DNA of 64,000 bases, taken from NCBI GenBank assembly GCA_002786025.1, contig NHNW01000023.1:248001-312000 (forward strand). Direction: 5' to 3'. This document shows positions 1 to 64,000 of this stretch, piece by piece (within the stretch, counting starts at the first letter, position 1; each line of letters begins with the position of its first letter). The notes below the pieces were generated by a model. It was not told the origin of the DNA, searched no databases, and was given only the letters and a program-made list of their open reading frames with translations. A program made the translations under genes and the position numbers. Source of the DNA: Zasmidium citrigriseum. Its lineage: Eukaryota > Ascomycota > Dothideomycetes > Mycosphaerellales > Mycosphaerellaceae.

Positions 1-275
1 TTTAAAGCTTTTTAGAATAAGCTTAGAAAGCTTAGCTCTAAACTTATTAAAAGATTCTAACATTTAGACTTTATTAAAATATAACTTAATAAATAGTATT
101 AAGACTTTTAGTATTAGTAAGCTTATAAATTAATACTTAGCTTAGTAACTATATTTTAATTTAGTAATTAAAGTATAGCTTAATTATTAATAGTTAGTTA
201 TTAGGAATAAGCTATAAAAGTTTATTCTTATACTTAAGTATAAGATTAGACGTCTTAGTATAAAGGACTATAGAA

Positions 276-444
276 AGCTTATTCTTATACTTAAGTATAA
301 AATTTAGTCGCGTTCTTAGTCCTATACTTTAGACGCCTTAATATAGAAGACTATAACCTATATAAGCTAGAAACTTTACTATATACTTATTCTTACTTTA
401 TCTAAAGACGTAAGCTAAGTTTTAGACTTTTTCTATTTATTTTA
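276..444 (+). repeat. Dispersed 170-190 bp sub-repeat, copy 1 (heavily mutated)
   Basis: This segment aligns with 4791-4975 and 4986-5166: it shares the landmarks CTTATACTTAAGTATAA, TATAGAAGACTATAACC, TATAAGCTAGAAA and AAGTTTTAGACTTTTTC in the same order. It is more degraded than the copies at the right end of the array. A further partial copy lies near 2700-2806. Confidence 0.6.
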
Positions 445-3400
445 ACTTCTTAGAATAAGCTTAGAGAGCTTATTCCTAAGCTTAGAATAGGATTAAAAAG
501 TATATAGAGCTTAAAATATTTAAATACCTTAGTATAAAATACTATAGCTTATATTTACTAATTAGTCTTTTAATACTTCTTAGAATAAGCTTAGAGAGCT
601 TATCTCTAAGCTTAGAATAGGATTCTAAAGTATATAGAGCTTTTAATATTTAGATACCTTAGTATATAAAGTTACTATTTAATTTAGTAATTAAAGTATA
701 GGCTATATAGCTTAGTATTTAGTAATTAGCCTTTAGAAATTAAAATTTTAAAGAGAGTAGTAATATTCTATTAAGAAAACTTATTTTTAAATTAAGTATA
801 AAGCTAATAAAACTTTAATATCCTCTTATTAAATCTACTATTTAAGTTTCTTATATCTTTTATAGAGCTTACTTCTAACTTTAATATAGAATTCTAATAT
901 TTAAAACGCTTTTAATAATAGTATATTAGTTTTAAACTACTATTTAGGTCTCTTAAATCTTTTAGAATAAGTTTAAAGAGCTTATATTAAAATCTAATAA
1001 TATCTATAAAGATATAGATAGCTAAATAGCTTATTATAGAGTATTATAAGCTTAACTTACTATTTAGGCTTCTATAGTTTTTATAATATATTTATAAGGC
1101 TTATTCTAAGATTTAGTATAGAAATAGAAAGTATAGAAGGTATTAGCTACTATTAAATTTTTTAAAACTTTTTAGAATAAGCTTAGAGAGCTTATTCCTA
1201 AACTTAAGTAAGAGATTCTAAAATATAGAAAGTTTTATATAGTTAAATAGCTTACTTTTTAGTATAGAATCTTATAGAATAAATCTTTTAGAATAAGCTT
1301 AGAATACTTATTCCTAAACTTAATTAGAAATTCTAAAGTTTAGAGCTCTATAAATATCCTAATAGCTTACTACTTATTATAGATAACTATAGCGTATATC
1401 TACTATTTAGGCTTTAAAACTCTTCTAGAATAAGCTTAGAGAGCTTATTCCTAATTTTAGTAAGAGATTCTAACGTTTAGAGAGTTTTAAATAGTTAAAT
1501 AACTTACTTAAAGAGTTTAGAGTAAGCTTAAAAAACTTACTTTTAGCTTACTATAGATTACTATAGCTTATATCTACTATTTAGGTTTCTAAAGTCTTTT
1601 AGAATAAACTTAAAGAGCTTAGTCCTATACTTAAAGTAGAACTCTAATATTTAAAGAGCTTTAGATAGTAAAATATCTTAATATAGGTTACTATAGCTTA
1701 TATCTACTATTTAGAATTTTAGAGCCTTTTAGAATACGCTTAGAAAGCTTTTTTCTATACTTAAAGTAGAAGTCTAATATTTAAAAAGCTTTAGATAGTA
1801 AAATATCTTAATATAGATTACTATAACTTAGGTTTCTAAAAATCTTTAGAATAAGCTTAGAGAGCCTATTCCTAAACTTAGGATAGATACTTAACGTTTA
1901 GAAAGCTTTAAATAGTAAAATAGCTTAATATAGATTACTATAATTTATATCTACTATTTAGATTTTTAGAATAAGCTTAAAGAGCTTATTTTTAAACTTA
2001 AGATAGGATTCTAAGATTTAAAAAGCTTTAAATAGTAATAAATCTTAGTATAGATTACTATAGCTTATACTTACTACTTAGTTTTCTAAAACGTCCTAGA
2101 ATAAGCTTAGAGAGCTTATTCCTAAACTTAGAATAGGATTTTAAAGTTTATAAAGCTTTAAATATCTAAAATTCTAAATATCCTAGTATATAATACTATA
2201 GCTTATATCTACTACTTAGCTTTTTAATACTTTCTAGAATAAGCTTAGAAGGGTTATTTCTAAACTTATAATAGAATCCTAAAGTATATAGAGCTTTAAA
2301 TATTTAAGTATCTCTAATTAGCTTTTTAATACTTCTTAGAATAAGCTTAAAGAGCTTATTTCTAGACTTAAGATAGAATTCTAAAGTAGATAAAGCTTTA
2401 GCTATCTAACTATCTTAGTATAGAATACTATAGCTTATATCTACTATTTAGCTTTCTTATACTTCTTAGAATAAGTTTAATAAGCTTTTTAAACTTAGTT
2501 TTTATAGAATTACTATTTAACTTTATAGTTAAAGTATAGCTTAGTAGCTAGTAGTTAGCCTTTAGAAATAAGCTTAGAAAGGTAAATATTATACTTAAGT
2601 ATAAGATTTAATTATATTCTATACTTTAGATATATTAAAGCTTAGTTTAGTAATTAAAGTCTTAGTTATTTTATTGCGTTTTACGCTATAGACATTATAG
2701 TATAGAAGACTATAACTTATATAAGCTAGAATTTTTCCTATATACTTATTCTTATTTTACCTAAAGAGGTATGTTAAGTTTTAGACTTTTTCTTCTTATT
2801 TTAATTAAGTATCTTAGTATAGAATACTATAGCTTATATCTACTATTTAGTTTATTAATATTTCTTAGAATATACTTAGAGAGCTTATTCTTAGTATAGA
2901 GTACTATAGCTTATATATACTATTTAGTTTACTAATATTTCTTAGAATAAGCTTAGAAAGCTTATTCCTAAGTTTTTAAGTAGCTATTAGCTTTTTCTAA
3001 GTTCTTAGAGAGCTTATTCTTATACTTAAGTATAAGATTTTATTACGTCCTATACTTTAAATATCTTAGCTCTATTCTTAATTCTACTACCTATACCTAT
3101 TCTACCTTTCTCTATAGTAAACTATATACTTTAAGAGTAGTACAACCTACCTTCTTTACTCTTATAAATAGATATATAATAAAATATAGGCCTACTATCT
3201 ACTATAGTTATTTATATATCTATAATATATATAGAAATAACTAAGGTAAGTAGCTAGTACGCCTTTTTCTAGCCTTAGTTATTTTAACGCTCTTTATTAT
3301 ATAATATAGAGCTATAGAGTATAGGATAGAATCTTATAAAATATATCTACTATTTAGCTTTCTAAAACTTTATAGAATAAGCTTAGAGAGCTTATTCCTA

Positions 3401-4790
3401 AGCTTAGTAAGAGATTCTAACGTTTAGAGAGTTTTAAGTAGTTTAATAGCTTACTACTTAGTATAGAATACTATATTTAATATTTAGATTTATTTAATCT
3501 TTTAAAATAAGTATAGAACGCTTATTTCTAAACTTAATAAGGACTTCTAAAATTTAGAGCTCTATAGATATTTTAATAGCTTACTACCTACTATAGAATA
3601 CTATAGCGTATATCTACTATTTAGGTTTTTTAACTCTTCTAGAATAAGCTTAGAGAGCTTATTCCTAACTTTAGTAAGAGATTCTAACGTTTAGAGAGTT
3701 TTAAATAGTAAAGTAACTTATTTAAAGAGCCTAGAATAAGTTTAGAAAGCTTACTTTTAAACTTAGTAAAGATTTCTAATATCTATAAAGCTTTCTAAAT
3801 ATTATAATCTTCTCTAAATATTATAAAGCTCTTTAAATAATACTTTCTAAACTTATTTCTAGAATTTTTAATACTTCTTAAAATAAGTTTAGAAAGCTTA
3901 TTCCTAAGCTTAGAATAGGACTTAAAAATATATAGAGCTTTAGATATTTAAATACCTTAGTATAGAATACTATAGTTTACTACTTAGCTTTTTAATACTT
4001 CTTAGAATAAGCTTAGAAAGCTTATTCCTAAGCTTAGAATAGAATTCTAAAGTATATTGACTTTTAGATATTTAAATACTTTAGTATATACTAAAAACTA
4101 CTATAGCCTATATCTACTATTTTACTTACTAATATCTCTTAGAATAAGCTTAAAGAGCTTATTCCTAAACTTAAAATAGTATTCTAAAGTATATAGCGCT
4201 TTAGATATTTAAGTATCTCTAATTAGCTTTTTAATACTTATTAGAATTCTAAATAAGTTTTAATATAAGCGTAGAGGGCTTATTCCTAAATTTAGGATAG
4301 ACTTCTAAAGTATATAGAACTTTAGACGTTAAAATACTTTAGTATAGTTATTAGTTTTCTATAGCTTATATCTACTACTTAGCTTTCTAAAACTTCTTAA
4401 AATAAGCTTAAAAAGCTTAAGATAGAATTCTAAAGTATATAAAGCTTTAGCTATTTAAGTATATTAATATAGAATACTATAGCTTATACTTACTACTTAG
4501 CTTTCTTATACTTCTTAAATTAAGTTTATAAAGAGCTTATTTTAAAATTTAGTTTTTATATAGTTACTATTTAACTTTATAGGTTAAATATAGCTTAGTA
4601 GTTAGTAGTTAGTCTTTAGGAATAAGCCTAGAAAGCTAATTCTTCTACTTAAGTATAAGCTTTTATTAAGATGGTTTAAAGCTTAGTTTAGTAATTAAAG
4701 TCTTAGTATTAAATAATTATAGAAAGCTTATTCTTATACTAAAGTATTAGAATTTATTAGATTTAGCTTAATTATTAGTAGTCTATCTTT

Positions 4791-4975
4791 AGGAATAAGC
4801 TTAGAGAGCTTATTCTCCTACGTAAGTACGAGATTTTATCGCGTCCTATACTTTAGACGATTTAGTATAGAAGACTATAACCTATATACGCTAGAAATTT
4901 CCCTATATACTTATTCTTATTTTGCCTAAAGAGGTACGCTAAGTTTTAGACTTTTTCCCTTTATTTTAATTATTA
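4791..4975 (+). repeat. Sub-repeat copy, fully RIP-mutated
   Basis: This is a direct repeat of 4986-5166. The first third is identical. From about position 4829 onward it differs from the right-hand copy at roughly 25 positions, and every difference I could align is C-to-T or G-to-A. It also contains an in-frame TAA where the right copy has CAA. Confidence 0.8.
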
Positions 4976-4985
4976 GTAGTCCGTC

Positions 4986-5166
4986 TTTAGGAATAAGCTT
5001 AGAGAGCTTATTCTCCTACGTAAGTGCGAGATTTTGTCGCGTCCCACACTTCGGACGATTTAGTACGGAAGACTATAACCCGTATACGCCGGAAATTTCC
5101 CCACACGCTCGTTCTCGTTTCGCCCAAAGAGGTGCGCCAAGTTTTGGACTTTTTCCCTTTGTTTTG
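4986..5166 (+). repeat. Sub-repeat copy crossing the RIP boundary
   Basis: This is the last copy of the sub-repeat. Its left third is as mutated as the neighbouring copy, while its right two thirds keep normal G+C (CCCACACTTCGGACG, CGCTCGTTCTCGTTTCGCC). RIP therefore stops inside this copy, at about 5030-5050. It ends at the junction with the truncated channel-gene fragment. Confidence 0.75.
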
Positions 5167-5211
5167 ATATCACCTGACCACAATGCCTTTGGATCTCAGT
5201 TCGGCACCACC

Positions 5212-5724
5212 ATGGACGACATCCTCGCTCTGCGCAAAGAAATGGAAAACTTCGTCAACTCCCCCGAAAACCGGCACGACTTCCTCCCAGACTTCGACAT
5301 CGAACTCACCTCCGTCGAAGACCTCTTCGCCCTCGAACTCCGCGTCGAGCTCCGGCACAAAAGCAACTGGGCCAACGAAGCTCTCCGTCTCCACCGACGG
5401 AACAAATTCATGTGCGAGCTCCTGGCGGCTATGAAGAAGATCCCCATCGAGCGACCGGGCGGCAATTGGGGACCTTTCAACCCGACGTATACTTGTGAGA
5501 TGAGCAATATGGAGACGGAGGAGATTATTAGGCTGAAGAAGGAGAGGGTCGATGCGACGAGGTTGTATCCGAACAATACGCCGATTTCTGAGCTGCTGCC
5601 GGAGGGGACGCAGGGGCAAGTTTTGAGTCCGGCGCAGGCGATGTATCCTGGCTTGAAGCAAAGAAGTCCGGGGGCTCAAGATGGGAATACTGGACGGAGA
5701 CCGTCGATTTGGTCGCCTTTGTGA
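5212..5724 (+). pseudogene. C-terminal fragment of an MscS/Msy-type mechanosensitive channel
   Basis: From the ATG at 5212 (good context, CACCATGG) the frame encodes about 170 residues. The segment FGTTMDDILALRKEM followed by VELRHKSNW, then RRNKFMCELLAAMKKIPI and a Pro-Gly-Gly run resembles, from memory of the family, the cytoplasmic C-terminal part of fungal MscS-like ER channels (Msy1/Msy2). Those are several hundred residues longer, with an EF hand and membrane segments upstream. None of that is present, because the sequence immediately 5' is repeat DNA. The frame stays open into the repeat but without channel homology. I read it as a 5'-truncated relic, possibly still transcribed. The family call rests on recall and needs a profile search. 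Confidence 0.55.
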
Positions 5725-6008
5725 AGGAAAACCTGGAGTCATGTCGAGGGCATTCCAATCTACGGGCACTTTGTGATATGCGTTCATTGCGCATCTCTCG
5801 AATTTGATATCTTATGAACCTCGGTTGGCGCATCTGAGAAGCTTCATGAGGCCGCCCTGCGCCTCACCGAACTGTCAGGGGCGTCCTCCCTTATTCCTTC
5901 GAGGTGCACTTGCAACACTCATAAGTCGTCGATGCGCAACCATGAAATAATATCCAGTGGCAGTCATGTACAAGTATAACCCCAAAAGCGTATTTCAAAA
6001 GTCTTCTC

Positions 6009-7904
6009 ATGGAGTTGGCCCCTAAAGGAGAACAGATCGACGCTGCCTCGATCACCTATTCACCCATCGACTCTTCGAAGCTTGAGTTCCGCATCCTGTA
6101 TGTCGATACTCACCGGGACGACGAGGCTGGACGCCCCATTTGTCGGCTATGCAAAGCGTCAATGACTTCCGATGTCGCACAATATGAAGCTATCTCCTGG
6201 TGTTGGGGAGACGTGCGTAAGAAAGGCTATATCGTATTGTACGGTGTAACGACTGCCGTCTCCAAGAACGCAGAAGAAGTCATTCGCTGTCTCTGTGTCA
6301 ATCAGAACCATCCCTGCGTGTGGCTGGATGCCGTTTGTATCAATCAGTCTCATGAAGCTGAGCGAGCTCAGCAAGTCGCCATCATGGATAGGATCTACTC
6401 ACGAGCAGCTCGAGTCTTGGTTTGACTGAGCGATGTCCTCGATGCGAGACATGAGTGTTTGATCAGATCCGCACTGGATTCGATCGTTATGCTATCCCGC
6501 CAGTCTACGACACTAGGATTGGAATCATCAGAGGAAGCGCCATCCGGAGTATCAGAAACGTACGTCTACCACACGAGCTTCGAAGCTTACTCCGCTCGTC
6601 CACTCCCGGATTGTGACTGGACAGCATTAAAGGCATTCTACGCATCGCCATTCTTTTCCCGGCTCTGGGTCGTGCAAGAGGTCATGTTAAGCAAAAAGGC
6701 TATTTGTCACTATGAGAATCACTCCATATCGTGGCGAGATGTGAGCACGGCAGCACACTGGCTGACGTATTCGAAATACTGGCGGCTCCCTCAGTTCAGG
6801 GTCGGAGTACAAGCCATCAACAATGCCACATGGATCTGGCGGGCGTCGAACGAAGAATACGATCTAACCGCATTGTTGTACATGAGCATCAGATTCCACG
6901 TCTCGAGGCCGATTGACGAGGTATATGGTCTACTCGGATTGTTGAATCGAAGCTCCAAGGCATCTGGAACAGACGTCAGCAGCCAGGTACTCAAGCCAGA
7001 TTACGGTGCCCTTCTGGATGACGTTTACCGGGCAGCTACCCGGGCAGCCATCGAGCAAAGGCAAAATGACCCATATCAACTTGGTATACTCATTGCAGCA
7101 CAGACTTTGGTGCCTCGAGATGGATATCACCCCACTGCCAACAGAAGACCGTCATGGGTGGTCGACTTGGACTACCAATTCGATCAGTGCAGACGATCGC
7201 CGACAGGCTATCCCATCTTCAGAGAAGGGGTTATGAATGGATTTGGAGGACGCGTTCACTTTCCGTCGAAAGATGTCCTGAGTGTCCAAAGACTCATCAT
7301 TGCTGGCGTAGCCGCAACGGGAAGCATTCTGAGCAGCAGTCTTTTGCAAAGTGGAGTAATCTTTGCCAACGAGCTACTCCAATGCAGAGCCTTAGCCCGA
7401 GCCGCTAGCGCCCCAGACGACGAGTTCGCCATCGCCTTCACAAGCAGCGTGAACCAAACCCGAAGCGAAGCTGTTCAAGATCCAAGATTCCTTCAAGCCT
7501 ATCACGACTGTGTAACGAGTTGCGAGAAGCTCTGCAACGAAGATGACCCGCAGGACTTTTGGATGAACACCGAAACGTACGTACAAGCCACCTGGACAGG
7601 AAGTGCCAACAAGAGATTCTTCACTGCCACGCAAGGCTACATCGGCACCGGGCCTCCAAAGATCGAAGTTGGTGATTTTGTTTGTGCTCTTCTCGGGTGT
7701 CGACGTCCTCTTGTTCTTCGAAGAAAAGGGAGTGCACGGTGGAAGCTTGTTGGATCTGCTTATGTGCATGGTGTCATGGACGTATGTTATCCTTTGCGAT
7801 CGACTGAAAGATCTTCGCTGACTTATCGATAGGGTGAATTCGTGAAGCAGCTTCAGGCCCAAGGCCGTTTTGAGAATGAGAGGGCGTGGTTTGACATTTG
7901 TTGA
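6009..7904 (+). pseudogene. HET-domain (heterokaryon incompatibility) gene with an internal stop
   Basis: Starting at ATG 6009, the product carries HET-domain hallmarks: YEAISWCWGD (about residues 57-66), VWLDAVCINQ, the Asp-Arg-Ile-Tyr segment, then downstream FFSRLWVVQEV and DEVYGLLGL. TGA at 6423-6425 interrupts the frame exactly where HET proteins read V-W-L-G/S, so a Trp codon (TGG) has become a stop by one G-to-A change. The same frame then continues without another stop for over 1.3 kb. A C-terminal intron at 7782-7832 (GTATGT...TAG) restores a typical YVHGVMDGE ending, with the stop at 7902-7904. The family controls non-self recognition and programmed cell death. This allele would make a truncated product of about 138 residues unless the stop is read through or is a sequence error. 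Confidence 0.8.
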
Positions 7905-8339
7905 GGCTTGGAAAAGAGTCTCGACAGTGGGGTCCGCAAACGTTCGTACATCGGTCGATCTAGAAGACGTTTCTAACATTTAATGATTGTGTGACATTGC
8001 GTTTGTCGCGAAACAGACCAGCGTGTTCTGGTATGTTGAACAGGGAATACACTTTACTGGATTTCCACAGCCTGATTGCCGGTCAAAACCAAGACCGGCG
8101 CGCCCGATCGATCGGGACCGCTTAACCCACAGGTTTCTTTTTCGGCCGGTGCAATGCGAAGCCTCGCAAGTTTTATTAGCGGCCGTACGATGACCGGTAG
8201 TCTTCCACCGCTGCCCGCTCGAAGTCAGAGACCCGGCCAACGCTCTCAGGTCCGGCTTTTCGCCATCGTCCGGTCACTGTGCAACTCGCCTTTTAAGGAC
8301 TGACTTTGCCATTTTAACAATTGCAGACCACCTCACAAC
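7905..8339. other. Intergenic region upstream of transaldolase
   Basis: I see no gene here. The stretch holds GC-rich palindromes, including GATCGATCGGGACC and CGGCCGGTG, and several CCGG/CGG words that fit fungal activator half-sites. It ends in the transaldolase leader (CAACATG context). Confidence 0.5.
8143..8151. promoter_or_regulatory. CGGCCGGTG element (copy 1)
   Basis: CGGCCGGTG lies 189 bp before the transaldolase ATG. The same word followed by T occurs before the neighbouring regulator (9687) and oxidoreductase (12221). CGG/CCG half-sites are the usual targets of Zn2Cys6 factors, and one is encoded between these genes. The regulatory role is inferred. Confidence 0.4.
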
Positions 8340-9380
8340 ATGTCTACTTTAGAGCAAATTGCCAAATGGACCACCATCGTTTCGGACACCGCCGACGCTC
8401 AGGGTTTGAGCGCATTTCAACCACAGGATGGGACGACTAATCCCAGTCACATTCTGCATGCAGCGAAGCTTCCCAAGTACTCACAGGTCTTGCAAGACGC
8501 TGTTTCGTATGGCGTCCAAAAGCACTCGAACCCGGAGAAGCAGCTGCAATCGGCTCTTTTGATGATTCTGGTACATTTTGGCAAGGAAATCCTCCAACAC
8601 GTGCCTGGGCGTGTGTCAACCGAAGTGGATCCGATCTATTCCTTCGATACACAAAGCACCCTTTCGATGGCTCGGGAACTGGTTTCTCTCTATTCGACCC
8701 TCGGCATCGACCGGAGCCGAGTACTAATCAAGATTGCTTCCACCTGGGAAGGCCTCAAAGCTTGCGAAATACTGGAACGAGAAGGAATCCACTGCAATAT
8801 GACGCTGATCTTCTCCATCGTGCAAGCCGAATTGGCTGCGGCAGTCGGAGCAACTTTGATCTCTCCATTTGTTGGTAGGACTATGGATTGGTGGCAAAAG
8901 ACGGCCCCCGGCAAAGACTATACCGGGTTGAAAGATCCTGGCGTGATTTTGGTCAAGAAGATATATGAGTACTACAAATCCTCAGGCATTAAGACAGAGA
9001 TCATGGCTGCTAGCCTTCGTAATATCGATGAATGCATACACCTTGCTGGCTGTGACCTGATGACTATTGGAGCACCTCTTCTGGAAGAATTAAGATCCTC
9101 GGACTATGCCGTGAGCAAGCGACATCTCTTTTACACCAATGGTAAGCATGACATCCACAATTGACGCAGCTATCGCTAACGAGCATGACAAGGCTTGCCA
9201 TCTGGCGGCACGAAGGCTTCAACTTACCTTTTGAACGAATCTGATTTCAGGTTGCATCTGTTTGAGGATCAGATGGCAACGGACAAGATCAATGAAAGTC
9301 TGCGCATTTTTCTCAAGGACGGTGCAGAAGTGAAGGCAATCTTAAGGGCTGTGCTAGAGGAGCGACAAGTGTCGAGTTGA
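8340..9380 (+). CDS. Transaldolase
   Basis: Two exons, 8340-9141 and 9193-9380 (intron 9142-9192, GTAAGC...AAG, phase 1), encode 329 residues, close to the usual 320-335. Transaldolase transfers a dihydroxyacetone unit between sugar phosphates in the non-oxidative pentose phosphate pathway, in the cytosol. Visible hallmarks are Asp16 in TIVSDTAD, QPQDGTTNPS at 27-36, the Schiff-base Lys131 in VLIKIASTWEG, then LISPFVGR, DPGV and AGCDLMTIG. The sequence is divergent enough from the standard enzyme that it may be a second, pathway-specific copy. It sits directly before a Zn2Cys6 regulator and a Gfo/Idh oxidoreductase on the same strand, which suggests a small sugar-metabolism cluster. The family call is firm; the special role is inference. 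Confidence 0.93.
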
Positions 9381-9858
9381 TTAGCGAGTAACGCCAGAGG
9401 CTATCAAGTTGCGAAAAGATGGCTCTCATAACTCTTTGAAGTCGCTCTAGATTTTCTGACCTAAGCCCGGCGAAGAACATGCTCGCCAAGTGCGGCTCGT
9501 TCCCTATCTCCTTTCATCGGACCCGTGGGTTGAGGCTGTACTCGGTGTTTGAGTCGGCGTTTGGATCGTCGTACAGCCTTCGCAAAAGCTCAGCCTCGGG
9601 CTCGGCTTTTGAACGAAGCGCCTGAACAAGGAGCCAGCTCGTTCCTACCGCATCGGCCGACATGCCGGCCGGTCCTCTACGGGCATCGGCCGGTGTCACG
9701 ACCACCCAAGTCGATCGATAGTGAGTGCCGCAACGCAGGTCCAGCCTCTGCCTCTGATGCCTCTGCCCGCAGACACGTCGCGACACATACCGGAATACAT
9801 CCTCACACACACCGACAGCCCACACCGACAGCTCCCGCAGACAGCTCCGACAGACGGC
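9381..9858. other. Upstream region and possible leader of the Zn2Cys6 regulator
   Basis: There is no separate gene. The stretch contains CCGGCCGG (9665-9672) and CGGCCGGTGTC (9687-9697). From about 9721 the reading frame of the regulator is already open, with an earlier in-frame ATG at 9757, so the true start could lie in this interval. Confidence 0.45.
9687..9697. promoter_or_regulatory. CGGCCGGTGTC element (copy 2)
   Basis: It lies 162 bp before the preferred ATG of the regulator gene and has a second CCGGCCGG 15 bp upstream. It shares CGGCCGGTG with the promoters on both sides, and could mediate autoregulation. Confidence 0.4.
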
Positions 9859-12081
9859 ATGTCGTCTCGGGCCCCGCCAACGCCGCAGCAGCCGGTGCAG
9901 CGGCCGCCCCATCATCACGGCCGCATGTTCAAAGCATGCCGGAACTGTCGGCGGCAGAAGATGAAATGTCTGGGCACATCCGAAGCCCCGTGTCCCCGGT
10001 GCGAAAAGGCTGGCGTCGAATGTGTCTTCGACCAGGTCGGGCGCCGGAAGCGCGCGTTGCCAATGCGCGACGACCAGTCCCATTGGAAGGCAAGGTACGA
10101 GGCCGCTCGCGTCGAGTCCACGCTCAACCGCATGTGCTCACCACACGCCGAATCTCCCGTAGGTGCCACGAGCTTGAGAACGAGCTTGCCCGTCTGATGC
10201 CAAACCCAACTCCGGAGGACCGGCTTGAGCACGATGGCAGCGCTTCGATAGCGAGTCACGACGAGCCCAACGTGCAAAGCGACTGGGCGCCGCGTCACCT
10301 ACATGCTCCTGTAACAGCCGTGAACGCCATGTCTCCTACTTCCACGTCGACTGGCTGCGACTTGGGCCCGCCGCCGACGACATTCGAGGGCAACCAGGCC
10401 GTCACTTCGTCCGGCCATACCCCTGGCTCTACCTGGGAGCAATCAGACCTGATTTCTAGCATCTTCACCACTGATGCACTCCCACGTCTGCTCTTTGCTT
10501 GGTCAGGCTTCCGACTCGGTCTGAAGGTGGACAAGTTGCTGACCTGAATCATCAGCTACATGAACAGTGGCAATGCATTTTTACCTCTGTTCGATCCCAG
10601 TGTAGATACGTTCGATTCCCTCCGCCAGCGGTCTGTCTTCTGCTTGGTCACGGTCCTCTACATCTCGTTGAAGCAGGACTACGAGATGATACGCTCCGTG
10701 AGCGATACACCCGACCTTGCCAGCCTCCGCGCACGCTGCCTCACCGAGGCGCGACGTCTTGCGCTCGAAAGTCTTTTTGGCAATCCCGCAACACTCGCCA
10801 GCGTGAAAGCAATGATTCTACTCGCAGCACACGCAGGGAAGACGTGGTTCGCCATAGGGCACGCCTTGCAGATGGCCATGGACTTGCGCCTGGACTCCTC
10901 GGTCTCCGATTTGATCGCAGCCCCTGACTCCAGCCTGTGCAGCGACGGCTCGGGTCTGAACCTCAGCGAGCGGGCTCGCATTTGGTTGATACTAACTCAT
11001 GTCGACCAGGAAGTGGCCTACGGTACTGCTCGACGACCCCGAACACCCTCTGTGCAGACCAGAGATCTGCGACGACTCATCGACCTTCGGACATGTGCCA
11101 CGTTGGACCTGCGCTTCCTTTCGACCATTGACATTGTTCAAATCCGTGGTACGAGAAGAAAGCCTTCTAGGGTGCGTGATGCTAATTCGGTCTTGCAGGG
11201 ACATTCCAGAAGCGAATCGAGGGATTGCAGCTTGCGGACAACACCCAGGTCATGGCCGTAATACAGGACTCCGACAAGCAATTGCAGGCTGCTTTCCAAT
11301 TCTGGGATCAGTCGCTCAGCGGTATGCGTCCGGATGGCCAAGCAATTCTCCAAGCCCTTCATGCTAATCAACGTCGACTTATTTCTAGTCCGAGGTTTAG
11401 AGCCGAACTGCTTCTTGAGGTCTAGTCTGTGGATACAGCGCAATTACGCGATATTGAACATTTGGTGTTCGCTACTTCATAAGCTCGACGATGACAGGAC
11501 GATCAAGGACCCGGAAGCGGTGGATATCGTCGTTGGGAAGCTCTCCAATGTCCTGCAACTTCAGATTCGCTACATCTTGCACAGCCACTCATACAGGTGG
11601 CATTTCCGCTGGGCGCCGACTTTCTCTGCAACAATGCTGACCTTTTTGGGTAAGTGAGCTCGACAGGTCCAGTTTCGAGTGTTTTCCGCTGAAAAGACAT
11701 TTGCACCATGCTAATGCGCGTCTCGCAGCTGTTTTGGCCATCCAGTTATCGCACAAGTGGCCACAACTCTTCAACGTGGGTCAAATTTTGACAGATGTCA
11801 TCTCAATTGTCGCGCTGTTGAAGAGTCACCCTCATGCGATGTTCGCTGTTCAGGTGGAGAAATTGTTAAAATCCGCGTCCATTCAAAACCCGACTGCTTC
11901 GACGCATGACCACGTGCAAGGATCTGACATACAGATGAACACGGATGACGCTCTGGGAAGGCAATTTCCCTTCAATCCTGCTGACAATGCAATGACGGAA
12001 GCGCTATTCGATTCTTCGCGTTTTGTCCCGTTCGACTGGTCATTCGATTCGCTTGATCTTAGTACGGCCGAGCTTTGGTGA
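9859..12081 (+). CDS. Zn2Cys6 transcription factor (fungal-specific TF domain)
   Basis: Six exons are proposed: 9859-10094, 10163-10501, 10556-11148, 11199-11321, 11389-11649 and 11729-12081, giving 634 residues with consistent phases. The DNA-binding domain is a complete C-X2-C-X6-C-X7-C-X2-C-X6-C cluster (CRNCRRQKMKC, then CPRCEKAGVEC). It is followed, after the first intron, by the coiled-coil-like CHELENELARL. The middle region (AFLPLFDPSVDTFDSLRQRS, then MILLAAHAGKTWFAIGHA) matches the fungal_trans regulatory domain. The acidic C-terminus (EALFDSSRFVPFDWSFDS) is activator-like. The third exon start at 10556 is the least certain border. Position between transaldolase and an oxidoreductase, with shared promoter motifs, suggests local control of those genes. 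Confidence 0.85.
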
Positions 12082-12220
12082 TCGATAGAATTAATCTTGC
12101 CGCCAGCATCGGCTGCCGGAATCGAAGCAGTCAGGTTCGTCTTCATTCGTAGCGTCAAGCAAAGTCAAACACGGTCAACGTTGCGGCGAGATGTTTCCGT
12201 CCGCCGCGCGCACCTCCATC

Positions 12221-12240
12221 CGGCCGGTGTGAGCGGCCGG
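12221..12240. promoter_or_regulatory. CGGCCGGTGT / CGGCCGG paired elements (copy 3)
   Basis: CGGCCGGTGT at 12221-12230 and CGGCCGG at 12234-12240 lie 110-130 bp before the ATG of the oxidoreductase. This is the third promoter in a row to carry the word. Confidence 0.4.
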
Positions 12241-12350
12241 GTCGGAGATACACATTTCTGGTCAGTGATCCTTTTTGCCAACCCCGGATGTATATCATCC
12301 TAGCCATAGATGTGTGGATGATCAGAATCTACGAAGGCCATTCTACCATC

Positions 12351-13746
12351 ATGACCATTATGCAGCAACCAACCAAGACTATCGTCCTGTTTGTTGGTGC
12401 CGTAAGCTCGATCGCAGTCGCGCTTGGATCCGTAACATACTGACAAGAATTCAGGGCAACATTGCGTTCGGAAATGACAACGTTCTATGGAACCACTCGC
12501 AAAGGATCGAAGGTTGTCTCGGGGCTAGCTTGGAGGTCATCGGCATAGTCGATCCATCATCGGATCGTGTCGACCAGGTACTCAAACAGAAACGGTCTTC
12601 CTTGGCAGCACCTTGCTATGCAGGAGCTCACCACTATTCCTCCTTGAGCGAGGCGAAGGCGGGTCTTGCGCAGCGCAATCTCCTGCCGGACTTCATTCTC
12701 ATAGGCTGCCCTCCGTTCTTTCGAGGCACAGAAAATCCGGGCCGTGACCTTGAATTGCAAGTTCTGGATGCGTTCGGCTCACGGTGCACCATCTTCGCAG
12801 AGAAGCCCATATCCACTTCACGGCCCGAAAAATCCGTCCCTGTTGTCAAAGCGCTGGCCAAATCTGGAAACGTCGTGTCAGTGGGCTACATGCTTCGGTA
12901 TCTTAGAGTTGTGCAGCACGCAATGTCGATCATCCGTCAGGAGAGAATACGAGTTATGACAGTGGGCGCCCGATATACTTGTGCGTATTCAAAGATCCGC
13001 AAAATCGACTGGTGGGACAAATCGAAGCAATGTGGACCCATAGTTGAGCAAGCAACCCATTTCGCTGATCTGTGCCGATATTTCGGTGGCGAGGTACGAT
13101 CGAATACAATCCAGGCATACGCTCTCGAGCACGACGAGGATGCCGGCTCATTGTCGAGCATGGCTGTCAATGATGAGGTGATCGCGGAAGAGGAAAGAAT
13201 CCCTCGAGCGACCACTGCGATATGGTATATACAATGTGGAGCCGTGTTAGTAAAGACTTGATTGCTAATCGCGGTTGCAGGAAGTACGAGAGCGGCGCCC
13301 TTGGCACGCTGACACACGTTATTGCCCTCCATGGCATTAGATACACCAATGAGATTGTTATTACTGGCGATGGCTATCAGCTACGTTTGGTGGACTTGTA
13401 CACCGTGCCAACGCTATATTTACGGTAGGTGTATGTGCAAGTATTCACTACCTTCCCGCTGACGCCGCATAGGACGCCTGACAGCGAGGTGGACAAAACA
13501 TACACCTACCCTCACGATGATCCATTCTACACCGAGTTCGCCGTTCTCTTGGACAAAGTGAGTGCTAGCGGGATCAATCCTCCTGTCAACGTCGACACGG
13601 ACAGCCCCGCGGAAGCGGGCTCAATCCTATCTTCCTATGAAGATGCATACAAGACTTACGAACTAACCTGGAGCATTCGAGATGCAAGCGAGAAATTTAC
13701 TAGTAAGCGCCGTGCAACGGAAGGCGATATTAAAAGCAATGTATAG
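12351..13746 (+). CDS. Gfo/Idh/MocA-family NAD(P)-dependent oxidoreductase
   Basis: Four exons: 12351-12401, 12455-13224, 13281-13424 and 13473-13746, giving 412 residues (409 if ATG 12360 is used). Splicing the first intron creates the Rossmann loop VGAGNIAFG. Further marks are VIGIVDPSSDRV, the family's IFAEKPIS segment (the EKP Lys contacts cofactor and substrate), VGYMLRY and the dihydrodipicolinate-reductase-like C-terminal half with EQATHFADLCRYFGGE. These enzymes oxidise or reduce sugars, inositols or sugar acids; the substrate cannot be read from the sequence. All exons are in phase and carry no stops. It follows the Zn2Cys6 regulator by 269 bp and shares its promoter word. Confidence 0.88.
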
Positions 13747-14105
13747 AAATGGGTCGACCTTTTGCTGGGTCTGCACTTTAGCAGGCTTCCGCACTCTAAA
13801 CTCCAAGCCTTAGTTATGGCCTAACAAGAGCAGCAGATATGCATGCTATAAAAGACATACTGTATGGTAATGAGCTTAGTTTATTTCGCTAGTTCAATCT
13901 CGTCGTTCTACGGTAGGTCCTTGTTATTGTATCTCGGCCTGCAGCCAGGACATACTCGCCGACTCTTAAATCTAGAGATCGAGATTCCTCCACGTGGCAG
14001 TGTGATTCGCGAATTTTCGTACATCGGTCAATTTGAAATACGTCTCCAATAATCCATGATTTTTTCGCAAAGCGGGAGGAAGAAACAAACAGCTCAAAGC
14101 ATCCC
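13747..14105. other. Intergenic region between convergent genes
   Basis: This is 3' flanking sequence for two genes that end towards each other. I see no gene or repeat. Confidence 0.5.
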
Positions 14106-15526
14106 CTAATCCCTCAAAGTATAAGTCCAAGACTGCTTGCAGTCATACCGATCGCCTCCAGATTTGGCACCGGAGAAAGTCGCCCACGAATTATCAAGAT
14201 AGCTGTTGTACAGATTGCAGTAAGTTCCAAGTGGTTTCTGGTTCTTGTGCAGGTAGTATGCGTTGAACATCTGGCACTTCTGACCGTTCTTGGCCCTTGA
14301 GTTGGCCTGGTTCTGAAGGAGAGCGTAGTCACTGCAGGCTTGTGGGTTGAAGGGACCTGGGAAGAATCGCGAGCCCATCCAGTTTTTGCCGTTGTTGATG
14401 CCCTTGCCGTGGCAGTCCTCTGGTGGGCCCCATGGGTGGTTTGGCCAGTTGGGAGTGGAGGTGGAGGTTGGCTTGGCGGTTGATGTTGTGGTTGTGGGAG
14501 CGACAGTTGGCTTGGTAGTGGTGCTTGTGGTTGTTGGAACTGGGACAGAGGAAGTGGTCGTCACGACCGGTGGGGTGCAGTCTGGTGGAGTTGTAACGTT
14601 GGTCTTGTCGTAGCCATCGGAGCCGGTAATGACTACGTTAAAGTCATGGCGCTTCTCACCGCTGTTGGTTGCCATCGAAGCGTCGATGTTGCTTCCCCAG
14701 AGTGTGCACTTGTAGACGCTCATTGACGGTGGGTTCGGGCACCAGTAGCCCCACACAGTAGGTGCGGTGGAGTCGTTGGCGGAAGGATTGAGAGATGGAT
14801 CGCGCTCAATGAAGATGTTGAACGCAGTGCAGAGATCGGTGGAGTCGCAGTGAGCGGCACATCCGGCAACATCGTAGCTCTGAAGGCTGTACAGGCCGAG
14901 GTATGACTGAGCGCTGACGGAAGCATTCAGGTCCTTGAAGACCTGGCTGTATTGGGTGTTGTTCACAGATGGAACGTTCGTCGGGGCTGCTCGCGCCATG
15001 GAGTGAAATGGTTGGTAGGCCAAGAATGCCGAAGCTGTGTCAGGGGTTGGGACAGGGCCGTAGCCATCAGGCTGAGGCGCGCAGGGATCCTATCATCAAG
15101 CGTGTGAGCAAGTAGACACGAATTAAGTTGAGTAGTACTTACCAAGGGATTGATGAAACCACAGTACGTTCCCTCCTCTGGGGTCGTGGGACAAGCCTGG
15201 CCAGCTGAGGTAGTGGCAGTCAACGCCGGATTGGTGGTGTATCCAGTTGCGAGAGCAGGGTAGTAGGGAGTGTAGCCAGATGTGGTAGCAGCACGACGAG
15301 CATTACGAGCAGAGGTTGCTGTAATGCTGGCGGTAGCAACACCGCTGATGGAAACGCTGGTATAGAGAGTGGCAGTCTGAGCACCATCAGAGTCGACTGC
15401 CGATGGACCGCTTGCAACAGCCGGAGCAGCAGCAATCTGAGCAAAGTCGAGCTGTTGAGGAGCTGGAGTAGCGAGCACGATGCGTGCCAGCGCCGCACCG
15501 GCGAGGAGGTTACGGTTGTTCAGCAT
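14106..15526 (-). CDS. Secreted Cys-rich protein with Thr/Pro linker
   Basis: Two exons on the minus strand, 15526-15143 and 15089-14106 (intron 15090-15142, GTAAGT...TAG, phase 0), give 455 residues. The N-terminus (MLNNRNLLAGAALARIVLAT) looks like a signal peptide ending near ATPAP. A central block with AGCAAHCDSTDLCTAFNIF, then YWCPNPP and YKCTLWGS, has the spacing of a PAN/apple-like disulfide domain. A Thr/Pro/Ser-rich stretch (about 305-345) looks like an O-glycosylated linker. The C-terminal part (ACSDYALLQNQANSRAK, KCQMFNAYYLH, TYCNLYNSY) repeats a similar Cys pattern. This resembles secreted proteins of unknown function common in Dothideomycetes and is probably extracellular or wall-bound. 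I do not recognise a catalytic domain. Confidence 0.8.
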
Positions 15527-15898
15527 GATGTGGACTGTCGACCTTCAGAAACGAACGAATTGATGAGAAGAGCGCTGGAGTTGGATGTCCGAGGCCCGAC
15601 TGGCGATATATATGCTCCTTGATTGCCCTTCTCGCGACATCTAGACTCCATGATTTGAGGCCATGTGGGTATACCGGGCCCGTGCTGAGCAGAGGATCAC
15701 CAGATTCCATCAATAGCCGTAACAGATACGAGAGATGGAGTTTTGAGTTGGGCTTGAGTCGTCGTCCGGTCCCATCGCCATCGACGCCCCGAAGAATGCT
15801 TGTCATCTCCAGAGCAGCGGCCATCTCGTCGCCTGTCGCCGAGGCTTCGATAGTTCATCTCTCCGTGGTTCCACGGCCATTGGCAAGTCCCAGAGAGA
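15527..15898. other. Promoter side of the secreted-protein gene, left flank of the transposon
   Basis: It holds the leader and promoter of the minus-strand secreted protein. The original upstream sequence is interrupted at 15906 by a MULE insertion, so distal promoter elements now lie beyond 20605. Confidence 0.5.
15606..15613 (-). promoter_or_regulatory. Likely TATA box of the secreted-protein gene
   Basis: ATATATAT lies 80 bp upstream of the minus-strand ATG at 15526, a normal distance for a fungal TATA element plus a short leader. Confidence 0.4.
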
Positions 15899-15906
15899 CG
15901 ATGATG

Positions 15907-15951
15907 CGAATTTGCTACGGACCGTCACCTGGAATTGCTAGGGACCGTCAC
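15907..15951 (+). repeat. Left terminal inverted repeat (45 bp)
   Basis: It is identical to the reverse complement of 20553-20597 over all 45 bases. It begins CGAATTTGCTACGG. Confidence 0.95.
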
Positions 15952-17330
15952 TTGATATCGGTTACTGAGGATATTGTAACGCTCTCAAATCTCGCTTTTT
16001 GATATCTATCTACATAATGTCACAAGCAAAAGCATACTGCTGGTGTAGTAGTATGCTGAACTTTTCGTTCTTAATGTCAAGTTATGTGGAAAATCAATCT
16101 CAACTCCTCGCTTGAACCGAAAAATCATAGTCTAAATCCCAGTCTCTCCCAAAATCACAGTCTCTCTCCCATTCCCTTGCCCAAAACCCTAGGTTCCTTG
16201 AGGCTAGTTGAGCACAGACAAGTCGTTCTAGTTAACGTTCTAAGTAAGAGCGGCGCGCTGAGTCTAGCGACGAGTCATCGTATTGTACGTGTTGCTATTA
16301 AAGATCTGGCGGAACATGTTATACTAGCTAGCACGGACGTGGCGAGGTGGCTTCTGTTTGGGATATTAGTCTTCGTTTCAGACGACAATGCTAGTAAAAC
16401 ATACTACAATGCGTCCGTTATTCTAACGCTAAGTCTAGATTCCACGGCCAATTACCTACAACTCGGTACGGACCTAATACTAGTTACAGCCACAAGGCAC
16501 AAGCTCGTTAGCATCGAGACCGATAGGGATGTTGCTAGCGCCGGAGGGCATCGGGTCGTTTCTAGCCTAGTAGCTAATGTACTTTAGCACGCTGCGACCC
16601 TAGCGCTAGAGCTTGCGACTAGATAGGAAGTTAGCTTTTCGTTTAGGACGAGGTAGGAAAGGCTCATTTATACCGAAGACCATTCTCGGTGTAGGCGTTA
16701 ATATTAGCGGCTAGCTTAACACTTAGACCCTAGCGGTTAGTATATACTATTACCTACTACTACTCCGTAGGCGTAAGAGTCGGCTACTAACGATCGATCT
16801 TAGCGATCCACCGCCGCTCCTACGCCGAGCGGTTTAGGCTAGCGTTCGCAAAGCCCGGCTAAGCTTAACAGCCGGAAGCTATAATATCGTTATTAATAAA
16901 GAAGTTGAAGTTAAAGTTAAAGTGGAAGTTTTCGTTATGCACGGGTCTACCTTAAAGGTAGAGGTATAAGAAGAGAAGAGGAAGAAAAGAGGAAAGGAGG
17001 CAGAGTTTTATGCTTGCGAGGGTAGCCTATACGTCGTTGTAAGTAAGAAAGTAAGAATTTAACTAGCTAATAGCCTTCGTTTAAATCGAGCATATACGAG
17101 CCTATAATAGGCATATAATAGCTTATAATACGTAGCATGTAGCCGGAATACCTATAATAGGGACCGAGTAAAGGAGGAAGTAAGGCTTCGTTTAATCCGG
17201 AGTCCTAGATAGGTAGGTAGACTTTTCGTTTAAGACGAAGAGTTTAGCTACAAAATCTCCGTAGATAGACAGCATTTTTGAAGGGTTCGCGCCCCGAGTC
17301 GGTAGTTTGCCTCGCTCTAACACGGAGAAA

Positions 17331-17351
17331 GCTCTCGTTTTAAACGAGAGC
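17331..17351. repeat. Perfect palindrome within the transposon
   Basis: The 21-bp sequence has arms GCTCTCGTTT and AAACGAGAGC around one T. It is the best example of a word, TCGTTT-N2-5-ACGA, that recurs through the element interior. Confidence 0.7.
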
Positions 17352-17772
17352 TTATCTTCTCTATAGCATAAATAGTAAGCTAAATAATGTATATGCGGAG
17401 CGAGTTAAGGCTCGGCTTAGATAATAAAACCGTGGATCTGCTAGTATCGGTGCCTAGGGCGGAGGCATTTAAGGATTCGGCTAAGACGAGAACCCTATAT
17501 GCTACTACTATTGCATCTACGGTTGAGACGAGAAACCTAGATGCTAAGGGTGTTGTACGTAATAATAAGGAGGCTAACCTATTCGTAACTAGTATAGGGG
17601 ATTCGTTTGAGACGTATACCCTATCTGCTAGTGCTAAAAGCCCTACGGTATCTATCTTATCGGTTAAGACGAGGAAAGCATCTATAATATCGACGGCAGT
17701 TGTTACTATAGATAATACTACGATAGCTAACTCTGCGTTTGAAACGAGCCTTAAAACTAGTAGTTCTGCGAT

Positions 17773-17797
17773 AGCGGCGGCGGCGGCGGCGGCGCCT
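17773..17797 (+). repeat. (GCG)n trinucleotide run inside the transposon
   Basis: A GCG repeat of about eight units lies in the part of the element corresponding to the decayed 3' end of the transposase or its 3' region. It is a simple-sequence feature with no assigned role. Confidence 0.7.
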
Positions 17798-17999
17798 ACT
17801 AGACGATAACGTTTTAAACGGTTTGCTACTACTACTACTATTGTTGCGAGCCTCGGGCAACGTGTTTAACGAGATGTTATATATTCTTCGAAAGCTAGGC
17901 GAGTTGCTCCTCTCGCTCTTTAGCCTACGTAGCTTCTCGTTATCGACGGGTTCCTCTTAGAGCTCGTTTACTACGAGCCTTCTTTACTAGCTACGCCGT

Positions 18000-20384
18000 C
18001 GGCTACGTACCTAGCTGTGTCGATAGCGGAGGTATAGTCTCATTATTCGTTTCAGCCGGAGCCTAGGCTAGGTCTATAGTATTCGTTTAAGACGGAGCCT
18101 ACGCCTGCGCCTACGCCTAGGCCGTAGAAGGCGCGGTAATGTTACGATCTATAAGCTCTACGAAGAGTCGTTTACGACGGTTACTATAAGTTCTAGTACC
18201 TAGGCTAGTCTATCTTCGTACTACACGAGTAAGGTTGTGTTTAGCAATACCTCGTTTGTTACGACGAGTCTTAAGAACTCGCATGTCGCTAACGTCTCTC
18301 TCTTCCTCTTCTTCCTCTTCTTCGTTTAAAACGTTTATGTGCTAAAACTTGTTAAAGTCCTTCGGATCTAGCGCTTTGTTTATATCGAGGCGTGCTTCGA
18401 TAAGATAGGAACATAGCCGGCTAGTCGTCCTTATGTATACACCTATATACGGGCGGAGCGCTCTTACGGTAAAGGCATCTATTTCCTCTAGTTCTATATC
18501 TTCGTTTCTAACGACTTCCTATTGCCGCTACTTCTTACGCTAACGACGAGCTACTTATGCGAGAGAGTGCTGTTCTAGAGTCTCGGTTATAGCGTGCTTA
18601 AAGATCTTTCGTAGTAAACGATAAAACTTTGCAGGTAGGCTTAGCTATGCTTCCTCTATCTGCTCCGAAAGGTATTAGGTTAGTTTAGACGTCTAGGCAT
18701 TCTACTACGGAAGTAGCTTTTCGATAAGACCGAGAAGATTAGAGCGTAATATATAGAGCCAACGTTTAATAGCCCCGTGTACGCCTTTAACCCGGGATGT
18801 TACTCGGAGACCGTATTAAAGTTCTCGGTTAAGATGAAAAGCTACAAGATATAGTAAGAAGTCCTCGTAGAACTATTCTCGTTAGAGGTATTCGTATCTA
18901 TCGGGCCAGATCTTCTCTAGTTCTACACATGCCTTGTTAAAGGCTTCTTCGTTTAGAGCGAAGATTACAATCTTAAATATATCTATAAAGTTAACCGTTA
19001 TATCGTCGTTAATCTAGTTCCCTTCCGGATCGTCCGTATCCTTTACTTGTGGAAACTCGGAGCGGGTGTACGCTATAACGTCCTTTTGGAAATGCTATAA
19101 ATAAATGCGAATAGAGGTATCTAGAAAGATAGTCTTAATCGTAGAGAGGCACGCCCGATTACGATTATAAAGCATAACCGAAGGGAAGTTAATCCGTTCC
19201 TTACGAAGAACTTCTCGTACTCGACGAAAGACCTAAAGGAATTCTACTTCGTCTTCGCTCGTAAGGACTACTAGTCTAAGTTGGATTATCTTATTAGAAC
19301 CGTAAGTCGTAACAATATTATAGACAGGACGCTTATAGGCATTCGTTTTGTACGTATTGTTAACAAGAAGGGCTTGCGGGAAGCGTCGCTAGAACTCGAG
19401 ACTATCCGGGTGGATGAAAAGGATCCTTTCCAAGTTTTCGTTCTTATCGAGATCCTTCTTTACCCGAAAGCCTTCCTCTACAAGACGTTTAAGTACGGCG
19501 GAAGCGATACTTTGTCCGTAAAGGATAAGCTGTCGGTAATACTGCCGAATGTTGTTAATATCCTTTATCGTTTAACACGAATTAGGGAACTTCCTTTGTA
19601 GTAAGACTAGTATTTGCTTCGGCGTAAACCCGTATCGACTTCTATAAAGAACCTCGTTAACAATTGCTTCTTCTCGTTTAAGACGACGAGTAAAAGCTCC
19701 CTATCCAGACGTCCGGAGTAGATAGTTATAGTGTCGGCTAAGACGAGTATATACAATCCGTGTTTTACCGTCCTTCGACTCTCTAATATACTACACCTTC
19801 ATTAGGCATCTTAACTTATAAGACGACGTATTCCGACGACGGTCTCTAGCTTCTAGCTTCCGGCTGTTTCGAGTGTTGCCTCCTCGTCCACAACGAATAA
19901 CTCTTCGCACCTTGTCACCCTGCTTTCTTATCGAATCGATAACAAGCTCGTACCCGTACTACTTTGTAAATCGGGTAACGGACTCTCTTAGCTCTTGAAA
20001 CGTTTTAAACGTATCCTTAGGTAGTAGCGGAGCTTTAAAGAGTTTTTCAGGTTCGTCTAAAACATTAGAATTATTCTTAGACTCGCTAGACTCTCGTCGT
20101 TCTAGCTGGATCTCCGCTAGCTATTCTTCGTCTTAAACGATATCTTGTCCTTACGTAAGATCTGTTAAATCTTGCGCTAGCTAGCTTAGCTAGCTTCGTA
20201 GGACATCTCTAATGTCTACGTTTAAATCGAGAAGTTAAGGATCGATACAGGCTTGCTCGGTTAGCTAACTTTAAAGGACGTCGTCGGCGAGGAATTGCTC
20301 GAAGAATTCCATATCGAACTTAAACTTATCGTCCATACCGAAAAGATCTATTGGCTTATTAGTATCGAGAGTAGGAACAGACAT
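18000..20384 (-). pseudogene. MULE transposase, many RIP stop codons
   Basis: Reading the minus strand from ATG 20384, one frame can be followed for well over 600 codons without frameshift, but with many TAA/TAG stops. The N-terminus reads MSVPTLDTNKPIDLFG. A FAR1/WRKY-GCM1-like segment follows (TFKTFQELRESVTRF, then SSYKLRC). The MULE core begins near 19,440: LERILFIHPDSLEF, stop, RRFPQALLVNNTYKTNAYK, then LVVLTSEDEVEFL, stop, VFRRVREVL. Further on is VKGVHGAIKRWLYILRS. The first catalytic Asp expected in L-[IVL]-D-x-T-Y-K-T-N is Asn here, which GAC-to-AAC explains. The left boundary is approximate. Inactive. Confidence 0.85.
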
Positions 20385-20552
20385 AGTAATACGTTAATAG
20401 CGAGAAGTAGGCTTGAGAGGTGAATACGTTGAAAGCGAAGAAACAGTAAACAAAGATTGAAGATAGACACGCCTGCACGCGATTTGAAATCGCGTGCAGA
20501 ACGCGATACAGTGCATATAGGACGATACAGTAGAATTCAGTTGATATAGAAG

Positions 20553-20597
20553 GTGACGGTCCCTAGCAATTCCAGGTGACGGTCCGTAGCAAATTCG
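20553..20597 (-). repeat. Right terminal inverted repeat (45 bp)
   Basis: This is the perfect partner of 15907-15951, followed immediately by the target duplication CGATGATG. Confidence 0.95.
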
Positions 20598-20605
20598 CGA
20601 TGATG

Positions 20606-21463
20606 AGATGACTTCTGATGGCTATACTGCTCGCGGTAAAGTAGACGGCAAGATGGAGTGTAGTGAAATTTGCAGCAGCTCGTAGCTTCGGTGTCGGTCT
20701 TCCGGCTGCCGTCCTCGTGCCGCGTTTTGGGAACGTGGCTGTTTGAAAAGGGGTTAGCAGGACTTGCTATATCCCAAATGAGTATCGCAGATCGAGTGTT
20801 ATAGAGTCCGTCTCCAATAGCGGACCAGTAATTCAGCCAAAATCTAGACCCCGTCTCCATTCGGCCCGTGATCGCCAGATGAGCTTCCCGATCGGGCGCC
20901 TCCCTTGAGTCGTCACTTCTTCCTCCTCAGTTTCGAAGTCTGCAAAGTCGACTTCCAACATCGCCCATCGTTTCATGTCGATTTTGTTGAGCAAAGCTGA
21001 GCACAGGCATATCGCATGATACGAAGAGCAGGATGGCGACAGCAAGTCCGTGGAGGAGTCGACCGTGGCAGGAGCGTGGTGACGTTTCAGGAGCACTGAC
21101 CAAGCACTTCTCGCTTCTCAATAGGACGACTCGACGGGTATCCAAACTTGCTCAGACGTCTAGACATGCATCTCGTCAGCAACACGCAGAGAAAGGCTGA
21201 CGAAGCATTTCCACCCTCGGAGGAATATCGACTTACTGAGCGGCCGACGGATATGCATGTGACGGCAGTGGACCGAGAGACCATTTCAGCCAGTGCCTAG
21301 ACAGCATCTCCCATCGTGGTAGAATGCCAAAGGAACGATGTTGCCTGACGCCGAGATCAGGCCGCTGGTCGACCAGGCTGCACAGTCATCGTCAAGCCCA
21401 GACAGCAAGAAAGAGACAAGAATCGAGAGAAACAGTAAAAGCATCGGCGTCGACTCGGCGTAT
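20606..21463. other. Intergenic region right of the transposon
   Basis: Short open frames occur on both strands but none shows domain-like composition, and none can be joined convincingly. It includes the 3' flank of the minus-strand permease. Confidence 0.45.
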
Positions 21464-23020
21464 CTACTCGTTACTGGATGACTTCGGGCCAGGCGGATAC
21501 CTCTTCATGCAATACGCAATAAGCGCAACCACAATTATCTCGATGGCGAAGAACATCGTAGCCATCTCATACCCGATTGGAAACCTCGGCGCATCTCCAG
21601 ACGGATACGCGAAGAGAATGACCCATGCGCTCATCGCATATGCAAAAGCCTCCGTCCAACCGATGGTGATGATACGATGCTCGCTGGAAAAACTGCAAGC
21701 CTCGTTCACCATTGTCATCACCAGAGCTCCGGCACCAGTTTCGCCGTACGTCATGAACCACCCTGCCATCATCGCGGCGTGATTGTGCTCTGGATATACC
21801 GAGAGGATGATCGTCCCGATCATCGACATCACACATGCGATGCAGACGACCCACCACCGCGTCTGGAAGTAATCGCTTACCCAAGCGTAGATGAGCGCCA
21901 TGACGATCTGGTACGCAAAGCCGCCCGTTGGGATGTTGTTCACCTCCTGCACCGAGTACATCCCTGTGCTCTTGAGGTAGATGTTGAAGTAGTTGTATAC
22001 CCTGATGCCCAGCACATGGCAGGCAAAGGCGATCGGGAACAACCACATCGGCCAATTCGAGAGCGACTCCTTGATGATGCCCCAGGTCAGCTTCGCCGGT
22101 GGTCTGCGGCCGACTTCTTCCATTCTCTGCTTTGCGATCTCTCGGTCTCGGGCATTCAACCAGTATGCTCGAGTGTTTGTCGGACTGTCGGGGACGGCAA
22201 AGAACCCATACAAGGAGACCGGGATGCCAATGATACCATCGAAGATCATCAGCCATCTCCAGGCTGCCAATCCAGCCTTGCCATTCATGCCGGAGTACAA
22301 CGCCGACTGAAGATATCCAGAGAACATGGATCCGGCCGCGGATGTGGCAATGAAAATCGACGAGCGTTTGCCCAATTCTTCTGGCTTGTACCAATTCCCA
22401 AGCAGAGTGAGGATACCGGGAAAAGCGCTTGCTTCCAGCAGGCCGATAAAGAATCGCAGGACCAAGAGCGTCTCAAGATTCTTCGCTCCGCCCATCGCCA
22501 TGACAAGACCACTCCAGATAAACTCCAGGGCGGGAAGCCAGATTGAAGGTCGAACCTTCAGCAAGACGAGCTGGGAGACAAGATTACCGATCACATAGCC
22601 CGCCGTGAACATGGTCTGGAGGAGATTATAGTCTTGTCCGGTCATGCCGATGTCTTCTTTCATCCCGCTGACGTATGCGTTGGTCACCTGGACGACAACA
22701 TCAGCAAGTCGCGTCGTTCGAAAGCTTAGACTACTCACGTTGGTCTGGTCGAGATACTTGACGAAGTATGCAACGCAGACATACGACATGATGAACCAGT
22801 CGGCCTTGTTGACGAATTTCCGTTCCTCGGGCGACTTATCCAATGAGTCCCAGAGAAATCTTCGCAGCCTGCCTCCCTTGGCCTTCTCAGCCGGTGCCTG
22901 ATTGCCGTCGTTCGTCTTGTCATCCTGGGTCGACGACGACGACGTCTGGACAACGCCGCCGGGCTTCTCGATTTCTGGGTCCGACGCCATGCTGTTGGCA
23001 ATCACTGTCCTTGTTGTCAT
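21464..23020 (-). CDS. MFS permease, Dal5/allantoate (anion:cation symporter) type
   Basis: Two exons, 23020-22739 and 22687-21464, give 501 residues. The 51-bp intron (22688-22738, GTGAGT...CAG) is a multiple of three and has no stop, so it could be mistaken for coding. Splicing restores YLDQTN-VTNAYVSGMKED, the usual first-helix exit of this family. About twelve hydrophobic helices follow, with the R-F-F-I-G-L-L-E-A-S motif near helix 4 and WRWLMIFDGIIGIPVSL near helix 6. The family imports allantoate, pantothenate, nicotinate, dipeptides and related carboxylates at the plasma membrane. It is divergent from a 5-oxoprolinase gene with 332 bp between the ATGs, so an amidated or cyclic carboxylate substrate is reasonable, though inferred. 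Confidence 0.9.
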   Translation of the reverse strand: MTTRTVIANSMASDPEIEKPGGVVQTSSSSTQDDKTNDGNQAPAEKAKGGRLRRFLWDSLDKSPEERKFVNKADWFIMSYVCVAYFVKYLDQTNVSSLSFRTTRLADVVVQVTNAYVSGMKEDIGMTGQDYNLLQTMFTAGYVIGNLVSQLVLLKVRPSIWLPALEFIWSGLVMAMGGAKNLETLLVLRFFIGLLEASAFPGILTLLGNWYKPEELGKRSSIFIATSAAGSMFSGYLQSALYSGMNGKAGLAAWRWLMIFDGIIGIPVSLYGFFAVPDSPTNTRAYWLNARDREIAKQRMEEVGRRPPAKLTWGIIKESLSNWPMWLFPIAFACHVLGIRVYNYFNIYLKSTGMYSVQEVNNIPTGGFAYQIVMALIYAWVSDYFQTRWWVVCIACVMSMIGTIILSVYPEHNHAAMMAGWFMTYGETGAGALVMTMVNEACSFSSEHRIITIGWTEAFAYAMSAWVILFAYPSGDAPRFPIGYEMATMFFAIEIIVVALIAYCMKRYPPGPKSSSNE

Positions 23021-23352
23021 GGAACAACGTTTTAAGAGGATTTTGACCTGATATTTGAAATCAAACTTCACCTGAAGTTTTCATATGGCACCATATCAGA
23101 GCACGCAATCGTCCAAGACGATAGACTGGATCTTTGTGGATAGAGTCGACCGAGTCGTTCCCCTATCAGCGAACGGCGAACGCAGCCGTGGACAAGGATT
23201 TTCACGATAGGCCGGCCGATATCGTCGGGGGATGTTCGGGTTAGACCGACCTCATGGGATGACTTTCTTCCTTCGAAAAGCCTTTGAGCGAACAGTCATT
23301 TCGGGCAGTGGCAGACCGGCAGCTCACATCGGAGAGGTCGCAAAAAAGGGAC
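23021..23352. promoter_or_regulatory. Bidirectional promoter of permease and 5-oxoprolinase
   Basis: The shared 332-bp interval contains the GC palindrome GGCCGGCC (23210-23217) and nearby CCGATATCGTCGG, an inverted CCGA/TCGG pair. Both could bind Zn2Cys6 or GATA-class regulators (GATA/TATC words occur alongside). Co-regulation is inferred from arrangement only. Confidence 0.45.
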
Positions 23353-26300
23353 ATGATGAGCCCGTTCCTCCATGGCAATGACAGCTCCCAGCGAGATCAG
23401 GCTGAGCTATCTGGCATTCGCATCGCCATTGACCGGGGCGGAACTTTCTGCGATGTAATTGCCCAAATACCCAGTCAAGACGACATCATCTTCAAGTTGC
23501 TGTCGGTCGATCCCCAGCATTACGATGACGCACCAACAGAAGCCATCCGGCGAATTCTAGAGAAAGTCGAACAGCGGCGAGTACCCATCGGAGAGAAACT
23601 CGATGGATCCAGAATCTCGAGCTGCCGAATCGGGACGACGATAGCAACGAACGCTCTATTAGAACAGAAGGGCGAGAAGTTTGCTTTCGTCACAACGAAG
23701 GGCTTTAAAGATGTCTGTGTCGTTGGTGATCAAACGAGGCCGAAGCTGTTTGATTTGAAGGTCGTCAAGCCGAAGGCTCTTCACGATGCTGTGATTGAGA
23801 TTGATGAGAGAGTCACGGTGGAGGATTTTGATCTTAATCCGTCTCCGCGGTCTGAGGATGAGCTTCTCCAGGATGCAAATGTCATCAAGACGGCCAGCGG
23901 GGAACTGATTCGAATCTTGCAGGCTCCCGATGAGGAAGTGGTCAAATCGCAATTGCTGGAGCTGAAGGAACGAGGCTATCGATCTCTCGCCATATGTTTC
24001 ATGCACGCCTGGGCTTTTCCCGATCACGAACAGCTCGTGGCTCGCATAGCAAGAGAAGTCGGCTTCGAGAACGTCACGACTTCCCATGAAACGCATCCAG
24101 CCATCAAACTCCTGGACCGAGCTACCGCAGTCTGCTCTGAGGCGTATCTCTACCCAATTGTACAGAACTATGTCAAGCAATTCGAGAGGGGTTTCGACAA
24201 GCTTCCACAGAGAGTCGAGTTTATGTGCTCGAATGGAGGTCTGCGACAAGCGCGGAAATTCAATGGAAACGAGGCTCTCTTGAGTGGTCCCGCTGGCGGT
24301 GCTGTGGGCGTTGCTCAGTCTTGCTTCGATCCTGAGGACTCGGTGCCACTACTTGGATATGACATGGGTGGAACATCGACCGATGTCTGTCGATATGATG
24401 GGAAGTATGACTTTCTGCATGAGACAAAGATTGCGGAGAGGAATATTGTTGCGCCCATGCTGAACATCTCGACGGTGGCAGCGGGCGGCGGCTCGATTCT
24501 GTCGCTTCGAAACGGGCTGCTGGCAGTGGGACCAGAGAGTGCTGGAGCGTTTCCTGGACCAGCTTGCTATCGGAATGGCGGTCCATTGACTGTGACGGAT
24601 GCGAATTTGTTCCTCGGCCGTCTGGTGCTCTCGTCGTTCCCGGCGATTTTTGGGAAGAATGCAGATCAGCCATTGGATGTCGAAGTCGTCGAACAAAAGT
24701 TCGCGACACTCACTGAGGATTTCAACAAGCAGACTGGTCAGAACATGAGTGCAAAAGATCTTGCTACAGGCTTCCTGGATGTTGCAAATGAGGCAATGAG
24801 CAGACCGATCCGAAACATCACAGAAGCTCGAGGATATGCCCCCGAGAAGCACAAGCTGGTCAGCTTCGGCGGTGCTGGAGGTCAACATGCTTGTGCTATT
24901 GCAGACAAGCTGGGCATTGGCACAGTGTTGATACACAAGCACTCTTCATTACTATCCGCCTACGGCATCGCCCATGCACAACTCCAGCACGAGACCTTTG
25001 CTCCGTATTCTGGAACATGGTCGAGGGACGCACTTTCAGCTATCCGAACACGCTTCAGGTCTTTACGAGAAGCAGTAAGAGAAGAACTGCTGTCGCAAGG
25101 AGCTCGAGATGAATCAATCACATACGACGAGGTTGTCAGCTTGCGATATTTCGGCACGGATACATCTCTCAGCATTTCGAAGCCGGAAGACAAAGACTAC
25201 GGCAGAGCGTTTACGAAAGAGCATACTCGCGAGTTCGCGTTTACGATGGAACGCCAGATTGTCATTGATTCGTTGAAAGTCAGAGGAACTGGATCATCTG
25301 GCGTGGACGAGAAGACGATGCCGCCGACTGGTGAACTTGCTCGAGCAAAAGCGATACCGAAAAGGGCTACTTCGTCAACTACTCAGCCTACCTATATCAG
25401 TGGCTCGACTCAAGATATCCCAGTGTACAAAATCGGCGACATCGAAAAAGGCGCTGCCGTCACAGGACCAGCCATTCTAATCGACGCCACACAAACCATC
25501 ATGATCGAACCACCATTCACAGCATATGTCCTGTCAAACCACGTCGTCCTGGAGAAACACAAATCGCCATCACACACGACACCTTCATCAACCACCCTCA
25601 ATGCAATTCAACTCTCAGTCTTCGCCCACCGCTTCATGGCCATCGCCGAACAAATGGGCAACACCCTCCAACGAACCTCAATTTCCTCCAGTATCCGCGA
25701 ACGTCTGGACTTCTCCTGCGCGATCTTCTCGCCCGAAGGAAAGTTGATCGCCAACGCACCACACATCCCAATCCACTTGGGTTCTATGCAATTCGCAATC
25801 CAAGCGCAACATCGACATTGGCACGGGAAGTTGAAGGAAGGCGATGTGTTACTCACGAATCACCCAGAGTGGGGTGGAACGCATTTGCCTGATTTGACGG
25901 TTGTGACGCCGTGCTTTGTGGATGGCGAGATTGCTTTCTATGTTGCGAGTAGGGGGCATCATACGGATATTGGTGGACGAGGCATTACGAGTATGATGCC
26001 TGAGAGCAAGCAACTCTGGGAAGAGGGTATCAGTGTCGAGAGCATGAAGATCGCGAGCGCTGGAGTGTTTCTCGAAGACGATGTACGGGCGGCTTTCAAT
26101 GCGGCTGGCGATCATCCTGCTTGTGCGCCGACGAGAAGGATTCAAGATAATATTTCCGATCTCAAGGCTCAGATGTCGGCGAATCAGCGTGGGCTGACGC
26201 TCATCAAGAAGCTTTGCGATGAGGTCGGTCTACCTCTTGTTCACCAAGCCATGGAAGGCATTCAGGCAAATGCTGAGAATGCTGTTCGAGCTTTCCTGAG

Positions 26301-27195
26301 AGATATGAGTATCAAACATCCAGAACCACTCCGTGCGGTCGACCATTACGACGACGGAACACCAATCGAGCTCTGCATCACCATCGACAAAGCAAGCGGC
26401 TCCGCGACATTCGACTTCGAAGGCACAGGGCCCCAGATCTGGGGCAATTTCAACAGTCCCATTTCCATCACCCACTCAGCGGTCATTTATACCCTTCGCT
26501 GTCTCCTCAACCTCGACATTCCCCTTAACGAAGGATGTCTCACACCTGTAACGATCAAAGTCCCCAAGAACACCATTCTCAATCCCGGACCTGGAGTTGC
26601 GATCTGTGGTAGTACAATCGCAAGTCAAAGGATCATCGACACCATCCTGAAGGCTTTCAAAGCTTGTGCTGCGTTTCAAGGCTGCGCGAGTAGTTTCGGC
26701 TGGGGAACCGGTGGTCGTGATCCCCTCTCAGGCGAAATCACTCCTGGTTGGAACTTCGGCGAAGCTATTGGAGGAGGTTGCGGCGCGGGACCTGGCTGGA
26801 ACGGTGAACATGCGACTCAAGTCCACTCGACCAACACTCGCATGACGGACCCGGAAGTCGTAGAGAAGCGAACTCAAGTCCTCGTTCGGCGATCTGTGAT
26901 TCGAGAGGGCTCCGGCGGTAAGGGTAAATGGTGCGGTGGGAATGGGGTTACGAGGGAGATTGAGGCTAGGATGCCGTTGAAGTTCAGCATTTTGAGTGAT
27001 CGAAGGGTGTTTGCGCCGTATGGAATGGAGGGCGGTGGGGATGGACTGCCTGGGAGGAATGTTGCGTTCAAGAGGGAGGGATGTGGAGGGAAGTTGGTGG
27101 AAGTGAATCTAGGTGGCAAGGCTGTGATTGATTTGGATGTTGGGGAATTCATTCGGATTGAGACCCCTGGTGGTGGTGGTTGGGGTGGTGTTTGA
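23353..27195 (+). CDS. 5-oxoprolinase / hydantoinase (ATP-hydrolysing)
   Basis: A single exon of 1,280 residues from ATG 23353, the expected length for fungal and animal 5-oxoprolinase. It converts 5-oxo-L-proline plus ATP to glutamate in the gamma-glutamyl cycle, in the cytosol. The order is Hydant_A N-terminal domain (IAIDRGGTFCDVIAQIP near the start), HyuA ATPase core (GTTIATNALLEQKGE, LGYDMGGTSTDVCRYDG, SFGGAGGQHACAIADKLG), and a HyuB half beginning around residue 780 (FAHRFMAIAEQMGNTLQRTS, NHPEWGGTHLPDLTVVTP, GRGGDPLSG-type and GGGDGLPGRN segments). No frame breaks are seen. A hydantoinase or N-methylhydantoinase activity is the alternative. The paired permease supports uptake of a cyclic amide. 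Confidence 0.93.
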   Translation: MMSPFLHGNDSSQRDQAELSGIRIAIDRGGTFCDVIAQIPSQDDIIFKLLSVDPQHYDDAPTEAIRRILEKVEQRRVPIGEKLDGSRISSCRIGTTIATNALLEQKGEKFAFVTTKGFKDVCVVGDQTRPKLFDLKVVKPKALHDAVIEIDERVTVEDFDLNPSPRSEDELLQDANVIKTASGELIRILQAPDEEVVKSQLLELKERGYRSLAICFMHAWAFPDHEQLVARIAREVGFENVTTSHETHPAIKLLDRATAVCSEAYLYPIVQNYVKQFERGFDKLPQRVEFMCSNGGLRQARKFNGNEALLSGPAGGAVGVAQSCFDPEDSVPLLGYDMGGTSTDVCRYDGKYDFLHETKIAERNIVAPMLNISTVAAGGGSILSLRNGLLAVGPESAGAFPGPACYRNGGPLTVTDANLFLGRLVLSSFPAIFGKNADQPLDVEVVEQKFATLTEDFNKQTGQNMSAKDLATGFLDVANEAMSRPIRNITEARGYAPEKHKLVSFGGAGGQHACAIADKLGIGTVLIHKHSSLLSAYGIAHAQLQHETFAPYSGTWSRDALSAIRTRFRSLREAVREELLSQGARDESITYDEVVSLRYFGTDTSLSISKPEDKDYGRAFTKEHTREFAFTMERQIVIDSLKVRGTGSSGVDEKTMPPTGELARAKAIPKRATSSTTQPTYISGSTQDIPVYKIGDIEKGAAVTGPAILIDATQTIMIEPPFTAYVLSNHVVLEKHKSPSHTTPSSTTLNAIQLSVFAHRFMAIAEQMGNTLQRTSISSSIRERLDFSCAIFSPEGKLIANAPHIPIHLGSMQFAIQAQHRHWHGKLKEGDVLLTNHPEWGGTHLPDLTVVTPCFVDGEIAFYVASRGHHTDIGGRGITSMMPESKQLWEEGISVESMKIASAGVFLEDDVRAAFNAAGDHPACAPTRRIQDNISDLKAQMSANQRGLTLIKKLCDEVGLPLVHQAMEGIQANAENAVRAFLRDMSIKHPEPLRAVDHYDDGTPIELCITIDKASGSATFDFEGTGPQIWGNFNSPISITHSAVIYTLRCLLNLDIPLNEGCLTPVTIKVPKNTILNPGPGVAICGSTIASQRIIDTILKAFKACAAFQGCASSFGWGTGGRDPLSGEITPGWNFGEAIGGGCGAGPGWNGEHATQVHSTNTRMTDPEVVEKRTQVLVRRSVIREGSGGKGKWCGGNGVTREIEARMPLKFSILSDRRVFAPYGMEGGGDGLPGRNVAFKREGCGGKLVEVNLGGKAVIDLDVGEFIRIETPGGGGWGGV

Positions 27196-27885
27196 GATTG
27201 CTGAAGTTGATCGGAGTGTCCTTGATGGCACTTCGCAAGAGCCGATCTCACCAGGAGATGAGTCCGGTTCAGCGTTCTGGCATGGATATGAAGCCTGGAG
27301 ATAGGCCTTTGACGACGGTTGATGAGTCGGACATTGCAAACCGAATTCCGTTCGAAGTCCAGACTCCAATGTGATGTTAATGGCCAACCTGGATGATATT
27401 GCACTAACCTCCTTTCGTATCACAGTCGAACTCGTGCGGCTTCGGACGAATGCGGGAGAGACGACAAGGCTGTCCGATGCTGTCGGCCGAGGCACAAATG
27501 CCAAGCAATGATTGGATACCCACACCGGCGACCCTTCGACGCCACAAGCCCGTAGCTGCTGTGCCTGAAACTCAACCTGACGTTGAAGGTCGCCCTTTCT
27601 TTGTTACGCGCCCAAGATTGACGTCATGGCACCTTCAGCTTTCAGCCTGTGCCACACCGGAGACAGCAGCGGCGACCAATCCCGTTTGCTGATCCTTCGT
27701 GCCTGGCGCTGCCTTCACTCGTACTCAATACGTCAAGCGAGGAAGTGAGTGAATTGCTCTCGGGGATCAGTGACATAGGAGACCCTTTCTCCCAGAAATA
27801 TATAGAGCCCGAGCACGCCTGCCTGTTCACATTCAGCAGAACTCACAAGTCGAACAAAGACAACAAACAACACCACCTCACTTCT
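27196..27885. other. Intergenic region with promoter of the dehydrogenase
   Basis: No gene is recognised. The right end carries a TATA-like ATATATA at 27798-27804, 82-88 bp before the ATG, followed by a pyrimidine/CAA-rich leader. Confidence 0.45.
27798..27804 (+). promoter_or_regulatory. Likely TATA box of the dehydrogenase gene
   Basis: ATATATA followed by GAGCCC stands 82 bp upstream of ATG 27886, a usual fungal spacing. Confidence 0.4.
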
Positions 27886-28985
27886 ATGAGCTTCCGCAAA
27901 GCTATCAATAACACGCTCCAGAAAGCTTCACAGTATCGACAACTCTCCACAACTACCACCAAGATGTCTGGAAACACCGCCGCCTGGCTCAACGAGGCCA
28001 AGACCAGCCCCTTCGAAGTCAAGGAGGCGCCCATGTGGAAGCCCGAAGGCGCTGAGATTCTCGTGAAGAACAAGGCCGTTGCAATCAACCCCATTGACGG
28101 CGCTATCCAGAAGTTCGCTCCCTTCCCTACGACATATCCCGCCATCCTGGGTTTCGATGTCGCCGGCGAGGTGGCCGAGGCAGGTCCTGAAGCCCGCTTC
28201 AAGAAGGGCGACAAGGTCGTCGGCATGGCAGTCGGTATCGGCAAGGACAACAAGAACTCCGAGAATGCGTTCCAGAAATTCAGCATCGTCAAGTCGCACA
28301 TGGCCGCCCCAATTCCGGACGGCATGCCTTTTGAGAATGCGGCTGTGATCCCACTTGGCCTGTCTACGGCTGCTTGTGGTCTGTTCCAGGAGGAGCCACA
28401 TCTTGCCTTGCAGTACCCGACCGAGCCACGTCAGAAGCCCACTGGCAAGACGATTCTGGTTTGGGGTGGATCTTCGAGTGTCGGTGCCAATGGTATTCAG
28501 ATGGCCGTCGCAGCGGGATACGAGGCGATTGCAACTGCTTCGAAGAAGAACCACGACTTCGTCCAGAAACTGGGTGCTAGCCAAGTCTTCGACTACAGCA
28601 GCCCAACCATCGAGGAGGACCTCATCGCCGCATTTAAGGGCAAGGAACTGGCTGGTGTGCTGGACTGCATTGGCGGCCAGGCATGTCAGACTTCTCTCAA
28701 CGTCATCCAGAAGACTGCTGAGAGGGCCGCATTGCCACTACCAAGGGCGGAGCTGAGGAGGTTGAGGGCATCACCATCAAGCGCCTGTTCGGAACCACTC
28801 TCGCATATAACGGAGTCGGCAAGGCGGTGTATGAGGACTACCTTGGCAAAGCACTCGCAGCTGGCACTTTCACTCCTGCTCCTGCTCCATTCGTGGTCGG
28901 CAAGGGTCTCGAGTCTATCCAAGAGGCAGTGGACAAGGTCATGGGTGGCATGTCGGCACAGAAGGCTGTTGTCACCTTGGACTAG
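27886..28985 (+). pseudogene. Medium-chain dehydrogenase/enoyl-reductase (MDR) with a 2-bp frameshift
   Basis: From ATG 27886 the product starts with a Ser/Arg-rich stretch that could be a mitochondrial presequence; a second ATG at 27964 gives the normal family N-terminus. The GroES-like part (NKAVAINPIDGAIQ, GFDVAGEVAEAG) and the NADPH loop (ILVWGGSSSVGANGIQMA) are intact. Near 28722 the frame is lost: GAGAGGGCC looks like GAGGGCC with an extra AG. Removing it in thought gives ...QKTAEGRIATTKGG and then the usual C-terminus (GVGKAVYEDYLGKALAAGTF, GLESIQEAVDKV) ending at TAG 28983-28985. As it stands, about 85 C-terminal residues are replaced by an unrelated Arg/Ser-rich tail ending at 28992. 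It is either a real mutation or a base-calling error in this window. Confidence 0.75.
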
Positions 28986-29886
28986 AAAATGACCAGAAGG
29001 AAAAGTACCCTCGGGCGAATGACTACAGGCGTTTTGATGAACGGATTCACGAAAGTAAATGACACCAGCGAGGCGAAGGAAGAAAGTGTCCCAGTAATGT
29101 ATGAATAGGCAAAAGCCATGAAAACAAAGTGTTCCAATCAATCACCATCTTACATTGCATCATTCAACGCAGCTCCAACGACTGCGCTGACGAATCCATA
29201 GCATCGAAGGCGTCACATGCTGTGCGCAAACCCTCGCTCGTTTTCTGGACGCTAGACCTCTTCGCTCCCTCATCCTCACCAATAGACACCGAGAGTCCTA
29301 TCGCCGCTCAGCATACCACTTAGAGACCTCTGTGAGATCCGTTGTATGCTGCTGGACAATACTCTCCATCGTTCATCGACAATTCAGGCAATCTACAGGC
29401 TTTGTTTGCCTTCGCAGCTCGGCCGAAGCGACATTCTACATTCCCATCAACAAAGCTCGTTTGGCAACCGCCTCGACACAATGACTATCGCGAGTTCGGT
29501 ATACGACAACTCGCAAAATCACCAATTCCAGCACGTGTACCAAGAAGCTCGCAACTCAACATCGCCATGGCCCTCCGCACGAGCAAATCCGAACGCTCAA
29601 GTATTTCGGCCGAGCTCTCGGCCGGGCTTGCAAACATTCACTCACTCACTGCTTTCCCCATGCAGAGCGCTAGAATCCTTTCGCGAAACCGACATGACGC
29701 ACTTCGCCTACGGGAACTCGCGAGATCATAGGCACCGACGTCAATGAGGTTTCGGGTTTGAGGGAAGGTCCGAGGGGTTGGTATTTGTGCGCGGGTTGAT
29801 GCTGCTTGAGCTACACGACATAACCATTTACCCTGTTCGAGGTGTGCTTGAGATTTCTTCACCCTATTGCACTTGAAGACAACATC
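28986..29886. other. Intergenic region
   Basis: Several short open frames overlap here, but none has recognisable domains or convincing splice partners. The right end is the leader of the following MFS gene. Confidence 0.45.
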
Positions 29887-31321
29887 ATGGAGCACGAAGA
29901 GAAGAAATTCGACGACACACCCTCTCAACCTAGCAGCGAAGTCAACGTCGAAGCACCACCGCCAGAGCAACCTGCCGAACTACCACGAAAGCAACAGCCT
30001 GCACCACCCCCACCACCAAACGGCGGCCTAACAGCCTGGCTCCAAGTCCTAGGAAGCTTCCTCCTATACTTCAACACCTGGTCCATCACCCCCCAAAACC
30101 CCAAACATCTCTCCCTAACACCCACCTAGGGGCATCCTCAACGCCTTCGGCGCCTACCAAACCTACTACGAACGCGGCACACTTTTCCACGCCTCCTCCT
30201 CCTCAATAGCCTGGATAGGTTCCATCGAAGCCTTCATGCTCCTAATAACAGGTCTCTTCGCAGGCCCGATTTACGATAGAGGATATCTCCGTTTGCTCCT
30301 TGTAGTAGGGACGTTTTTGGTGGTGTTTGGGCATATGATGTTGAGTCTTTGCGGTACGCCCCCTTCCATTCCACTCCACAAATCAAGTCTCGTGAGCTAA
30401 TTTTTTTTAGGTACGTACTGGCAAGTCCTCCTCGCCCAAGGCCTGACAATCGGTCTCGGCACGGGCCTCCTCTTCATCCCCTGCGTCGCCATCAACGCCC
30501 AATACTTCAGCACCCGTCTCGGCCTAGCCGTCGGAATCGCAACCTCCGGCTCCTCGCTCGGCGGCGTGATTTACCCCATAATCCTCTACCGCCTCATAAA
30601 CCAAATCGGCTTCGCCTGGGCCGTTCGCGTCGAAGGATTCCTAGCCTTGGCAATCCTCCTCATCCCAATAACCCTCCTCAAACTCCGAGTCCAACCGTCG
30701 AAAGTCCGCGCTCTGGTGGACTGGACCGCCTTCACGGATGTCCCATATCTGCTATTCATCGCCACAGGAATCGTAGCTTACATGGGCCTCTTCGTCTTCT
30801 TCTTCTACGTCTCGTACTACAGCCAAGACCAAGGCCTACTAAGTACAGAAATGTCCTTCTACCTCGTCCCTATCTTCAACGCGGCTTCTTGCTTCGGACG
30901 CAGTATCCCCAACGCTCTAGCCGACAAGACTGGACCTTTCAACCTCCTCGCACCTGGAACTTTCCTCGCGGGAGTCTTTATGCTGTGTTTCATGGCCGTT
31001 AATTCAGGAGCTGGAGTCATTGTCCTAGCGATCTTGACGGGTTTCGTTAGTGGAGTCATGATCGGGATGCCGCCGTTGTGTTTCGTGGCTATGGCGAAGG
31101 ATAAAGGGACTTTGGGGACGAGGATGGGGATGGGGTTTGCGATTATTGGGTTTGGCATTTTGGCGGGTGGACCTGGTGGAGGAGCGATTTTGGGAAGCAG
31201 ACAGCCGTTGGATTGGACGGGGATTTGGACGTTTGGGGGTGTGGCGGGTTGTGTCGCCGGCTTGGGGTTTTGGGCATTGAGGGTGATGTTGTATGGATGG
31301 AAGTTGAATCAGAAGGCGTGA
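29887..31321 (+). CDS. MFS transporter, monocarboxylate (MCT/Mch) type
   Basis: Three exons, 29887-30080, 30130-30353 and 30411-31321, give 442 residues. Splice phases match: a TG-G Trp codon spans the first junction and a G-GT Gly codon the second. The N-terminal 55 residues are cytosolic, acidic and Pro-rich, ending PPPPNGGLTAWLQVLGSF, the standard entry of fungal MCT-like carriers. Then come GILNAFGAYQTYYERGTL, a helix-4/5 segment GLGTGLLFIPCVAI, and STRLGLAVGIATSGSSLGG, which is the family signature. About twelve membrane spans are visible. Such carriers move carboxylates or act as exporters beside biosynthetic genes. It converges on the small polyketide synthase with a 102-bp gap, so an export role is possible but unproven. 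Confidence 0.88.
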
Positions 31322-31423
31322 AGTCGGTTGGGAAATGTCGTGTATCAATAAGTGTGGGTATGGATAGCGCTGACCAGATTCGATGTACCAATCCCTTCAG
31401 GACCTATACCTTCATCGAACTGG

Positions 31424-34400
31424 TCATGAGTCCTCAGCCTTCTCGATCCTCAAATACTCCAAAGCCTCCTCCAACGTCGTACACTTCGTAAACACATCCT
31501 TCGGCACCTCACCAAATCCCTTCTTCCTCAGAATGCCGACAATACCCATTCCAATAATCGAGTTCAAACCCAAATCCGCAAACTCCGCCTCTCTCGTCAC
31601 ATCCGAGACCTTGACTTCCAGCTCGTCAGCGATGATCTTGCGCAAGAGGGTCTCGTCGGCCATCTCGTCCGTCGAAGGCGGCGAGTCTGCAATCGCATCA
31701 ACGGGTGTTTCCTTCGTTTGTACTTTATCGCCGTCAGGCGTGCCAATACCAGAATCGGTTGGTGATTTCGATGCGGCAGACGGGCTGAGCATGCGGTTCT
31801 TGTGAAGCAGCCAATCGCCTTCGTATTGAGTCCAGAAATTCTTGGTATCGAAGGAGTACGTAGGCAAGTCGGGTATGAGTGTGAGATGGTCTTTCTCGAA
31901 TTCTTTATGGAAGCCTGGCCAATTGAGATTGATCTCGGCTTCGTACAGTTTCGTCAGACTCTTTGAGATGGACTGCCAAGGTGACTCTTGCTTGGAGAGG
32001 GACGGCGTGGAGTTTGCAGCGGAGCAGAGAGTGCCTGCTTTCGCCATTGCGATGCAAGAGCGTGCAGGACCGAGTTCGACCCAGATGGTCTCTTCCTCGA
32101 AGGAGTCTACGCCAGCTTTTGCGGCTTGGTAGAACTGGACTCGCTGTCGGGTCATAGTGGCGAGATAGTTGGACTCGAAATCCTCGCCGTCTTTGACAAC
32201 GGAGCCTTTGCATGATGATGCATAGGAAATCTTCGGCTTCTCAAGAGGTATGGAAGAGGCGATTGGTTCGAATGCAGCCAGGACATCATCCATCTGTCGA
32301 GAGTGGAAGGCGAACGGTACTTCCAACATGGTCGCTTTGATTTCCCGGTGTTGTGCTCCAGCCTTCAAGGTCTCTAGCTCGTTCAGCGGGCCACTGACAA
32401 CCATCAGTGTAGGCGCATTCTCACATGCGATGTCGCAGCCTGCGAGATGCGACTGCTCCAGAAGTTCATCGCAGACTTTTCTGCTGCAGGGAACAGCCAA
32501 CATACCGTGATCTCCAGCAGATAGTATAGTAGCCAGAAGCTCAGCCCGTTTTCCAACAAGAAACATCGTGTTTGCCAGACTCAGAACACCGGCGGCGTGC
32601 AAAGCAGCGAACTCGCCCAGGCTATGTCCGATTACCATGTCTGGCTGAAGTCCGCATGTCTCCCAGAAACGATACAATCCAATCTCCAAGGCAATGAGGT
32701 ACAGTTGATCAGTGACAACCGAGGAAATCTCCGCAGGAGACTTCGAGACTGAGGCATCGAAACAGGGCAGAATGGGTGCAAAGCCGTTCTCCTGGCAAGC
32801 AACGTCGCATTCTTCGATGGCAGAGCGGAAGACCTTGGACGAGGCGAAGAGTTCTTGGCCCATGCCTTCGTATGCGACTCCCTGCGGCATAATTCGTTAG
32901 CCAAATGTACTTTGCGAATGCGATTCTCTCCGCCACCTACCTGTCCACTGAACGCAAACACAATCTTTTTTGCGCTAGGCTTCTTCTCAACAGTCGGTGG
33001 ATGACGAGCAGCCTCACAAAGCTGCTCCATCAAATCCTGGACACTTTCGGCGGCAAAAGCAACTCTCATTCGATTATGGACCCTGCGAGCTGTCGTAGTG
33101 TATGCGAGGTCTGCAAGCGAGGCATCAGGGTGCTCCTCGACCCAGCTTAGGAGGTTCTTGATGTTTCCCGACAGTGATTTCTGAGAAGCTGCAGACACGG
33201 CAACAACGTGGCAATCTCTCGGATCTGGGGTCTTTGCAACGTGTCTTCGTTTGTGGCCTTCTAGGAGGACAGATGTATTGCCACCAGAGGCACTGAAGTT
33301 GCTGACCATGATGACTCCATTTCGGTTGACATCTCGACCCCCGCCTAGCGGTTGACTTGTTTGAGGGATGAGGTCGGTAAAGCCCTCTGGCAAGTTGGGG
33401 TTGAATGGCTGGCCATTGATCAAGTGCGGTGGGACAGTTTGGTGTTGAAGCATCAGCAAGGCCTTGACGACGGAGGACATCCCGGACGCCGCCTCACTGT
33501 GACCAATGTTTGGCTTGAGGGTTCCAACGTATAACGGGCTCTGGCGGTCCTTTTGCTTGCCTCCCAGAAAGACTTCTGCGACTGATTGCGACTCCTCGGA
33601 GTCTCCAGCCGTCGTGCCTGTTCCATGCATTTCGATGTAGTCAACGTCAGATGGTGACATGCCTGCTTTGGCTAGAACGTCTCTCGAGAGCTGAGCCTGC
33701 GTAGGCGCAAATGGTCTCGTCAACGACGCAGCATACGCGGAGTGCCTCGTCCCACAGCCGCGAATGACACCGAGAATGTTGTCATTATCAGCTTCAGCAG
33801 CTTGCAGTCGTTTGAGGACAATACAAGACACCCCGTCAGCTCTGCAGTAGCCGTCTGCGTTGTCCAGGAAAGTCTTGCATCCGCCAGTCGGTGACAGAAA
33901 GCCACCTGCGCTATGGCCTGTGAAGATGTCGGGATTGGTGGCAATCAAGGAGGCGCCTACCACGGCTGTATCACAATCGCCAAGTTTGAGACTGTTGACT
34001 GCGAGTTGGATTGCCGCCGTACTTGACGAGCACGCTGTATCGCATACGTAGCTGACACCCTCCCACTTAAAGAAGTAGTTCAGTCGGCCAGGACCGAAGG
34101 AGCGGGATCCACTTGGCACGAACAGAGCGTCAATATCTTGAGAGATGTTGGCTGTCCTCCAATCGTCCGAGCTGCAGCCCACAAAAGTGCCTATTCGAGC
34201 GCCATCGGATGATGCAGTCCGGTCTTTCTGGTAGCCCGCCATCTCAAGTGCTTCATAGGCAGTCATGAGCATATTTCGATGCATTGGATCCAGCTTGGCC
34301 GCCTCTCGAGGTGAAATATTGAACAGCTCATTGTCGAAGAGTCCAGGCTGGTCGATGAATGCTCCGTATCGCGTAGAAGCTGCGTTCTTCGTTTGGCCAG

Positions 34401-34637
34401 TTTCATCCACATGTGTTTGAATGTCGAACCGGTCGCTTGGTATCTTGCAAATGTCAACAGCGGGCTCGGTAGTGAAAGAGGCGGTCATACTTCTCTGTGC
34501 ATGGCTCTGTTCTCCATCAAGAGATTCCATAGCTCTTGCACGGAATTGGCGCCAGGGAAGCGGCCGCTCATGCCAACAACCGCAATGTCATCCAAATGAC
34601 TTGCATTGTTGCTCGGTGTCCCGTCCCGTGCTGACAT
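31424..34637 (-). CDS. Small non-reducing-type polyketide synthase, KS-AT-ACP only
   Basis: Three exons, 34637-34491, 34443-32941 and 32881-31424, give 1,035 residues, about half a normal non-reducing PKS. It starts directly with the ketosynthase (DDIAVVGMSGRFPGANSVQ). Active-site Cys187 lies in VCDTACSSS; the two His motifs are EMHGTGT and KPNIGHSEAASG. The acyltransferase follows (FAFSGQGVAYEGMG; Ser637 in GHSLGE). After it the linker reads LPTYSFDTKNFWTQYEGDW, the sequence that in non-reducing PKSs leads into the product-template domain. Here a Ser/Pro/Thr linker follows instead, then one acyl carrier domain with Ser991 in GLNSIIGM (Asn in place of the usual Asp before Ser). No SAT, PT, methyltransferase or thioesterase is visible. 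The reading frame is intact. Product unknown. Confidence 0.88.
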
Positions 34638-35602
34638 GGCGTCTTGTGTGCAGTCCAAAAGGGGAACCTTATAGATGACAAGGTACCGAAACGCTCACGA
34701 AATGGATGGTGTTGTACGAAAGAGGCTTGGAGGACGAATTGACTTACCTCTTTCACCGACACGGATCCCACTTCTTAAATACCATCTATCCGCCAGCCTC
34801 TTGTTCCATGATGAGGATCTGTTGCGCTCGCGTCGACAGACTAGACACAGCCATCCTGGATTCCTCAAGCCATGCGATAGCCATGGCTGACTGAGATGCC
34901 GCAATTGCTGGTCCTTGCACGTTTTCAGAACGTGGAGTGGACCGTTTGGGCTGTCCTCCACGGAAGGGTGATAAGGAGGTCCAGAAACGTATTGATCCGC
35001 AATGAGGAATCACCAGAAAGTCAAAAGTTTGTTTATCCTGTGCCGTGCGATGACTTCACTGGCGCCAAGAAGGCATTGGGTTTTGGAATCAAGCTGCCGC
35101 GGAGGAAGAGGCACCACGGGCACCTTCGGTCATGCCGATGAAGAACACCGGCTCCAAATCATCGAGTATAACATAGCCGCTTCTTCGATATCTTGTTTTC
35201 GTAGGGTTGTTGCATCGCAAACATGCAGCCTTCGTCGTCGGCTGGAATCTCGAAATCGCCCCAGGGGCCGAGTTTATTGCGTGCAGCGTTTTCATCTATG
35301 CCGTAAGCCTGCTGTCTTTCTTGTCACGATGAATTTCCAAAAAATGTGGAAGATGTGGTTGTTGTTTGGGAGAGAGAACAGTCGAAGAGGAAGTCGTAAC
35401 TCCTATTTCCAGACTAGTGCCGGGAATAAGCTGCCCGAGGTCAACTCAATTGCAACCTCCCTCTAACAATGCACCACGACAACAGCTATTTTGGAGACGA
35501 GGATCACTGCTGATTGATACCGAACGCGAACTCAGACAGAATTGAAGATACAGTAGCTTGACAGAACTTCTGTTTCCATCGAAGAGATCCCAATCTTCCA
35601 CC
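34638..35602. other. Intergenic region between divergent PKS and lyase genes
   Basis: It is the shared 5' region of two divergent genes. On the minus strand, 35305-35167 reads like protein (segments AARNKLGPWGDFEIPADDEG and CMFAMQQPYENK) but ends in a stop with no convincing partner exon. It may be a relic or an exon of an unrecognised short gene. I find no SAT domain for the PKS here. Confidence 0.35.
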
Positions 35603-36691
35603 ATGGCAGCGGCAGCAGGAGCAGCAAAGCAGGTCATCCGGCGGGCACAATTATATGGTAAGTTCAAATCAACAACAATTTATCCAACGAAGCAAGAAAC
35701 CCCGACGAAAGGATGATCGATTTCACCTTGTCAACAAAACAAGACTCCCATCTCCTAACTAACAACCCCCCTCACAGTCCCGGGCTCCAGCATGCGCTTC
35801 CTCGAAAAATCCCGCTCAATCCCCGCAATCGACAGCATCTGCTACGACCTCGAAGACAGCGTAACGCCCTCCAAGAAACCCGAAGGCCGCTCCAACGTCC
35901 TGCAAATCCTCAACCGCTCTCGCGCGGAGGGAATCCGGGAACAAGCCGTGCGGATCAACGCCGTGGACTCCGGGTACGCATTGGACGACCTCACTTCCAT
36001 CCTGAAAGGCGAGAACTTGGACTGCATCGTCGTGCCCAAGGTCGATGCGCCGAAAGATCTCCATTTCGTCACGGATGTGCTCAGGCAGATGTTGCCGGAA
36101 CGCCACAGCCCCGGAAGTTCGAACCCCATCAAAATCGTCGCCTTGGTCGAATCCGCCCGCTCCGTCATGGATCTAAATGCAATCTGCAAAGCCAGTCCCT
36201 ATTTATCCGGCCTAACCTTCGCAGCCGAAGACTTCGCCATGGACCTCTCCATAACCCGAACCCCCTCCCTGCAAGAATTCCTCTACGCCCGCAGCGCCAT
36301 CGTCGCCGCAGCCCGGGCGCACAACCTCCCCTCAACAATCGACCTCGTCACAACCTCTTTCCGGGGCGAAGAAGGCAAAGCCACGCTTCGCGAAGAAAGC
36401 GAGAACGGGAAGCGGTTCGGGTTTAATGGGAAGCAGTGCATTCATCCGGATCAAGTGCCGCTCGTGCAAGAGGTTTTCTCGCCGGGGGAGAAAGAGGCGG
36501 AGTGGGCGGTTAGGGTGGTGCTTTGTGATCGGAAAGCTGATGAGCAGGGACGGGGGGCGTGGACGCTGGATGGGAAGATGATTGATGTGCCTGTGGTGGG
36601 GAAGGCGAAGGCTATTGTGGCGAGGGCGGAGGTTTGTGGGTTTGATGTGCAGGCGTTGATGGAGAAATTCAAAGACGAAGAGCCTCAATAA
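35603..36691 (+). CDS. HpcH/HpaI aldolase / citrate-lyase-beta-like (CitE/CLYBL) enzyme
   Basis: Two exons, 35603-35657 and 35778-36691 (intron 35658-35777, 120 bp, the longest in the window), give 322 residues. The fold signature is clear: YVPGSSMRFLEKS at the exon junction, SICYDLEDSV (metal-site region), VRINAVDSG, CIVVPKVDAP, ALVESARSVMDLN (metal-binding Glu), LTFAAEDFAMDLSI and the C-terminal GFNGKQCIHPDQVPLV. The family cleaves or forms C-C bonds in acyl-CoA or keto acids, for example citramalyl-CoA or malyl-CoA, often in mitochondria. The N-terminus (MAAAAGAAKQVIRRAQLY) is Ala/Arg-rich and may be a targeting peptide. It is divergent from the PKS. Whether the two are linked is open. Confidence 0.9.
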
Positions 36692-36742
36692 ATATGTCCA
36701 GCAGGAATTGGGATATATACATATGTTACCACGTCCTTCCGT

Positions 36743-37846
36743 TTAGTACCCCCTCCCCCGATCCACAACATTAATCAACCTCTCCCCCTTCTCCCTTCTA
36801 ACAAGATTCTCCTCCAGCACCTTAAACGTCCTCTCCGTATAACTCTGCCCCACACCACTAACATGCGGCGTAACAATAACATTCTCCATCCCCCAAAGTT
36901 CACTATCACTCGGCAGCGGCTCCGGATCCGTAACATCCAGCGCCGCACCACTCAACCTCCCATCCTTGAGAGCCTCAATCAGCGCCGGCTGATCGATAAT
37001 CGGCCCCCGTGCAATATTCGTAACAAAAGCCGGTCTCTTGCCCCGATCACTCAACGCGTCAAATTCCTCCGTGCTGAGGAAATGTCGAGTTTGGTCCGTC
37101 AGCGGCACGGACACGACCAACCAATCGAGGTTCTGCTTGAGGAAATGTATCCTGCTCTCCTTATCCAACCCACTATACCACTCCCCCGGAATCGTCCCCT
37201 CAGGATCCCCCGTCCCAGGCACAATAAACCCCTTATCCCGTCTCTTCTCCTCGCTATCCTTCGGCGTCGCCGTAAAAGCCACAACCTCCATGCCCATCGC
37301 CTTGGCAACCCGTCCGACTTGTCGTCCAATACTCCCATAGCCCAGAATCCCGATCCGTCGACCGACCATGTCACGTAAGTTGTGGAAATCCGTCTTTTCG
37401 GAATCTTTCTTGCCCCATTTCCTCGCCTTCTGAAGCTCATATAGTTGTTTATACTTATGACTCGCAACCAGGCCGGTCATGATAACCCACTCTGCAATCT
37501 GCGGTCCATGGATCCCCGAGCTCGTCGTGATAGTAACATCCGTGTCTGTATACAACGGCTGCTTTTGCATCTGATTACTCCCCGCGCTCGTCAAATGCAC
37601 GAGCTCGAGATCAGGGACATCGGAGGGATGTTGCGGGAATGTGAAGAGTGTGCAGAGGATGGTGGCTTTGTTCCATAGCGAGGAGGGGACTTGTTTGCGG
37701 AGCTCGTGGATGTCGCGGGTCGAGGTCGTTTCGATATAGGAGATTTCGAGGGCCGGGAAGCGTTGCTGGAGGTGGGCGATGATGGCTTTAGGTTCGGGCC
37801 AGGGGAGTGTGCAGAGGAGGTGGTCTTTTGCTGGTCCGCCGCCCAT
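36743..37846 (-). CDS. D-isomer-specific 2-hydroxyacid dehydrogenase
   Basis: A single exon of 367 residues from ATG 37846. The NAD(P) loop is GILGYGSIGRQVGRVAKAMG. The catalytic Arg sits in NIARGPIID, the Glu in DVTDPEPLP and the His in TPHVSG, so the R-E-H triad is complete. These enzymes interconvert D-2-hydroxyacids and 2-oxoacids (glyoxylate/hydroxypyruvate reductase and related). An insertion of about 35 residues between the Rossmann strands (RRDKGFIVPGTGDPEGTIP) is typical of a fungal subgroup. It converges on the CitE-like gene with only 51 bp between the stops. The cofactor preference was not determined. Confidence 0.92.
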   Translation of the reverse strand: MGGGPAKDHLLCTLPWPEPKAIIAHLQQRFPALEISYIETTSTRDIHELRKQVPSSLWNKATILCTLFTFPQHPSDVPDLELVHLTSAGSNQMQKQPLYTDTDVTITTSSGIHGPQIAEWVIMTGLVASHKYKQLYELQKARKWGKKDSEKTDFHNLRDMVGRRIGILGYGSIGRQVGRVAKAMGMEVVAFTATPKDSEEKRRDKGFIVPGTGDPEGTIPGEWYSGLDKESRIHFLKQNLDWLVVSVPLTDQTRHFLSTEEFDALSDRGKRPAFVTNIARGPIIDQPALIEALKDGRLSGAALDVTDPEPLPSDSELWGMENVIVTPHVSGVGQSYTERTFKVLEENLVRREKGERLINVVDRGRGY

Positions 37847-38377
37847 TGTGGTGAGTTGCTTGAGGGGAGGTGAGGTTGCTGTGAGTGAGAGCAGTTCAGG
37901 TGAGAGGGATTGAGGAGAGAGACAGCAAGGAAAGAATGGAGCAATCCTCACCAAGAATCACGAGCTGCAGCTACAGATGAGCTATGACGACGAGATGGAG
38001 GCCGGCACCTCTGCCCGTGTTGGGCCTTTGATAGGCGAAGGCGTGAAGAAGTCGGGGTTTATCCTCACTTCGATTACTAATGCAGCTTTGACTTTCAGAC
38101 GATAGAATCAACAACAGTACAAGTTCCATTTCTGCCTGCTATTTTACAGCGAGTGCATGCCTGGTTATTCGGCAAGACTCTCACAGGACGCAATTCCGTC
38201 CGTGAGCTACAAAGCATTGCTCATCTCCAGTCGCTTTCGGAAACTCCTCCGTTCGACTTCAACCCATGCTTAACCAAGTCCAATCCCTCACTCATAGACG
38301 TTCGTACGCGGAAAACGACGTCGAGAATGGTCGATACTCCATTCGCCAGCCACTAACTCCTATACCCGAGATGTTCC
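37847..38377. other. Intergenic region
   Basis: It holds the 5' flank of the dehydrogenase and the 3' flank of the PWWP gene. I see no gene or repeat. Confidence 0.5.
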
Positions 38378-40419
38378 TCAAGCAGTAGCTTCCTCTGGAG
38401 CAGTGTGCATGCTCACGTCGCCCACGTCAGCGCCATCCTTCTCCTCCTTCGCTTCCGTAGCAGGCGTCTCAGACGGCTTCTCAATCGCTGCCTCCGTTGG
38501 CTTCTCGGCGGGCTCGGCTGGTGTCTCCTTGGGCTCTGCTGGCTTCTCAATCGTCTCCGATGCTGCTGGCGTGGATTCTACAGGCTTCTCGTCAGTGGCA
38601 GGCTCTGGCTTGCTCTCAGCATCAGTAGTAGGGGCGGCGGCGGGCTCAGAAGCGGCGGCGGGCTCAGTAGATGCGGGTTCAGTGGTGGCGGCTTTGGCAG
38701 GCGCCTCATCGGCGGCGGCGGGAGCTTCCTCCATGCTCTTGTTCCAGACCTCAAGCATCGCAGAGGATCGCTTCTTGAATTGAAACTCGTCGTCTCTGGG
38801 TACGGTTGCGAGCTTCACGATGGCCTTGAGGACCTTGTGGATCTTGGTCGTGCGAATGATGGATGGCTCCAAGTCGTGGTAGTTCTCGAGCTGAGAGAAG
38901 AACTCCGCCATGCCAGGCATTTCAGTCTCCTGTGGCGCCTGATCACGGGAGAGGAAACCCTTCTGGAGACGGTGTCGCAGATAGAGAACGGCCTTCTCTC
39001 GCTGAGCGAGCTTCTCTTCCTCGGTCAATTGAGGCTTCGACTCGTCTTCGTCTTCGACCTTTGGTGCTGTTACAACCTTCTTCTTTGGCTTTGCAGATGA
39101 TTTCTTCGCAGATGATTCACCGTTCGGCGCCTTGGGTGCGTTCAACTTCATGACTTTGGGAGTCTTCTTAGGCTGTGCGAAGTTAGTTCTCAGATCCAGT
39201 GGCGCGAAAATCTCTGCCCGACTGTGCTTACCTTGGTGTCCGCATCGCTGTCCGCAGCGCTCTTGCGCTTCTTGCTAGACTTTGGCGCGTCTGCATCCTC
39301 CATCTCCACGTCCTCGTCTGCAGCCTTGCTCTTTCGTGCCTTCTTCTTTGGCTTCGAGGCGCCCTCTTCGGCATCTTTCTCCGCTTGAGCAGCCCTCTCA
39401 GCTTCGAGGCGCTCAGCCTCAGCGGCCGCTTCTGCCTGTTGCTGTCGGAACATCTCCTCTTCTTCCTGGAACTGGTTGAGAATGTCCTTGAAGTACTGAA
39501 GATCATGGTTCTCAGACGCAATCTTATAAGCGTTCTGGAGAGCCTTGGTCATCTTCGACTTGGGAACGATCTTGCACTCTTCTGGGTCGAGAGGGGTCAG
39601 GGACGTGTTGACCATCCACTGGCTGTGAAGTCATCGTCAGTATACGTAGAAAGTGGCACTGATGCTTCGCTGCCACTTACAACTCGTTGGTAGACATGAA
39701 CATGATGGGGAAGGTGCGCTCCTTGGCGTTCTTGCCTCCCTCCTTGAAGTCCTCACGCAGCGAGCCATCTGGACGAGCTGTGCTGACAGGACGCGATGCA
39801 AGGAGCGACTCGGGCAGCATAGACTCGTCGCAGATCACGGCGGGCCACGGCGGGAAGCCCTTGAGACGCGCCCAGTAGAACTCGCCCGGCTTGCAGTCGA
39901 GATGCAGCGTGGGCATCGACTTCTTCTTGTTGAGCTTCTTCGACTTGTGCTCGGGCACGCCTCCAAGGGATTTCCTCTTCTTGCCGCCGGGCGGGGTCGC
40001 GTTAGCGGCTTCCTGCAAGTATGTCAACAAATGTTTTCTTCGACCGATCTCGCGTGGAAACGACGAAAGATGCTTTGCCATCTCCACATGTCGAGTCGAG
40101 GGTAGTTTATGCCCATGTGACTTACGTCCTTAGCCTCATCAGACTTTGCAGGCTCTTCAGCAGGCTTGTCGCCCTCCGCCGCCTCCTTATCGCCGTTCGT
40201 CTGGGTCGTCTCGACTGGCTTCTCTGCCTCAGTAGGCTTCTCCTCCTTCTTCTCGTCGCTCTCGCCGTTCGTCTGGGCAGCCTCGACTGGGGTGGCCTCG
40301 ATGGCCGTAGGGGGCTGGACAGCTGTCAGCAATGGCTCCTTCACTTCAGATGACGCGCCGTGGTTACTCACAGCCGGCTCAGCTGCTGGGGCAGCGGTCA
40401 CAGTCGCCTCGTCAGCCAT
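38378..40419 (-). CDS. PWWP-domain chromatin protein (LEDGF-like layout)
   Basis: Four exons, 40419-40126, 40012-39681, 39622-39232 and 39172-38378, give 603 residues with all phases consistent. Residues 1-98 are acidic Ala/Glu/Lys-rich. The PWWP domain follows (GEFYWARLKGFPPWPAVICD; then RTFPIMFMSTNEFQWM across the second splice). Next is a Glu/Lys-rich coiled coil (QFQEEEEMFRQQQAEAAAEA) with basic KPKKKARKSK nuclear-type signals. After the third splice comes a helical TFIIS-N/IBD-like domain (AVLYLRHRLQKGFLSRD, HKVLKAIVKLATVPRD). The tail is over 100 residues of Ala/Pro/Glu/Thr repeats. PWWP domains bind methylated histone H3K36 with DNA, so a role on transcribed chromatin is likely. Confidence 0.9.
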
Positions 40420-43118
40420 GGTGGTGTTGTCGTGGCCTGAGTCTGGTGTGGTCGGGCACGCAGGATTTGCGACGCGAATGGCGTGGCTGCTATGACGCGT
40501 GTGTAGCAGCAATCGGCACAGTAGGGCGTCGCAGTGGTGGGTATGGATGTGTGGTGAGGCGGAATGGGTGGTGGCGATGGGGCGCCGACGCGTTGGGTGG
40601 TTGTTGATGGTTGGCGTTGAGTGTGTGGAGAGAAATTGGGAAAGAAGTCGAAGGACAGTTAAAGAGGCAGGCCGGCTTTGGGTGGCTCGTGCGCACCGGT
40701 CACGTTTCGCTGTCCCGTCCAGAAGAATGATGAATGTGCGACGCGCAGCAACGCCGTCGACGCCGCAAAATTGAATGAGGAGCTTGTGAAGGCCTCTTCG
40801 ATACTCCGCATATGTATTGCACGCTCGCTTCAGTGCGTTCCTCGCCTTTGTTTGCGTCGTGTCTGCCTTGGCGAGCTCGATCCATCCATGCTTTCACACA
40901 CGCCTGCGAAAGCCAATCAGAGGTGGCGCTGGGTCTGCGCTTGTCCGTCCAGCCGACACTTCCGGCACCCCGTTATCGCCAGAATGCCCTCATTCTTGCG
41001 ACAGGGGCCGTCTCAGGCGTCGTGAAGTCCTCGCCGTCTTCTCTGCTTCGTCCTGGGAGAATTGTGTGCGTCTTGGCGGGCCTTTCGGCTTGTTGGGGCT
41101 GTTCTGCGCCGCCCACTCACGCTGACGCAAGCTGACCAGCTGCCGAGCTATACAGACATCCCCGCTCGATGGTCGGGAGCTTGGTGCAGTGGCTCTACTC
41201 GTTCGAGTTTGTCGTAGCCGGCTTGGGAGTCGATCAGATCTTGGGTTCCTTGTGGTAATTTGGGCGTAGAGAATCTTGCCGTACCGGATGAATGTACGAA
41301 ATGGGGAGATTGATCCAGAGAAAACAGGTATTGTCGTTTTCGCCGCCGTTCAATCTGGTATGCCTGTCGTGTTCCGAAATTCAAGGACTAATCGAGAAGC
41401 CTTAAACTTCAGATTTTGGAGCTTCAACGCCTTGAAACGAGGGGCCTGAGCCGCAGGAAGGTCGTCGGGCGGTGGTGACAAGATCGTTTGATTGAGCGTG
41501 AAGATGTCCCCTACAAACCAGTCAGTCGAAACGTGTCTTTCAGATGTTTCCCATTAACTTACTTGCATCGATTGACAACTTCGGACGGCCCTTTGCTGCT
41601 CTGCTCAAGCAATTGCGCCAGGATTGATGGGTGCTGGACTTGCGAAATCAAATTGACTTTTCTTTCATTGCTGCTGATGTTTTTGAAAGTGACGAACATG
41701 CAGTAGCAGCCGCGAGATATCGAGACTAAGATTGATCAGACACAGGAAACATCAGAAATATACAAACCATGTTATCATATCCCATCCGCGGTTTGGCTAG
41801 AGTTGGTCACGGTGTTCATCATCCCTTGACAGATCACGTACGCTTCCAGACACAGCATGCGTGTAGGTTTGGTCAAGAGCTGCTTACGGTCGGTAATCTT
41901 GAGTCTCTTATCCAGGTTGTGGAGATCCTTCGCGGCGTTGCTGTCCACAAGTCTCTTTTTGTGTATCGATCTGCATGGCCTCATTCAGATTCTCTCTTGC
42001 ATTTCGTCTCTTACGGTGCTCGAATTCGCAGGACTTTGTCTTCATGACTGATGGACGCATGCAAATGCGACGGCTGCATCTCGCGCTGTGATATTGCGAC
42101 CGTGTGATGCCGTGGGCGGTGGACGGCGTGAGAGCAGGGCCATGTCATCGAAACGATGCGAGTTCGAGAGTTTCCGGTATTCACAAATGCGCTGTGGATA
42201 CTATCGTATCGTGCGGATGGCGAGCGAAGTGGTGGATGGGAGGAAAGAAAGTCGAAGCGCTGCGGAAGAGAGGTGCGCACGAGGCGAGTGGAGACCATTT
42301 CTTAGCGCCTCACGTGTACGTTTCAGCCTCAACCATTTTCCAAAAGTCGGCCATTCGGTACGCGGCCGAGATAATCCGTGGTCTGCTTGTAAAATGGGCA
42401 CGATCAGAGAAGACAATAAGGTAACAGTCCTGGATGTTTGTTGTTCGAAGAAGCGGTAGATCTCGTCTCGGATGGCTACGATCGGATGTCGGAGCGCCAA
42501 GCCGGCTAAAAGGCGGGTGTCCAACGAGCCTCCCGTCCTTTCAAACTTCACCTTCGCCAGCAGCATCGAGCACATTGTATGCTTTCATGACAGTCCATAA
42601 GCGGGATTCTTCTCGATCTCCCAGACAATCCACTGGAACGAATCATCCAGCACTCATGCTCTCCTCAACCGAAAATCCAGGACCGCCAAGCGGGCAGTCC
42701 GATCAATCAAATCGACCATCAAGATTTCATTAACACACTTCACTATCTTCTCTCCTTCTCAATTTGTACCACAATCACCGCGAACATCTACAGTGCATAA
42801 GATGTCGTGCATCCACCTAAACGAACACCTGGCCCTTGTCTTTCCGCGACCTTCTAGAAGGCCGGCTTTGTATTCACATAATCGACGCTAAGGCGACGCA
42901 CGCGACCGTTCCGGTCAGTGCACAGCCCCACTTTCAACAACACCTCTTCACATCGACACTTCCTTTCTCGAACAGGCAGCCAGTCAAGCCAAACACTTTG
43001 CGTTGGTCATAAGATCCGATCATATCGCATCGGCGGTACAAACAATCGCAATAAAACTCGACCATCTGCTGACTGGCTCCTTCTTTCGCCACTCCGCACA
43101 ACAGCAAGGTTCCAGGAG
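40420..43118. other. 2.7-kb interval without a recognisable gene
   Basis: I read both strands for domains, spliced frames, and tRNA B-box or 5S-like signals and found nothing I can support. Many short frames overlap without codon-like character. The base composition is ordinary, so this is not RIP DNA. It may hold long leaders of the flanking divergent genes or non-coding transcripts. Confidence 0.45.
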
Positions 43119-44085
43119 ATGTCCTACCTGGCCGACCAACTCAAAGAAAAGGGCAATAGCGCCTTTCGCTCTGGCGACTTCAATGCCGCCGAGGACTTTT
43201 ATACACAGGCTATCCAGAAGTACTCCCGGAATCCCCTCATTTTCACGAATCGAGCGAATGTGCGACTGAAGTTGCAGCAATGGGAAGGGGCCGTGAATGA
43301 TTGTTTGAAAAGCTTGGAGATTACAGGGAATGGGGGACAGAATCATAAGGCGTGGTACTTTCTGGGTGAGAATGCCTGACCTTATGACTTGCCCAAGCAT
43401 TGGAGGAATCCAGTGAGAGATAGAGTGCTGATGATGTCGTCTAACAGCACAAGCCCAACTCGCCATGCACCATCCACACGAAGCACTATCATCCGCTCTG
43501 ATGGCCTACGAACAAGTCCGGAATCCAGCCCCCGCAGCAAAGACCTCTCCCCAGGATCTGCAGACTTTCTCTGCCTTCGTCCTCAAATGCAAGAAGGCGA
43601 AGTTCTCCGCTCGAGATCGAGAACGACTGCGTCGACAAGGCGACATCCGCGCCGAACTCGAAGAAACCCTTGAAGGAACCAAACAGCGCGAACTCGACGC
43701 AATCTCCTCGCAACTCCACGCCGGCCAACTAGGCCAAGTCGAGGCCACCGAACGCATCGAAGAAATCAACAACACATTCAGCACGAAGATCGCCACCCTC
43801 CGCTCGGTCTTCGAGGCTGCCGACCCCGCAAACCATAAACCTCGAGAAATCCCGGATCACTTAATCGATATGATTACTTTCGAACCCATGGTCGATCCGG
43901 TGATTACGAAGAATGGACATTCGTACGAGAGGAGTGTGATTTATGAGCATTTGAAACGGAGTCCAACGGATCCTATGACGAGAGAGGTTTTGAAGATTGA
44001 GGATTTGAGGAGTAATTTTGGACTTAAGGCGGCTTGTGATGAGTTTTGGGAGAGTGGGGCGAGGGAGTGGGTGCATGATTGGTGA
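43119..44085 (+). CDS. CHIP/STUB1-type co-chaperone E3 ubiquitin ligase (TPR + U-box)
   Basis: Two exons, 43119-43365 and 43448-44085 (82-bp intron, phase 1), give 294 residues, near the 300 of animal CHIP. Three TPR repeats occupy the first 115 residues (LKEKGNSAFRSGDFNAAEDF, then PLIFTNRANVRLKLQQWEGA). The splice restores KAWYFLAQAQLAMHHPHEAL in the third. A charged coiled coil follows (RLRRQGDIRAELEETLEGTK). The U-box is at about 215-285 (IPDHLIDMITFEPMVDPVI, GHSYERSVIYEHL, DPMTREVL). Known members bind the Hsp70/Hsp90 EEVD tail and ubiquitinate misfolded clients in the cytosol. The role here is inferred from domain order. Confidence 0.92.
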
Positions 44086-44714
44086 GGTTGGGAGGGATGG
44101 GGCATTGGGCGGGAGTTTAGGTAAGTTTATGGTTTGGATGGGAAGGCGAGGCGTTGAGGAGTTTCAGGCCTGGTCGGCCTATGTTGTTCATTTTCATGGC
44201 CTGACTATGTCTTCAATACTCGCCACCAACTGGAAGCGCCTGGTTGAGTCATCTCTCAATAGCACCACTCTCCAAGGCCCGGGACTGGATTGTCAAGCCT
44301 CATAGACTGACGTCGTATTTGTTGATGCTCACACGTGGTTAGGCAAATGTCGGCAGACCACACCACTGTCAGCTTTTCCCTAGCACAAGGTCATTGGAAG
44401 CAAAAACTTTATGGCAATTCATGGCATTGAGACCAGGCATTGGGCCTAAGCTATCTCATGGCAACCCTAGAGGTCATGATACGATTGCTGGTGTCCACGA
44501 GACATTCAACAATGCTGTTTACCAGCGGCATCTATCTCGATCATGATACCAAGTCACAATGGCAGGCAAGGCCGCATAAATTCTTTTGAATCTAACATGT
44601 ATCTGTGAAGAGTACTTCACACAGGTCTCGCTGCTTGAAAACCAGCACTACCACGATCTACGGACGAAAACGAACCAACTCTCTCTTCAATTTCATGAAC
44701 ATCGAACCGGAAAG
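44086..44714. other. Intergenic region
   Basis: It is the 3' flank of the U-box gene and the leader of the next small gene. No feature is recognised. Confidence 0.45.
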
Positions 44715-45223
44715 ATGCCAAATCCCCAAGAACCATCGCGCCGGGAGCAGGCGTACGTCCTCTCTCCTTCGCCCCACAACCTACACTAACAATAAATCCC
44801 AGGCAAAAAATCCGCCGCCTCGTCTTCAGCATCCTCGCATGCATGAACGCCGAATACATGGCCCGGCGAGAACACGCCGCCGCCGGGACACAACAAACAG
44901 CTCAGGACTCGTCCCGCAAAGATGAACTCCTCGAGCAGCTGAACCCGCTCCTCGACCAACTCAATTCCACCCCAGCCGATATCAAAGAGTCCCTGCAACG
45001 TGTCACCCAGCAGTCGAACCTCTTCCCGGAAGAGCTCATCGAGAATGGACCTATTAGTGGGGATTTGGAGGGTGAGGATAGGGATAGGGATGGGCTTGCG
45101 AGGAAGGCGGAGTTGCAGAGGTTGTTGGGAGTTAGTATGAATGTTGTTGTGGGTTGGATGAGGACTATTAGGGATCCACCTACCGAGCCGGAGTCTCCTG
45201 TGCAGGATGGTCGGGGGCGGTGA
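44715..45223 (+). CDS. Small protein of unknown function (paralogue A)
   Basis: Two exons, 44715-44752 (38 bp) and 44803-45223, give 152 residues. I do not recognise the family. The N-terminus is Pro/Arg-rich (MPNPQEPSRREQ), followed by a helical stretch (KIRRLVFSILACMNAEYMAR), Gln/Glu/Leu-rich helices likely to coil (RKDELLEQLNPLLDQLNS) and a C-terminal RDPPTEPESP. There is no signal peptide or membrane span. The gene 1.6 kb downstream has the same layout: a 38-bp first exon, phase-2 intron, 150 residues, helix-rich body and Pro-rich end. The two are probably an old tandem duplication. Confidence 0.6.
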
Positions 45224-46330
45224 GAGTCGAGGCTCGGTCCAGATGAGCGATTTGACTGGAGCGTTATGACTTTGGTATTTCGGGCGTTGAGGCGTTGTCT
45301 TGGGGTATCGTGCTAGTGCCTCTCTGTTTGTCATGGGAGGGTTGTATACGAGTCCATTCCATGATCCAAATGATGAGGCCATTGATCCTCTGGGACTTTG
45401 AAACTTCCTTTTAATGTGCTATTTTGATTGGCCTACGCTTCAGATGGAATGGCACCGCATGTTTGCAAAAGCATTGCCAATTATGACTTTCAGTTCACGT
45501 CAGGCTGCCACTAAACCTGATTGATCGACATTGCTGGACTAGAGAGCAAGATATGTATGGAGTGAGACTTAGGGAGGACATGTTGCACGTCACGCTTACA
45601 ATGATGATGTATGTCTCTGTCGACATCCATTTTCAGCCCATAGCCGTTTATTTCATTGCTTGCGAGGACGGCAACGACAATTGCTCATAATAAGTGGTTG
45701 ATGAGTACGTATGTTCGATGTACGAAGTGATTGCGCAAGCCATGCGATAAAGTCTTGCGTAGTTTGCAAATGTCCGTTTTACGTCAGGCAATGCTTGTGT
45801 GCAAGTTCGAGTTTGATACAAGTCATGCTCACCGTATTGCTCAACATATAAAGATCCATAGATTAGTGACGCTTTCCTCGATACACAACGGACTTAATAC
45901 ATTTTTGCACATATTATTACGAATAGTCCACTCCCGCGAAACATCAAGCACAACGAATCTGCATATTTGACTATCACACGTGTTTAATATACACGGACAT
46001 TTGTGTTCTGAAGCAATGGCGCTGCTACAAGAGTTTTTAATAGGTAATGCTTGCGGCCCCCTCAAGAACACAGTCGTCATGTCACATTCGTCTACCAAGC
46101 ATGCGTATGTACTTGCTAGTAGCTCATGACCATACTCAAACACGGGGCAGTCATCGCAATCATCGTATGACCACTCAATCAGATCTGGGTATAAGAGGGC
46201 CCAACCTCGACCTTTTGTTCTGTTGAGCATTCTGCAAAGAGCCTACCATATCCGTATCAAATCGCAGCCATTTTCAATCAACGAAATCTCGGAACATCTT
46301 CTCTCGACCACCGCAAGACAAGTAGGACAG
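45224..46330. other. Intergenic region
   Basis: No gene is recognised in 1.1 kb. A TATAAGAG at 46190-46197 lies 134-141 bp before the next ATG and is a candidate core promoter. Confidence 0.45.
46190..46197 (+). promoter_or_regulatory. Likely TATA box of paralogue B
   Basis: TATAAGAG within GGGTATAAGAGGGCCC lies 141 bp upstream of ATG 46331. Confidence 0.35.
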
Positions 46331-46853
46331 ATGCCGGATACACGACCTCCGTCGCCTGCAACGCGGGCGTGAGTCTCGTTTCCTATCAACTTGATGATAT
46401 CAACGCTGCTAAAATATGTTTCTTAGTGCTAATCTGAGAGAGATCTTAAGAGATGCATTCAGGGTCTTGAACGCACAATCTGACGAAATTCAGCAAGGAA
46501 ACGAAGAAGAAATCATGAGACTTTCCGAGCACATCAATCACCATCGCCTCCGTTTGAAGGACAGGATACTTGCAGCAGGGCTGAAAGAGCGAGACATAGC
46601 CGCCTCGCTGTCGATAATCGTGGTCCAATATCGCCGCGATCCAGAACGGCTTACGCGTAACGACGGCGCCCTCTATCTGCACCCACACCCTCTCGATGTC
46701 GAGGACCGGACCGAGCAGAAGATAAGGGAAGAAATTGAAGAGAGAAAGGCAGATCTGAAGAAATTGGGAGTGGAAACGGCAGAGCTGTACACCATGATGC
46801 GAAAGATTCGCTATCCCACTCCCCCACCTACTCCACCCGTCAACCGTCGATGA
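46331..46853 (+). CDS. Small protein of unknown function (paralogue B)
   Basis: Two exons, 46331-46368 (38 bp) and 46427-46853, give 154 residues. The N-terminus is Pro-rich (MPDTRPPSPATRA). Helical segments follow (NLREILRDAFRVLNAQSDEI, EEIEERKADLKKLGVETAEL), and the protein ends in a proline run (RYPTPPPTPPVNRR). The family is not recognised. Exon size, intron phase, total length and the position of the terminal Pro-rich segment match the gene at 44715. Sequence identity is low by eye. It is predicted soluble and rich in coiled-coil propensity. Confidence 0.6.
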
Positions 46854-47492
46854 GGAGGCTCAGGATCGGTCTTGAGGGCGTGCAAGGTCTTTCTGAATGG
46901 ATCCGGGAGACTTCTGGCGTTGTAGAGTTCTCCTTGAGCAGCAGCCTTCCCTTGCGGTTTGATTTTATGTACTCATTCCATATTCAAACTTGGGGTTCGC
47001 CCTCATGATTGCCTTCCAGCTCTCAGTCATAGACCCGTGTTGGAAGTGGGTGTTGCCACAAACGCTCACGAAGACAACTGTTGGACCGTTGCCTAATCGA
47101 CGAGGCTGAGTTGACGTCAGGCTGCCACCAGTACTAGTGGCAACTTGCATCTCGCAGGACTAATGAGTATTAACAGGGGAGACTGACTTGCAAGCACCAA
47201 TTGTGCTGAGTGTTGTTGATGGCAGATGAGTTCTCCAGTTTACAGCATTCGCTACGAGAGATGGCGTGAGTCGTCCCACTCGGCGATGTCGTTCCGTACC
47301 TCGCGGATCTTTCTCCGCCGACTCCGCTTCAAGACCGGGACAGCAGAGGCCGAACACATTGCCGCGTCTGTCAAGTGATCAATGTCCTGTTCGAAACATT
47401 AAGCACCTATCCTTCGAAGTTCTCGACCAACGACTGCACCAAACGTCTTCCCTAGAGGCTTGATTAAGAGCATTTCAAGACAACCGCTCAAC
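46854..47492. promoter_or_regulatory. Upstream region of the aldolase-reductase gene
   Basis: There is no other gene. It contains CCG-N7-CGG at 47294-47306 and a direct repeat CTCCG-N4-CTCCG at 47313-47326, the half-site that also recurs in the other promoters of the 47-61 kb cluster. Confidence 0.4.
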
Positions 47493-49493
47493 ATGCCAGG
47501 AATCACAACAACGCCCTCACAACCCGCCGTCCCACCAGGCATCTGGTGCCCTGTGATCTCCCTCTACAAAGATACACCTAGACAAGAAATCGACCTCGAA
47601 GCCTCCTACACCTACTTCACACACCTAATCCGCGGCGGCGTTAACGGCCTCGTCCTCCAAGGCTCCACAGCCGAAGCCGCACTCCTCTCCCCTCAAGAAA
47701 GAATTGACATCACGCGGACCGCTCGTAAAGCAGCCGTAGATCTCGGAGTTCCGGACTTTCCTTTAGCTGCCGGAATCAGTGGTCAATCGACCAATGAGAC
47801 CTTGAGGTTGGTGGATGATGCGGCTGCCGCTGGGGCGGATTTTGGATTGTTGCTGCCGCCCAGTTATTGGCCGAAGGCGATTAGCAACGAGGCTTTGGTG
47901 GAGTTTTATAGGGAGGTAGCGGGCCATTCAAGGATTCCGATTATTGCGTATAATGTGAGTGCCGCTCTATGCCAACTTTTGCTCGATTGCTAACGAATCG
48001 TTCAGTTCCCAGGCGTGACATCTGGCATCGATCTGGGAGTCGACATCCTCTCGCAAATCGCCACACATCCAAACATCGTGGGCACGAAACTCACATGTGC
48101 GAATGCTGGCAAAGTCACCTGCCTAACAGCCCGCTTCTCACCATCGCAATTCAGCGTCTTCGCCGGACAGTCAGATTGGCTTCTCCCCTGCCTAATCGGA
48201 GGAGGTATTGGTTGCGTGACTGGAATCGGCAACGTCTTTCCCAAGTCGGTATCCAAGCTCTACTCCCTATGGCAAGAAGGCAGGATCGAGGAGGCAAAGA
48301 AGCTGCAAGGCCAAGTAGCCCTAGCAGAAGCTGCCTGCAAGAAAGGTCTCGCGGCGACGAAGTACGGAACGGCCTATTTTGCTGGGCCTCTTGCTGGACT
48401 TTCGAATCATGCATCTTTTCATCCGAGGAAACCGTATAAGCCGGCTTCGAAGGAGCTGCAGCAGTCGACTGTTGATACAATGCAGCATCTTGCTGAGCTG
48501 GAACGGTCTCTTCCGGATAAAATCTCTCGGCCGCCGAAGATCACTAAAGAGGTGAATGGAACGAACGGTACTCATACCACTGAGCTTCGCTCACACTTCA
48601 CACTCAATACCGGAGCAAAGATCCCAGCCATTGGTTTTGGAACCTGGAAAGCAGCACCTGGAGACGCCGCAAAAGCCGTCCAAGCCGCTTTCGATGCCGG
48701 GTATCGCCACTTTGATTGTGCTCCGCTGTATTACAACGAGGCTGAGATTGGCGAAGTATTCAAGAAAGCCCCTATCCCTCGGTCAGACTTCTTCGTGACC
48801 ACCAAGCTGTGGTCCTCAGACCACCAACGGGCAGAACAGGCGTTGGATAAGTCCCTCCGAGATCTGGATCTGGATTATGTGGATCTCTATTTGATGCACT
48901 GGCCGGTGACTCTAAGTTCAGATACTGGTGCCGAGTACGGCAAGGAAAATCGCAAAGTCCACGTCCAAGGTTGGGATTTCCGAGATACCTGGCGTGAGAT
49001 GGAGAAGCTGTTGGATACCGGCAAAGTTCGTGCCATCGGAGTTGCCAACTTCTCCACGGTGAATCTGGCCAAGTTGCTGGAGACTGCGAAAGTCGTACCC
49101 GCGGTCAACCAGACAGAGATCCAACCACTGCTACCGCAAGACAAGCTCTTCGACTATTGCTCATCCAAGGAAATTCATCAGACCGCCTTCGGTCCACTTG
49201 GCGGAACTGAAAGTACTCTGCATGAAGATCCTGTAATTGTTGACATCGCGAAGAAGAGAGGCGTGGCTACCGGCAATGTGATGCTGAGCTGGGGTATTGC
49301 AAAAGGCTGGAGTGTTATACCGAAGAGCGTCAACCCCAAGCGAATAGCCTCGAACCTGGAGGACAACTTTCTGCCAACTGTAGACGAGATGCGGCAGATC
49401 GACGAATTGGCCAAGAAAGGTGGCAAGCGGTTCAACAGGCCGGATTGGGGTACCACGATCTTTCACGATGATGTAGATGCGGGAATAGTCTAG
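47493..49493 (+). CDS. Fusion: DHDPS/KDG-type aldolase + aldo-keto reductase
   Basis: Two exons, 47493-47954 and 48006-49493, give 649 residues. Residues 1-325 are a DapA-superfamily class I aldolase: GGVNGLVLQGSTAEAALLS, Tyr153 in IPIIAYN (spliced to FPGVTSG) and the Schiff-base Lys182 in IVGTKLTCANAGK. After a linker (about 326-350, KITKEVNGTNGTHTT) residues 351-649 form a complete aldo-keto reductase: IPAIGFGTWKAAPGD, tetrad Asp391, Tyr396, Lys421 in VTTKLWSS and His452 in LYLMHWP, then IPKSVNPKRI. The linker lies in one uninterrupted exon. In fungal D-galacturonate catabolism separate enzymes of exactly these families (GaaC/LGA1 aldolase, GaaD/GLD1 reductase) act in sequence: a 2-keto-3-deoxy sugar acid is split to pyruvate and an aldehyde, which is then reduced. 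The fusion suggests the same two-step chemistry; the substrate is not known. Confidence 0.9.
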
Positions 49494-49515
49494 ATCCATG
49501 TAGTCACGTATTTTT

Positions 49516-51493
49516 TCATTGCATGAACCCGAATTGCGAGTCCGGAAATGTGAAGTCTCCAAAGTCAGCGTATAGTAGATCATCCGGTAGTCCGTTCGCC
49601 AGATGCAGATCGAACGTCGACGGCATAGGAACGTCTCCGGCCTTTGTTGCGAAGTCTCTCGCGGCAGCATATTCTCCATTCCCGAATGGACTTTCCGTAA
49701 GAACACTTTCCATACCAAGCGCAGCGGTGCATTCGTTGAGCTTCCTCATGAGCCCTGCAGTCACTCTAGAAATAGGATGTGTCGACATGACAGGCGTTCT
49801 GGCAAAGACTGCCAATGCAGCACTGACCAGTCGAAAGTCCTCTTCGACAATGACATTCAGTTGCTCGCGGTACTTTAGACATATCTCCAGTAAGAAGTGA
49901 CCAGCGAAGGAGATCATGATATGGAAGTAGGCGGGCATGCCGACGATGTGTAATCGAAATGCGTCGTTTTCGAGAATCATGGTGAAGATTGTGACAGCGG
50001 CTTCTCGAGCTGAAGTGGCAGCGGACAGGAAATGAGGCGGTATAGGGTCTGTCTTGAGCCCTCGAAAGACGTGATGGCCGAGATATAGCTTGCTGAACTG
50101 GAAGTGCATCGTGAGTCCAGCGAGAGGGAATGATCCGATGTATTGATCTGGTTCTGCTCGGGTTAGCAGAGTGAAAAGTGCTGTCCACGTGTATCGACCT
50201 ACCAAACATCGGCGACCATCTTGAAAACCACTGATCGAGCTCACGAGAAAAGTGAGAAAGCTGCACGACGGAGGCCTTTCCTAGGGGCTTGCTTTGCTCG
50301 TTCCCGAACACATCCTTGATCTGACCCATGATGAAGAGCAACAATACTTGTGACATGAGCCGTGTATCTTGACTGGGCATGGAGCTTTCGCCCACAACGA
50401 AAAGCTCTCTGCTTTCGATGGCATCTTTCTCCGGTCTCAAGATGCAGTCCCGGTTGTGAAGAATGGACAAATGCTGGTCGCAAACGTAGAGAAGATACCA
50501 GAGTCGGATCCTGTCTCTAGCCTGCTGATATTGGTGGGTCGCGGACTCGGTTGTGTCTGCTAGCAGATACTCCTCGGTAAGCACGTAGAAGTATCGATGT
50601 AGCCGGTGATCTGCTGCTCTGCGTATTGCTTCAGATAGAAGAATTCTTGATGCGTCCGGTAGCCAGAATGCTCCAATGCATAACGCACGTATAAACTCGA
50701 TATCTCGTTTCTCGAACAGTGACTCCGAGACCAGGCGTCGATACTCTTGGTTGCAAACCTCAAAACACTCTCGGCTTTCAGAGTCGTGGAAGGCAGCAAC
50801 CGCGCACATTGAGGCCAGCAATGTAGGCGAAGTTTGCCTTACTTGCTTCAGATCTTGATACTGGCTGGCAATACCGTAGAGAAAGCGGTCCAGATGCGTC
50901 AAGTACCTGGTGACCAGCATCTCGGCGGTTTCCAGTGCAATGAGCCCTCTGCCAACCAAATCTGACTGCTCGCCTGTCTTCCTACGAGCCCTTTGCGGAC
51001 TCAATATAACGCCATGGGGAGATGTTTCTTGTCGAGCGCTGTTCAGATACGCATCTATCGGTGCCTGCGCGGTCGAGGGAGATTCTGGTGGCGAAAGCTC
51101 GCACGAGATACCGTCCGGTCCTTCTTCATCGTTGGCCAATGCACCCCGTCCGCTCTCGACTGCATGGTCCTTGTTTGACAGTAACGTAGGCGGCGCCTCA
51201 AGGCCAAGGTGCTGGCAGAGCCTGTCCAACGTCGAATGGAGACTGATCACATCCTTCCCAAGCAGCCCAACTTGCTTGTGGTCGGCCATTGGGTGCCTTT
51301 GGGCGGTATGTAAGACACAATGCGTTCCTCGTCGCTGGCAGCGTAGACATGGCGGTTCCGAGTTGACAGGCATGTCGCATTTGATCTTTTGCTTCCGACA
51401 TTCTGTACAGGCTGCGGAGAGTCGCTTGGGTTCGGGTCGGTCGTCGTCCAGCCCTGGTACTTCGGTTCTCTTGCGTTTCGTAGACGCTGACAT
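49516..51493 (-). CDS. Zn2Cys6 transcription factor, likely cluster regulator
   Basis: Two exons, 51493-50203 and 50153-49516 (49-bp intron, phase 1), give 642 residues. Basic KRKR lies near the N-terminus. The zinc cluster is CTECRKQKIKC then CLRCQRRGTHC, with the longer loop DMPVNSEPP, at about 29-59. A helix (LGKDVISLHSTLDRLCQHLG) follows as a possible dimer coil. The middle region (TLLASMCAVAAFHDSESREC, ARDRIRLWYLLYVCDQHLSI) is the fungal-specific regulatory domain. The C-terminus is acidic and aromatic (DDLLYADFGDFTFPD), as in activators. It converges on the aldolase-reductase gene with only 22 bp between the stops and lies within the catabolic cluster, so it is the obvious candidate regulator. 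Confidence 0.9.
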
Positions 51494-51730
51494 GTTCGCT
51501 ATCTCGATGCATTCGTCTAGGACATGTATGGGCTGAGACTTGATGTTGATAGAAGGTGAAGTAGTGAAGTGAAAAGGTGCAAGTGCAGTGTCAAAGGCCG
51601 CCGGTCTCCACCTCGCCTAGCCCGAGGATCGGCAGATTTTAGTCCGTCACATGGCCTCGCGCGGAAAAAGATCAGGAGAGACTGAGTGCTGCGAACATCT
51701 AATCTATTTCTATGTACTGTTGCAATCTTT

Positions 51731-53284
51731 TCAAAGTCGTGCCCGTGGCTGCCATTTTATCCATGGATGAGTCTCTGAACTCCGTATCAGCGGTTCAAGC
51801 ATTGCCGTGTTGACCATCCCTGGATGTGCGTCGTCGATGTCTGTAATACCGCTCAACTTCATCGACGTCTCGAGCTCATCTTTCAATATCTGAATCATGT
51901 GCTCGACACCCTCTTGTCCATAGCCTAGGGCGTATAGCCACGGCCGACCGATGCCGACCGAGGTAGCTCCCAGCGCAGTGGCTTTCAAGATGTCGGTACC
52001 TCGAGTGAAGCCACCATCTACATATACTTCCAAGCGATCAAAGACTTCAGGGCATGACTTATGTAGCTCCAACAGGGTGATTATAGCCGGCTGTGTCGTG
52101 TCGAGCGATCGTCCTCCGTGATTGCTGAGCATGATGCCGTCAACGCCGTACTCCACGGCTTTGCGAGCATCGCCAGCGGTCTGTACGCCCTTCAAGACCA
52201 AAGGTAACTCAGAGACTCTCTTCACCCACGCCAGATCTTTCCAGGTCAGCGTCGTGTCGATGTACTTCGCCATCACTCGTCCGAGACCTCCACCTTTCCG
52301 ATCGTTCGTTGCAGCCGCGCCGCTGATTGCTGCTGCCACTTTTTCTGCCGCAATGCGTTCATCGGCTTCTCGCTTGCCGGACACAGGTGCATCTACTGTG
52401 ACGAAGACGCCTTTGATACCAAGTTCTTTGGCATGTCGCAGGAGCTCTTCGGTCTTCGATCGATCTGAGTTGACGTAGAGTTGTAGGAAGAATGGCTGGT
52501 TGGGTCGACCAGCAGCTACGATGTCTGCGAGTGGATACGAGGCGTTGCTTGATATCTGGGCAGTGTTAGAACTCGATTTCTCAACCTCGTGTCAAGGCAC
52601 TTACCACCATAGCAATGCCTTCCTGTCCACATGCTCTTGCAACCGCAAGCTCGCCTTCCGGATGCGCCAACTTAGCCATAGCCGCAGGACTGAAGAAAAA
52701 AGGGGCACTGGACTCGCACCCAAGTATCCGCCGCCTCATTTTGGCCTCTTTCACATTCCGTAGTACCCGTGGTCGAAGAAGTAGTTTCCGGTTGCACGTC
52801 AGATTTGCTTGATGTGATACGAGATCGGTCGCTGCAGATGAGTAGAAGGCGTAAGCTTTGGCGGTATATGTCTGCCTCGCCACATCCTCGAAATCATGCA
52901 CAGATATGAGGCTGTAGAGGTCCGGTTTTGAGGGCTTCGTGAGGACAGTATTGGCTTGCTCGATTGACTGCTCCTCCTGTTGAGGGAGGGTATCTGGATC
53001 GATGGAGCCCATGATCTGTTCCGCTGAAAGTGCTTTGACGATGCCAGGTGAGTGTACTTCTTCGAATGCCGATGTAGCATCGCGGCCGGCATACTTATAT
53101 ATCACTGGTTCTGATCAGCACAAGAGTCTTGACCGTGGTCTGATTTTCGTTGTTGCCACCGACCAGCAGCTCCACCAGGGTGTTCAAACGCCGACATGTC
53201 GTAGACTTGGCCGTGGACAACGATCCATACATCCCCAGCCTTATTGTGCTGACCCACTTCTTGGTAAGATATCGTCTTGTTCAT
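51731..53284 (-). CDS. Flavocytochrome b2-type L-2-hydroxyacid dehydrogenase
   Basis: Three exons, 53284-53164, 53104-52605 and 52555-51731, give 481 residues. The N-terminal cytochrome b5 domain has heme ligands His35 (EHPGG) and His58 (EEVHSPG), joined across the first splice. The FMN domain carries FYSSAATD (Tyr), QLYVNSD (Tyr), VTVDAPVSGKRE (Asp), LKGVQTAGDA (Lys), LSNHGGRSLD (catalytic His and Arg) and YVDGGFTRGTD. Known members oxidise L-lactate, L-mandelate or other L-2-hydroxyacids and pass electrons to cytochrome c. The usual mitochondrial presequence is absent: the protein starts right at the b5 domain, so a cytosolic or peroxisomal form is possible (C-terminal QPRARL is PTS1-like only loosely). 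It is divergent from the kinase-reductase fusion, and its substrate is presumably an acid-sugar intermediate. Confidence 0.92.
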
Positions 53285-53649
53285 TTTTCGGCCAAAACGA
53301 TGGATTTCGAGCTAAAGGTGCACGCAAAGATGCCTGTGGAAGCTCTGCAAGCATTGCGGCCGCCTTGAGTCTCATTCTTGCGACAACAGACCTTCGCATT
53401 GCTTTCGCCATGGCACGGCAATCTCGCCGATGGTGGTGAGGTGGGACCGGAGGCTGACGTTGCTCGGAGAAGTGCCTCCGTACAACCTCGGAGGGGGCCA
53501 CCGAGTTCATCGGCAAATGATCTCCAGGACAGGGCTGGTACAGTACCTCTCACGTGTCAACGCAAGATATGGATGACATAGCTAGCATCGTCATGCTGGA
53601 CAGAGAGAGGCATTGGGATGCCATTGAGACCGAATAGAAACGAATTGAA
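53285..53649. promoter_or_regulatory. Bidirectional promoter with CCTCCG-N8-CGGAGG inverted repeat
   Basis: This 365-bp interval separates the divergent dehydrogenase and kinase-reductase genes. At 53476-53495 it contains CCTCCG, eight bases, then CGGAGG, a perfect everted CCG/CGG pair of the kind bound by Zn2Cys6 dimers. A related CTCCG-N9-CGGAG lies in the other divergent promoter of the cluster, at 58956-58974. Confidence 0.5.
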
Positions 53650-56130
53650 ATGGAGAAAGGAGACAACAACGCGGTCGTGTCGAAGCAAGAGCTTCTTTCG
53701 TCACTGCCCCGTGCGCCAGCCTCGAGACGAGTCACTCCACAACAACTTTCACAACAACCCGTCGTCGTCGTCCTCGACGATGATCCCACAGGAACGCAAA
53801 CATGTCACGATATCAATGTGTTGACTGTCTGGGACCAGGCCGTCCTGATCGAGGAGTTCGAATCAGGCTGCATTGGATTCTTCATCCTCACCAATTCACG
53901 CGCATTACCTCCCGTTGAGGCCCGCGAACTCATTCGAACGATATGCTCAGCGGTCAAGACTGCAGCCGCGAAGGCTGGGAAAGAGTTCGAGACTGTGTTG
54001 CGGGGAGACTCGACGCTGCGTGGGCACTTCCCTGATGAGCCCGAGGCTGCTGAAGAGGTGCTGGGAGAGGCAGATATCTGGATACTGGCTCCGTTCTTCG
54101 AGCAAGGCGGGAGGTTGACCATCAATGATGTGCATTATGTTGCGGATCCCAGTGGACAATTGATACCAGCTGCGCAGACGCCATTCGCAAGAGATGCTAC
54201 GTTTGGCTACACAAAGTCGAACCTGCGTGAATACGTACAGGAGAAATCGAAAGGTAGCATAGGTCCGGATCGTATTCAATCGGTGTCTCTTGAAGACATT
54301 CGGCAAGGTGGGCCGGACAAAGTTGCTGAGAAGCTGATCTCATTCGCGCGGCGCTCTGTGGTTGTTGTAAATGCTGTCGTGACAGCCGACATGGAGGTCT
54401 TCGTCCATGGGCTTCTTGAAGCTCAGTCCAAGGGCAGAAAGTTCCTCTATCGCACCGGAGCGGCATTCGTATCGACAAGGCTCGGGATTGAACAGATTCC
54501 GCCCCTGGGACCAAAGGATTTTAGTATGGATCTCTCGCCTTCCGCTCCTGGTGGCTTGGTCATTGCTGGCTCTTACGTGCCAAAAACCACGGCTCAGCTG
54601 GAGTCGCTCGTCGCAGGTCGAGGTGGCAAGCTGAAGAAGATCGAGATCGATGTGAGCGCTTTGCTAGAGTCACCACATTCCGCCCATCAAACGATGCTTG
54701 ACGCGGCCAACGATGCTGGCGTTCATATCACCAACGGCGAAGACGTCCTGCTTATGACCAGTCGCAAGCTGATCACCGGAAGCGACGAGCTAAGCAGCCT
54801 GAAGATCGGAAGCGTTGTAGCAGAGGCTCTCGTCTCTTTCCTCCGTTTCCTGATAGCACGACCTCGATACATCATTGCAAAGGGAGGCATCACAAGTTCC
54901 GATGCTGCAACCAAGGGACTCCTGTTCAAGCGGGCTAAAATCTGCGGTCAAGCAGCGGCGGGTGTGCCTCTGTGGCGATGCTCTGAGAACTCCTGCAAGT
55001 ATCCGGACATAACCTATGTCGTCTTTCCGGGCAATGTTGGCGACAACGATACACTTCTTGATTTGGTCGCCGGCTGGGCCAAGCCAGAGTCATCTACCGA
55101 GGCGGTACGCCCTCCCATGCAATATCAGAGACTGGGAAACAGCGGTCTTAAGGTCTCACGGCTCATCTTGGGATGCATGACATTTGGAAACCCGGAATGG
55201 GAGGGAAGTCCTTGGGTTCTTCCAGAAGCCGAAGCATTACCTCTGCTCAAGAAGGCCTACGACATGGGCATCAATACTTGGGAGACCGCCAACACGTATT
55301 CGAACGGGCAGTCGGAGAAAATCATTGGCAAAGCATTGACGACGTACAAGATACCGCGTAGCAAGGTTGTGATCATGACCAAGCTTTATTACCCTGTGCT
55401 CGAAGATCAACCAAACAGCAGACCGCATCCAGCTACCAACGATGGGCCATTGGTAAATCAAATGGGACTGAGTCGAAGACATATATTTGAAGCGGTGGCA
55501 GGCTCCCTGCGCCGTCTCGGTACATCTTACATAGATGTTCTACAGTTGCACCGACTCGACCTCGACACGAGCTCTGAAGAGGTCATGCGGGCCTTGGATG
55601 ACCTCGTCAAAATGGGCAGAGTGCACTACATCGGTGCCTCCAGCATGTACTGCTGGCAGTTTGCCAGATTACAATACACGGCCATGATGAACGGCTGGAC
55701 TCAATTTACGAGCATGTCTGGACTGTACAATTTGCTCTATCGCGAAGAAGAGCGAGAGATGATTCCCTTCTGTAATGCGGAAGGTGTTGGTCTCATCCCG
55801 TGGTCACCTATCGCCAGAGGACTTCTAACGAGACCGTGGTCTGAGCAGAGCGATCGAAGCAAGCAAGATGCGAAGACGAAGAAATGGTTCCAAGGGGATC
55901 AGAATCCACGTATTGTTCAGCGGGTCGAGAGACTGGCCAAAGTGAAGGGTTGCTCGATGTCCGATATTGCTCTTTCATGGCTGCTTCACAAGGGTGCTTG
56001 TCCGATTGTTGGCCTGAACAGCATTGAACGTATCGAGGCTGCGTCTCGAGCACTAGCAGTGAGTCTTACTGAAGAAGAGATCGCAGATTTGGAGGGGTTG
56101 TACAGGCCACTGGAAGTTCAAGCCATGTAG
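53650..56130 (+). CDS. Fusion: four-carbon acid-sugar kinase (OtnK/DUF1537) + aldo-keto reductase
   Basis: A single exon of 826 residues from ATG 53650. Residues 38-480 are a full DUF1537 kinase: VVVVLDDDPTGTQT, FILTNSRALP, VLRGDSTLRGHFPDE, DVHYV, YRTGAAFVS, and the nucleotide-binding half with IIAKGGITSSD and VVFPGNVGDNDTL. Bacterial relatives phosphorylate 3-oxo-tetronates. A short linker (PESSTEAVRPP) leads to an internal Met490, where a complete aldo-keto reductase begins: MQYQRLGNSGLKVSRLILG, NTYSNGQSEKIIG (Tyr550), VIMTKLYYP (Lys578), LQLHRLD (His634), GASSMYCWQF, IPWSPIARGLLTRP. The residue at the catalytic Asp position is Glu545 (TWETAN). This reductase belongs to a different subfamily from the one fused to the aldolase. 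Downstream in the same direction is the DenD-like gene. Confidence 0.9.
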   Translation: MEKGDNNAVVSKQELLSSLPRAPASRRVTPQQLSQQPVVVVLDDDPTGTQTCHDINVLTVWDQAVLIEEFESGCIGFFILTNSRALPPVEARELIRTICSAVKTAAAKAGKEFETVLRGDSTLRGHFPDEPEAAEEVLGEADIWILAPFFEQGGRLTINDVHYVADPSGQLIPAAQTPFARDATFGYTKSNLREYVQEKSKGSIGPDRIQSVSLEDIRQGGPDKVAEKLISFARRSVVVVNAVVTADMEVFVHGLLEAQSKGRKFLYRTGAAFVSTRLGIEQIPPLGPKDFSMDLSPSAPGGLVIAGSYVPKTTAQLESLVAGRGGKLKKIEIDVSALLESPHSAHQTMLDAANDAGVHITNGEDVLLMTSRKLITGSDELSSLKIGSVVAEALVSFLRFLIARPRYIIAKGGITSSDAATKGLLFKRAKICGQAAAGVPLWRCSENSCKYPDITYVVFPGNVGDNDTLLDLVAGWAKPESSTEAVRPPMQYQRLGNSGLKVSRLILGCMTFGNPEWEGSPWVLPEAEALPLLKKAYDMGINTWETANTYSNGQSEKIIGKALTTYKIPRSKVVIMTKLYYPVLEDQPNSRPHPATNDGPLVNQMGLSRRHIFEAVAGSLRRLGTSYIDVLQLHRLDLDTSSEEVMRALDDLVKMGRVHYIGASSMYCWQFARLQYTAMMNGWTQFTSMSGLYNLLYREEEREMIPFCNAEGVGLIPWSPIARGLLTRPWSEQSDRSKQDAKTKKWFQGDQNPRIVQRVERLAKVKGCSMSDIALSWLLHKGACPIVGLNSIERIEAASRALAVSLTEEEIADLEGLYRPLEVQAM

Positions 56131-56476
56131 AAAAGCACGACTTGCCATCAAAAGTTCAAACGACTTCCCACATCTCTCCGAGTTCGACTCTACGAATGAT
56201 CTTTAGCATGATGCCCGCTGCAGAGACTAGCGGCACGGATTCTCCGACTCCGCGGACAGGCCTACTGTAGCAGCCGCTGTCAGCGCCCCGGAAGGCCGTC
56301 TCCGAGGTGCTAGATTGCGGCATTGGACTGTTCCATCACGTGGCCAAGGCTTTATGATATTGGAACATACCCCTTGAAGACACCCGGTCTGGAAGACAGA
56401 ACGAGGAACGAGCAATCATCGGCACGGAGCTTCGACATCAGACAATCTCCAATTCAATAGAGCCTTCAAGACCAAG
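56131..56476. promoter_or_regulatory. Promoter region of the DenD-like gene
   Basis: This interval contains tandem CTCCG half-sites at 56242-56246 and 56248-56252 running into CGG, and another at 56300-56304. These match the half-site in the cluster's two divergent promoters. Confidence 0.4.
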
Positions 56477-57469
56477 ATGGGAGGCACAACCATGTCGCCA
56501 TCCAACATTCTTATTACCGGTGCTGGAGGATTCATCGGTCAGGCTTTGGCAGCCAGCCTTGCACAGGACCCTACGGTTGGCAGCATAGCCTTGACCGACA
56601 TCACCAAACCGACGGTCCCATCGACTTCGAACGGCACGGCTTGTCGTATCACGGCCTTTGCTGCAGACTTGACATCGCCTTCCACATGTGCAGACGTCCT
56701 GGCCACTGACTTCACTCACATCTACCTCCTGCATGGCATCATGTCCGGCGCAGCAGAGGCAAATCTGGATCTGGGTCTCAAAGTCAACATCGACTCGATG
56801 AGATACATCACAGATATCCTACGACAGCAACAACGACCAGTGCCGGTACGGGTAATTTTTCCCTCCAGCCTCGCAGTCTTCGGCCCCGCAAAGGAGAACG
56901 ACGTAGTGACCGAAGGCACAATGCCAATGCCACAATCATCCTATGGAACCGAGAAAGCCATCGTCGAAATGCTGCTAAACGACTTCTCTCGACGAGGTCT
57001 CATCGATGCCAGGATTCTACGTTTGCCAACGATCATCGTTCGACCGGGCAAACCGACTGGAGCGGCGTCTTCGTTCTGCTCTGGTATTATTCGGGAGCCA
57101 CTCAACGGAGAAGTCGCTATTCTGCCTGTCAGGCGGAACTTAAAGCTTTGGGTCTGTTCTGCACGAACGGTGATCAGGAATCTGGTGGCTGCGAAGGACA
57201 TCCCAGAGGCTGAATTTTCTGATCGAAGCCGTGTTGTCAATCTACCCGGGCAGACTGTCACTGTGGAAGAGATGTTGAAAGGGCTTGAACGAGTTGGAGG
57301 TCGGAAAGCTCTTGATTTGGTGCAAGAACAGTATAATGACAAAGTGGCCAACATTGTGGCGTCGTGGCCTGCGGTGTTCGACACTGCTCGAGCGGAGGAG
57401 CTTGGCTTTCAGCCTGCTATTGATTTGGAGCAGACGTTTAGGGATTACGTTGAAGACTACATGCAGTAG
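56477..57469 (+). CDS. D-erythronate dehydrogenase-like (DenD) NAD-dependent SDR
   Basis: A single exon of 330 residues from ATG 56477 (a second ATG at 56492 is also possible). It is an extended short-chain dehydrogenase/epimerase fold: ILITGAGGFIGQALA is the NAD loop, IFPSSLAVFG holds the catalytic Ser, and Tyr156/Lys160 form SYGTEKA. The segments RILRLPTIIVRPGKP, AASSFCSGIIREPLNGE, VNLPGQTVTVEEML and IVASWPAVFD closely follow, as I recall them, bacterial D-erythronate dehydrogenase DenD, which oxidises D-erythronate to a 3-oxo-tetronate. In bacteria that product is the substrate of OtnK after isomerisation. The upstream neighbour here encodes an OtnK-family kinase, so the two genes support each other. 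The alternative is a related uronate or nucleoside-sugar oxidoreductase. Confidence 0.88.
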   Translation: MGGTTMSPSNILITGAGGFIGQALAASLAQDPTVGSIALTDITKPTVPSTSNGTACRITAFAADLTSPSTCADVLATDFTHIYLLHGIMSGAAEANLDLGLKVNIDSMRYITDILRQQQRPVPVRVIFPSSLAVFGPAKENDVVTEGTMPMPQSSYGTEKAIVEMLLNDFSRRGLIDARILRLPTIIVRPGKPTGAASSFCSGIIREPLNGEVAILPVRRNLKLWVCSARTVIRNLVAAKDIPEAEFSDRSRVVNLPGQTVTVEEMLKGLERVGGRKALDLVQEQYNDKVANIVASWPAVFDTARAEELGFQPAIDLEQTFRDYVEDYMQ

Positions 57470-57635
57470 TCTCATACGAATACGTTCAAATACGATTGCG
57501 TCTCCGCGCTCTCTTCAGTCCCTGAATGCTCGCTCTCAACACCTTCCAAGGAGAATACATGAACCACAAGGGATTCGCAAGGGAAAGGCAATGGGTAAAG
57601 CAATGAATGCTCAGTTTTCGTTTCAACTGTTAGCC

Positions 57636-58814
57636 CTACATCTGCTCCAACACCTTCGGATCAAACTCTACGAACTTGATCCCCTGCCTCCAAAACGTAA
57701 ACGCAATACGCACGATTCCGTCACCACCAATCCGTATACTTGGATACGACAACTCGCGATTCAGCTTCTGCTCGCTGTTATTCGTCATACAATACCCGTC
57801 ACCCTCCTCAAGAACCGTATGCCGCCACGACTTTCCATCGTCGTCACTCCACGCCACACATAGCGGTGCTCTCGGTGCACCCCAGAATGCCTCCTTGCCG
57901 GCATGCTTACTAGCCTGGTTCTCGCGAACGTCTCCAGCCTCTGCGATGTCGTCGTAGAGTCCTTCTCGGCGACCTGCTGCGTCGGCTCGGGAGGAGTGGT
58001 TGTACACTGCAAGTACTCGACCAGAAGATAAGACGTCGAAGCAGATTCCGGCGTTTGGGTTTGGGAGACTTGTTGGTTTGGGCTCGGACCAGTCGATTCC
58101 GTTTGGAGAAGTCGATGAGTAGATGTTGTCTGCCCATCGACTGCGGTACAGAGCCAGATAACCCTCGTTCTTGAGCTTTTGGATCTGCATGTGGACGGCG
58201 CCGAAGCTGTTGGCTATGGCTTTTTCGGTCCAGGTCTTGCCTTGATCGTGCGAGATACGGATGGCTGAAATGTCGTCATTGCCGACCCATCGCATTCCTG
58301 GTTCAGAGCGACATTTGAAGGTCGGAATGACCCAGGCTCCATTCTCAAGCATGACGACCGGCTGTCTGATGAAAGTCCCTGGCTCGGGGAAGAGGACCTC
58401 TGGTGTGTTCCAAGTCAATCCACGGTCGGTCGAGATTTGTCGTTTAACCACGGCAGAGTCCTGATCGCCTAGGTGCTGAGACGTGTACATTAGCCACAGC
58501 TCTCCGTTTGGCGTCTGGAGGAGGACCGGGTTCTGTTCACTTCTCGATATGTCGAATGTTGCTCGAGTAGCTTTTGACCAGGAATTCGACCGGGCTTGTC
58601 GTCTCGCGAGGTAGATGCTGATATCTGGCTTGCCTTCTTGCGTTCCGCCGAACCAGGCACAGAGCATATCGCCATTGTCCAGTATCAACAGATTCGACGC
58701 ATGGCATTGCGGTGTCGCCGCTGGGATGAAGCATTCTGAATGTTGAAACGGCTTGTCCGTCTTGGTCAAGACATTATTGTTGAAGTCTGGCGTCGGCTCA
58801 CCGTAGCTTTCCAT
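57636..58814 (-). CDS. BNR/Asp-box (sialidase-fold) protein, cytosolic
   Basis: A single exon of 392 residues from ATG 58814. Asp-box motifs recur as expected for a six-bladed sialidase fold: STDRGLTW, SHDQGKTW and SDDDGKSW, with a weaker SPNGIDW. Other conserved stretches are NLLILDNGDMLCAWFGGTQE, RSEQNPVLLQTPNGELW, FIRQPVVMLENGAWVIPTF and ELSYPSIRIGGDGIVRIAFT. There is no signal peptide or membrane segment, so it should act inside the cell. The family (BNR_2-like) includes glycoside hydrolases and uronate-linked lyases, and most members have no known substrate. It sits between DenD and a sugar transporter with which it shares a divergent promoter, suggesting action on an imported oligosaccharide or glycoside. 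Confidence 0.85.
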   Translation of the reverse strand: MESYGEPTPDFNNNVLTKTDKPFQHSECFIPAATPQCHASNLLILDNGDMLCAWFGGTQEGKPDISIYLARRQARSNSWSKATRATFDISRSEQNPVLLQTPNGELWLMYTSQHLGDQDSAVVKRQISTDRGLTWNTPEVLFPEPGTFIRQPVVMLENGAWVIPTFKCRSEPGMRWVGNDDISAIRISHDQGKTWTEKAIANSFGAVHMQIQKLKNEGYLALYRSRWADNIYSSTSPNGIDWSEPKPTSLPNPNAGICFDVLSSGRVLAVYNHSSRADAAGRREGLYDDIAEAGDVRENQASKHAGKEAFWGAPRAPLCVAWSDDDGKSWRHTVLEEGDGYCMTNNSEQKLNRELSYPSIRIGGDGIVRIAFTFWRQGIKFVEFDPKVLEQM

Positions 58815-59186
58815 GGTGAATCGATGGTACAACCTTCTGACGATGCTCAAGCGCACAGGAAGTGCATCAGTCTTTTTTGGGAACAGGTGAAGTCACACCA
58901 TGGCACCATCTGCCGAACATGTGCCACCCCGGATCCTTATCCGGCGGAAGCTGTTCTCCGACTTTCACTCGGAGCAAGTGCCACCGAGACATTTTGCTCC
59001 TCCCTCGCAGCCTGACTCCGCATTCCCCAGACCCCAGACCCCACGCCACGAGGTGGATGAACGTCGGTCTGTGCGGGCGGTCAACCGGTATATCTCCTCT
59101 TGCTTCCGCTAGGAAAGTCAAGCTGAGCTTGTCCTTCACTCCACATCTCGTCGTTCTTGGCTTCTTGAATACCGATCTTCACGAAT
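58815..59186. promoter_or_regulatory. Bidirectional promoter with CTCCG-N9-CGGAG inverted repeat
   Basis: This is the 372-bp divergent promoter of the BNR protein and the MFS sugar transporter. CTCCG at 58956-58960 and CGGAG at 58970-58974 form a perfect inverted pair around nine bases, like 53476-53495. Confidence 0.5.
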
Positions 59187-61072
59187 ATGGCAGGCGGCAC
59201 CAGCATCTGGGTCAGCAAGGATGCGAAGACTGATCCGCGAGAGATCTTCAATGGACGACTGCTGTTTCTTCTGATAACGGTCGCTTGGGCGGGATGCTTC
59301 TACGGTTTCGACTCTGGAAATATTGGCGGCATCTTGACACTGCCTTCATTCGAGAATGCATTTGGTCTTACCGGACTGTCGCAGGTCGACCTCGACAAGC
59401 GTAGTGTATGTGAAGCCGAAGTCTCAAGCTTATGCCACAGTACTGATGAATCCAGGGTACCATTGCGGCCATGCTCGCTGCAGGCGTGAGTTGATGATCA
59501 CTTCCGTCGTTTCAACCACTGACAAGACGTCCAGGGCTCCGCCGGTGCACTCTGCGCAGCACCAACCTCAGACTACCTCGGCCGCAAGTGGTCCGTCTTC
59601 CTGTGGGGCCTCATCTTCCTCGTTGGCGCGGCGATGCAGATGGTCGCCAACTACGACGTCCTCCTCGCCGGCCGCTTTCTTGGTGGAATGGGCGTAGGCG
59701 CATCATCCATGCTCTCGCCTCAATTTCTTGCAGAGAACTCACCGAAATCTGTTCGTGGCTCGATGACCGCTACCTACAACCTCATGATCATCCTCAGCCT
59801 TGCCTTGGCATTCTGGACCAACTATGGAGTCAGCCTTTGGAAGGGCCATGAGCATGACAATAAGCAATGGAGGACGTCGATGGGGATTCAGCTTATACCC
59901 GGCGCCTTGATGTGTTTGATGATACCATTCGTGCCTGAGACGCCAAGATACCTCATCAACCAGGGAAAGTCGGAACAAGGATTGAAGAACTTGACGAAGC
60001 TCCGGAAGCTACCCGCGGACCATCCATATATCCAAACCGAGTACTCTGAGATCGAGGCTCAGATGAAGTTTGAGCAAGAGGTAAGGCAACATACCTCACT
60101 AGTGCTAGGGCTTTGCTAACTTTCACAGGCTCGTCAAGGCCACAGCTACTTCGTCATCATGAAAGACATCTTCACCAACAGGAGCAACTTCCAACGCTTC
60201 TTTCTGGCCGTTATGCTCTTCCTATTCCACAAGTTCACTGGAACTGACAGCCTCAATTACTATGCCCCGAGCATCTTTGAATTGATTGGGGTCAAGGGTG
60301 GTAGCACTACACTTTTGACAACCGTGAGTACTATCGAAGATTTGGCATTTCCAACTCTGACCATGTACAGGGCGTCTACGGCATCGTCAAACTCGTCACA
60401 ACAATCTTCTACGTCGCCTATCTCGTCGACCGAGTCGGACGGCGTCTGCCACTCCTCGTTGGTGCAACCATCCAAGCCACAGCAATGCTGTATCTCGCAC
60501 TCTACATCCGCTTCGCCCCTGGCGGCAACTCAAGCACCGACACCGTTGGCGGTACTCCAGCAGGTGGCATCGTCGGGATCGTAATGATCTACTTGTATGC
60601 TTTCGGTTGGTCGTTCGGTCACTCCGTCGCTTGCTACGTCGTTGCAGCAGAGATTTTCCCGACTAGAATCAGATCTTTCTGCATGTCGTTTTGTTTCTTT
60701 GTTAATTGGATTGTGGATTATGGGATTACGAAGGCTACGCCTGTTATGTTGACTGAGATGGTGAGTAATACCCGTGATCATTGATGTCGGAGGAGGCTAA
60801 CGAATGAATAGGGCTGGGGCACATTCCTACTCTACGCAATGCTCACATATGCTGGAGTCGTCTTCATCTTCTTCTGTCTCCCAGAGATGAAGGGCCGCTC
60901 GATCGAGAGCATGGACGATCTGTTCCAGCGCCCGCTGTGGACTATGTGGAAGCATGCGTACCCAACCGAAGACGAGAAGGTCAGGCGTGATGTACAAGAG
61001 AACATCAAGCTGGAACGGGGTGAGTCCATCGCCGAGAAGGAGAGCTCGACGGTACATGTAGAGAAGGTTTGA
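59187..61072 (+). CDS. MFS sugar transporter (hexose/quinate-permease type)
   Basis: Six exons, 59187-59405, 59456-59485, 59535-60080, 60129-60323, 60371-60760 and 60812-61072, all phase 0, give 546 residues. The second exon is a 30-bp microexon. Sugar-porter signatures are FYGFDSGNIGGILTLPSFE, DYLGRKWSVF (loop 2-3), GRFLGGMGVGASSM, PETPRYLINQGK (after helix 6), VDRVGRRLPLLVG (loop 8-9) and the PET-like LPEMKGRSIESMDDLF after helix 12. About twelve helices lie between cytosolic ends. It shares a promoter with the BNR gene and closes the cluster, so it probably imports the cluster's substrate (a sugar, sugar acid or small glycoside). Confidence 0.92.
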
Positions 61073-61820
61073 AGGAGTCGACTTCCAATGAGAATGACGA
61101 AATGACTGGACTTTTGATTGCTTTTTCATTCTCAATTCCACTGTTGCCATGTCGTCGCTGATCGCTGGTCAATCTCTGTAAAATCTCGCCCAGAAAAGAA
61201 TAATAGTGAAAAGAAAAGTGCTATTCCATTGCTCGATCGGCCGGATAATATGAGCACCAAAATCAGAGTCGAAGTAGAAGTCCTGGAAAGTCATCAAAGG
61301 AAGTGCTGAAGGTCTCGATCCTCTGACTTTTCCACATCCCAGTGCTCATTAATTCGTTCCTCCCATTCCCCGGAATCGCCGCCATCGCACAGCAAGCTGA
61401 GTCTCGTGCTGCGTCGTCAGCTTAGCGTATTCGGTTATATGATACGTCTCATACTTACCGTAACTTTAAATTCAGGGCTTGTATCTGGAACAAGTGAATG
61501 GGGATCCAAAGCCTAACATTTGCAGTGGCATTTGTGGCTGTGTCGGCGTATCCAATACGTCTTCATTGTCAGCACAGGCTTAGGGAAACGGCGTTCCATG
61601 GGTTCCGTTCGCGTGCAGCCGCAGTCGAGGTTTATTACAACGACAATGATGCGGATAGGGATCCGCTAGTCTGTGCATGGATCATGGAAGTACGAATAGT
61701 AAGCATGTGAGTGCGCGCAAATGTCGAGTGTATAAGATGTTCTGCTGGAAGCACTCTTCAAACCCCATCGAGCACCATTTCTTCTCTCACTTAAATTATC
61801 TGAAGCATCAGCACTTCAAT
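61073..61820. other. Intergenic region
   Basis: No gene is recognised. A TATAAGA at 61731-61737 lies 84-90 bp before the next ATG, followed by a CATCA-rich leader. Confidence 0.45.
61731..61737 (+). promoter_or_regulatory. Likely TATA box of the peroxygenase-like gene
   Basis: TATAAGA stands 90 bp upstream of ATG 61821, in good position for a core promoter. Confidence 0.4.
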
Positions 61821-62860
61821 ATGTTCTTCCCAAAGTTCCAGCTTTTCCTCGTCTCTTGCCTCTCTATGGCTCACGCCTTCCCAAACCCGGTGACAGAATT
61901 GAGAGGCGTGGGCAAGGAACCCAAGGGTCACGAGTTTCGCCACCCCAGAACGACCGACAGTATGCTTCAGCTACGCTCGTGTAGCGCTTATTTCTGACCT
62001 TGTTCCTCAGGTCGAGCTCCATGCCCAGGACTAAACGCGATGGCGAATCACAACTACCTCCCTCGTAGCGGACGTAATATAAGCTATCCCGAACTCAGAG
62101 ACGCCGCCCGAGACGCGTACGGCTACGTACCAGACACATATGAGATTTTTCACAGCCTCGCGACCCAGACCTTTGCCATCTCCACGACGAAAGATCCCTC
62201 TGTGACCTTCAACCTGGAAGACCTAAAGTCCCACAGAACCATCGAGCAGGACGGATCGCTGTCTCGCAATGATTGCGGCGTCAACGGCGATGACTTGCAT
62301 TTCGACCCAACGATCTGGGATCCTGTTGCGAAGAATCTTGGGTTAACGTTACCGGTAGATGCGCAGCATGGATACATCTCGAACAAAACCGCAGCCGATG
62401 CGTACGTTGCACGTCAAATCGCTGCGAAGAAGGCGAACCCAAAATTTGTCGATGACTGCTTCCAAAGAAATGGCACCCAGGGCACGACGAGTCTGTATCT
62501 CGCTACGCTGTGGGACTTTGGCGCGAAGGCGGTGCCAAAGAAATGGATCGAACCTTTCTTTGGTAAGTGTTCAATACCGTTACAGTGTCGAAGACTGCTG
62601 ACATGGGCACAGTCGAGCAGCGGATTCCATACAAGGAAGGCTACACTCCTCAGCAGCCCAAGGATACGAACTACATTCATGATTTTGTTGTCTCGATCAA
62701 CGATCTGGTCAACCAAAATGGAGGTCTCGAGTATTTCGACGCTGATACATGTTCCTTTGACTTTGATCAATCAAACAGGGGCAAGGGGCATATCCATGCA
62801 ACTAATGATACGAAAGCCATTACAGGAGAATGTAGCTGGTCTAGATGCGCGCAATGCTGA
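61821..62860 (+). CDS. Secreted heme-thiolate peroxidase (chloroperoxidase/unspecific peroxygenase family)
   Basis: Three exons, 61821-61959, 62011-62562 and 62613-62860, give 312 residues. The first 20 residues (MFFPKFQLFLVSCLSMAHAF) are a signal peptide. Splicing produces SRAPCPGLNAMANHNYLPRS, the family's PCP segment with the proximal heme ligand Cys51. The conserved E-x-D-x-S motif is EQDGSLSRND at 125-134 (Gln where characterised enzymes usually have His or Gly). A C-terminal FFVEQRIPYKEGYTP follows the second splice. Known members use H2O2 to halogenate or oxygenate organic substrates outside the cell. It lies beyond the sugar cluster with its own promoter and is probably not part of it. 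Confidence 0.88.
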
Positions 62861-63139
62861 CTTGGTATAATAAAGTTATCAACCTCGTTTCGTTGTCTTC
62901 CCAAAACGTCGGAGCACTACTGAGTACAATGACAAGCAATTCGTCTTCCTTGGCCTCATGTTGTTGCGAATCGCTGGTGGATTGTCCTAACCTTTTGAAA
63001 AAGAAAAGAGTAATGTAAGGAAATGGTCGGGCTGGTCTTTTGTGAAGATCCGGAGTTATGTCGTGTGAGGCCATTCAGTGCTGGTATGCTTGAAGAATGT
63101 GGTCACCGTCGCGCCAAAGCCAGCCACGCTGATCGAGCC
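62861..63139. other. Intergenic region between convergent genes
   Basis: 3' flanks only; no feature is recognised. Confidence 0.45.
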
Positions 63140-64000
63140 TTACTTGTCGCTCTCCCAAAGCTTAGTATTGCCAGTCAACGATAGAATCAGTGATTGGTTC
63201 TTGATTCCAGCAATCTCGCAGGCTTGGTTTACCTCACGAATGTGCTTCTCCTTCTCCGCTCTCTTCTGTTGGTCTGGATGACAATACTCAGAAAACTCTG
63301 AAGTCAGGCCTTGCGTTTCTGAATACTTGAGCTCCAGAAACGATGGAAAGCAGCATGCGCAGGAGATTCTGATCCAGGAGATGTGCTTGACATTGTCGCG
63401 CGCAATGTTCTGGGCCCAGTTACTGAATGATTGTACTGCTTTCTCGATCTTGCCCGGTGTGTTGTGCATCTTTTCGAAGATGAAGTACATGCATGCGGTG
63501 GCGTACCAGATCGAGGATGCCTCTTTGCGGATCTGAGATGACGCGTGCAGTAGTGGAGGCCAGTGATCGACCTTTTTGACCTTGGTGGCATCGTCTTTGA
63601 AGAACACATTGAAGTTCTGGTCCTCATCACGAAGAACATCGTCGTAGATCCTGTTGCGAATCTCTGAAGGCAGGTCCAGAAATTTGAAAGGCGTCGCAAC
63701 ATCGATCACTTGGATGCGCCAGTCCTCGATCTCCGGAACGTAGCGGGACGATTCACAGCTAGCTGCAACGAGAGACCAATCTGGAGATCGACTCCAGACT
63801 GATTGGCACATCTGACCACGGATCAATGTGAAAGCGTTGGCTATGTCCGTCGATGAGAGCTCGTAGCAGTCGCCGTAGAGAAAGTCACAGTATCCGTGGT
63901 ACCGTAGTATAGCGTCCATACGATCTAGCCATTGGTCGAAGTCGCTGCCTTCGTACAGTAGACCAAGCCGTGTGATGTCCCCTGGTCTGGGAAGGGCGTT
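63140..64000 (-). CDS. Protein with 2EXR/F-box-like segment, 5' end beyond the window
   Basis: The minus-strand frame is open from the right edge (64000) to the stop at 63140, at least 286 residues. The ATG at 63919 is inside coding-like sequence, since the 27 upstream codons (including GLLYEGSDFDQWLDRM) fit the protein, so the gene is 5' truncated by the window. The middle segment FLDLPSEIRNRIYDDVLRDE is the start of the F-box-like/2EXR motif common in expanded fungal families. The N-terminal DFDQWLDRMDAILRYHGY recalls retroelement Gag N-termini, which is only a resemblance. Function unknown. Confidence 0.65.
   Translation of the reverse strand, partial: NALPRPGDITRLGLLYEGSDFDQWLDRMDAILRYHGYCDFLYGDCYELSSTDIANAFTLIRGQMCQSVWSRSPDWSLVAASCESSRYVPEIEDWRIQVIDVATPFKFLDLPSEIRNRIYDDVLRDEDQNFNVFFKDDATKVKKVDHWPPLLHASSQIRKEASSIWYATACMYFIFEKMHNTPGKIEKAVQSFSNWAQNIARDNVKHISWIRISCACCFPSFLELKYSETQGLTSEFSEYCHPDQQKRAEKEKHIREVNQACEIAGIKNQSLILSLTGNTKLWESDK

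Follow-up and report, generated by a model that had tools for sequence, protein, structure and literature searches.

Several described systems resemble parts of the gene cluster analysed here. RG-II is a conserved component of plant cell walls, and Dha is a known sugar of these walls. Sialic acid catabolism relies on a sialidase, the NanA lyase and the NanQ anomerase, and the glucarate pathway uses an aldolase, tartronate semialdehyde reductase and glycerate kinase to split a diacid into pyruvate and an aldehyde acid, which is then reduced and phosphorylated. In bacteria, D-threonate is handled by a module of a DUF1537 kinase (DtnK, NF047819) and PdxA2 (NF002891), and the D-erythronate/L-threonate pathway, annotated in Azoarcus (locus L041), comprises DenD or LtnD, OtnI, OtnK and OtnC. 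A three-step 2-OtnK/2-OtnC pathway is attributed to Guo 2024 in PMC12540250. In the fungal D-galacturonate pathway, as given in PMC6353982, the Lga1/GaaC aldolase releases pyruvate and the aldehyde reductase Gld1/GaaD acts next.

The window, the whole stretch of Zasmidium citrigriseum DNA that was analysed, is 64,000 nucleotides long. Seven intact proteins were read and spliced directly from its sequence, and all nine introns of the cluster genes are GT-AG (9/9). Counted from the start codon of the first gene to the stop codon of the seventh, the gene models span 47493-61072, exactly as the first-pass annotation had claimed, and its seven neighbouring genes and their families were likewise found by gene models and Pfam, except for an OtnK label discussed below. 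The first gene (47493..49493, + strand, one intron at 47955-48005) encodes a 649-aa fusion of a DapA-family aldolase and an aldo-keto reductase, AKRa (Pfam DHDPS and Aldo_ket_red). A Zn2Cys6 transcription factor (49516..51493, - strand, 642 aa, one intron, Zn_clus), which we propose as the pathway regulator, is followed by a flavocytochrome b2-like protein, FCB2 (51731..53284, - strand, 481 aa, two introns), whose Cyt-b5 and FMN_dh domains both score above the Pfam cut-off in one chain. The second fusion, intronless (53650..56130, + strand, 826 aa), joins a DUF1537 kinase to another aldo-keto reductase, AKRb (SBD_N, NBD_C and Aldo_ket_red). Then come a protein of the D-erythronate dehydrogenase family, DenD (56477..57469, + strand, 330 aa, Epimerase), a BNR_2 protein with a predicted GH33 sialidase fold (57636..58814, - strand, 392 aa) and an MFS transporter (59187..61072, + strand, 546 aa, six exons, Sugar_tr), the proposed importer. 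The Pfam scan of the seven genes returned no 2-oxo-tetronate isomerase or decarboxylase family, no dehydratase family and no PdxA.

In an NCBIfam scan covering four of the seven proteins, DenD reached 338.1 bits, above the curated cut-off of 325 for D-erythronate dehydrogenase (NF043036). The kinase half had been described as OtnK-type, a label that we had to drop since it scored 23.7 bits against the OtnK cut-off of 350. As D-threonate kinase (NF047819) it scored 51.9 bits, the cut-off being 450, and it gave no match to the 3-oxo-isoapionate kinase model OiaK, which was weak in the four bacterial kinases tested as well (at most 72.6 of 700 bits). The fungal kinase half is 36-39% identical to seven plasmid-borne bacterial kinase matches; in the neighbourhoods of four of these, a class II aldolase was found in two, and GarR with a gluconate symporter in two. 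By sequence, it seems nearer to another DUF1537 kinase group than to OtnK, and we propose that the fusion is a 2-oxo-tetronate 4-kinase with an oxidoreductase. With a kinase nearer another group and no isomerase or decarboxylase family, the OtnK-DenD tetronate pathway of bacteria, which the first-pass annotation had evoked, is not supported for this locus. A PF07005 search revealed no second DUF1537 gene in the genome, and four PF01116 genes lie outside the cluster.

The known systems share some features with the cluster and differ in others. The D-threonate module likewise pairs a DUF1537 kinase with an oxidoreductase and has tetronate chemistry, the kinase being fused to PdxA in one chain in Caballeronia (L037) and to an AKR in the fungus, but the fungal kinase is far under the D-threonate kinase cut-off and PdxA is missing. 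The D-erythronate/L-threonate pathway shares the DenD family; in contrast, the cluster lacks the OtnI and OtnC families, its kinase is not OtnK by cut-off, and the aldolase and BNR are extra. The 2-OtnK/2-OtnC pathway and the Arabidopsis LTD protein come close in that some of the bacterial kinases nearer to the fungal kinase half lie beside class II aldolases; however, 2-OtnC is missing from the cluster and the fungal kinase shares its chain with an AKR in place of LtnD and a class II aldolase. The D-galacturonate pathway uses the same aldolase and aldehyde reductase families (DHDPS and Aldo_ket_red), whereas in the cluster both are in one protein and the galactonate dehydratase family is lacking. 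Sialic acid catabolism also combines a GH33-fold enzyme with a DapA-family lyase, but here a C4-acid kinase replaces the amino-sugar enzymes. Finally, the route proposed below has the layout of the glucarate pathway with a sialidase-like front end added, but is one carbon longer and uses other enzyme families.

The seven genes had been read as one acid-sugar catabolic pathway built around two fusions, and conservation in other fungi supports this. All three domains of the kinase fusion are present in 72 of 120 listed relatives, one of the kinase-AKR fusions being from Penicillium rubens, and for the aldolase fusion DHDPS and Aldo_ket_red occur together in 26 of the 102 relatives listed; since the same domain sets are found in relatives from other genomes, both fusions occur elsewhere. 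Linkage was counted as contigs, matched by equal length, that recur between three lists of relatives (at least 120, 102 and 120 entries), in which a gene missing from a list carries no meaning. There were 34 shared contigs, 10 below 100 kb, 16 of 100-500 kb and 8 above 500 kb, a size at which sharing says little about linkage. Among the matches listed, eight contigs carry all three families (kinase, aldolase and BNR). Half of these (3051083, 54571, 116865 and 2949242) have aldolase-AKR, kinase-AKR and BNR, the kinase-AKR of 2949242 being a partial model; in one (3893024) both the kinase and the aldolase lack an AKR, and three are from Aspergillus with AKR-MFS proteins, which may be merged gene models and through which the Aspergillus entries of the aldolase-fusion list match the AKRa half alone. 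A further locus of 21 kb, L042, contains relatives of the Zn2Cys6 regulator and the MFS transporter in a gene order different from that of Zasmidium; kinase and FCB2 were not found within these 21 kb, and the search for DUF1537 in the assembly returned AKR matches only. Together, the shared contigs below 100 kb and L042 indicate that the co-localisation is conserved, and the seven genes look like one conserved sugar-acid catabolic pathway.

A hint of common regulation, and no more, comes from CGG-N10-CCG: the intergenic regions of the cluster, 1,953 bases in all, hold five copies, spread over four of the five regions, and the remainder of the window holds 12. These candidate regulator sites, all recognised post hoc, lie upstream of the aldolase fusion (47281..47296), between FCB2 and the kinase fusion (53465..53480), upstream of DenD (two sites, at 56231 and 56289, within 56231..56304) and between BNR and MFS (58945..58960). 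The motif was spotted by eye and the statistics came afterwards: its count was matched in 0 of 2,000 first-order Markov samples, or about 0.001 as the best of 21 spacings. CGG-N11-CCG also has five sites in the same bases, and L042 has three CGG-N10-CCG sites in 21 kb.

We then looked at the best 80 of 452 BNR relatives which, without L042, gave 79 bacterial loci, retrieved with two peptide patterns derived from the fungal sequences. These are not independent events, as many are close relatives (Pectobacterium, Burkholderiales, Enterobacterales) and L117 and L118 are the same strain; the control set was small (five loci). BNR lies within 10 kb of a DapA-family gene, Fe-ADH and DUF1537 or PdxA in 58 of the 79 loci, and has none of these partners in eight. 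In none of the 79 did the 10 kb around BNR give a DenD match, which further weakens the bacterial DenD-type reading, and FCB2 matches were absent too (0/79). The usual transporter is an SSS symporter (63/79), with an Nramp-like transporter in two loci; neither type says much about a diacid substrate. A YhcH/NanQ-family gene is present in 31 of the 79 loci, and the protein tested stayed under the NanQ cut-off (103 against 160 bits). Among the ORFs kept by the caller and clustered, further ones being lost to overlapping frames, 29 of 57 kinases were under the D-threonate kinase level and 12 of 39 PdxA proteins under that of D-threonate 4-phosphate dehydrogenase. The first kinase scan had an E-value limit close to the D-threonate cut-off; with a looser limit, the figure for D-threonate kinase was 29 of 57, and none of the 57 reached the OtnK cut-off. 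The fungal kinase is hardly like these operon kinases, and fungal and bacterial-locus aldolases are about 28% identical. The bacteria carrying these loci are diverse, Bacillus paralicheniformis (L062) being one, and several of them (Pectobacterium, Dickeya) live on plant tissue.

The matching bacterial operons suggest Dha as the substrate, and we put the probability that the cluster is a catabolic pathway for this rare acid sugar of plant pectin (RG-II) at about 0.5. Dha, which the evidence favours, was missing from the substrates listed in the first-pass annotation. From the gene content and families, the conserved linkage, the bacterial operon and the predicted sialidase fold, we infer the following reactions. 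The MFS protein would import a small Dha compound; in the cytosol, the BNR protein would either release Dha from a glycoside or open the Dha ring. The N-terminus of BNR shows no hydrophobic segment by eye, and its predicted structure is a sialidase propeller with high Z to sialidases and a fungal KDNase. A PDB sequence search with the single protein gave no match, and one with a profile of 54 BNR sequences gave weak matches, mostly sialidases; several Arg and Tyr357 are invariant in the 54 and are candidates for the arginine triad and catalytic Tyr of sialidases. On this model, we propose a cytosolic Dha-glycoside hydrolase, which would fit oddly if free Dha were imported. The aldolase fusion, whose top match among solved structures is 3qfe (E 2.1e-83), is proposed to be an ulosarate aldolase with an aldehyde-acid reductase: the DapA half would cleave Dha to pyruvate and D-threuronate (2,3-dihydroxy-4-oxobutanoate), and the fused reductase would convert this aldehyde to D-threonate. 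The C7 diacid has eight stereoisomers at C4-C6, two of which would yield D-threonate, so that a match by chance has odds of one in four. In bacteria, D-threonate kinase and then PdxA2 would lead to CO2 and dihydroxyacetone phosphate. The fungal FCB2, by sequence a putative (S)-2-hydroxy acid dehydrogenase, may oxidise D-threonate, which is 2S, on the same side as L-lactate, to 2-oxo-tetronate. The DUF1537 half would phosphorylate 2-oxo-tetronate, and DenD and the second reductase would act in some way on the same C4 acids.

Other readings of the cluster were weighed against this one. D-erythronate, with D-threonate, might be imported, DenD and FCB2 oxidising them to a single 2-oxo acid for the DUF1537 kinase, with the aldolase-reductase and BNR as a side branch. 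This is in accordance with the DenD score and with a kinase half 37-38% identical to bacterial kinases beside a GarR-type or NAD(P)-dependent oxidoreductase. A class II aldolase accompanies two of the four loci read, as in the 2-oxo-tetronate kinase pathway described in PMC12540250, and one of the four PF01116 genes elsewhere could perform the last step. Nevertheless, we hold it unlikely, as it gives no role to the aldolase, its reductase and the sialidase-fold enzyme, which in fungi are linked to the kinase; in bacteria, aldolase, reductase and DUF1537 or PdxA are linked to BNR, and the L042 cluster has no kinase. A different 3-deoxy-2-ulosonic acid (Kdo, Kdn or sialic acid), with BNR as a sialidase-type hydrolase, a lyase releasing pyruvate and a sugar, and a reductase forming a polyol, would suit the modelled GH33 fold and its high Z to sialidases and KDNase. 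In addition, N-acetylneuraminate lyase models match the aldolase half at 63 and 74 bits, far under their cut-offs. We regard this as rather improbable, since neither the D-threonate kinase and D-threonate 4-phosphate dehydrogenase of the bacterial operons nor the C4-acid enzymes of the fungal cluster are then explained.

It is about as improbable that the pathway keeps its logic but serves a seven-carbon diacid other than the Dha of RG-II. Both C4 epimers yield D-threonate when C5 and C6 keep their configuration and the bacterial hosts are diverse, but Dha is known in plant walls, plant tissue is where several hosts (Pectobacterium, Dickeya) live, and we know of no other such diacid. That unrelated metabolic genes are neighbours by chance is very improbable. 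The different order and two missing genes of L042 and the 8 of 34 shared contigs above 500 kb would agree with it, but the shared contigs below 100 kb, the Zasmidium locus tags, L042 itself and the recurrence of these roles near BNR in bacteria do not, and we discarded it on this linkage conserved in fungi and bacteria.

Among the search results listed, drawn from open-licence papers, there was neither a Dha catabolic pathway nor a fungal cluster of such make-up. Tentatively, and at slightly less than even odds, the Dha pathway may be the first recognised route for this sugar, put together once in bacteria and once in fungi out of largely different enzymes, with close homology only in BNR, and it would supply the substrate of the D-threonate enzymes. 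If so, a complete pathway for the breakdown of Dha would be known in both fungi and bacteria, and the substrate of the bacterial D-threonate enzymes would have a natural source. The widespread cytosolic proteins that are at present called neuraminidase or exo-alpha-sialidase would gain a function, and the two versions would show clearly how one pathway can arise twice from different components.

The region from 47493 to 61072 was found to be filled by seven intact genes with nine GT-AG introns, as spliced by hand, and the family proposed for each in the first-pass annotation was borne out by Pfam: a DapA-family aldolase fused to an aldo-keto reductase (AKRa), a Zn2Cys6 regulator, a flavocytochrome b2-like protein (FCB2), a DUF1537 kinase fused to a second aldo-keto reductase (AKRb), DenD, a BNR protein and an MFS transporter. 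The DenD protein scored above the NCBI curated cut-off for D-erythronate dehydrogenase. The kinase half scored well under the curated cut-offs of both OtnK and D-threonate kinase, and its earlier OtnK-type label was given up, the score being far too low. FCB2 and the kinase fusion form a divergent pair with 365 bases between them, as do BNR and MFS with 372 bases. Four of the cluster's five intergenic regions contain the motif CGG-N10-CCG, which had been spotted by eye beforehand; as a candidate regulator site, it received no support from locus L042, presented below. Around the cluster, frames were named by reading: a U-box-like protein and short frames on the left flank, and a haloperoxidase-like gene (61821-62870, +) immediately to the right. 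Elsewhere in the window, and likewise named by reading, polyketide synthase-like frames (ketosynthase, acyltransferase and carrier protein; 31424-34587, -) accompany an MFS-like frame (30401-31321), and a CitE/HpcH-like frame (35759-36691, +) adjoins a D-2-hydroxyacid dehydrogenase-like frame (36743-37957, -).

We consider that the seven genes form one pathway, with a probability of about 0.95. Co-localisation in relatives, on which the grouping had been made to depend, was observed both as kinase, aldolase and BNR families on shared fungal contigs and in L042. Among the matches listed, at least 34 contigs, recognised as shared by their equal lengths, carried two or three of these families (10 under 100 kb, 8 over 500 kb), 24 of the 34 being from named fungi, including 16 Aspergillus. 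Also among the matches listed, full-length kinase-AKR relatives occurred in Zasmidium, Cercospora, Pseudocercospora, Cryphonectria, Microdochium, Aspergillus, Penicillium and Exophiala, and the aldolase-AKR fusion in Zasmidium, Pseudocercospora, Cercospora, Septoria, Hortaea and Microdochium. The locus tags of Zasmidium cellare (BNR 010228, kinase 010230, aldolase 010233) would leave space in which DenD, FCB2 and the regulator could follow the window's order. Many Aspergillus annotations (between P0151 and P0175 of the listed relatives) have an AKRa relative fused to a sugar transporter, often on contigs also carrying the kinase fusion; this chain may be genuine or may result from the merging of gene models.

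L042 (NYXK01000071.1) was deposited as part of a deltaproteobacterial MAG; judged by its spliced genes, it is a fungal contig. Its genes contain introns and are 36-67% identical, by segment, to the window's spliced proteins, with MFS, AKRa, BNR, DapA, the Zn2Cys6 regulator, AKRb and DenD within 14 kb. DapA and AKRa are encoded separately, AKRb lacks a kinase partner and no FCB2 turned up in the 21 kb, which indicates that the fusions are lineage traits and that kinase and FCB2 are non-universal members. Against a fixed FCB2-DenD-kinase unit, L042 shows that a fungus can retain DenD and AKRb in the cluster while lacking FCB2 and the kinase there.

BNR has bacterial relatives about 50% identical. 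On three of four plasmids read, it lies beside a DapA-family aldolase or iron-containing alcohol dehydrogenase (Fe-ADH), a DUF1537 kinase, PdxA, an SDR and transporters; the Pantoea L039 plasmid has only a symporter, YhcH and an SDR there. Within about 10 kb of BNR in 79 genomic loci (the 80 best of 452 relatives, less L042), we counted the DapA family (62), Fe-ADH (62), DUF1537 or PdxA (70), SDR (65), SSS symporter (63), DeoR regulator (55) and the YhcH family (31). Aldolase, Fe-ADH and kinase or PdxA were all present in 58 of the 79 and all absent from 8; in a small control, five loci fetched via kinase or DenD all lacked both DapA and Fe-ADH. In some Pantoea loci (L039, L096, L103, L107, L113, L120, L121), BNR is accompanied by symporter and SDR, and in part of them also by a YhcH-family gene, with no aldolase or kinase match in the fetched flanks; Pantoea allii L117 and L118 have the full set.

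In the Pectobacterium locus L055, the kinase (612 bits, cut-off 450) and PdxA (683, cut-off 583) pass as D-threonate kinase and D-threonate 4-phosphate dehydrogenase, and the aldolase falls under every curated aldolase cut-off, the best being DapA (195.5 vs 206). With E-value limits placed near the D-threonate cut-offs, 28 of 57 bacterial kinases reached that level, as did 27 of 39 separate PdxA proteins; the remaining 29 and 12 fell under it. None of the 57 kinases reached the OtnK level. PdxA models were also matched by 14 of the 57 kinase frames (E 1e-103). In Caballeronia, kinase and PdxA form a single chain, paralleling the fungal kinase-AKR fusion.

A tetronate intermediate is probable. 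If an ulosonate is cleaved to pyruvate and an aldehyde whose reduction gives D-threonate, which is (2S,3R), then the 3-deoxy-2-ulosonate must be a seven-carbon 2-keto-3-deoxy diacid. Applied to Kdo and to 2-keto-3-deoxy-L-galactonate, our stereochemical procedure gave the expected D-arabinose and L-glyceraldehyde, respectively. Two of the eight isomers of the diacid would yield D-threonate, so the match with Dha, an acid sugar of plant pectin, is supportive, not decisive. A citrate-type transporter (L068) and a tricarboxylate-type binding protein (L040), each in one locus, suit a small diacid; Nramp-like and SSS transporters of other bacterial loci do not help. According to a recent review (PMC12168206), Dha in plants is so far known from rhamnogalacturonan II alone and is akin to sialic acid; PMC12282258 gives an account of the side chains of this pectin. 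We give Dha even odds as substrate, a figure set slightly lower on checking, since roughly one in two bacterial kinases fails to reach the D-threonate level. In the open-access literature searched, no paper listed described Dha catabolism or such a cluster.

The kinase half of the fungal fusion shares 37-38% identity with bacterial kinases, among whose loci two of four contain a class II aldolase; in a bacterial route described in PMC12540250, a 2-oxo-tetronate kinase is followed by such an aldolase. The class II aldolase family PF01116 has four genes elsewhere in the genome, on contigs C1 (two), C67 and C116, and at least one might provide the missing 2-OtnC-type step. The AKRb motif NTWDT, whose Asp is the usual catalytic one of the aldo-keto reductase tetrad, is NTWET in the window's kinase fusion (53650-56130). 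The motif was located in 74 kinase-AKR relatives; 34 of them have Glu at this position and 40 have Asp, and AKRb may thus differ between lineages. FCB2, as an L-lactate-type enzyme, could convert D-threonate to (3R)-2-oxo-tetronate, and DenD would form the same compound from D-erythronate. This shared 2-oxo-tetronate would tie FCB2, DenD and the kinase together.
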